This document shows positions 1 through 37,996 of a stretch of DNA of 37,996 nucleotides, piece after piece (position 1 is the first letter of the stretch; each line of letters begins with the position of its first letter). This DNA is from Caenispirillum bisanense. Lineage in GTDB: Bacteria > Pseudomonadota > Alphaproteobacteria > Reyranellales > Reyranellaceae. The stretch spans positions 1-37,996 of the forward strand of contig CAMDVZ010000004.1 in the NCBI GenBank assembly GCA_945878895.1. Direction: 5' to 3'. The notes beneath the pieces are model-generated. The model searched no databases. It was given only the letters and a program-made list of their open reading frames with translations, and was not told the origin of the DNA. The position numbers and the translations under genes were made by a program.

Positions 1-150
1 ATGGAGAACGTCTGGGCCTACCTGCGCCAGAACAAGCTCTGCGCCCGGGTCTGGAACACCTGCGACGAGATCCTCGACGCCTGTCAAAGCGCCTGGCGCT
101 TCCTCGTCGACGATCCAGCCCGGATCCGCTCCATCGGCACCAGGAAATAG
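1..150 (+). pseudogene. IS630-family transposase, C-terminal fragment (truncated by window edge)
   Basis: Frame 1 reads MENVWAYLRQNKLCARVWNTCDEILDACQSAWRFLVDDPARIRSIGTRK*, the typical IS630 DDE transposase C-terminus (ENxWxYLRxN ... P.RIRSIG.R). Whether the upstream part is intact is outside the window. Confidence 0.8.
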
Positions 151-154
151 GCGT

Positions 155-502
155 GTGTCACTCGATAAGTCGGCTGGTATGACATCGGGTCAGTACATGA
201 CGCTGATTCAGCCGACTCCGTTCATCGCGACGGATGCCCGCGATTTGAGATGGAAGCACGGCATCGTGTTGAGCGGCGCCGACTACATTCACGTGGCGTC
301 GGCGCTCGCCGTGAAGTGTCTTGAATTCATCACGACGGACAACAAGATCCTGCAGTCCGCATCGAAGCTGAAGCAACTTGGCACGAGGCCATGCACCGCC
401 GCGAAGACGGCGCTCCTCCCGGATCGATACCGGCAGGAAGGAATGTTCGACGGGAAGGTCACCGTCGGCAAGCGCCCAACCGGCAAAGGCGGAAAGGCCT
501 AG
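155..502 (+). pseudogene. PIN-domain (VapC-like) protein, C-terminal remnant
   Basis: ARDLRWKHGIVLSGADYIHVASALAVKCLEFITTDNKIL matches the PIN C-terminal half (D-x-IHVA-AL ... F-TTD). The N-terminal acidic strand is absent, the start is GTG, and it abuts the IS630 end. Confidence 0.55.
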
Positions 503-680
503 TCAACCCACCGCCGTCACCGCATGTGCGATCGAGTGCGACGAAGGCGAAGTCCAGGGGTCAGGCAGCGGGCGTCCCACTGCCAGATGCGACGATGGGC
601 ACGGAGCGGATACAGTCGCCAACCGGTGTCGCCGAGCCCCCTTTGCGCGACCGCGACGACGCAACAGGCGCCGAAGACGA

Positions 681-712
681 AAGGTCCCTCGGCAAGCTCG
701 GGATGACACCGG
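681..712 (-). repeat. Dispersed palindromic-repeat half-unit (family 1, inverted copy)
   Basis: AAGGTCCCTCGGCAAGCTCGGGATGACACCGG is the exact reverse complement of the sequence at 8920-8951. Confidence 0.85.
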
Positions 713-773
713 AGGTGTATCGCCCGCGCGATTCGACGCAGCCGCAAGCAGCACCCGACCCCGAACCCCGCCC

Positions 774-2471
774 CTACCGTCGCCGCCACGCCTGGAAACG
801 GTGCAGCACGAACCGGTCGGCCACGAGATGCGCGGCCTTCACGCTGGCTGCCGTCACCACGATCATCACGCACATCGCCGCGGCCGCCGCCACCGCACCG
901 GTGTCCTCGATGTTCACCGCGGCGATCGAGGCGAGCTTGGTGTCGGTCGAATAGAGGAAGATGGCGGCCGACACCGTCGTCAGCGCGTTGACGAACATGT
1001 AGATCGCGATGTCGACCAGGGTGGGCAGGCAGATCGGCACCGTGACGCGGAAAAACGTGCGCCACACCGGCACCTTCAGCGAGGCCGAGACGGCCTCGAA
1101 CTCGGGGTCGATCTGCTTGAGCGCCGTCGTCGCGGTCAGATGGGCGGTCGTGTAGAAGTGCGCGATGGTGTTGAGCGTCAGGATCGCCATCGTGCCGTAG
1201 AGAAAATTCAGCGGGTTGGCGGGCGCGTTGAAAAAGAAAATGTAGCTCAGGCCCAGCACCAGGCCCGGCACCGCCATCGGCACGAAGGCCAGCAGCTGGG
1301 CCACGGCGCGGCCGAGCGCGAAGCCCCGCGTGCGCTCCATCAGCCAGGCGCCGGCGAAGATGAGCGCGGTGCCGAAGATCGCGGTGCCGAAGGCCAGCTC
1401 GATCGAGTTGGCGAAGGAGTTCCAGCCGTTGGCGTCGAAATTGCCGAACGCGTAATTGGCCCAGCTCAGGCTCAGATTGTAGGGCCAGTATTTGATCAGC
1501 GAACCCCACACCGCCATGCCGAGCACCGCCAGGATGCCGGCGGCAATGGTCAGGCAAAACGCCAGCAGGGCCAGATCGCGGCCGGCTTGCGGTCGCGGCA
1601 TCAGCGGCACCGCGCGCGCCGTCAGCATCGCGACCTGGCGGCGCTGCACGATCCTGTCGACCACGAAGGCGAGTGCTGCCGGCGCCAGCAGCACCATGCC
1701 GACCACGGCGCCCATCTCGAAATTCTGCTGGCCGATCACCTGCTTGTAGACGTCGGTGGCGAGCACGTTGAAATTGCCGCCGATCACCTTGGCGATGCCG
1801 AAATCGGTCAGCACCAGGGTGAACACCACCAGCATGGCGCTGATCAGGCCGTAGCGGACGCCGGGCAGGGTGACGGTGAGGAATATCCGCAATGGCGAGG
1901 CACGCAGCGAGATCGCGGCCTCGTACAGGCGCGAATCGGCCAGGGCGAGCGCGGTGACCAGGATCATCGTGGCGTGCGGGAAGCAGTAGAACACCTGGGC
2001 CGTGACGATGCCCTCGAAGCCGTAGATCGAGCCGCCGCCCAGCAGGGCCTTGAAGAAGCCCTGGTTGCCGAACAGGTAGATCAGCGCCAGGCCCGGCAAC
2101 AGCGAGGGCGCGAAAATCGGCACCAGCGCCACGCCCTGGAAGAACCAGCGGAACGGCAGCACGGCCCGCGTCAGGGCGTAGGCGTAGACGAAGGCCAGCG
2201 GCACCACGATCAGGGTGACCATCGCGGCAACGTGCAGGCTGTTGAGCGCGGAGTGGAACAGGGCCGGCGTGGAGAAATAGGTCGCGTAGTTGGCGAGGCC
2301 GACGAAGGCGCCGTCGCGGTTCTGGAAGCTCTTGGACAATAGCGTCCATAGCGGCAAGGCGACGGCCAGCAGCAGCCAGGCGATCAGCAACAGCAGGCCC
2401 GCCCGCATGATCAGGTCGTCGCGCGAGGCCGCGACCTTCGCCGTCGACCGGGAACCGCCGAACCACGCCAT
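774..2471 (-). CDS. Putative 2-aminoethylphosphonate ABC transporter, double-domain permease
   Basis: 565 aa, many TM segments, two binding-protein-dependent permease halves; directly downstream of the ATPase and binding protein; PhnU/PhnV or FbpB-like fused permease architecture. Confidence 0.85.
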   Translation of the reverse strand: MAWFGGSRSTAKVAASRDDLIMRAGLLLLIAWLLLAVALPLWTLLSKSFQNRDGAFVGLANYATYFSTPALFHSALNSLHVAAMVTLIVVPLAFVYAYALTRAVLPFRWFFQGVALVPIFAPSLLPGLALIYLFGNQGFFKALLGGGSIYGFEGIVTAQVFYCFPHATMILVTALALADSRLYEAAISLRASPLRIFLTVTLPGVRYGLISAMLVVFTLVLTDFGIAKVIGGNFNVLATDVYKQVIGQQNFEMGAVVGMVLLAPAALAFVVDRIVQRRQVAMLTARAVPLMPRPQAGRDLALLAFCLTIAAGILAVLGMAVWGSLIKYWPYNLSLSWANYAFGNFDANGWNSFANSIELAFGTAIFGTALIFAGAWLMERTRGFALGRAVAQLLAFVPMAVPGLVLGLSYIFFFNAPANPLNFLYGTMAILTLNTIAHFYTTAHLTATTALKQIDPEFEAVSASLKVPVWRTFFRVTVPICLPTLVDIAIYMFVNALTTVSAAIFLYSTDTKLASIAAVNIEDTGAVAAAAAMCVMIVVTAASVKAAHLVADRFVLHRFQAWRRR

Positions 2472-2475
2472 GGCG

Positions 2476-3594
2476 CTATCGGGCCGCGAACACGCGCAGC
2501 CGGTCGGCCGGCAAGGCGATGGCGATCGGCTTGCCGACGGCGAGGTCGAGATCGCGCATCAGGTTGCTGGAGAAATCCGCCACGATGGCGACCGGCGGCG
2601 ACGCCCCGGCGGATGGCCCCGTCGATACCGTCTTCAGCGTGGCGCGGCAGAAGGCGCCGAGGAAATCGAGATCGGCGATCTCGACGGCGATCCGGTTGAC
2701 CGCCGTCGCCGCCACGCCGCGGACCTGGATGTCCTCGGGCCGGATCGCCACCCGCACGGCGGTGCCGGCGGCGAGCCCATCGACGTCGGCGCAGACCAGA
2801 CGCAGGTCGCCGACGCGCGCGGTCCCGTCGCTTTCAAGCCGCCCGTCGAGGAAGGTCATGGCGCCCACGAAATCGGCGACGAAGGCGGTGGCGGGCCGGC
2901 GGTAGATTTCGTCGGGGGCACCGACCTGCTCGATCACGCCGTGGTTCATCACCACGATGCGATCGGCCATGGTCAATGCTTCTTCCTGGTCGTGCGTCAC
3001 CATGATGGTGGTAACGCCGAGCGTGCGTTGCAGCGCCTTGATCTCGTGACGCAAGCGCACCCGCACGCGCGCGTCGAGCGCCGACAGCGGCTCGTCGAGC
3101 AGCAGCAACCCCGGCGACATCGCGAGCGCCCGCGCCAGCGCCACGCGCTGCTGCTGGCCGCCCGACAGCTGGGCCGGATACTTCGCGCCTGAATCGGGCA
3201 GGCCGACCAGGGTCAGCAGGTCGCCGACGCGGGCGGCGATGGCGGCCCGGCCGGTCTTGCCGCCGACCAGGCCGTAGCCGACGTTGGCCGCCACGCTGAG
3301 ATTGGGAAACAGCGCGTAGGACTGGAACACGATGCCGAAATCGCGCCGCGACGGGGGCAGCAACGACACGTCGACGCCGCCCTGGCGGATCGTGCCGGAG
3401 GTTTGCGGATCGAGCCCGGCGATGGCGCGCAGCAACGTCGTCTTGCCGCAGCCCGAGGGCCCGAGAAAGCAAACGAACTCACCCTGCCGCATGTCGAGCG
3501 ACACGCCGCGCAGCGCCTCGAAATCACCGAACCGCTTGCCGAGCGCGCGCACCGACAGATAGGCCGGTGCGCCGGATTCCGCTGCCGTCGTCAT
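2476..3594 (-). CDS. Putative 2-aminoethylphosphonate ABC transporter, ATP-binding protein
   Basis: Walker [10 protein letters not shown], signature [15 protein letters not shown], Walker [14 protein letters not shown]-terminal TOBE-like region. ATG at 3594 preferred over the upstream start at 3633. Confidence 0.9.
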
Positions 3595-3710
3595 GCGCGA
3601 TGTTGCTCCCGGTCCGATCGTCGTTCGAAACATAGCCGCCCCGCCGGGCTACCGCATTCACACGTCCAGGCCCCGACGCGCACGTCACCCGATAGTGCTG
3701 GCGCCACTTT

Positions 3711-3766
3711 CATACCTTCCCCTGCCATCAGGGGGCGCAAGCGCTCCGGAGGCGGGGGAAGGTATG
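3711..3766. repeat. Imperfect inverted repeat / palindromic intergenic element (family 2 core); possible terminator
   Basis: CATACCTTCCCCTGCC (3711-3726) pairs with GGCGGGGGAAGGTATG (3751-3766), 15/16 positions; between the ATPase and binding-protein genes. Confidence 0.75.
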
Positions 3767-3821
3767 AGTCAGTGGATTTGAGGTGCCGCGTCCGTCGCGA
3801 GATGTGCGGACGCCCTTCAGC

Positions 3822-4862
3822 TCACTTCGGCGCCGACTTGGCGTCGTAGCGCTTCGTCCACTCCGCCAGCACGCGGGCGCGGTTGGTGGCCATCCAGTTG
3901 AGGTCGTTCTTGATCATCGCCTTCTCGCCGTCGGCGGGATAGTTGGCGGGGGCGGCCTTGACGTCGGGATGGGCGACGATGGCGTAGTACTTGCCGTAGA
4001 GCTCGTTGGCCTTGCGCGAGGCGGCCCAGTCCGCGAGCTTTTTCGCCGCGTCGGCGTTCTTCGTGCCCTTGACGATGGCGGTGGCTTCCATCTCCCAGCC
4101 CAGCCCTTCGCTGGGCACGATCAGGTCGATGGGGGCGCCCTTGGTCTTCTCGGAGGCGCCGCGCATGTCGAAGCCGATGCCGATCATGCGCTCGCCGCGG
4201 GCGGCCTGCACGCAGGGCGCCGAACCGGAATGGGTGTAGACGCCGATGTTCTCGTGCAGTCTGTCCATGTAGGCCCAGCCCTTTTCCTCGCCCATGGTCT
4301 GGAGCCAGGCCGCGATCGTCAGGTAACCGGTGCCCGACGACGCCGGGTTCGGCATCACGATCTTGCCCTTGTAGTCGGCCTTCAGCAGGTCGGCCCAGCT
4401 GGTGGGTTTGGGCGCCTTGGTCTTGTCGGCCTCGGCGGTGTTGAAGCAGACCACGGCGAGGAACGCGTCCATGCCGACCCACGATTGCGGGTTCTTGCCG
4501 CTGCGGAAGATCGGCTTGAGGCCATCGGCGCCGGCGGGAGTGTAGCCCTCGATCATGCCCTGGGCATCGAACAGCGCGACGCTGCTGGCGGCGAGGCCCC
4601 AGATCACGTCGGCGCGCGGATTGTCCTTTTCGGCCAGCAGGCGGGCGGTGATGACGCCCGTGGAGTCGCGCACCCAGGCGATCTCGATGGTCGGGTTGTC
4701 GGCCTCGAAGGCCTTCTTGTAGGGTTCGAGCTGGTCGTTCTCGAGCGCGGTGTAGACGGTCAGGCGGGTCTTCTGCGCCCATCCCTCGGCCGCCATGCCG
4801 GCCAGCGCCAGCAGCGCCGCGGCGCCCGCGAGGCCACGTTTCGTCCAGGTCGCGATAGCCAT
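3822..4862 (-). CDS. Putative 2-aminoethylphosphonate ABC transporter, substrate-binding protein
   Basis: 346 aa with N-terminal signal peptide (LAGAAALLALAGMAAEGWAQ), then family-1/iron-type extracellular binding protein sequence (LTVYTALENDQLEPYKKAFEADNPTIEIAWVRDSTGVITARLLAEKDNPRADVIWG). Confidence 0.88.
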   Translation of the reverse strand: MAIATWTKRGLAGAAALLALAGMAAEGWAQKTRLTVYTALENDQLEPYKKAFEADNPTIEIAWVRDSTGVITARLLAEKDNPRADVIWGLAASSVALFDAQGMIEGYTPAGADGLKPIFRSGKNPQSWVGMDAFLAVVCFNTAEADKTKAPKPTSWADLLKADYKGKIVMPNPASSGTGYLTIAAWLQTMGEEKGWAYMDRLHENIGVYTHSGSAPCVQAARGERMIGIGFDMRGASEKTKGAPIDLIVPSEGLGWEMEATAIVKGTKNADAAKKLADWAASRKANELYGKYYAIVAHPDVKAAPANYPADGEKAMIKNDLNWMATNRARVLAEWTKRYDAKSAPK

Positions 4863-5050
4863 CGTGTCGTCTCCCTTTGTTTCCCGTCGGCCGGTCGCGG
4901 CGCGCGCGCCAACGCCGGCATTTCGCCGATCGGGCCGGTTCGCCGCAAAAACCTTAGCACCAAGGCAAGGCTTGGCAAGACGCGGCTGTTAGACCGTCCA
5001 TGTTTCAGGCATGTTTCGGCGGCGGAATTCGTGCCTGTGGAGTGGATGCG

Positions 5051-6292
5051 ATGGACGGAACGCCCCTGGCGGCGTCGCGTGGCGGCGTCGACGTGAACGG
5101 ATTGATCGGGCGCCACCGCCCTGGTGGACCGCTGGAGCGACCCTTCTATGTCTCGCCGGAGATGTTCGCGGCCGACCTGGCCCGTATCCATTACCGGCAA
5201 TGGCTGTTCGTCGGCTACGCCTTCATGGTGCCGAAAACCGGCGACTTTTTTACCTATCAGGTCGGCACTGCCTCGGTGATCGTGGTGCGCGGCACCAACG
5301 GCGACATCCGCGCCTTCCACAATGTCTGCCGCCATCGCGGCTCGCGGATCTGCTCGACCGAAAGCGGCCACGCGCCGCGCCTGACCTGCCCCTATCACAG
5401 CTGGACCTACGATCTCGACGGCGCGCTGTTGCTCGACACCATGCGCGAGTTCGGCGTCGAGCGCGCCACGCTCGGCCTGAAGCCGGTGAAACTGATCGAC
5501 GCCGGCGGCCTGTTGTTCCTGTCGCTGGCCGACGATCCGCCGGATTTCTCCGAGGCCGCGGCGACCATTTCGCGCAAGATGCGTCCGCACCGCATCGACA
5601 AGGCAAAGATCGCCCACCAGGTCGACTATGTCGTGAAGGCCAACTGGAAGATCGTCTTCGAGAACAATCGCGAGTGCTACCACTGCGTCCCCAATCACCG
5701 CGAATACAACATCGCGGCCTACGACGTGCAGCGCGACCAGGCGCTGACCGATCCCGTCATGAAGGCGAAAATGGACGGCATCGTGGAACGCGCCAACGCC
5801 CGCTTCCGCGCGCTCGGCCTCGACGAGGGCGACGCCATGTCGACCATGACCGGCGCCTTCTGGCGCTGCCACCGCACGCCGGTGGTCGAGGGTTTCGTCA
5901 CGCAAAGCATGGACGGCAAGCCGCTGTCGCGTCTGATGGGCGACATCGGGGAGTGGGACAGCGGCACCTTGCGCACCACGATCTTCCCGAACTTCTGGCA
6001 GCACACCAATTGCGACTACGCCGCCGCGGCGCGCCTGACCCCGATCGCGCCCGACGAGACGCACGTGCGAGCCTGGTGGCTGGTCGACGAAAAGGCGGTC
6101 GAGGGCAAGGACTACACGATCGAGCGGCTGTTGCCGATCTGGGATATCACCAACCGCCAGGACTGGGCGATCTGCGATGCCCAGCAGGCCGGCGTGTCCT
6201 CGCCCGCCTACGTGCCGGGTCCCTACTCCACCGTGCGCGAACGCAACGTGGCGCAGTTTGTCGACTGGTACCTCGGCGAGATGCGGTCGTGA
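5051..6292 (+). CDS. Rieske [2Fe-2S] mononuclear-iron oxygenase, alpha subunit (N-demethylase / betaine-monooxygenase-like)
   Basis: Rieske motif CRH-X17-CPYH and mononuclear iron motif NNRECYHCVPNH. ATG at 5051 (MDGTPLAAS); the ORF is open from 5000. Confidence 0.9.
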   Translation: MDGTPLAASRGGVDVNGLIGRHRPGGPLERPFYVSPEMFAADLARIHYRQWLFVGYAFMVPKTGDFFTYQVGTASVIVVRGTNGDIRAFHNVCRHRGSRICSTESGHAPRLTCPYHSWTYDLDGALLLDTMREFGVERATLGLKPVKLIDAGGLLFLSLADDPPDFSEAAATISRKMRPHRIDKAKIAHQVDYVVKANWKIVFENNRECYHCVPNHREYNIAAYDVQRDQALTDPVMKAKMDGIVERANARFRALGLDEGDAMSTMTGAFWRCHRTPVVEGFVTQSMDGKPLSRLMGDIGEWDSGTLRTTIFPNFWQHTNCDYAAAARLTPIAPDETHVRAWWLVDEKAVEGKDYTIERLLPIWDITNRQDWAICDAQQAGVSSPAYVPGPYSTVRERNVAQFVDWYLGEMRS

Positions 6293-8709
6293 GCGTTCCC
6301 GGTTCGGCCCGGATCGTCGTCGTCGGCGGCGGCGCCGTCGGCTGTTCGATCGCCTATCACCTGGCCAGGCTTGGCCTGCGCGACGTCGTCGTGCTGGAAA
6401 AGAGCGGCCTGACGCACGGCTCGACCTGGCACGCCGCCGGCCTGGTCGGCCAGTTGCGCGGCAAGCGCAACCTCACCAGGCTGATGCAGTACAGCGCCCA
6501 ACTGTACGGCTCGCTGGAGGCCGAGACCGGCCAGGCGGTCGACTGGAAGCCGGTCGGCAGCCTGCGGCTGGCCTCCTCGCGCGAACGCTGGAGCGAGCTG
6601 AAGCGCATGGCGACGACCGCGCGGAGTTTCGATTTCGAGCTGCACGCGCTCTCGCCGAAGGAAGCGCTGGAGAAGTTTCCCCTGATGTCGCTGCAAGGCG
6701 TGGTTGGCGCGGTGTTCGTGCCCAACGACGGCTCCGTCGATCCCTCCAGCCTGACGCAAGCCTACGCGAAGGGCGCGCGGGCGGCCGGCGTGCGCTTCGT
6801 CGAGGGCGTGCTGGTGACCGGCTTCGAGCATCGCGGCCGTCGCGTGAGCCGCGTGCTGACCGACCAGGGCGCCATCGATTGCGAGATCGTGGTCAACGCC
6901 GCGGGCATCTGGGCGCGCGACGTGGCGAGAATGGCCGGCGTGCGCGTGCCCGCGGGCGCCGTCGAACACCAGTACGTCGTCACGGAAAAGCGCGACGACC
7001 TGCCGAAAAACCTGCCGACCCTGCGCGATCCCGACAAGATTTTCTATCTCAAGCCCGAACCCGGCGCGCTGGCGATCGGTGGCTGGGAACGCGGCACGCC
7101 GACCTTCGGCGCGAACGGCGTACCCTTCGCATTCGGCCGCGAACTGCTGCAGCCGCATCAGGAGCGGCTGGAGCAGTTCCTGGTGCCCGCCGCCGAACGC
7201 CTGCCGATCCTCAACGACATCGGCATCCGCACGGTGATCAACGGCCCGATCCCGATCTCGCCCGACGGCGAGCCGATCATGGGGCTGGCACCCGAGCGCG
7301 ACAATTTCTACGTCGCCTGCGGTTTCACCTCGGGGATCGCGGCCTCCGGCGGTGCCGGCAAGGCGATGGCGGAATGGATCGTCGAGGGCGAGCCCGGCAT
7401 CGACCTGTGGGCCTTCGACGTCCGCCGCTTCGGCAACCACCACATGAGCGCGAAGTACCTCGCGGAACGCTCGGTCGACAGCTACTGGCGCTACTACCAG
7501 ATCCACTACCCGATCGAGGAACTGACGAGCGCCCGCGGCGGCCGGCGCAGTCCCCTGTACGAAACGCTGAAGGCGCAAGGCGCGGTGTTCGGCTCGCGGT
7601 TCGGCTGGGAGCGTCCCAACTGGTTCGCGCCCGAGGGCGTCGCGCCGGTCGACGAGCCCTCGTTCGAGGCGCGGCCGAACTGGTTCGAGCCTGTCGGCGC
7701 GGAGTGCCGCGCCGCCCGCGAACGCGCGGTGATCATCGACCAGAGCTCCTTCACGAAGTTCGAAATAGCGGGCCCCGGCGCGCTGGCGGCATTGCAACGC
7801 CTCGCCGCCAACGACCTCGACAGGCCGGCGGGGTCGCTGATCTACACCCAGCTGTGCAACGAGCGCGGCGGCATCGAGGCCGACGTCACCTTCGTGCGGA
7901 TCGACGAGACGCGTTTCTATCTGGTGACGGGAAGCGCCTTCGGCGTGCGCGACATGGGCTGGATCCGGCCGCGATTACCGACCGACGGCTCGGTGACCGT
8001 CCAGGAACTCACCTCGACGCGCACCACGCTCAATCTCGCCGGACCGCTGTCGCGCCGCATTCTCGAAAAAGTGGCCGACGGCGACACGAGCGACGCCGCC
8101 TTCCCCTACATGAGCGCGCGCCGGCTCCATATCGGCTACGCGCCGGTCTACGCGTTGCGCGTCACCTATCTCGGCGAGCTCGGCTACGAACTGCACATGC
8201 CGCAGGAATACACCGCGCACGTCTACGAAATCCTGCGCGAGGCGGGCCGCGAATTCGGCCTCGCCAACGCCGGCTATCGCGCCATCGAATCGCTGCGTCT
8301 GGAAAAGCGCTATCTCTACTGGGGCGCCGACATCACGCCGGACTACACGCCGTACGAGGCTGGCCTCGGCTTCGCGGTGTCGCTCAAGAAGAACGTCGAC
8401 TTCATCGGCCGCGCGGCCCTGGAACGCGCGAAGGCCGAGGGGCCGAAACGCAAGCTGATCACCCTGCTGGTCGACGCGCCGGTTCAACTCTACGGCGGCG
8501 AGGCGATCCGGCGCGGCGGCAAGACGCTGGGCGTGACGTCGAGCGGCGGCTGGGGCCATACGATCGGCAAGGCCATCGCGTTCGGCTACGTGCCGATCGA
8601 GGAGGCTGGCCACGCCGACTACGAGATCGAGGCCTTCACGCAACGCCACGCCGCGACCCGGATCGACGGCGCCGCCGTCGATCCGAAAGGAGCGAAGATC
8701 AGGGCGTGA
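6289..8709 (+). CDS. FAD-dependent oxidoreductase with C-terminal GcvT-like folate domain (dimethylglycine/sarcosine dehydrogenase family)
   Basis: N-terminal VVVGGGAVGCSIAYHLARLG dinucleotide fold, GSTWHAAGL (covalent-flavin His context of DMGDH), C-terminal aminomethyltransferase-like region. GTG start overlaps the Rieske stop (GTGA). Confidence 0.9.
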   Translation: MSVPGSARIVVVGGGAVGCSIAYHLARLGLRDVVVLEKSGLTHGSTWHAAGLVGQLRGKRNLTRLMQYSAQLYGSLEAETGQAVDWKPVGSLRLASSRERWSELKRMATTARSFDFELHALSPKEALEKFPLMSLQGVVGAVFVPNDGSVDPSSLTQAYAKGARAAGVRFVEGVLVTGFEHRGRRVSRVLTDQGAIDCEIVVNAAGIWARDVARMAGVRVPAGAVEHQYVVTEKRDDLPKNLPTLRDPDKIFYLKPEPGALAIGGWERGTPTFGANGVPFAFGRELLQPHQERLEQFLVPAAERLPILNDIGIRTVINGPIPISPDGEPIMGLAPERDNFYVACGFTSGIAASGGAGKAMAEWIVEGEPGIDLWAFDVRRFGNHHMSAKYLAERSVDSYWRYYQIHYPIEELTSARGGRRSPLYETLKAQGAVFGSRFGWERPNWFAPEGVAPVDEPSFEARPNWFEPVGAECRAARERAVIIDQSSFTKFEIAGPGALAALQRLAANDLDRPAGSLIYTQLCNERGGIEADVTFVRIDETRFYLVTGSAFGVRDMGWIRPRLPTDGSVTVQELTSTRTTLNLAGPLSRRILEKVADGDTSDAAFPYMSARRLHIGYAPVYALRVTYLGELGYELHMPQEYTAHVYEILREAGREFGLANAGYRAIESLRLEKRYLYWGADITPDYTPYEAGLGFAVSLKKNVDFIGRAALERAKAEGPKRKLITLLVDAPVQLYGGEAIRRGGKTLGVTSSGGWGHTIGKAIAFGYVPIEEAGHADYEIEAFTQRHAATRIDGAAVDPKGAKIRA

Positions 8710-8879
8710 CGGCGCGGTATGTCGCGCGGACTGGACCGGTTTCGGGACCGGTTGAAACGCCGACAATCGAATACGGACCGGGACCGCGCCACCCCGGTGG
8801 TCCGACCTTCGCGACGGCACTGCCTGCGCCACGGCCAGTCACGCCCGCCACCGGAGAGGCGCGTTCATGGGCGCTGGCT

Positions 8880-9022
8880 TTGGGCCGAAATGGTTGGCGC
8901 ACCAGCGAAAGGTCCAAAACCGGTGTCATCCCGAGCTTGCCGAGGGACCTTTTCTCTTTGTTTCCATGATTCTTTGCGCCCCCGGCTCCGCGCTGAGGTC
9001 CCTCACTGCGTTCGGGATGACA
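8880..9022. repeat. Dispersed palindromic repeat, family 1, copy B (with left and right arms)
   Basis: Left arm TGTCATCCCGAGCTTGCCGAGGGACCT (8924-8950), right arm AGGTCCCTCACTGCGTTCGGGATGACA (8996-9022); 71-bp block 8880-8950 is repeated at 9177-9247. Confidence 0.9.
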
Positions 9023-9176
9023 GCAGTGGGGTGCAGGCGCCGATGCGTCGAGACGCGAAAATATCGGTTTTCGCTACCGCTGCTGGCTTACGCGCACAGC
9101 CTTGCACCAATCCCCGGGCGCACGCCGCAGGCTCAAAGCTAGCGTCGCTGGAGTGGCCTGCTCATGGGAGTTAACC

Positions 9177-9314
9177 TTGGGCCGAAATGTTTGGCGCACC
9201 AGCGAAAGGTCCAAAACCGGTGTCATCCCGAGCTTGCCGAGGGACCTCGATGCGGTAACGCGACCGCACCAAGCCTCGAAGAATCCGGGGTCCCTCGCTG
9301 CGCTCGGGATGACA
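9177..9314. repeat. Dispersed palindromic repeat, family 1, copy C (with left and right arms)
   Basis: Left arm 9221-9247 identical to copy B; right arm GGGTCCCTCGCTGCGCTCGGGATGACA (9288-9314). Confidence 0.9.
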
Positions 9315-9441
9315 TCGGTGGGGTCGCGCGACGGTGCGTAGAGCGATCAGCCCAAGGTCAGCGCCCATCAGCGGCGCGCTCCCGCGCGGTGCGGCTCCGG
9401 CGACGATTCCGGCGACTTGAAGATTACTCCAGGAGATCCAC

Positions 9442-10227
9442 ATGAACCACGCCGCACGACACGAACTCGCCACGATGCTCGCGACCCTGCGGCGCGAGCA
9501 TCGTGCCCGCAGTGGGCTCGACGCGCGGCTGGTGCCACCCGACAAGGCGGCCGCCTACGAGGTCGCGGCGCTGGTCGCGGTAGAGCTCGGCTGGCCCGTC
9601 GTCGGCTGGAAGATCGCCGCCGCCAAGGCCGAAATGCAGCGCCAGCTGCGCACCGACGCGCCGATCTATGGACGCGTCCTCGCGCCCGGCGTGGTCGAAA
9701 GACCGGCGACATTCGAGCACGCGCGGCTGGTCAATCCGATTCCGGAACTGGAATACATCGCGATCCTCGGCCGCGATCTGCCGCCGCGGCCGAGGCCCTA
9801 CACGGAGCACGAGATCGCTGAGGCGGTCGCCGCGATGCATGTCGGCGTCGAGGTCGCGGAATGCCGCTTCACGCACGACCCGGCCTTCCCGCCGCTGGCC
9901 GCGATCCTCGCCGACGGCAGCGGCTCGGGCACGCTCGTGCGGGGACCGGCCATAGCCGACTGGCGTCATCGCGACATCGCAGGCCAGGAGGTCGTTCTCC
10001 TGGTCGACGGCGTCGCCCGCCGCCGCGGCAACGCAGGCGATGCGCTCGACCATCCGCTGGTGCCGCTGACCTGGCTGGCCAACGAACTCTCGCGCACCGG
10101 CGTGGGCATGAAGGCCGGCGAGGCGATCAGCACCGGCACGCTGACGGGCATGCTAAAGCCGAAAAAAGGCGAACGGCACCTCGCCGATTTCGGCCCGTTC
10201 GGCAGCGTCGAGGTGTTGTTCGCCTGA
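9442..10227 (+). CDS. 2-keto-4-pentenoate hydratase / fumarylacetoacetate hydrolase family protein
   Basis: 261 aa; VVGWKIAAAKAEMQRQL, PIPELEYIAILGRDLPP, AEAVAAMHVGVEVAECRF, ISTGTLTGMLKPKKGE, as in MhpD-like hydratases. Confidence 0.82.
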   Translation: MNHAARHELATMLATLRREHRARSGLDARLVPPDKAAAYEVAALVAVELGWPVVGWKIAAAKAEMQRQLRTDAPIYGRVLAPGVVERPATFEHARLVNPIPELEYIAILGRDLPPRPRPYTEHEIAEAVAAMHVGVEVAECRFTHDPAFPPLAAILADGSGSGTLVRGPAIADWRHRDIAGQEVVLLVDGVARRRGNAGDALDHPLVPLTWLANELSRTGVGMKAGEAISTGTLTGMLKPKKGERHLADFGPFGSVEVLFA

Positions 10228-10236
10228 CCGCGCGGC

Positions 10237-11736
10237 TCAGCGTTTCGGCGTCGAGAACTCCAGCGCCTTGTCCGCGACCGTGCCGAAGCGCAAGGTCAGC
10301 AGGTCCCTGATGTAGTTCTGGTAGAGCTTCCACGGCCGCTTCGAGCCCTGTTTGGGCAACGTGTCGAGCGAACGCAGGATGTAGTTCGAGGACAGGTCGA
10401 GCCACGGCTCGGGCGTCACGTCGGGGTCGCGACGGGGAGCGACGGTCGTCCAGCCGCGCGATTGCATGCGATTCAGCAGCCGGCACATGTGCTCGGAAAC
10501 AAGGTCGGCCTTCAGGGTCCACGAGGCGTTGGTGTAGCCCGACCACAGCGCGAAGTTGGGCACGCCGGTGAACATCATGCCCTTGTACGTCATCGTGCTG
10601 GCCGGATCGATCGCGCGTCCGTCGACCGACAACGCCATGCCGCCCCAGCCCTTGAGCGTCAGGCCGGTGGCGGTGACGACGATGTCGCCGTCGAGTTCCA
10701 CGCCCGACTTCATTTTCAGGCCGGTCGCGGTGAAGCGCTCGATCTCGTCGGTGACGACCGAGACCTTGTCGCGGCGGATGGCACGGAACAGGTCGGCGTC
10801 GGGAATCAGGCACAGGCGCTGGGTCCACGGATTGTAGGTCGGCGTGAAATGCTTGCCGACGTCGTAGTCCGGACCCAGCATCTGGCGCACGCCGCCCAGC
10901 AAGAGGCCACGCGCGCGCGCCGGATCGCGCCGGCACAGGCGGTAGAAATACATGCCCATCAGCACGTTCTTCCAGCGCGTCAGCGTGTAGGCGAGCCCCA
11001 TCGGCAGGCGCCGCCGCAGTCTGTCGGCGAGGCGATCGCGGGCGGGTCGGGCGACGGCGTAGGTCGGCGAGCGCTGCACCATCGTCACGTGCGCCGCGGT
11101 TTGCGCCATCGCCGGCACCAGCGTCATGGCGGTGGCACCCGAGCCGATCACCAGCACGCGCTTGCCCGACCAGTCGATGTCCTCGGGCCAGAACTGCGGA
11201 TGCACGCGCGTGCCCTTGTAGTCGGCCATGCCGGGAAAGTCGGGCAGATAGCCCTTGTCGTAGTCGTAGTAGCCCGAGCAGGCGAACAGGAAGCCGCAGG
11301 TCATGCGGACCCGCTCGCCGTCGGGTCGGCGCGCCAGCTCGACGGTCCAGCGCGCGTCGGCCGAGGACCAGGCCGCCGCGACGACCTCGTGGTGGAACCG
11401 GATGGCGCGGTCGATCCCGAAATCGCGTGCCACGCCCTCGACATAGGCGCGGATGTCGGCGCCATCGGCGATCGCCTTCTCGCCGGTCCATGGCCGGAAC
11501 GAGTAGCCGAGCGTGAACATGTCGGAATCCGAGCGGATGCCGGGATAGCGGAACATATCCCACGTCCCGCCGATGGCGCCGCGCGCCTCGACGATCGCGT
11601 AGGTCCGGCCGGGGCAGTGCCTTTGCAGATGCCAGGCGGCGCCGATCCCGGACAGGCCGGCGCCGACGATCAGCACGTCGACATGGTCGGGAGGCGCCGG
11701 AGGGATTCGATCGTCCATCGGCGATTCATCGGGCAT
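10237..11736 (-). CDS. Flavin-containing / Baeyer-Villiger-type monooxygenase
   Basis: VDVLIVGAGLSGIG, Baeyer-Villiger-like fingerprint YKGTRVHPQFWP (F-x-G-x3-H-x3-W-P with Y for F), second Rossmann VLVIGSGATA. Start ATG 11736 (or 11718). Confidence 0.9.
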   Translation of the reverse strand: MPDESPMDDRIPPAPPDHVDVLIVGAGLSGIGAAWHLQRHCPGRTYAIVEARGAIGGTWDMFRYPGIRSDSDMFTLGYSFRPWTGEKAIADGADIRAYVEGVARDFGIDRAIRFHHEVVAAAWSSADARWTVELARRPDGERVRMTCGFLFACSGYYDYDKGYLPDFPGMADYKGTRVHPQFWPEDIDWSGKRVLVIGSGATAMTLVPAMAQTAAHVTMVQRSPTYAVARPARDRLADRLRRRLPMGLAYTLTRWKNVLMGMYFYRLCRRDPARARGLLLGGVRQMLGPDYDVGKHFTPTYNPWTQRLCLIPDADLFRAIRRDKVSVVTDEIERFTATGLKMKSGVELDGDIVVTATGLTLKGWGGMALSVDGRAIDPASTMTYKGMMFTGVPNFALWSGYTNASWTLKADLVSEHMCRLLNRMQSRGWTTVAPRRDPDVTPEPWLDLSSNYILRSLDTLPKQGSKRPWKLYQNYIRDLLTLRFGTVADKALEFSTPKR

Positions 11737-11762
11737 GGCGTCCGCCAAGGCAAGCCACCACT

Positions 11763-12578
11763 CTACGGTTTCATGAACGCGCCCAGCTGCGGCGAGGACA
11801 ATGCCCGGTCGAGGAAGCCGAAGCTGCCGTGGTCCTTCACCTCGCGCGCGGCTTCCAGCAATCCGCCCATCGCGGCGCGGTAGAGCGCGGTCGCCAAACT
11901 GATGCGGCGCACCCCGGCGGCTTCGAGCGACGCGACGTCGAACGACTTGCCCTTGATGCCGGCCATGAAGCTGAACGGTTTCGAGAGCGACGCGCAGACC
12001 TTCTTCACCGCGTCGAGGTCGGGCAGGCCCGGCGCCATCAGCACGTCGGCGCCGACTTTCTCGTAGGCCTGAAGCCGGCGGATCGTCTCGTCGAGATCGG
12101 GCGCGCCGCGCAAGAACCCTTCGCAGCGCCCCGTCAGCACGAAGGGCACCGGCAACGATCTGGCGGCCTTCGACGCGGCTTCCATGCGCGCCACCGCGTG
12201 GTCGAGATCGTAGGTCCGCGTGCCGCTCCAGTCCTCGATCGAACCGCCGACCAGGCCGACGCCGCACGCCTGGCGGATCGTTTCGGCCGCGTCCTCCGGC
12301 GTATCGCCGAAGCCCTGTTCGAGATCGGCCGCCACCGGCAGATCGCATGAGTCGACGATCAGGCGCGCGTTGGCCAGCGACTCCGCGCGACTGACCGCGC
12401 CGTCGCGGCGGCCGAGCACGCCGGCCTTGGCACCGCTGGAGGTCGCCAGCGCCTCGAAGCCGACGCCGGCCAGCAGGCGGGCCGAGCCTGCGTCCCACGG
12501 ATTGGCGATGACGAAGGCGCGCGGCCCCGCGTGCAGGGCCTGGAATTTCGCGGCCTTGTCGGCCTGGCTGACGCTCAT
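11763..12578 (-). CDS. Isocitrate lyase / phosphoenolpyruvate mutase superfamily protein (paralog 2)
   Basis: FVIANPWDAGSARLLAGVGFEALATSSG, LPVAADLEQGFGDTPEDAAETIRQA, GLVGGSIEDWSG, FVLTGRCEGFL. ATG at 12578 (MSVSQADKAAKF). Confidence 0.9.
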   Translation of the reverse strand: MSVSQADKAAKFQALHAGPRAFVIANPWDAGSARLLAGVGFEALATSSGAKAGVLGRRDGAVSRAESLANARLIVDSCDLPVAADLEQGFGDTPEDAAETIRQACGVGLVGGSIEDWSGTRTYDLDHAVARMEAASKAARSLPVPFVLTGRCEGFLRGAPDLDETIRRLQAYEKVGADVLMAPGLPDLDAVKKVCASLSKPFSFMAGIKGKSFDVASLEAAGVRRISLATALYRAAMGGLLEAAREVKDHGSFGFLDRALSSPQLGAFMKP

Positions 12579-12668
12579 GGTGGTTCCCCGTTGCCGCAAT
12601 CGACGACCGCCGATCCTCGCCGCCGCCGGACCCGCGTCAACCGCTACATTGTCACCACGTCGCCACGG

Positions 12669-13484
12669 TCAGTTCCGGAACACCGGCTTCAACGCGCTGG
12701 TCGGCAGCGTGTCGTTCATCCAGCCGAAACGCCCCGCCTTCATTTCGGCGGCCCCCTTCATGAAGGCCGCCAGCGCCAGCCGCGACAGCGCGCCACCGAC
12801 GCTGATCCGCTTGACGCCGGCAGCTTCGAGTTCCCCGGCCGTCAGCGATGGATCGGCGGCACTCATGACTACGTTGATGGGCTTGCCGACGGACGCCACG
12901 ACGGTGCGGATGGTGGCGAGGTCGCGCAAGCCCGGCGCGTAGAGCACGTCGGCGCCGGCCTTCTCGAAGGCTTGCAAGCGCCGGATCGTGTCGTCGAGAT
13001 CGGCGCGGCCGCGGATCAGGTTTTCGGCCCGCGCGGTAAACGTGAACGGCACCGGCAGCGAGCGCGCCATCTCGACGCCGGCCGCGACCCGTTCGACGGC
13101 GTGGTTGAAATCGTAGAGCGCCGAGCCGCTCCAGTCCTCGATCGAGCCGCCGGATATCCCCGCAGCCGCGGCGTCGCGCAGAATCGTGGCGGCCTGCCTC
13201 GGATCGTCGGCGTAGCCGTTCTCGAGATCGGCGTTGACCGGCAGATCGGTGGCTTCGGCAATGACGCGGCAATTCTCCAGCAACTCGGCGCGGGAGACGG
13301 CGTTGTCGCCGTCGACCCGCCCCAGCGCGTTGGCGAGACCCAGGCTCGTGGTCGCCAGCGCCTCGAACCCCAGCGACGCCAGCAGCTTGGCGCTGCCCGC
13401 GTCCCACGGATTGGGCAACAGGAGGAGACCGGAGCGCTCGTGCAGGGCCTTGAACGCGGCACCCTTGTCGGCATTGCTACGCAT
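12669..13484 (-). CDS. Isocitrate lyase / phosphoenolpyruvate mutase superfamily protein (paralog 1)
   Basis: MRSNADKGAAFKALHERSGLLLLPNPWDAGSAKLL, LPVNADLENGYADDP, GGSIEDWSG, FTFTARAENLIRG. ATG at 13482-13484; lies inside the longer 1207-aa open frame. Confidence 0.9.
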   Translation of the reverse strand: MRSNADKGAAFKALHERSGLLLLPNPWDAGSAKLLASLGFEALATTSLGLANALGRVDGDNAVSRAELLENCRVIAEATDLPVNADLENGYADDPRQAATILRDAAAAGISGGSIEDWSGSALYDFNHAVERVAAGVEMARSLPVPFTFTARAENLIRGRADLDDTIRRLQAFEKAGADVLYAPGLRDLATIRTVVASVGKPINVVMSAADPSLTAGELEAAGVKRISVGGALSRLALAAFMKGAAEMKAGRFGWMNDTLPTSALKPVFRN

Positions 13485-13510
13485 GACCGTCTCCGATGAA
13501 AACGAAAACC

Positions 13511-14968
13511 TCACCCCGGCCAGGGCAGCGACCAGGTCTTCACGTTGGTGAAGCTCTTCATCGCCTCCAGCACGCCTTCCTTGTAGCCCAGACCGGAGTC
13601 CTTGATGCCGCCGAAGGGCGACATCTCGATCCGATAGCCCGGCACCTCCCACACGTTCACGGTGCCGACCTCGAGTTCGTCGACGAAGCGCGTGATGTAG
13701 TCGAGCCGGTTGGTGCAGACGCCAGACGACAGACCATAGGCGGTGCCGTTGGAAACACGGATGGCGTCGTCGATGTCCTTGACGCGGATGACCGGGATCG
13801 CGGGTCCGAAGGTTTCCTCGCGCACCAGTTCGCAGGCGGGATCGACATGGTCGACCACGGTCGGCGGAAACAGCGCGCCGCGCCGGTCGTTGCCGCACAG
13901 CAGCCTGGCGCCGTGGTTGGCGACGGCGTCGTTGACGCGGTTCTGGAACAGGGTCGCGGCGCGCTCGTGGATGACGGTGCCGACGTCGGTCTCGGGATCG
14001 AGCGGATCGCCGGCCTTGAGCTTGCGCGCCTTGGCGAGCACGCGTTCGACGAAGGCATCGGCGATCGACGCGACGACGAGGATGCGCTTCACCGCCGTGC
14101 AGCGCTGGCCGGAATTTTTCGTGGCGCCCTGCACGGCGAGGTCGGCGGCCTTGTCGAGGTCCGCGTCCTCCATGACGATCAGCGGATCGTTGCCGCCGAG
14201 TTCGAGCACGAGGCGCTTGTAGCCGGCGGTCGCGGCGATGTGCTTGCCGACCCGCACCGAGCCGGTAAAGGTCACCAGATCGGCACGCGGATCGGTGATC
14301 ATCGCGTCGCCGATGTCGGACGGATTGCCGGTAATCACCGACAGCATCTCGGGCGGCAGCCCTGCCTCGTAGAGCGTGTCGGTGAGGAACAGCGCCGTCA
14401 GCGGCGTCAGTTCGGTCGGTTTCAGCACGACGCAGTTGTTGGTGGCGAAAGCCGGCGCGAGCTTGTGCGCCACCATGTTGAGCGGATGGTTGAAGGGCGT
14501 GATGGCGCTGATGGCGTTGAGCGGCTGGCGCAGGGTGAAAATCTTGCGCGACTTGCCGTGCGGGGTGAGATCGCACGAGAAGGTCTGGCCGTCGTCGAGC
14601 AGGCAGAGCTGGCCCGCGAAGGTGAACACGTCGAAGGCGCGGCCGACCTCGTAGAGCGAGTCCTTCAGGCAGAGGCCGGTCTCCAGCGTGATCAGGCGCG
14701 ACAGCTCCGCCTTGCGCGCCACCAGCAGGTCGGCGGTCTTGAGCATGATCTGCTGGCGCTGGTAGCGGGTCAGTTTCGGCTTGTAGGCGTGCGCGATCCG
14801 GAATGCCTCGGCCACCAGTTCCGGCGTGGCGCGCGGCACGGTGCCGACCAGCCGGTTGTCCCACGGATAGCGGACTTCCAGCGTGGCGCCGGTCTCGACC
14901 TTGCGGCCCGCGATGCGCAGTTGTTCGTGCCTGACGTCGCTGCCGAGCGGGCGCGTGATCACGTTCAT
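13511..14968 (-). CDS. phnY: Phosphonoacetaldehyde dehydrogenase (aldehyde dehydrogenase superfamily)
   Basis: 485 aa [78 protein letters not shown]. Immediately downstream of phnA and phnW. Confidence 0.88.
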
Positions 14969-14977
14969 GGTCTTGCC

Positions 14978-16240
14978 TCAGACGACGAGATTGAGCGCCA
15001 GATCGAAGGCGTCGAAATTGCGCCAGCGCCGGCCCGGATGCTCGCCCGCGAGCTTGCGGTTGCAGATCAGCGGCACCTTCTGCTCCGACACGCCGCCATG
15101 GCTGCGCAGCGGCTCGGTCAGGCCGGAGAGATCGTGTCGGGCGGCGCTGGTGCCCAGCACCTTGTGCTTTGTCGACACCACGACGAGATCGCCCAGCCGG
15201 TCCGGCGGCAGTTCGTAGCGGGCGCACGCCTCCGCCCTGGGCAACGCCGCCTCGATGCCAGGGATCGCGCGCAGCTTCGCCGCCATCGCCTCGACCGGTT
15301 GGCCAGCCGGCAAATAGACCACCGCGAAGGAACCCAGCGCGCCGTGATGCACCACGTAGGGGTCGGTGATCGGCAGGATCACGCGCGCCGCGCCCGTGCC
15401 GAGCCAACCGTCGAACAGGTCCTGGAGATAGATCACGTCGGGTTGGCCGTCCGAACCATGCTTGGCGTTCATGCCGTGGTCGGCGGTCAGCACGATGGTG
15501 CAACCCATGGCGTCGAGCTTGCCCATGTAGCCATCCATCATGGCGTAGAAATCGTTGGCGACCGGCGTGCCCGGCGCGTGCTTGTGCTGGATGTAGTCGG
15601 TGGTCGAGAGATACATGACCGGCGGCCGGTCCCGCTCCATGAGTTTCACGCCGGCGGCGAACACGAATTCCGACAGCGCGGCGCTGTAGACATCCGGCAC
15701 GGCCATGCCGACCAGCGCGTTGACGTTCTCGATGCCGTTCTCCGCGAGGCTCGCCTTGTCCGATTTTTCCGACGAAAAGCTGCAGGCGCGACCGGGCGCC
15801 AGTTCCAGCCCCTTGCCGAGCAGGCCGCGCAGCTTGTCCTTGGCGGTCACCACGGCGATCCGGCAGCCGGCGCGCTGGAACGCCGGGAACAGCGTCTCCA
15901 CGCGCAGGAACCTGGGATCGTTCATCATCACTTCCTTGCCCGTGTCGGGGTCGAGGAAGTAGTTGCCGCAGATGCCGTGGACGGCGGGCGGCTGGCCCGT
16001 CACGATCGACAAATTGTTGGGATTGGTGAAGGTCGGCACCACGCAATCGGCCACGATCGAGGTGCCCTCGCGCAACACCCGCGCGAACCATGGCGCCCGG
16101 CCGGCCTCGACGGCGCGTTCGATGTAGCCGGGCTCGGAACCGTCGATGCAGACCACGACCGTCGGCCGCGTCGGCAAGCGATAGGACCGGCCGTTGACGT
16201 CGATGCTGCCGGTGGCCGGCATGAGACTGTCGGGTGCCAT
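14978..16240 (-). CDS. phnA: Phosphonoacetate hydrolase (alkaline phosphatase superfamily)
   Basis: VVVCIDGSEPGYIERAVEAGRAPWF, VVPTFTNPNNLSIVTGQPPAVHGICGNYFLDPDTG, VLTADHGMNAKHG; ATG at 16240; between phnW and phnY. Confidence 0.92.
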   Translation of the reverse strand: MAPDSLMPATGSIDVNGRSYRLPTRPTVVVCIDGSEPGYIERAVEAGRAPWFARVLREGTSIVADCVVPTFTNPNNLSIVTGQPPAVHGICGNYFLDPDTGKEVMMNDPRFLRVETLFPAFQRAGCRIAVVTAKDKLRGLLGKGLELAPGRACSFSSEKSDKASLAENGIENVNALVGMAVPDVYSAALSEFVFAAGVKLMERDRPPVMYLSTTDYIQHKHAPGTPVANDFYAMMDGYMGKLDAMGCTIVLTADHGMNAKHGSDGQPDVIYLQDLFDGWLGTGAARVILPITDPYVVHHGALGSFAVVYLPAGQPVEAMAAKLRAIPGIEAALPRAEACARYELPPDRLGDLVVVSTKHKVLGTSAARHDLSGLTEPLRSHGGVSEQKVPLICNRKLAGEHPGRRWRNFDAFDLALNLVV

Positions 16241-16251
16241 GGCGATCTCCT

Positions 16252-17409
16252 CTATTCCGCGGCCATCGCCGGCGAACCGACGGCGACGCCAAGTTCGTCC
16301 AGCACTTCGCGTACCGCCGTCAGCGCGCCGCGCATGTCGGCGGGATACAGCCGGCCGATGCAGCCCATGCGGAAGCTGTCGGCGACGGTCAGCTTGCCCG
16401 GGTAGATCACGTAGCCGCGGTCCTTGAGCCCGTCGTAGAAGCGCTGGAACGCGAAGTTCGGATCGGTCGGCATGTGGAAGGTGACGATGATCGGCGCCTG
16501 CAACGCGTCGGGCAGCAGCGTGCGGAAGCCGAGCGCCCGCATGCCCTCGATCAGCACCCTGCCGTTTTCGCGGTAGCGCCCGCCGCGACCCGCGACGCCA
16601 CCCTCGGCCCTGTGCTCCTCGATGGCGCGGCCGAGCGCCACGATGACGTGGATCGGCGGCGTGAAGCGCCACTGACCGTTCTTGCGGAAGCCTTCGTGCT
16701 GGTCGTGCAGATCGAGCACCAGGGTCGTGGCGTTGCCGGCGCAGGCCGCCAGCGCCTCCTCGCGGCAGACCACGAAGCCGAGTCCGGGCACGCCCTCCAG
16801 GCACTTGTTGCTGGAGGCCGCCAGCGCGTCGTAGCGCACCGCGCTGGCGTCGATCTCCAGCGCGCCGAACGCGCTCATCGAATCGACCAGCAGACGCCGG
16901 CCACGCTTCGCCACGATGTCGGCGATCTCGCGAATCGGATTGAGGATGCCCGACGTGGTCTCGCAATGAACCGCGAAGACGTGGGTGATGGCGGCGTCGC
17001 CCGCCAGCATCGCGTCGAGTCTGGCGAGATCGGGCGGCGTGTCCTCGGGCGTCTCCAGCACGGCGACCGCGCGGCCGGCGGTCTTGGCGATCCTGATGGC
17101 GCGCTGGCCGTAGGCGCCGTTGACCAGCAGCAGCAGCTTGCCCGCGCGCGGCACGAAGCTGGTGATCATCGCCTCGACGGCAAAGGTGCCGCTGCCCTGC
17201 ATCGGCACGGTGACGTGGGTGCCGACGCCACCGGCGATCTCGACGATGCGATCCATCACCATCCGGTTGATGCGGATGAACGCGGCGTCGCGGGAGCCCC
17301 AGTCGTGCACCATCGCCTGCTTGACGGTGCGCGACGTGGTGAGCGGCCCCGGCGTCAGCAGCAGGGCGTCGCCGGTCTCGGAGGCCGCGACGTGGGAAGG
17401 CACAGGCAT
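16252..17409 (-). CDS. phnW: 2-aminoethylphosphonate--pyruvate transaminase
   Basis: LLLTPGPLTTSRTVKQAMVHDWGSRDAAFIRINRMV, VPMQGSGTFAVEAMI, FAVHCETTSGILNPI, DSMSAFGALEID, ASSNKCLEGVPGLGFV. ATG 17409 is preferred; the frame opens at TTG 17451. Confidence 0.95.
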   Translation of the reverse strand: MPVPSHVAASETGDALLLTPGPLTTSRTVKQAMVHDWGSRDAAFIRINRMVMDRIVEIAGGVGTHVTVPMQGSGTFAVEAMITSFVPRAGKLLLLVNGAYGQRAIRIAKTAGRAVAVLETPEDTPPDLARLDAMLAGDAAITHVFAVHCETTSGILNPIREIADIVAKRGRRLLVDSMSAFGALEIDASAVRYDALAASSNKCLEGVPGLGFVVCREEALAACAGNATTLVLDLHDQHEGFRKNGQWRFTPPIHVIVALGRAIEEHRAEGGVAGRGGRYRENGRVLIEGMRALGFRTLLPDALQAPIIVTFHMPTDPNFAFQRFYDGLKDRGYVIYPGKLTVADSFRMGCIGRLYPADMRGALTAVREVLDELGVAVGSPAMAAE

Positions 17410-17496
17410 GGCAACCTCGTCGGTGTCCGGCGATGTCGCCGTTTCGGCCAAGGTCGGCTATCGCAAGCCATCAATCCAATATATAATTTTAATACG

Positions 17497-17515
17497 ATCC
17501 ATCGGTTACACGGAT
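17497..17515. promoter_or_regulatory. Candidate LysR-type operator in the phnW / LysR divergent intergenic region
   Basis: ATCC-N11-GGAT dyad, compatible with the T-N11-A LysR box, in an AT-rich 138-bp divergent spacer. Confidence 0.4.
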
Positions 17516-17547
17516 ATGACGCTGCTCCCGACGATCCCCCGCGCGCC

Positions 17548-18411
17548 ATGACCCCCAGCCAGTTGCGCGCGTTCCATCTCGTCGCCGTCGCCGGCGGCTA
17601 CACCGGTGCCGCGCGCGAGGCCAACGCCAGCCAGGCCAACCTGTCGGGCCAGGTTCTGGCGCTGGAGCGCGCCTACGACGTGCGGTTGTTCGACCGGCTT
17701 GGACGCGGCGTGCGGCTGACGGACACGGGCCAGCAATTGTTCTCACTGACCGGCCGTCTGTTCGCGCTGGAGGACGAGGCGCGCGCCCTGCTCGCGGGCG
17801 AGAGCGCGCCGACGCGCGGTCATTTGCGCATCGCCGCCGACAGCGCCCATCACGTGGTGCCGCTGATGAGCGCCATCCGCGCCGCCCATCCCGACGTCAC
17901 TTTCGCGCTGGCGATCGACAACTCCGACGCCGTGCTCGACCGCCTCGCCCGCTACGACGCCGATGTCGCGGTCACCGCGCGCGGCGTGTCGGACCCGAAG
18001 CTGAGCGCCGTCCGCATCCGGTCGGACCGGATCGTGCTGTTCGCGCCGCGCGGCCACCGGCTGGCCGGGCGCCGCCGGGTGTCGCTGAAGGTCCTCGACG
18101 GCGTCGATCTGGTGTTGCGCGAACGCGGCTCGATCACGCGAGAGGTGCTGGAACGGGCAATGGCGGCGGCCGGCGTGCGGCCCGCGCGCATCACCGAGGT
18201 CGAGACCCGCGAAGGCGTGCGCGAGGTGGTGGCCGCCGGCTTCGGCATCGGCGCGGTGTTCGAAAGCGAGTTCGCCGGCGACGACAGGCTGGTCGGCCTG
18301 CCGATCGCCGAACCCGGCCTCGACGTGGCGGAGTACGCGGTCTGCCTGCGCCAGCGTCGCCGTCTGCCGCTGGTGCGCGCCTTCATGGAGGCAGCCGAGC
18401 AGTCCGGTTGA
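17548..18411 (+). CDS. LysR family transcriptional regulator (phosphonate-locus associated)
   Basis: N-terminal wHTH MTPSQLRAFHLVAVAGGYTGAAREANASQANLSGQVLALERAYDVRLFDRLGRGVRLTDTGQ; divergent from phnW. ATG at 17548. Confidence 0.92.
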   Translation: MTPSQLRAFHLVAVAGGYTGAAREANASQANLSGQVLALERAYDVRLFDRLGRGVRLTDTGQQLFSLTGRLFALEDEARALLAGESAPTRGHLRIAADSAHHVVPLMSAIRAAHPDVTFALAIDNSDAVLDRLARYDADVAVTARGVSDPKLSAVRIRSDRIVLFAPRGHRLAGRRRVSLKVLDGVDLVLRERGSITREVLERAMAAAGVRPARITEVETREGVREVVAAGFGIGAVFESEFAGDDRLVGLPIAEPGLDVAEYAVCLRQRRRLPLVRAFMEAAEQSG

Positions 18412-18537
18412 ACACTGGACCGTGGCTGGCCGCGTCCGCACCGCGAGGGCTCGATATTTCGCGGCTTGCGCCCTTGCGGGCATGTCGGGCTCAATCGCCG
18501 CGACACGCGCCACGGCTCGCCACGAGGGGAAACGACC

Positions 18538-19488
18538 ATGCAGACCACCACCATCACGCCCATCATCAGGGAACTCGCGAGCGGCCTGCAGTTCCCGGAA
18601 GGCCCCGTCGCCATGCCCGACGGCTCGGTGCTGCTGGTCGAGATCCGCCGCCAGACGCTGACCCGCGTCGCGGCCGACGGCAAGGTCAGCGTCGTCGCCA
18701 ATCTCGGCGGCGGTCCCAACGGGGCGGCGATGGGACCCGGCGGCAAGATCTACGTCACCAACAACGGCGGCTTCGACTGGATCACGCTGCCCGACGGCCA
18801 CATGTTTCCCGGCACGACGCCGGCCAGCTACAAGGGCGGCTCGATCCAGGTGGTCGATCCGGAGACCGGCAAGTTCGAGACCCTCTACGACTCGTGCGAG
18901 GGCAAGAAGCTGAACGGCCCCAACGATCTGGTGTTCGACGACGCCGGCGGCTTCTGGTTCACCGACCTCGGCAAGACGCGCGCCCGCGACAACGACCGCG
19001 GCGCGGTCTACTACGCGAAGGCGGATGGGTCGAAGATCGAGGAAAAGATTTTCCCGCTGGAGCGCCCCAACGGCTGCGGCCTGTCGCCCGACGGCAAGTG
19101 GCTCTACGTCGTGGAAACCCCCACCGCGCGCTGCTGGGCGTTCGAACTGTCGGGGCCGGGCGAGATCAAGTCCGCCAACGGCGCCTATCGCGGCGAAAAG
19201 GGCAAAGTGGTAACGGGCCTCGGCGGCTACCAGATGTTCGATTCGCTGGCCGTCGATTCGGCCGGACACGTCTGCGTCGCCACCCTGATCACCGGCGCCG
19301 TCAGCGACATCTGGCCCGACGGCAGCCGCGTCGACCAGTACAAGCTGCCCGACCCGATGGTCACCAACGTCTGCTTCGGCGGCCAGGACCTGCGCACCGC
19401 CTACGCGACGCTGTCGATCACCGGCAAACTGGTGTCGTTCGAATGGCCGCGCCCGGGTCTGGCGCTCGAGTATCTGAACAAGCGCTGA
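18538..19488 (+). CDS. SMP-30/gluconolactonase/LRE family beta-propeller protein
   Basis: LQFPEGPVAMPDGSVLLVEIRRQTLTRV, GPNGAAMGPGGKIYVTNNGG, LNGPNDLVFDDAGGFWFTDLGKTRARDNDRG, ERPNGCGLSPDGKWLYVVET. ATG at 18538. Confidence 0.9.
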   Translation: MQTTTITPIIRELASGLQFPEGPVAMPDGSVLLVEIRRQTLTRVAADGKVSVVANLGGGPNGAAMGPGGKIYVTNNGGFDWITLPDGHMFPGTTPASYKGGSIQVVDPETGKFETLYDSCEGKKLNGPNDLVFDDAGGFWFTDLGKTRARDNDRGAVYYAKADGSKIEEKIFPLERPNGCGLSPDGKWLYVVETPTARCWAFELSGPGEIKSANGAYRGEKGKVVTGLGGYQMFDSLAVDSAGHVCVATLITGAVSDIWPDGSRVDQYKLPDPMVTNVCFGGQDLRTAYATLSITGKLVSFEWPRPGLALEYLNKR

Positions 19489-19494
19489 GCCAAC

Positions 19495-19525
19495 GACGAC
19501 GGCGGTACGTCGCGCCGCCGTCGTC
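19495..19525. terminator. Hairpin between convergent genes (candidate bidirectional terminator)
   Basis: GACGACGGCGG (19495-19505) / CCGCCGTCGTC (19515-19525), perfect 11-bp stem, 9-nt loop, between SMP-30 stop and malonyl-CoA decarboxylase stop; no clear T-tract. Confidence 0.65.
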
Positions 19526-19528
19526 CGC

Positions 19529-20935
19529 TCACCCCTTCGCGAGCTTGCGCACCGCCGCCGAGGCGGCGATGGCGCCGCCGGCATAGGCCTCGTGGTTGGC
19601 CTCGACCTCGTCGAGCTTGTAGAGGTAGTTGACCATCAGCCCGTGGGATTGTTCGAGCCCGTTGGCGCTCGTATCGCCCAGCCAGTTGAGCCGCTCCACC
19701 CGCGCGCCGTTGCTGAGATGGAAGTGCGCCACGCGATCGAGCGCGCGACCATCGCGGGTCTCGCGGCCGAGATAGCGCGCGGCCAGTCTGGTCAGGACCG
19801 GTCGTAGCGCAGCCTGGAGGGCGATGTCCTCGTGCCAGCCGGGGCGGTCCAGCAGGGTCCGCGTCATCGACGGATCGTCGGCGGTACAGTAGCCGCGCAA
19901 GGACTCGCGCTCCGCGTCCGCAAGCAACCCGTCGCTCTCGGCGGCGATGGCTTTGTCGAGCCAAACACGGAAGCCCGGCATCGGCGAGAGCGTCGCGAAG
20001 ATTTTCAGGTTCGGCAACTCGGCCTGGAGTTCGGCGGCCACCCGCTTGATCAGGAAGTTGCCGAAGCTGACGCCGGCCAGCCCGTCCTGGCAGTTCGAGA
20101 TCGAATAGAAGATCGCGGTATCGGCGGTGGCGGGATCGCGCGTCGGCGCCCTGGGATCGAGCAGCCGGCGCACGTCGCCCGCCATGCCGTCGACCAGCGC
20201 CACCTCGACGAAAATCAGCGGCTCCTCGGGCATGCGGGGATGAAAGAACGCGAAGCAGCGTCGGTCGGAATCGAGCCGGTTCTTGAGGTCGCGCCACGAG
20301 CGGATGGCGTGCACCGCCTCGTAGGCGACCAGCTTCTCCAGCAGCGATGCCGGCGCGTTCCAGTCGATGCGCGCCAGATCGAGGAAGCCGACGTCGAACC
20401 ACGTCGCCAGCACGCCGCGCAAACCGTCGGCCAGGGCCGCCACGGCCGGTTCCCTGCGACCGAGCCGCAGCAACTCGCCGCGCAGGTCGACGACGAATTT
20501 TACCCCCTGCGGCAAGCCCACGAACTGGGCCAGCAGGCGCACGGCCGGCGGCTCCAGCGCCTGGCGCAGTCCATTGGCGGCGGCGACGCGCGCGGCCGTG
20601 TCGGCTGCGGCCTCGCTCCAGCGGGCGACGGCGTGGTCGACGGCGGCCGCGGACAGGCCGTAGTCTCGCGCCAGCGTCAGCAGGAACCGCGCTCGTCCGG
20701 CCGCCGACAGCCCGAGATAGGCGCGCCCGAGATCGGCCGCGCGGGCACGCATCGCCGTCTCGCCGCCGGGTCCGGACAGACAAGCGTCGATCCGCGCCTT
20801 CAGACGCGGAATATCCTCGTCGGGCAGATCGGGGCGGAACGGCGCGTCCGGCGCGCCACGCCCAGCGACGTCGCGAAAGGCGCGCGCGACGCGATCGAGG
20901 GCGCGGTCGATGACGCGCGATAGCGGCAAAGCCAT
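19529..20935 (-). CDS. Malonyl-CoA decarboxylase
   Basis: 468 aa; RCFAFFHPRMPEEPLIFVEVALVDGMAGDVRRLL, TAIFYSISNCQDGLAGVSFGNFLIKRV, FATLSPMPGFRVWL, YLGRETRDGRALDRVAHFHLSNGARVERLNWLGD. Confidence 0.93.
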   Translation of the reverse strand: MALPLSRVIDRALDRVARAFRDVAGRGAPDAPFRPDLPDEDIPRLKARIDACLSGPGGETAMRARAADLGRAYLGLSAAGRARFLLTLARDYGLSAAAVDHAVARWSEAAADTAARVAAANGLRQALEPPAVRLLAQFVGLPQGVKFVVDLRGELLRLGRREPAVAALADGLRGVLATWFDVGFLDLARIDWNAPASLLEKLVAYEAVHAIRSWRDLKNRLDSDRRCFAFFHPRMPEEPLIFVEVALVDGMAGDVRRLLDPRAPTRDPATADTAIFYSISNCQDGLAGVSFGNFLIKRVAAELQAELPNLKIFATLSPMPGFRVWLDKAIAAESDGLLADAERESLRGYCTADDPSMTRTLLDRPGWHEDIALQAALRPVLTRLAARYLGRETRDGRALDRVAHFHLSNGARVERLNWLGDTSANGLEQSHGLMVNYLYKLDEVEANHEAYAGGAIAASAAVRKLAKG

Positions 20936-21138
20936 GGTCGAACTCCTTCGCGCCAGTATCGCTCAGGAAGCGTGCCATTGTCGTGGCCGTGTACGCGAGG
21001 CTGCGGCCCCTTCGCTGGTCCATGCATGGCGCCGATGCCGCCAGCGCCGGGCCTGCGGCTTCGACTCGTCATCCGCCCGGTGATATGCAGCGACCATCGA
21101 CGAAATCGGGCGCGAGGCGCCAATCCGGGAGAACCAGC

Positions 21139-22341
21139 ATGACCGACGCCTTCATCTGCGACACGGTTCGCACGCCGTTCGGCCGCTACAATGGCGGCCT
21201 CGCGCCGATGCGCGTCGACGACCTCGCGGCGCTGCCGATGAAGGCGCTGCTGGAGCGCAACAAGGAAGTCGACTGGGGGGCGGTCGACGACATCGTCTAT
21301 GGTTGCGTCAACCAGGCGGGCGAAGACAACCGCAACGTCGCGCGCATGGCCGGCCTGCTGGCCGGCCTGCCGATCGAGGTCGGCGGCGCGACCGTCAACC
21401 GCCTGTGCGGCTCGGGCATCGAGGCCGCCGGCATGGCCGCGCGCGCCATCCGCACCGGCGACGCACAGCTGATGATCGCGGGCGGCGTCGAGGGCATGAC
21501 GCGGGCACCCTACGTGATGGCCAAACCGGAAGCCGGCTTCGATCGCTCGATGAAGCTGGAAGACACCGTGATCGGCTGGCGCTTCGTCAATCCCGCCATG
21601 AAGGCCCGCTATGGCGTCGACGCCATGGGACAGACCGCCGAGAACGTCGCCCAGGAACACCAGATCAGCCGCGTCGACCAGGACGCTTTCGCCTATCGCA
21701 GCCAGCAACGCTGCAAGAAGGCGAGCGAGGCCGGCTTCTTCAAGCGGGAACTGATTTCGGTCACCGTGAAGAAGGGCAAGACCGAGAGCGTGATCTCGGC
21801 CGACGAGCATCCGCGCTTCGACACCACGATGGAAGGCCTGAGCAAGCTGCCGGCTGCCTTCCGCGACGGCGGTTCGGTGACGGCGGGCAATTCCTCGGGC
21901 ATCAACGACGGCGCCTGCGCCATGCTGATCGCGTCGGCAAAAGCCGCCGCCGCCAACGGCCTGAAGCCGCGCGCCCGCATCCTCTCGACCGCCGCGGCCG
22001 GCGTGCCGCCGCGCGTGATGGGCATCGGCCCGGTGCCGGCCGCCCGCAAGGCGCTGGAGATCGCCGGCCTCAAGATCACCGACATGGACGTGGTCGAACT
22101 GAACGAAGCCTTCGCCGCCCAGGGTCTGGCGGTGATGCGCCAGCTCGGCCTCGCCGACGATGCCGAGCACGTCAACGCCAACGGCGGCGCCATCGCGCTC
22201 GGCCATCCGCTGGGCGCCAGCGGCGGCCGCCTGATCATGACGGCGCTGAACCAGCTCGAGGTCACCGGCGGCCGCTACGCGCTCTGCACCATGTGCATCG
22301 GCGTCGGCCAGGGCATCGCGATGGTGATCGAACGCGTCTGA
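21139..22341 (+). CDS. Acetyl-CoA acyltransferase / 3-oxoadipyl-CoA thiolase-like
   Basis: RTPFGRYNGGLAPMRVDDLAA, VNRLCGSGIEAAGMAARAI, ELNEAFAAQGLAVMRQLGL, NANGGAIALGHPLGASGGRLIMTAL, CIGVGQGIAMVIERV. ATG at 21139. Confidence 0.92.
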   Translation: MTDAFICDTVRTPFGRYNGGLAPMRVDDLAALPMKALLERNKEVDWGAVDDIVYGCVNQAGEDNRNVARMAGLLAGLPIEVGGATVNRLCGSGIEAAGMAARAIRTGDAQLMIAGGVEGMTRAPYVMAKPEAGFDRSMKLEDTVIGWRFVNPAMKARYGVDAMGQTAENVAQEHQISRVDQDAFAYRSQQRCKKASEAGFFKRELISVTVKKGKTESVISADEHPRFDTTMEGLSKLPAAFRDGGSVTAGNSSGINDGACAMLIASAKAAAANGLKPRARILSTAAAGVPPRVMGIGPVPAARKALEIAGLKITDMDVVELNEAFAAQGLAVMRQLGLADDAEHVNANGGAIALGHPLGASGGRLIMTALNQLEVTGGRYALCTMCIGVGQGIAMVIERV

Positions 22342-22367
22342 GCGCCTCTCCGCCGGACCGACCCGAA

Positions 22368-22395
22368 GGGGCGCCGCGCGGCGCCCCATTTTCGC
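22368..22395 (+). terminator. Rho-independent terminator downstream of thiolase
   Basis: GGGGCGCCGCGCGGCGCCCC (22368-22387), perfect 8-bp stem with GCGC loop, followed by ATTTTCGC. Confidence 0.78.
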
Positions 22396-22446
22396 AGGTC
22401 TCCGCCGTCGCGTGCATCGCGTCCGCGCCCCGACTATTCTCCGCCC

Positions 22447-23751
22447 ATGTCCAGAACCATCGCCATCGTCGGCGCCGGACCGTCGGGGTTCTACGCCCTC
22501 GACGGCCTGACCCGCGCCCTGCCCGACGCGCGGATCGACCTGATCGACCGTCTGCCGACGCCCTATGGCCTCGCGCGCTTCGGCGTCGCGCCCGATCACC
22601 AGGGCACCAAGGCGGTGACGCGCCAGTTCGATCGCTTGCTGGCGAAACCCGGCGTGCGCTTTCTCGGCGGCGTCGAGATCGGCCGCGACGTATCCCTCGC
22701 AGAACTGCGCGGCCTCTACGACGCGGTCCTGATCGCCAGCGGCTGTCCGCGCGACCGCAAACTCGGCATTCCGGGAGAAGACCTGCGCGGCGTCCATGGT
22801 TCGGCCGCCTTCACGGCGTGGTTCAACGGTCATCCCGATTTGGCCGATCTGGCGCCGCCGTTGGCCGACGCGCGGTCGATCGCCGTGATCGGCAACGGCA
22901 ACGTCGCCATCGACGTCGCCCGCGTGTTGGCGAAGACGGCCGACGAGATGGCGAAATCCGACATCGCGCCGCATGCATCCGCGCTGATCGCGGGGGCCGA
23001 TATCGTCGCCATCGGAATGCATGGTCGACGTGGCCCGGCCGAGGCGAGCTTCACCAACAACGAACTGGCCGAGCTTGGCCGCCTGCACGACCGGGCGCCG
23101 GTCGTGGCGGCCGCCGATCTCGAGGGCGTCGCGCCATCCGATGCCGATCCGACCCCCGAGCGCCTGCGCAAGCAGAAGAACATCGACATCCTGCGCGGCT
23201 TCGCGAGCGGCGCACCGAGCGACCGCAAGCGCGCCCTGTCGTTCGGTTTCCACCACACGCCGGTCGCCCTGCACGGCGTCGAGGGCCGCGTGCGCGAGCT
23301 CGAACTGGCCGACACGCGCGATCCGTCCCGGCGCCGACGGATCGCCGCCGATCTCGTCGTCACCTGCATCGGCTACGATTTCGACGGCCCGCCGGGCCTG
23401 CCGCTCGACCGCGGCCGCCTCGCCAACGACGAGGGCCGCGTGCGCGGTCTGTCCGGCGTCTACGTCGTTGGGTGGGCCAAACGCGGCCCCAGCGGCACCA
23501 TCCCGACCAACCGCGCCGACTCGCTGGCGGTGGCGGAAAGACTGGTCGCCGACCTCGCGACGGCGGGTTCGTCGGAGCCCGGCCCCGCAGCGCTCGACGC
23601 GCTACTCGCGGCGCGCGGCGTCGTGGTCACCGACACCGCCGGCTGGCGCCGGATCGAGATGGCGGAGAACGCGGGCGGCCTCGCGGAAGGCCGGCCGCGC
23701 GTGAAGCTGGCGACGTGGGACGCCTTGCGCGCGACGGCTAGTCCAGCCTGA
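22447..23751 (+). CDS. Adrenodoxin-reductase-like ferredoxin--NADP reductase / FAD-dependent oxidoreductase
   Basis: IAIVGAGPSGFYALDGLTRALPDARIDLIDRLPTPYGLARFGVAPDHQGTK, VIGNGNVAIDVARVL, VYVVGWAKRGPSGTIPTNRADS, as in FprA/FdxR family. Confidence 0.9.
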   Translation: MSRTIAIVGAGPSGFYALDGLTRALPDARIDLIDRLPTPYGLARFGVAPDHQGTKAVTRQFDRLLAKPGVRFLGGVEIGRDVSLAELRGLYDAVLIASGCPRDRKLGIPGEDLRGVHGSAAFTAWFNGHPDLADLAPPLADARSIAVIGNGNVAIDVARVLAKTADEMAKSDIAPHASALIAGADIVAIGMHGRRGPAEASFTNNELAELGRLHDRAPVVAAADLEGVAPSDADPTPERLRKQKNIDILRGFASGAPSDRKRALSFGFHHTPVALHGVEGRVRELELADTRDPSRRRRIAADLVVTCIGYDFDGPPGLPLDRGRLANDEGRVRGLSGVYVVGWAKRGPSGTIPTNRADSLAVAERLVADLATAGSSEPGPAALDALLAARGVVVTDTAGWRRIEMAENAGGLAEGRPRVKLATWDALRATASPA

Positions 23752-24553
23752 CCGCCCAGCCCTTCAACGCTTCCGAGCTCGGCGGATAGCGGTCCATCAC
23801 GCGGGCGTCGTGGCCGGGCACGACCATGTCGAGGCGGCCGTCGGCGAGCTTCTTGAGCTTGTCGTAGCCGGCCAGCATGTCGGCCACGTTGTAGACGATG
23901 GCGAAGAGTTTATCCTCCTCGACGCCCCAGTAGTAATGCGCGGCGTCCGAGGCCAGCACCAGCCAGCCATTGCGGGTCCACACGCGCACCGACTGGATGC
24001 CCGCGGTGTGGCCGCCGATGTGATGCACGCTGAGGCCGGGCACGAGTTCCTCGTCGCCGTCGTGGAACACCACGCGATCGCCGTAGAGATGGCGCACCAT
24101 GGCGACGACTTCCTCGACCTCGTAGGCATGCCGGAACGGCTTCTTCGCCATGTGCCGGCCGGTGGCGAAATTCATCTCCTTGTCCTGGAGATGGTAGCGG
24201 GCGTTGGGGAACATCGCCCAGCCACCGACATGGTCGTAGTGCAGATGCGTGACGATCACGTCCTCGACCTTGGCGGCGTCGACGCCGAGATCGGCCAGCG
24301 TCAGCGCCGGGCTGCGCATCAGCTTGCGGCCGCGCTTGCCGCCGACCTCCTCGCTGAAGCCGGTGTCGATCACGAAAGGCTTGCCGCCGATCAGCCGCTT
24401 GCCGTCCTCGCCGAGCGGAATCGCGACCCAGACGAAATAGTCCATGGGATGATCGCCGTCGTGCGGATCGGCCATGATCTGCACCTCGTAACCCTTGCGC
24501 GGCAGATGGCCATATTTGCAGGCATGGACTTCGTAGGTCGGCGGCTTGGTCAT
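23738..24553 (-). CDS. Metallo-beta-lactamase fold hydrolase, N-acyl homoserine lactonase-like
   Basis: VIVTHLHYDHVGGWAMFPNARYHLQDKEM, LSVHHIGGHTAGIQSVRVWTRNGWLVLASDAAHYY; HxHxDH motif. Stop overlaps the preceding convergent CDS by 14 nt. Confidence 0.88.
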   Translation of the reverse strand: MTKPPTYEVHACKYGHLPRKGYEVQIMADPHDGDHPMDYFVWVAIPLGEDGKRLIGGKPFVIDTGFSEEVGGKRGRKLMRSPALTLADLGVDAAKVEDVIVTHLHYDHVGGWAMFPNARYHLQDKEMNFATGRHMAKKPFRHAYEVEEVVAMVRHLYGDRVVFHDGDEELVPGLSVHHIGGHTAGIQSVRVWTRNGWLVLASDAAHYYWGVEEDKLFAIVYNVADMLAGYDKLKKLADGRLDMVVPGHDARVMDRYPPSSEALKGWAVRLD

Positions 24554-24772
24554 GATCTCTCCGGGCTGTCGCATTCGTGGCGGCAATCATTGTCGAGGCG
24601 GCGGCGGCGGGCAACAGCGGCGTTCGGCACGGGCTGACGGGCGGACCGGAATGTGTTACGATTCATCCCATGATCGACATCGATCTCCTCGCGCGGCGAA
24701 TTCGGCGCCCGGCTCCCATGGGAGTCCGGGTCGCGCGCCTTTTCGCCTTTGAATCGTTCGAGGAATCCGTCG

Positions 24773-25045
24773 ATGTCCACCGCCGCCGCCCGGCCGGCTG
24801 AAGCCGAAACCCGCTCCCGCCATCGATTTTCGCTGCTGGCGGATCCAGCGCCCGACGTGTTGTCGCGCGCGCTGGCGTTTTTCGCCAAGCGCTGCGTGAC
24901 GCCCGCGTTGGTCCTCGCCCGCGTCGAGAACGACACCTTGCGCGTCGACATCGAGACCCGCGATCTCGACGACGAGGTCGCCGACCACGTCGCGCTGTGT
25001 CTGGCGCAGATCGTCGGCGTGCGCGAGGCCGGTCTGGACCGGTAA
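24773..25045 (+). CDS. Small ACT-like domain protein (function unknown)
   Basis: 90 aa; DPAPDVLSRALAFFAKRCVTPALVLARVENDTLRVDIETRDLDDEVADHVALCLAQIVGVREA resembles the ACT fold of acetolactate synthase small subunits. Confidence 0.6.
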   Translation: MSTAAARPAEAETRSRHRFSLLADPAPDVLSRALAFFAKRCVTPALVLARVENDTLRVDIETRDLDDEVADHVALCLAQIVGVREAGLDR

Positions 25046-25048
25046 CGC

Positions 25049-25972
25049 TCAGGCGGCGGCGCGGTCCGCCAGCGCGCGCTGGCGCGGCACGGTGCGCAGA
25101 TGGCCGCCGAGCGAGGCGCCGGGGATGGTGGCGAGTCCGTCGCAGGCGATCAGCAGGCGCGAGAGGTCGACGCCGGTCGCCACGCCCATGTTCTCGAACG
25201 CGAACACCAGATCCTCGGTCGCGGTGTTGCCGGTGGCGCCGGGCGCGAAGGGGCAGCCGCCGAGCCCCGCCGCCGAGGAGTCGAACACGCGGATGCCGGC
25301 TTGCCAGGCCGCCAGCGCGTTGGCGACGCCGAGGCCGTAGGTGTCGTGGCCGTGGAAGGCGAAGGTCAGCGATTCGTCGTCGAAACGCTCGACCGCACCC
25401 GTGCAGAGATCGGCGATCTGGTCGGGAAAAGCGCGGCCGGTCGAATCGCACAGGCCGATCTCGCAGAACGGCAGCAGCGACACGACCTTGTCGAGCACCC
25501 GGTAGACCTTGTCGGGCGCCGTGCGGCCCAAGGTCGGGCAATCGAACGAGGTCGCCAGGTTGAAACGCCAGTTGATCTCGAGGTCCGACAAGGCCTCGAC
25601 GGCGCGCGCGAAATCGGCCAGCGATTCATCGACCGTGCGGTTGACGTTGGACTTGTTGTGCCACTCGGACGCCGAGATCACCCAGACGATCTCGCGCACC
25701 CCGGCATCGACCGCGAGGCGGGCGCCCTTCTCGTTGGGCACCAGCACCGACAGGCGCGTGCCCGGTCGCGCGCCGATGGCCTTCACGACCTCGCGCGTGT
25801 CGGCGAGCTGCGGAATGGCTTTCGGGCTGACGAAGGAGCCGATCTCCATCCGCCGCAGGCCGGTGCCGAGCAGCGCCTGGACGTGCGCGATCTTCGTCGC
25901 CGTCGGGATGAAGGGGCCGATTGGCTGGAAGCCGTCGCGCGGCGCCACCTCGACGATCTGGACGTCGCTCAT
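25049..25972 (-). CDS. Hydroxymethylglutaryl-CoA lyase family protein
   Basis: VEVAPRDGFQPIGPFIPTATKIAHVQALLGTGLRRMEIGSFVSPKAIPQLADT, LCDSTGRAFPDQI, FAFHGHDTYGLGVANALAAWQAGIRVFDSSAAGLGGCPFAPGATGNTATEDLVF. Confidence 0.92.
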   Translation of the reverse strand: MSDVQIVEVAPRDGFQPIGPFIPTATKIAHVQALLGTGLRRMEIGSFVSPKAIPQLADTREVVKAIGARPGTRLSVLVPNEKGARLAVDAGVREIVWVISASEWHNKSNVNRTVDESLADFARAVEALSDLEINWRFNLATSFDCPTLGRTAPDKVYRVLDKVVSLLPFCEIGLCDSTGRAFPDQIADLCTGAVERFDDESLTFAFHGHDTYGLGVANALAAWQAGIRVFDSSAAGLGGCPFAPGATGNTATEDLVFAFENMGVATGVDLSRLLIACDGLATIPGASLGGHLRTVPRQRALADRAAA

Positions 25973-27198
25973 ATCGCTTTCTCCTCGCGCAGCGTCTGGA
26001 TCTCGCCTGCGGCGAGTCCGAGCAGGCCGCCATAGATGTCGTCGTTGTGCGCTCCCACCGCCGGCCCCGGCCAGCGGATGGCGCCCGCGCCGCCCGGACC
26101 ATCGAAACGCGGCACGATGCCGGGATGCAGGACGGGTCCAAGCAGCGGATCCTCGACCCGGCGCACGAAATCGCGCGCCGCGAACTGCCGGTCCTCGGCC
26201 GCGTCCTTGACCGTGTAGACGCGCGAGGCGGGAATGTCGGCCACCGCCAGTTTCGCTTCCGCCTCGCCGACGTCGAGCGTGGCGACCCAGTCACCGATCA
26301 GGCCATCGAGTTCGCGGGCGTGGGCGCAGCGCGCGCCGTTGTCGCGGAAGCGGGCTTCGCTCGCGAGCGCCGGCGCGCCCATCAGCTCGCACAGTTTACG
26401 GAACAGCGGATCGGAGTTGGCCGCAATCAGGAGCCACGCGCCGTCGCGACTGCGGTACGCATTGCTCGGCGCGTTGGTCGGCAGCGTCGAACCGGTCGGC
26501 TGGCGCACGGTGCCCAGCGCGCCGTATTCGGTCAGGCAGCCTTCGAGCAGGCTGAAAACGGACTCCGTCAGGGCCGCGTCGACGCTCCGCCCGGAGCCAC
26601 CGAATCGCGCCTTGCGCCAGAGTGCCGCCATCAACCCGAACGCGGCATAGAGCGCCGTCACGCTGTCGCCCAGCGACACGCCCGTCCGCACCGGCGGCAG
26701 GTCGGTCATGCCCGGCGGATAGGCCGTCAGATGACGGATGCCGCCCATCGCCTCGCCGATCACGCCGAAGGCGGCGCGGTCGCGGTAGGGTCCGTCCTGG
26801 CCGAATCCTGAAATGTGCACGACCATCAGGTCGGGATTGGCCGAGCGCAACGTGTCGTCGTCGAAGCCCAGACGCGCCAGCTGGCCTGGCCGGAAATTCT
26901 CGATCACCGCGTCGCAGGCGCGCGCCAGATCGAGCACGATGTCCTTCGCGCGCGCGTGCTTGAGGTCGAGCGTGACGCAGCGCTTGTTGCGGCCATGCAC
27001 CGACCACCACAGCGACTCGCCGTTCAGCCGCTCGCCCCAGCCGCGCACCGGATCGCCCTTGCCCGGCGGCTCAATCTTGATCACGTCGGCACCGAGATCG
27101 GCCAGCAAGCGACCGCAGAAGGGTGCCGCCACGAAGTGCCCGATCTCCAGCACGCGCAGACCCGACAACGGTCCCGCGCTGCTCGCGGCGTCAGACAT
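25969..27198 (-). CDS. CaiB/BaiF family CoA-transferase
   Basis: GLRVLEIGHFVAAPFCGRLLADLGADVIKIEPPGKGDPVRGWGE, RNKRCVTLDLKHARAKDIVLDLARACDAVIENFRPG, HISGFGQDGPYRDRAAFG. Overlaps the lyase start by 4 nt. Confidence 0.94.
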   Translation of the reverse strand: MSDAASSAGPLSGLRVLEIGHFVAAPFCGRLLADLGADVIKIEPPGKGDPVRGWGERLNGESLWWSVHGRNKRCVTLDLKHARAKDIVLDLARACDAVIENFRPGQLARLGFDDDTLRSANPDLMVVHISGFGQDGPYRDRAAFGVIGEAMGGIRHLTAYPPGMTDLPPVRTGVSLGDSVTALYAAFGLMAALWRKARFGGSGRSVDAALTESVFSLLEGCLTEYGALGTVRQPTGSTLPTNAPSNAYRSRDGAWLLIAANSDPLFRKLCELMGAPALASEARFRDNGARCAHARELDGLIGDWVATLDVGEAEAKLAVADIPASRVYTVKDAAEDRQFAARDFVRRVEDPLLGPVLHPGIVPRFDGPGGAGAIRWPGPAVGAHNDDIYGGLLGLAAGEIQTLREEKAI

Positions 27199-27228
27199 CG
27201 CAGGTGAATTGCATATGGCGCCGCCTTT

Positions 27229-27420
27229 CATTCCCCTCTCCCCCGTCATCGGGCCAGGGTATCTACCCATCTCCGTTCGCGCCGAAAATGCATTGTGCCG
27301 CAGCGACTTCTTCCCTTCCCCCGCCGGCGGGGGAAGGGGAGAAGATACTGCGGCGCAGGCTTTTCTCGGCTGGGGTCGAGATGTGTAGATGCCCTCGCGA
27401 AGACGGGGGAGAAGGGCATG
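27229..27420. repeat. ~190-bp imperfect palindromic MITE-like element (family 2)
   Basis: Arms: CATTCCCCTCTCCCCCGTC (from 27229) vs reverse complement of 27402-27420 CATGCCCTTCTCCCCCGTC. Centre CCCTTCCCCCGCC|GGCGGGGGAAGGG is a perfect 26-bp palindrome (27313-27338). Confidence 0.85.
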
Positions 27421-27493
27421 AGAGGCAAAAATGGGCACCAGACGGATATCGGATTGCGCCGGTTGGAGTTCCCGCGCACACGCAATCGCCCTG

Positions 27494-27874
27494 TCAGACA
27501 TCGTAGGTCGAGACCTCGACCAGATTGCCGTCGGGGTCGCGGAAATAGATCGACCGGATCGGCCCCGTGGCGCCGCTGCGCACGACCGGGCCGACCTCGA
27601 TGGCGACGCCACGACTTTCGACGTGCGCCTGCATGTCGGCGAGCGGTCCCGCAGCGATCAAGCACAGATCGCCGGAGCCCGCGGTTGGCCGCAGCGCCAC
27701 CAGCTTCATGTCGCGGCCAACCTCGTGGAGATTGATCTTCTGCCGCCCGAAGCTAAGCGCCTTGCGCCCGTCGCCGAAGCTGATCTCGGCCATGCCGAGC
27801 ACCTCTACGTAGAAGGCGATCGAGGCGTCGATGCTGGCGACGGTCAGCACCAGATGGTCGAGGCGGTCGATCAT
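27494..27874 (-). CDS. VOC (glyoxalase/bleomycin-resistance) family protein
   Basis: MIDRLDHLVLTVASIDASIAFYVEVLGMAEISFGDGRKALSFGRQKINLHEVG ... SIYFRDPDGNLVEVSTY. Confidence 0.93.
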   Translation of the reverse strand: MIDRLDHLVLTVASIDASIAFYVEVLGMAEISFGDGRKALSFGRQKINLHEVGRDMKLVALRPTAGSGDLCLIAAGPLADMQAHVESRGVAIEVGPVVRSGATGPIRSIYFRDPDGNLVEVSTYDV

Positions 27875-27878
27875 CGCG

Positions 27879-28847
27879 TCATTCCAGCTTGATGCCGGCG
27901 TCGCGGATGGTCTTGCCCCAGAAGTCCACTTCCTTGACCACGAAAGCGCCGAACTCCGCCGGACTCCAGTCGTGGCCGAACAGCCCGAGATCGGCGAGCT
28001 TCGCTTTCATCTCGGACGAGGCCGCGATCTTGCGCATCGCGGCGTTGAGCTTGTCGACCAGTTCCTTCGGCGTGCCCGCCGGCGCGAACAGCGCGAACCA
28101 CGCTTCCAGCGTGAAGCCCGGCAGGCCGGCCTCCTCGGTCGTCGGCACGTCGGGGAACGACGGCAGCCGCTTGCCGCTCGCCAGCGCCAGGCCCTTGATG
28201 GCGCCGCTGCGCACGTGGGCGGCGATCGAGGGCGGCGTCACGACGAACACCTCGATCTGGCCCGCCAGCAGATCCTGCGAGGCCGGTCCGGAGCCCTTGT
28301 AGTGGACAGCCGTCAGGTCGAGCCCGGCTGCCTTGTTCAACATCACCGCGCCGATATGCGGAATGCTGCCCGGCCCGACCGTGGCGGCGTTGAGCTTGCC
28401 GGGATTGGCCTTGGCGTAGGCAATGAACGATTTCAGATCGGTCGGCGGCAGCTTTTTCGCGATGGTGATCAGGTGCGGCGCCATCGCGGCCATCGCGACC
28501 GGCGCGAAGTCCTTGATCGGGTGCCAGTTCAGATCCGGAATCAGCGCCGGATTGGCGACGTGCGTGCCGGAATACTGCATCAGCAACGTGTGGCCGTCGG
28601 GTTTGGCCCGCGCCGCCGCGAGCGTGGCGATGTTGCCGTTGCCGCCGCCCTTGTTGTCGATGAGAATCTGGCGGCCGATCTCGCGCGACAGCGGTTCCGC
28701 GAACAGCCGCGCCACGATGTCGGTACCGCCGCCGGGTGGTGCGGGAATCAGGATCGAGATCGGCTTGTCCTGCCAGGTCTGGGCGGCGACCGTGCCGATC
28801 CAGGACGTGGCGAGAAGGGCCGCCAGCGCGGCCATGGTCTTGCGCAT
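27879..28847 (-). CDS. Tripartite tricarboxylate transporter-type (Bug) substrate-binding protein
   Basis: Signal peptide then WQDKPISILIPAPPGGGTDIVARLFAEPLSREIGRQILIDNKGGGNGNIATLAAARAKPDGHTLLM. ATG at 28847. Confidence 0.92.
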   Translation of the reverse strand: MRKTMAALAALLATSWIGTVAAQTWQDKPISILIPAPPGGGTDIVARLFAEPLSREIGRQILIDNKGGGNGNIATLAAARAKPDGHTLLMQYSGTHVANPALIPDLNWHPIKDFAPVAMAAMAPHLITIAKKLPPTDLKSFIAYAKANPGKLNAATVGPGSIPHIGAVMLNKAAGLDLTAVHYKGSGPASQDLLAGQIEVFVVTPPSIAAHVRSGAIKGLALASGKRLPSFPDVPTTEEAGLPGFTLEAWFALFAPAGTPKELVDKLNAAMRKIAASSEMKAKLADLGLFGHDWSPAEFGAFVVKEVDFWGKTIRDAGIKLE

Positions 28848-28879
28848 CGTGGTCTCCGTGTTCCGTTGGTTGCGCCCGA

Positions 28880-29509
28880 TCAGGTCATCGGCGGCATGAC
28901 GATCTTCGCGTAGGCCGGCCGCGTCGTCAGCCGGTCGTACCAGGCGCGCAGATTCGAAAGGTCGGGCAAGTCCTTGCGCTCGAACGACAGGTTGAACCAG
29001 CGGTACGCCATGGCACCGACCGGGATGTCGCCCATCGTGAATTGCGCGCCCGCCACGTAGCGCCGGTTGGCGAGATGGCCATCGAGCCGCTTCCACAGAT
29101 CGGCGGTCGCCACGCGCGCCTTCTCGATGGCGTCGAGGTCGCGCTTCTCCGGCGGCGTGCGCACGAGGCCCCAGAACAGGACCGTCATGCCGCCCTGGAT
29201 GGTGCTCAGCTTCCAGTCCATCCAGCGATCGGCCTCGCCGCGCGTTTTCGGATCGAGCGGCCACAGCGTGCCCTGGGCGTGGATCGACGCGAGGTAGCGC
29301 ACCACCGAATTCGATTCCCACAGCGTGTAGCCGTTGTCGTCGATGGTCGGCACGACGCCGTTGGGGTTCATCGCCCGGTACCAGGGCTGGTCGTTGCCGC
29401 CGAAGGCGCCGCCCACGTCGGTGCGCTCGTAGACGAGGCCGCATTCCTCGGCGCACCACAGCGCCTTCTGGACGTTGATCGAATTGGCCCGGCCATGGAT
29501 TTTCAACAT
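28880..29509 (-). CDS. Glutathione S-transferase family protein
   Basis: MLKIHGRANSINVQKALWCAEECGLVYERTDVGG ... MNPNGVVPTIDDNGYTLWESNSVVRYLA; ATG at 29509. Confidence 0.93.
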   Translation of the reverse strand: MLKIHGRANSINVQKALWCAEECGLVYERTDVGGAFGGNDQPWYRAMNPNGVVPTIDDNGYTLWESNSVVRYLASIHAQGTLWPLDPKTRGEADRWMDWKLSTIQGGMTVLFWGLVRTPPEKRDLDAIEKARVATADLWKRLDGHLANRRYVAGAQFTMGDIPVGAMAYRWFNLSFERKDLPDLSNLRAWYDRLTTRPAYAKIVMPPMT

Positions 29510-29522
29510 GTCGCTTCTCCGC

Positions 29523-30278
29523 TCACTCGCGCCGCCAGGCGCCGTCCCTGGGGACAAGACGATAGTCCTTCCGGCGACCCGCCAGCGTTTCCGCCACGAG
29601 GATCGCCCCGCCGTCGGACGCCCAGCCAAGGCGGTAGACGATGTCCGGGTTCTCGTCGGGCTTCCAGTCGACTTTATCGGGGACGGCCCGCTCCGGCGCA
29701 ATCGACGTCACCGACAATTCGCGGCCATTGAGCTGCTCGTCGCGGAAGCCGAAGGCGCGGCGCCGGTCGGGCGAGAAGACCGGTTCGGCCACGATCGACG
29801 TCATCGCGCCGGTCGTCGCCGAGATCAGCCAGTAGAACTCGAACTCGTTCATGGTCACGCGCACGGCGTAGTGGTTGGTCGCCGTCGGCGCGTCGACGAG
29901 GGCATGGAAGCGGTCGCCGTCGAGGAAGGCCGCGCCCGCGACGCCCTGGTCGAACAGCTTGAGCACCCGGCCGCCCGCCAGCGCCAACATCAACACGCCG
30001 CCGGAACGCGCGGCCGACATTGGCGGCGCGGCGGAAACCGACCGCAGGTGTCGCGCGTCCGCCTCCCACGACGTGCGTGACACCGGGGGTGTCGCCGCGC
30101 GGTCGACTTTCGCCAGATCCTTCGGTGTCGCCCACCCGAACGGATCACCCGGCTCGATCACGACGTTCGACACCACGGCTGCCCGTGGCGGCACCACGGT
30201 CCACGTCTCCTGCCCGTGGCCGCCAGCCGCCGGCACCGTCAGCAACAAGCAAACCAGCAGCGTTCGAACGAAAGACAT
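29523..30278 (-). CDS. Hypothetical exported protein
   Basis: 251 aa with hydrophobic N-terminus MSFVRTLLVCLLLTVPAAGGHGQ; no family recognised. Confidence 0.65.
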   Translation of the reverse strand: MSFVRTLLVCLLLTVPAAGGHGQETWTVVPPRAAVVSNVVIEPGDPFGWATPKDLAKVDRAATPPVSRTSWEADARHLRSVSAAPPMSAARSGGVLMLALAGGRVLKLFDQGVAGAAFLDGDRFHALVDAPTATNHYAVRVTMNEFEFYWLISATTGAMTSIVAEPVFSPDRRRAFGFRDEQLNGRELSVTSIAPERAVPDKVDWKPDENPDIVYRLGWASDGGAILVAETLAGRRKDYRLVPRDGAWRRE

Positions 30279-30290
30279 ACGCCCGTTGCC

Positions 30291-33224
30291 TCAGTGCGCC
30301 GCCGCCCAGCTGTCGCCGACGCCGACCTCGACCACCAGCGGGATCGACAGGCGGGCGGCGTTTTCCATCGTCGCCTTGACGATTCCCTTCGCCGTGTCGA
30401 CCTCGCCGTCGGGCGCCTCGAACAGCAGTTCGTCGTGGACCTGCAACAGCATGCGGGTCTTCAGGTTGGCGGCGGCCAGCGCGGCGGGCATGCGGATCAT
30501 GGCGCGCTTGATGATATCGGCGGCGCCGCCCTGCAAGGGCGCGTTGATGGCGGCGCGTTCGTGGAAGCCGCGGCGGGCGGGGTTCTTGTCGTTGATGCCC
30601 GCGAGGTGGATCTTGCGACCGAACGGGGTGACGACGTAGCCGCGCTCGCGACAGAATCTTCGGGTGCGGTCCATGTAGTCGCGGATGCCGGGATAGCGCT
30701 CGAAATAGGCCTCGATGTAGCGCCGTGCCTCGCCCTGGGCGACGCCGAGCTGGGCCGCCAGGCCGAACGCCGAGATGCCGTAGATGATGCCGAAATTGAT
30801 CGCCTTGGCCTGACGGCGGACCATCGGGTCCATGCCCTCGACCGGCACGCCGAACACCTGGCTGGCGGTGATGGCGTGGATGTCGTCGCCGCGCGCGAAA
30901 GCCTCCTTCAGCGAGGCCATGTCGGCGACGTGCGCCAGCAACCGCAGCTCGATCTGCGAGTAGTCCGCCGACAGCAGGCGGTGACCCGGTTCGGCGACGA
31001 ACGCGCGCCTGATCTTGCGGCCATCCTCGGTGCGCACGGGGATGTTCTGCAGGTTGGGATCGGTCGAGGCGAGGCGACCGGTCGAAGCGCCGGTCATGTG
31101 ATAGGAGGTGTGGATGCGGCCGGTGCGGCGGTCGATGGCCTGCACCAGGGCGTCGGTGTAAGTGCCTTTCAGCTTGGCGAGCTGGCGGTGCTCCATCAGC
31201 GTTTTCGGCAAGGCGTGACCGGCCGCGGCGAGGTCTTCGAGGACGCCGACGTCGGTCGTCCACGAGCCCGACTTGCCGCGCTTGCCGCCGGGCAATTTCA
31301 TCTCGTCGAACAGGATCTCGCCCAGCTGCTTGGGCGAGGCGAGGTTGAAGGCGCGGCCGGCGATCTTGTGCGCCTCGATCTCGTGATCGCGCATGCGTCG
31401 CTCGAACTCCGCGCTGAGGCCCTTGAGCAAGGTCGCGTCGATCTTGACGCCGGCCCCTTCCATGTCGATCAGCACCGGAATCAAAGGCCGCTCGATGGTC
31501 TCGTACATCGCGACCATGCGCTCCCCGACCAGGCGCGGTTTCAGCGCCAGCCACAGCTGCATGGTGACGTCGGCGTCCTCGGCGGCGTAGTCGCGGGCGC
31601 GCTCGATGCCGACGCGGTCGAAGCTCACCTGCTTGACGCCCGAGCCCGCGACATCGGCGAACTTGATGGTCTTCACGCCAAGATGCTCGGCCGCCAGCTC
31701 GTCCATGCCGTGGCCGTGCTTGCCGCCGTCGAGCACGAAGCTCAGCAGCATGGTGTCGTCGACCGGATCGATGTCGGTGCCGTAGCGACGCAACACGGCG
31801 CGGTCGTACTTGATGTTCTGGCCGATCTTGAGGATCGCGGGATCCTCGAGCAGCGGCTTCAGGCGCGCCACGACGTCGGCGATCGCGAGCTGGCCCGGCA
31901 GGATCGCGCCATCGCCGCCGCCCTCGCCCAGCAGGTCGAGCGTGCCCTGCGCGGCGCCGGTCGCGCGATGCGCCAATGGCACGTAGGCGGCGCGGCGTTT
32001 CGAGGCGCCGATGTCGGCGACGGGGCCATCGGGCAACGCCAGCGAGACGCCGACGAGGCCGGCGTTGAGCGAGTCGAGCGCGTCGGTCTCGCAGTCGAAC
32101 GCGACCACGCCGGCGCGCCTGGCCGCGGCGATGAAATCGTCGAGCGCGTCGAGCGTGACGATCAGTTCGTAGTCGGCCGGCGCCAGTGGCTGCGTCGAGA
32201 AGCGCCAGTCGGTGGCGGTGGCGGCGGGAGGTTGCGCCGCAACGCTTTCTCCGGCGTTCTCCGTGGCGACGGGCGGCGGCGCGACGTCGCCACCGGCCGC
32301 GGCAAGCGCGCGCGACTTCGCGGTGCCGACGTTGCCGCTGATGGTGTCGTCGCCCGACCCGAAACCCGGAAACCGCACCCGGTACTTGGCGATCAGCTGC
32401 TTGAAGTCCTGGCGCTGCAGCCACGGAATAAGCACCGCCGGATCGGGCGCGCGCTTGTCGAAACTGTCGACGTCCTCGGGCACCGCGACGTCGCGCTTGA
32501 GCTCGACCAGACGGCGCGAAATCCGCGCCAGTTCGGCGTTGGCGAGCAGCGACTCGCGCCGCTTGGGCTGCTTGATTTCGCCCGCGCGCGCGAGCAGCGT
32601 TTCGAGATCGCCGTACTCGCCGATCAGCTGCGCCGCGGTCTTGATTCCGATGCCCGGCACGCCCGGAACGTTGTCGCTGGCATCGCCCGCGAGGGCTTGC
32701 ACGTCGACGACTTTTTCGGGCGGAACGCCGAACTTTTCAAACACCGCCGCGGAGTCGATCCGCCTGAATTTCATCGGGTCCAGCAGCTCGACGCGGCCAT
32801 CGACGACGAGCTGCATCAGGTCCTTGTCGGAGGACACGATGGTGACCTTCGCGCCGGCCTCGACGGCGAGCCGCGCGTAGGTCGCGATGATGTCGTCGGC
32901 CTCGTAGCCGACCATCTCGACGCAGCCGATTCCGAAGGCCCGCGCGGCCTCGCGAAACAGCGGGAATTGCGGGATCAGTTCCTCCGGCGCGGGTGGCCGG
33001 TGGGCCTTGTATTGCGGGTAGATTTCGTTGCGGAAGGTCTCGCGGCCGGCGTCGAGAATGATCGCGACGTGCTCGACCTCGGGGTCCTCGAGCAGCTGGT
33101 CGATGGTCTTGCAGAAACCGAACACGGCGTTGACCGGCGTGCCGTCGGGGCGCGTCAGGGCGGGCAGGGCGTGGAAGGCGCGGAAGATGTAGCCCGAGCC
33201 GTCGATCAGGTGCAGGTGGCGCAT
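30291..33224 (-). CDS. polA: DNA polymerase I
   Basis: 977 aa: 5'-nuclease domain (HLIDGSGYIFRAFHALP), 3'-5' exo-like region (VVAFDCETDALDSL), polymerase motifs (RLLSADYSQIELRLLAHV, RRQAKAINFGIIYGIS, LLQVHDELLFEAPD). Confidence 0.97.
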   Translation of the reverse strand: MRHLHLIDGSGYIFRAFHALPALTRPDGTPVNAVFGFCKTIDQLLEDPEVEHVAIILDAGRETFRNEIYPQYKAHRPPAPEELIPQFPLFREAARAFGIGCVEMVGYEADDIIATYARLAVEAGAKVTIVSSDKDLMQLVVDGRVELLDPMKFRRIDSAAVFEKFGVPPEKVVDVQALAGDASDNVPGVPGIGIKTAAQLIGEYGDLETLLARAGEIKQPKRRESLLANAELARISRRLVELKRDVAVPEDVDSFDKRAPDPAVLIPWLQRQDFKQLIAKYRVRFPGFGSGDDTISGNVGTAKSRALAAAGGDVAPPPVATENAGESVAAQPPAATATDWRFSTQPLAPADYELIVTLDALDDFIAAARRAGVVAFDCETDALDSLNAGLVGVSLALPDGPVADIGASKRRAAYVPLAHRATGAAQGTLDLLGEGGGDGAILPGQLAIADVVARLKPLLEDPAILKIGQNIKYDRAVLRRYGTDIDPVDDTMLLSFVLDGGKHGHGMDELAAEHLGVKTIKFADVAGSGVKQVSFDRVGIERARDYAAEDADVTMQLWLALKPRLVGERMVAMYETIERPLIPVLIDMEGAGVKIDATLLKGLSAEFERRMRDHEIEAHKIAGRAFNLASPKQLGEILFDEMKLPGGKRGKSGSWTTDVGVLEDLAAAGHALPKTLMEHRQLAKLKGTYTDALVQAIDRRTGRIHTSYHMTGASTGRLASTDPNLQNIPVRTEDGRKIRRAFVAEPGHRLLSADYSQIELRLLAHVADMASLKEAFARGDDIHAITASQVFGVPVEGMDPMVRRQAKAINFGIIYGISAFGLAAQLGVAQGEARRYIEAYFERYPGIRDYMDRTRRFCRERGYVVTPFGRKIHLAGINDKNPARRGFHERAAINAPLQGGAADIIKRAMIRMPAALAAANLKTRMLLQVHDELLFEAPDGEVDTAKGIVKATMENAARLSIPLVVEVGVGDSWAAAH

Positions 33225-33452
33225 GCCCGAGGCGTAGCACGCGGCGACGCCGGAGTCAGCGGGCCGCGGCGGGTCGGGCGGGCGGCGACCGGCTGCCCGC
33301 GTGCGGACACAAAGAGCATGCTGGAAAGCGGTAAAAGGTGGTTAAAATCAACGGATTGGGTCGTTTTCGGGGGTGTTTTTCCGTTATGGCGAGGCGCGAA
33401 AACGGGCGATTCCGGGCGCGATGCGGGGTCGGAAACGAGGCGGTAATTTTAT

Positions 33453-33475
33453 CCGGGTAAAATTAATTTACCCGG
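33453..33475. promoter_or_regulatory. AT-rich inverted repeat in the long intergenic region upstream of polA
   Basis: CCGGGTAAA (33453-33461) ATTAA TTTACCCGG (33467-33475), perfect 9-bp arms; next to a near-palindrome TGAGAAATCATGATTTTCTCA (33490-33510). Confidence 0.4.
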
Positions 33476-33725
33476 CGATTTCAATGACTTGAGAAATCAT
33501 GATTTTCTCATAAACAGTATTTCAGTATCGCCATACACGCTCGAAAACCATCCGAATCCGCCACCCGCCCGAAAACACGATTCGCACCGGTCTGGTCGCC
33601 GCCGGCACCGGTTCGCACCCCGGAAATCGCGGATTTCCGCGCTTTCCGCCGCCATCCCGACCACCGCGCCAACCCCGCCTTTTCGCGCGACGCGAGGCGC
33701 CCTCTCCGACCGCCCCCGCCTGCCC

Positions 33726-34388
33726 CTAGGCCCCCGAGCTCCACTCCAGCCCCGAGCTCGCGCCCGCGGCGGCGTTCGCCCCCATCAGCGCCCGCCAGCG
33801 TTTCGCCCCCGACGCGATCTCGCGCATCTGGGCCATGATGCCGTCGCCGGGGCAGGCCTTGTCGGTGATCGTCATCGCCCCCAGACGGCCGGCCGCGATC
33901 TCGCGTTTGGCCGCCACCTGGATGAATTTGTGGCAGGTGATGCAGGCCCGCGTCGGATCGCCGGGATCGGTCACGCCGGTGCCCTCGACCTCGAGGCGGA
34001 TGTCGGGATGGACGCTCGCGAGCCAGCCCATCAGGCGCGTCGCGTAGTACAGCTGGTCGACGGTCAGCGGCAGCGGATGGTTGCCGGCGTGCTCGATGTG
34101 GATCGACCCCGCCGTGCACCAGCCGGTGCCGAAGGTGATGTCGTCGGTGTCGGCGAACTGCACGACCCGGCCGTCGCGCTCGACGCAGAAATGCGCCGAC
34201 ACCATCTCGTCCTTCTTCTCGACCATCCAGGTGGCGTAACAGCCGCCCGGCGCCTGCGAGAGGTGCTCCGGCTTGGCGAAGCCGACGGTGTGCAGCACGA
34301 TGCGCCGGACCGGCGTGTTGGCGCCGGTGCGCACCTTGTTGGCGCCGGACAGTTTCAGGGTCGCATCGCGATCGGGATACCAGGGCAT
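33726..34388 (-). CDS. N-acetylmuramoyl-L-alanine amidase (Amidase_2 / PGRP-like) domain protein
   Basis: RRIVLHTVGF, SAHFCVERDGRVVQFADTDDITFGTGWCTAGSIHIEHAGNH, KACPGDGIMAQMREI, consistent with a Zn-amidase PGRP fold; ATG at 34388. Confidence 0.72.
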   Translation of the reverse strand: MPWYPDRDATLKLSGANKVRTGANTPVRRIVLHTVGFAKPEHLSQAPGGCYATWMVEKKDEMVSAHFCVERDGRVVQFADTDDITFGTGWCTAGSIHIEHAGNHPLPLTVDQLYYATRLMGWLASVHPDIRLEVEGTGVTDPGDPTRACITCHKFIQVAAKREIAAGRLGAMTITDKACPGDGIMAQMREIASGAKRWRALMGANAAAGASSGLEWSSGA

Positions 34389-34572
34389 GGCGTTCTCCTC
34401 GACGGGACCGGACGGACGTCGCGCATGGACGGGCCGGCGTTGCGCGTCGCGTGCGGGATGGTAGGGAGGCTACGACAAAAGCGGGCGGGCGGCACGTGAC
34501 GATGGCGTGAAGGGGAGGCGGTGAGATAGTCCGACATTACGGCCAATTTCTCGACCTGACAGGCTGGTTTTT

Positions 34573-34602
34573 TGTCTGAATTTCCTATACATATTTCGGA
34601 CA
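34573..34602. promoter_or_regulatory. Candidate AbiEi operator (imperfect inverted repeat) over the abiE start region
   Basis: TGTCTGAATT (34573-34582) - 10 nt - ATTTCGGACA (34593-34602), 8/10 complementary; contains TATACA (-10-like, 34586-34591). Confidence 0.45.
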
Positions 34603-35303
34603 TGATCAATTCACCTCCACCATTGCCGGCGATGATCCGGAATCGCGTGGCCCGTAGCCGGCGGCGGACCGTCTGGACGCCCGTCGACTTTCTCGACCTC
34701 GGGAACCGCGAGGCTGTCGACAAGACGCTACAACGCCTCGTTGCCGCCGACGAGTTGCGACGGATTGATCGCGGCCTCTACGACCGGCCAACGACAAACC
34801 GGTTGACCGGCAGAAAAAGCCCGCCCGACCCGCGCGGCGTCGTCGACGCGGTCGCGCATCGCGAGCGGATTCGCGTGCTGGTCGACGGCATGACGGCGGC
34901 GAACGACCTCGGTCTGACGGATGCCGTGCCGGCGCGGGTGGTCGTCCACACGGAGGCCCGCCTGCGGTCGATCCGTCTTGGCGCGCTCGACATCACGTTC
35001 CGGCCGACCGCGGCCCGCAAGTTGTATTGGGCCGATCGGCCAGCGATGCGGGTCGTCCAGGCGCTGCACTGGTTGCGCGGCACGATAGGCAACAAGGACG
35101 AGGACCAGACCGTGTTGAGGCGCCTCCGTCGGGTGCTTGACGATCCCCGGCATGGCCCGGCCGTCAGGGATGATCTGAAGCAAGGCCTCCAGACATTGCC
35201 CGCCTGGATGCGGACGCTGCTGAAACCGCTTCTGACGGAAGACGCGTCGAGCGCCGGTCACACGGGCAGCGTCGCGGCAGGGGCAAAGGCGGCGCGGCGA
35301 TGA
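34602..35303 (+). CDS. AbiEi-type antitoxin (DUF6088-like) of a type IV toxin-antitoxin system
   Basis: N-terminal wHTH-like RRTVWTPVDFLDLGNREAVDKTLQRLVAADELRRIDRGLYDRP; gene overlaps the AbiEii-type toxin by ATGA. Confidence 0.82.
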   Translation: MINSPPPLPAMIRNRVARSRRRTVWTPVDFLDLGNREAVDKTLQRLVAADELRRIDRGLYDRPTTNRLTGRKSPPDPRGVVDAVAHRERIRVLVDGMTAANDLGLTDAVPARVVVHTEARLRSIRLGALDITFRPTAARKLYWADRPAMRVVQALHWLRGTIGNKDEDQTVLRRLRRVLDDPRHGPAVRDDLKQGLQTLPAWMRTLLKPLLTEDASSAGHTGSVAAGAKAARR

Positions 35304-36352
35304 ATCCCGCATGGGACCGGATCATCGGCGCCGACGACGCGACACGAGCCGGCCTGTTCGCGACGACGGCGGTGCGGATCGGCACGACGCCATCTGGCGT
35401 CGAAAAGGACTTCTGGGTCTGCTGGACGCTCGACGCGCTGTTCAACGGTCTGGCGCCTGGCGGCCCCAGACTGCTTTTCAAGGGCGGTACGTCGCTCTCC
35501 AAGGGCTTCGGCCTGATCGATCGGTTCTCCGAAGACATCGACATCACGGTGTTCCGCGACGATCTGAACGTGAACGCGACCGTCGAGGAACTGGCGGCAC
35601 TCAGCGGCAAGAAGCGAACCGCCCGTCTGAACGCGATCGCCGACGCGTGCCGGACATACATTCGAGGACCTCTCAAGACGGAATTGACGGCCATCGTCGC
35701 CGCGCTGGCGGCGCGACATGGACTGCCGGCGGATCGATTCCGGATCGGGCTCGACGCGGACGACGATCAAACCTTGCTCGTTTGGTATCCGCCGGCCTCT
35801 CCCGTCGATGCCTATGTCCGGCCAGCCGTGAAGATCGAGGCGGGCGCGAAGTCGGCGCTCGATCCCAACACCATCAGCACCATCAGGCCCTATGTCGACG
35901 ACGACACGCCCGGACTCGACCTGGCGGTCCCCAACGTCGTCACGGTCGACCCGCAGCGGACCTTCTGGGACAAGGTCGTGATCCTCCATGGCTTGCGGCG
36001 TTGGCACGACAAGCGCGGCGAACTGCGTGGCGGCGGCCAGCGTATTTCGCGCCACTATTACGACATCCACAGGCTGATGGAGTCAGACGTCGGCCGGCGC
36101 GCAATGTCGAACAAGGCACTCGGTGCCGACTGCGTGGCTCACGCCCGCATGTTTTTCGATCGCCCCGACTACGACCTTGCCTCCGCCCGAGCGCCGAACT
36201 TCGCGGTGTTGCCCCACGGCGGCATGGTCGAGGCGCTGCGCCGCGACTACGCAGCCATGGCGGCGATGATTTTCGGTCCAGTGCCGGAGTTCGACCGGGT
36301 GCTTCGCAGCGTGGCAGGGCTTGAGGGATTGCTGAACTCGCCGGGTGCTTGA
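35300..36352 (+). CDS. AbiEii/AbiGii-type nucleotidyltransferase toxin
   Basis: LLFKGGTSLSKGFGLIDRFSEDIDITVFRDD is the AbiEii GSx/DxD-like nucleotidyltransferase motif; 350 aa; directly downstream of the antitoxin. Confidence 0.9.
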   Translation: MNPAWDRIIGADDATRAGLFATTAVRIGTTPSGVEKDFWVCWTLDALFNGLAPGGPRLLFKGGTSLSKGFGLIDRFSEDIDITVFRDDLNVNATVEELAALSGKKRTARLNAIADACRTYIRGPLKTELTAIVAALAARHGLPADRFRIGLDADDDQTLLVWYPPASPVDAYVRPAVKIEAGAKSALDPNTISTIRPYVDDDTPGLDLAVPNVVTVDPQRTFWDKVVILHGLRRWHDKRGELRGGGQRISRHYYDIHRLMESDVGRRAMSNKALGADCVAHARMFFDRPDYDLASARAPNFAVLPHGGMVEALRRDYAAMAAMIFGPVPEFDRVLRSVAGLEGLLNSPGA

Positions 36353-36412
36353 AGTTGCCGACCCGAGGCAGGTGACGGTCGGCCGATTGTGGTCTCAGTA
36401 CATTCAGTTCAG

Positions 36413-37102
36413 CTAGATTTTTACGTCCGCTTCTAGCATTCGAGTCACTGCAAGGCCTTTCGCGTCCTTCCATTCGCCATTTTTCGCCACCTGCACACTC
36501 GCGATAAGTCGACGTTCCGCGCATTTCGGGCAAGAGAGTAAACGGAACGTCAGTCTAGCTTTAACGTCATCCTTCGGCAGCTTTCGCTCAGGCGGCTGCC
36601 ACTCAAGAACCTGTCGAATTATGGGTAAGTCGCCAGTCTTGAAATTTTCGTGCAGTACTGCGGCCTCTTTTGCCGTGAGATCTTTCGTGGACCTGGAAAA
36701 TATCTTCTTCAAGTAGGCTTGGCATTTTTCACAGCTTGGAAGATTGTATAGAACGGCAAAAGCGCAAAATGAACCAAGTACAAAACCACCGAGCCTCAGG
36801 ATCGCGAACAAGTATCCAGCATCACCAACTTCGCCGGTATCGGCCCCCGATCGACCGATCCTCATGTGCGCTTTGGTCATGACGAGGTCGACATAGTCCG
36901 CAAAGCTAATCAATTCACTGACATGACGGCCGTCGCTAAGGACAAGCGTGCTGAAATCAAGATAGTAGATCAGCGCCATCGTCGCCGAGCCGACAATCGT
37001 CGAAGCGAGAATAGCATCAACGATAGTCGGCTTTATATGAAACAGCCAAGAAGTGAGCAAAGCACCGCTCGCCGCCACAAAACCCACGAGACCAGCTCCC
37101 AC
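36413..37102 (-). CDS. Hypothetical membrane protein with two CxxC pairs
   Basis: 229 aa, GTG start, two or three hydrophobic segments, then LPSCEKCQ and LLSCPKCAERR; lower GC than the rest of the window. Confidence 0.6.
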   Translation of the reverse strand: MGAGLVGFVAASGALLTSWLFHIKPTIVDAILASTIVGSATMALIYYLDFSTLVLSDGRHVSELISFADYVDLVMTKAHMRIGRSGADTGEVGDAGYLFAILRLGGFVLGSFCAFAVLYNLPSCEKCQAYLKKIFSRSTKDLTAKEAAVLHENFKTGDLPIIRQVLEWQPPERKLPKDDVKARLTFRLLSCPKCAERRLIASVQVAKNGEWKDAKGLAVTRMLEADVKI

Positions 37103-37384
37103 CGGTATGATAATCTAGAAGGAAAGGCTAAACACATTGAAGCCGGTGTACCGAGCGATGAGTACATTAGCGCTGCCCGCAGCAGCGCAACTCAGAAGCA
37201 TTGATATCCAGAGAGTTGCGTGCTTCATACGACACCTGTCAATCTCATCGTGTCCTCGCGGGAGAAAGCTTGGACATTTTCTACAACGTTGTCACCTGTG
37301 AACTTGCCGCACGCGAAGGCGTCAACCTCGCAATCCGCCAGTCACTGCATCCACACTCCGCTCGTACGGCCATGGAGATTGCCC

Positions 37385-37861
37385 GTGCCAAGCACTGAAT
37401 TGCCATCACGAAAGCTGGCAGAGGCCGACGCCAAGTTGCGAGCCGATTTGCAGGCCGCCCGAGATGCGCTCGATGCCGAGCTGACGAAGATCGACCGCGA
37501 GGGCAACTTTGCCGTTTCGGGATCCGCCGATGCGGTCACGAAGCATCCGACAACCGGCAGGGTTAGCGAGATGTGGAGCACCGGCGGCGCCGGCCTCAAG
37601 GGGCTCTCGTGTGTCACCTTGGCAGTCGTTGTCCTGGTGGTGGTTTCCCGGTTCGTGGACCAGTCTGGGATTTCGGCAGGAGCCGTTGAGTTTCTCAGCG
37701 GCGCCCTCCTCGCCCTCGGAGGCGTGGCCTTCCACGAATGCCTGTCGGCCCGTCGTGGGCTGCTCGCCAAGGAAGACGGCCTGCGCACGATGATCGATCG
37801 CGGCCTGCGCCGTATCGAGGTTGTCCAGAACGCCGTCGATCAACAACGCCGCGCGCCCTAG
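37385..37861 (+). CDS. Hypothetical small membrane protein
   Basis: GTG at 37385 preceded by GGAG; coiled-coil-like N-terminus (LAEADAKLRADLQAARDALDAELTKI) and two hydrophobic stretches (VTLAVVVLVVVSRFV, AVEFLSGALLALGGVAF). Confidence 0.5.
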   Translation: MPSTELPSRKLAEADAKLRADLQAARDALDAELTKIDREGNFAVSGSADAVTKHPTTGRVSEMWSTGGAGLKGLSCVTLAVVVLVVVSRFVDQSGISAGAVEFLSGALLALGGVAFHECLSARRGLLAKEDGLRTMIDRGLRRIEVVQNAVDQQRRAP

Positions 37862-37956
37862 TGAACGCGGTGCCGCCCGCACCACCCACCCCCCTCCGCC
37901 CGTCGGGCACCTTGTGTAAGCGAAGGGGTCTATATTGGGGTCGTTCCGCAAGGAAT

Positions 37957-37988
37957 GCGCGGGGCCGGGAGGCCACCCGGCCCCGCGC
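37957..37988. terminator. Strong hairpin at right edge (terminator or structured RNA)
   Basis: GCGCGGGGCCGGG (37957-37969) AGGCCA CCCGGCCCCGCGC (37976-37988): perfect 13-bp stem, 6-nt loop; window ends before any T-tract. Confidence 0.55.
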
Positions 37989-37996
37989 GCCGGCCG

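Follow-up and report, generated by a model that had tools for sequence, protein, structure and literature searches.

We have found, next to genes for the uptake and hydrolytic degradation of aminoethylphosphonate (AEP), a Rieske oxygenase and a FAD-GcvT enzyme which are encoded side by side. They are located in a stretch of 37,996 nucleotides from Caenispirillum bisanense, which we will call the window. The likeness of the pair to betaine demethylases, its position in an AEP cluster and the fact that it travels together with AEP-degradation genes indicate that it probably demethylates methylated AEP, so that its phosphorus is set free. We consider it quite likely that the two enzymes are an ancillary front end, which admits N-methylated AEP to the hydrolytic AEP pathway; the substrate itself we infer. 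Trimethyl-AEP is a natural phosphonate from which neither PhnW nor the tested PbfC/D enzymes can start. On balance we favour a stepwise oxidative N-demethylation of this compound, by the Rieske enzyme and then by the DMGDH-like or by a stand-alone FAD enzyme, which would give AEP for PhnW and either PhnYA or PhnX. Such a route has no prior description in the literature searched; it would span Alphaproteobacteria, Burkholderiales, Verrucomicrobiota and Planctomycetota and would include the first Rieske oxygenases known to act on phosphonates. If true, a demethylating front end lets a very common AEP pathway accept more substrates, phosphonate use becomes tied to the folate one-carbon pool and the Rieske clade may serve as a marker for counting the trait in environmental data. 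The proposed route also offers a specific enzymatic test.

Organization of the locus

Three transporter genes are located on the reverse strand of the window: PhnU2, the fused permease (774–2471; TIGR03262, 775 bits, cut-off 593), PhnT2, the ATPase (2476–3633; TIGR03265, 504 bits, cut-off 458), and PhnS2, the substrate-binding protein (3822–4862; TIGR03261, 487 bits, cut-off 393). All of them are above the curated cut-offs, as expected for the AEP-type ABC transporter of the original prediction. The Rieske oxygenase (5051–6292, with Pfam domains Rieske and Ring_hydroxyl_A) and the FAD-GcvT enzyme (6289–8709, with DAO, FAO_M, GCV_T and GCV_T_C) are on the forward strand, divergent from the transporter genes. 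These domain matches agree with the two adjacent enzymes that had been predicted from the letters. The stop of the first gene and the start of the second share the letters GTGA in 6289–6292: the pair is translationally coupled. The divergent promoter region between PhnS2 and the Rieske gene (4863–5050) has a box, CRCAAAA(A)CCTTARCA, which by visual comparison appears to be kept in three other loci (L032, L034 and L035). A search for an operator common to this region and to the PhnW/LysR promoter found none; all that emerged was this box, conserved within close relatives of the window.

The second group of genes is found further on. PhnY, the phosphonoacetaldehyde dehydrogenase (13511–14968; TIGR03250, 815 bits, cut-off 636), PhnA, the phosphonoacetate hydrolase (14978–16204, its upper limit being taken from the family match; TIGR02335, 571 bits, cut-off 408), and PhnW, the AEP-pyruvate transaminase (16252–17451; NF010006, 514 bits, and TIGR03301, 455 bits, cut-offs 296–401), are all on the reverse strand. 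They form one cluster and each one exceeds its curated cut-off, which confirms the complete PhnW-PhnA-PhnY set. A regulator of LysR type is divergent from phnW on the forward strand (17548–18411, with a start deduced by us); it is likely a member of the phn-LysR subfamily, with a score below the threshold (TIGR03339, 274 bits, cut-off 341). No gene similar to TmpA or TmpB was recognised in the window, as had been noted before.

It is established that the families PhnW, PhnY and PhnA convert AEP into phosphonoacetaldehyde, phosphonoacetate and finally acetate plus Pi, and the same steps would close the route proposed here. It would start with the import of methylated AEP by PhnS2T2U2. The Rieske enzyme would then hydroxylate an N-methyl group of trimethyl-AEP, and formaldehyde would be released to leave dimethyl-AEP, by analogy with group Vb chemistry. 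The DMGDH-like enzyme would act next, oxidising an N-methyl group of dimethyl-AEP and probably also of monomethyl-AEP; its GcvT domain would pass the one-carbon unit to THF, which gives methylene-THF, and AEP would be left. Electrons for the Rieske enzyme would come from an unlinked reductase. It weighs against the proposal that no reductase gene was recognised in the cluster; the only FAD_binding_6 reductase found in this metagenome-assembled genome (MAG), our candidate C212, is located elsewhere and is nearer to PaaE than to GbcB, below the cut-off for both.

Nature of the two enzymes

The predicted structure of the Rieske oxygenase (AF2, pLDDT 94) has Stc2 (3vca) as top fold match, with a TM score of 0.88. 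It has the complete group Vb signature defined in PMC7948474 and PMC10952381: the bridging E208, the pair C209/C212, N206 and the residues H211/H216/D371. The Rieske and iron ligands, the bridging Glu and the Cys pair are shared with GbcA and Stc2, as well as an Asn where CntA has Tyr203, and oxidative N-demethylation is the expected reaction. Since the signature is that of quaternary-amine N-demethylases, the route is likely entered at trimethyl-AEP, and di- and monomethyl-AEP would follow as intermediates.

The window protein differs from GbcA and Stc2 by its genomic company, which are phn genes, and by its place in the tree. It belongs to a clade of 33 rows, apart from the GbcA-like and Stc2 demethylases (SH-aLRT 100), and it only reaches 376 bits with the GbcA model NF058607, which has a cut-off of 670. 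Within group Vb, this Rieske clade is new. Residues which are nearly fixed in the GbcA-like and Stc2 proteins are replaced. Beside the iron ligands, Y219 is found in 33/33 clade members, with Leu in 67/67 GbcA-like/Stc2 proteins, and W372 in 32/32, with Arg in 64/67; F315 takes the place of Thr/Ser and V195 that of Glu. The changes fixed next to the iron ligands are compatible with a shifted substrate. A conserved gain of Arg or Lys pointing to phosphonate binding was sought at the Rieske site and none was found, which counts against the proposed substrate.

The FAD-GcvT enzyme has the architecture, fold and signature residues of DMGDH and dimethylglycine oxidase: DAO-FAO_M-GcvT domains, the FAD-linking H48, the dyad H227/Y253 and the folate-site D532. 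Its closest PDB match is rat/human DMGDH, with a TM score of 0.94. It differs from these enzymes in an identity of about 37% to DMGDH and in its proposed substrates, which are phosphonate analogues. Two paralogs in its own genome are closer, with an identity of about 46%. We searched its active site for phosphonate-specific basic residues and found none.

The nearest characterised relatives of the pair are GbcA, Stc2 and DMGDH, as it should be if it were an ordinary glycine-betaine pair, a GbcA-like monooxygenase with a dimethylglycine dehydrogenase, found in or near phn clusters by accident. We consider this explanation unlikely. The low GbcA score and the separate clade with its fixed differences argue against it, and the two DMGDH-type paralogs could take care of dimethylglycine.

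Association with phosphonate genes in other genomes

We compared 385 genomes of the class, of which 13 carry the clade Rieske and 372 do not. The FAD-GcvT gene is adjacent to it in all 13. PhnA is present in 12/13 carriers and in 32/372 of the others (Fisher p 1.4e-11); when genomes are collapsed into families the values are 7/7 and 17/149 (p 9e-7), the family total being a lower bound. Most of these genomes are MAGs, kinship is handled by the family collapse only and shared ecology could inflate the co-occurrence. In a GbcA-like control PhnA is found in 7/20. All 13 carriers have a PhnW match, 12 of them above the cut-off; the other one (G231) is a fragment at a contig edge. G200 is the lone carrier that lacks PhnA; there PhnX immediately follows PhnW. 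Across the whole clade, PhnA or PhnX is present in 29/32 genomes; for the sister clade the count is 10/48 (p 3e-10). The co-occurrence in the clade is nearly constant even when the genes are unlinked. Six clade carriers lack PhnA: three have PhnX and the other three (L047, L048 and L051) have neither gene.

Physical linkage is variable. Clade genes neighbour phn genes in several phyla, and at least three arrangements occur. Transporter genes are divergent from the Rieske gene in the window, L032, L034, L035, L011 and L022. In a Burkholderiales MAG (L050) the FAD-GcvT, Rieske, PhnW, PhnU2T2S2, PhnA and PhnY genes are all within 13 kb, and in a Verrucomicrobium (L043) the order is phnW-phnA-phnY-rieske, all co-directional, with gaps of 27–84 bases. 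The flanks of the betaine-type Rieske loci L053–L111 have no comparable phn set. The co-location of the pair with phn genes exceeds chance. The conservation in other genomes which the original prediction called for is thus found, and its demethylating front end for PhnW is supported by repeated linkage and co-occurrence which are absent in the GbcA-like/Stc2 sister clade. In most carriers the pair has no adjoining phn genes (for example L019–L021, L023 and L041), and this frequent stand-alone position would suit a glycine-betaine pair; the absence of the PhnA/PhnX association from sister-clade genomes does not. The GbcA score, the tree and the co-occurrence led us to set aside glycine betaine as the main reading.

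The pair might also dispose of glycine betaine freed from trimethyl-AEP in the same cell by an oxidative route of TmpA/TmpB type. Phn-HD (PhnZ/TmpB-like) oxygenases are indeed present in 17/26 carriers tested, and the genome of the window, about 90% complete, has two of PhnZ type outside the window. However, these two have 172 and 160 bits on the TmpB model, with a cut-off of 300, and one of them adjoins phnC/phnD. The two richest clusters beyond the window (L043 and L050) belong to genomes without a Phn-HD match, and the association is with PhnA/PhnX, which that route does not need. We find this explanation very improbable.

Relation to known routes

TmpA/TmpB is the only breakdown route of trimethyl-AEP reported in PMC10590968 and PMC10574752. 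It has the same starting compound as the route we propose, but TmpA hydroxylates trimethyl-AEP and TmpB cuts the C-P bond, giving glycine betaine and Pi; here the N-methyl groups would be removed before PhnA cuts the C-P bond hydrolytically. PbfB, PbfC and PbfD are three groups of ancillary PF01266 FAD enzymes in phnWX and phnWYA clusters, which admit N-methyl-AEP with PAA and methylamine as products; they are inactive on trimethyl-AEP and no Rieske partner is described (PMC10590968). In the window there is a Rieske enzyme, the FAD enzyme is fused to GcvT and the expected product is AEP. The GcvT fusion and the relationship with DMGDH argue against membership in these groups; the TIGR03364 model (PbfD1-type) gives 60 bits, below its cut-off of 285. 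A search of the literature, mostly without subscription journals and preprints, gave no relevant paper on a Rieske enzyme in AEP catabolism. The proposed demethylation route is best read as a variant of AEP hydrolytic catabolism, new with respect to PbfB/C/D and TmpA/TmpB in the literature searched.

Another N-methylated phosphonate, such as N-methylated 1-hydroxy-AEP, might be the substrate and also end in AEP or phosphonoacetaldehyde. The same genomic evidence would apply, and several methylated and hydroxylated AEPs were weighed as candidate substrates in PMC10590968. We hold this to be decidedly unlikely: we recognised no gene of PbfA type in the window, and trimethyl-AEP would be the simplest quaternary amine that gives the substrate of PhnW. 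A case that speaks against trimethyl-AEP is a Chloroflexi locus of the clade (L038): it adjoins a gene for a methyltransferase of the MttB family, and its substrate may be a different one.

Association of the pair with phosphonate breakdown

The strongest single argument is that the pair formed by the Rieske oxygenase and the FAD-GcvT protein tracks phosphonoacetaldehyde breakdown, by either PhnA or PhnX, since PhnW turns AEP into phosphonoacetaldehyde. PhnA is present in 44 of the 385 genomes of the class which we sampled. Thirteen of the 385 carry the pair (Rieske match at E <= 1e-110), with both genes adjacent in all of them. PhnA is found in 12 of these 13 carriers and in 32 of the 372 other genomes (Fisher p 1.4e-11); the association is kept without the window's own genome (p 1.1e-10) and when collapsed to families (p ~9e-7, the family total being a lower bound). 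Seven of the 20 genomes with a GbcA-like Rieske protein and no pair have PhnA. A PhnW match appears in all 13 carriers: 12 are over the cut-off and one is a contig-edge fragment. In G200, the one class carrier that lacks PhnA, a PhnX gene follows the PhnW gene at a distance of 114 bases. In the whole Rieske clade PhnA is found in 26 of 32 genomes, one a partial match below cut-off, and PhnX in three further genomes. Conserved co-occurrence with phosphonate genes, raised by the original prediction, is observed: PhnA or PhnX is present in 29/32 clade genomes, compared with 10/48 in the sister clade (p 3e-10).

The gene layout described at the outset is borne out by curated models: PhnU2, PhnT2 and PhnS2 (774–4862) and the run PhnW, PhnA, PhnY (17451–13511) are on the minus strand, and a LysR gene diverges from this run. 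The Rieske gene (5051–6292) and the gene for the DAO/FAO_M/GcvT protein (6289–8709) lie on the plus strand, with 188 bases between them and the divergent PhnS2 gene; their reading frames overlap by GTGA. Phosphonate genes also adjoin the pair in L032, L034, L035, L011 and L022; in these and in the window the AEP transporter genes diverge from the Rieske gene. A Burkholderiales MAG (L050) has the pair, PhnW, transporter, PhnA and PhnY inside 13 kb, and in a Prosthecobacter-type MAG (L043) phnW, phnA, phnY and rieske are co-directional, with gaps of 27, 30 and 84 bases. The GbcA-like/Stc2-type loci L053–L111 show no comparable phn gene set within 10 kb. In many carriers the pair does not lie beside phn genes.

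The Rieske oxygenase and its clade

Quaternary amines are the substrates of group V Rieske oxygenases (PMC7948474). Group Vb (GbcA, Stc2) carries out N-demethylation and has Asn at the place of CntA Tyr203 (PMC7948474), with a Cys-x-x-Cys pair beside the iron (PMC10952381). All of these group Vb residues are present in the window protein: the Rieske centre C93/H95/C113/H116, N206, bridging E208, C209/C212 and the iron ligands H211/H216/D371. Among solved structures, stachydrine demethylase and a related Rieske protein come nearest to it, both by sequence and by predicted fold (pLDDT 94, TM 0.88); on NCBI's GbcA model it scores 376 bits against a cut-off of 670.

In a quick-search tree of 102 Rieske proteins, with support by SH-aLRT only, it falls in a group of 33 rows (SH-aLRT 100, stem 0.51) apart from a 67-row group of Stc2 and GbcA-like proteins. 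The members of the 33-row group are alphaproteobacterial, burkholderial, verrucomicrobial, planctomycete and chloroflexal. Fixed differences from the sister clade are found next to the iron ligands (Y219 for Leu, W372 for Arg) and at V195 (Glu) and F315 (Thr/Ser). A basic residue that the clade has acquired and that would mark a phosphonate site was looked for and not found.

The matching FAD-GcvT group has 20 rows, from the alpha- and betaproteobacterial clade members and one Verrucomicrobium. In other Verrucomicrobia and in Planctomycetes a stand-alone FAD amine oxidoreductase, not a GcvT fusion, comes after the Rieske gene, directly so in L037, L039, L044, L046, L049 and L051; in L049 an ETF alpha subunit is encoded nearby as well. 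The Chloroflexi locus L038, whose flanks hold no phn genes, has an SBP_bac_6 ABC transporter and an MttB-family methyltransferase beside the clade Rieske and FAD-GcvT genes; L048 has a similar layout, judged by gene size. The L038 pair possibly has another substrate. The clade may thus not be uniform in substrate, because of this member and of three genomes that have neither PhnA nor PhnX.

The FAD-GcvT protein and other functions in the carriers

Mammalian dimethylglycine dehydrogenase is the nearest solved structure to the FAD-GcvT protein, by sequence and predicted fold (pLDDT 88, TM 0.94). The window protein keeps His48 for FAD linkage, the dyad of His227 and Tyr253, and Asp532 at the folate site. 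Human DMGDH has weak sarcosine-demethylating activity as well (PMC5082570), so a single FAD-GcvT enzyme could take off both remaining methyls. Two further DMGDH-type FAD-GcvT proteins on contigs C28 and C24 of the same genome (L030, L031), ~46% identical to that of the window, are candidate enzymes for the ordinary use of dimethylglycine or sarcosine.

No reductase gene was recognised near the pair; a single FAD_binding_6 reductase was found in the 90%-complete MAG, on another contig, and its resemblance to PaaE and GbcB is below threshold. PhnZ-type HD oxygenases occur elsewhere in the window's genome and in 17 of the 26 carriers tested, therefore other phosphonate routes coexist. The two in this genome (L119, 5922–8431 of C1; L120, 766–1605 of C416) fall short of both the TmpB and the Phn-HD cut-off, and one of them is followed by phnC and then phnD.

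Known routes and neighbouring features

PbfB, PbfC and PbfD oxidize N-methyl-AEP to phosphonoacetaldehyde and methylamine; trimethyl-AEP is not taken by the enzymes studied, and TmpA/TmpB is called the sole route described for it (PMC10590968). The Rieske/FAD-GcvT pair is absent from the term matches in the 2025 PbfF study, and a literature search, with most subscription papers outside its coverage, gave nothing relevant on a Rieske enzyme in AEP catabolism. Since the literature searched shows no such pair, we class it, with moderate to good confidence in its predicted function, as a variant of AEP hydrolytic catabolism not previously described, and the Rieske group as a new clade of group Vb enzymes with a putative substrate.

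The PhnS2/Rieske divergent promoter has a box, CRCAAAA(A)CCTTARCA, conserved among close relatives of the window (window 4863–5050; L032 4497–4686; L034 9814–10000; L035 9617–9807). Three other genes are also near the pair in L032–L034, in changed order: a hydratase/FAA-hydrolase-like gene (9442–10227, plus), an FMO/Baeyer-Villiger-like monooxygenase (10237–11685, minus) and an ORF with no Pfam match (12531–13499, plus). The last is perhaps no real gene, because the aligned translations of L032 and L033 contain stops. An AbiEii-type nucleotidyltransferase gene (35300–36352, plus) encodes an ordinary component of type IV toxin-antitoxin or defence systems.
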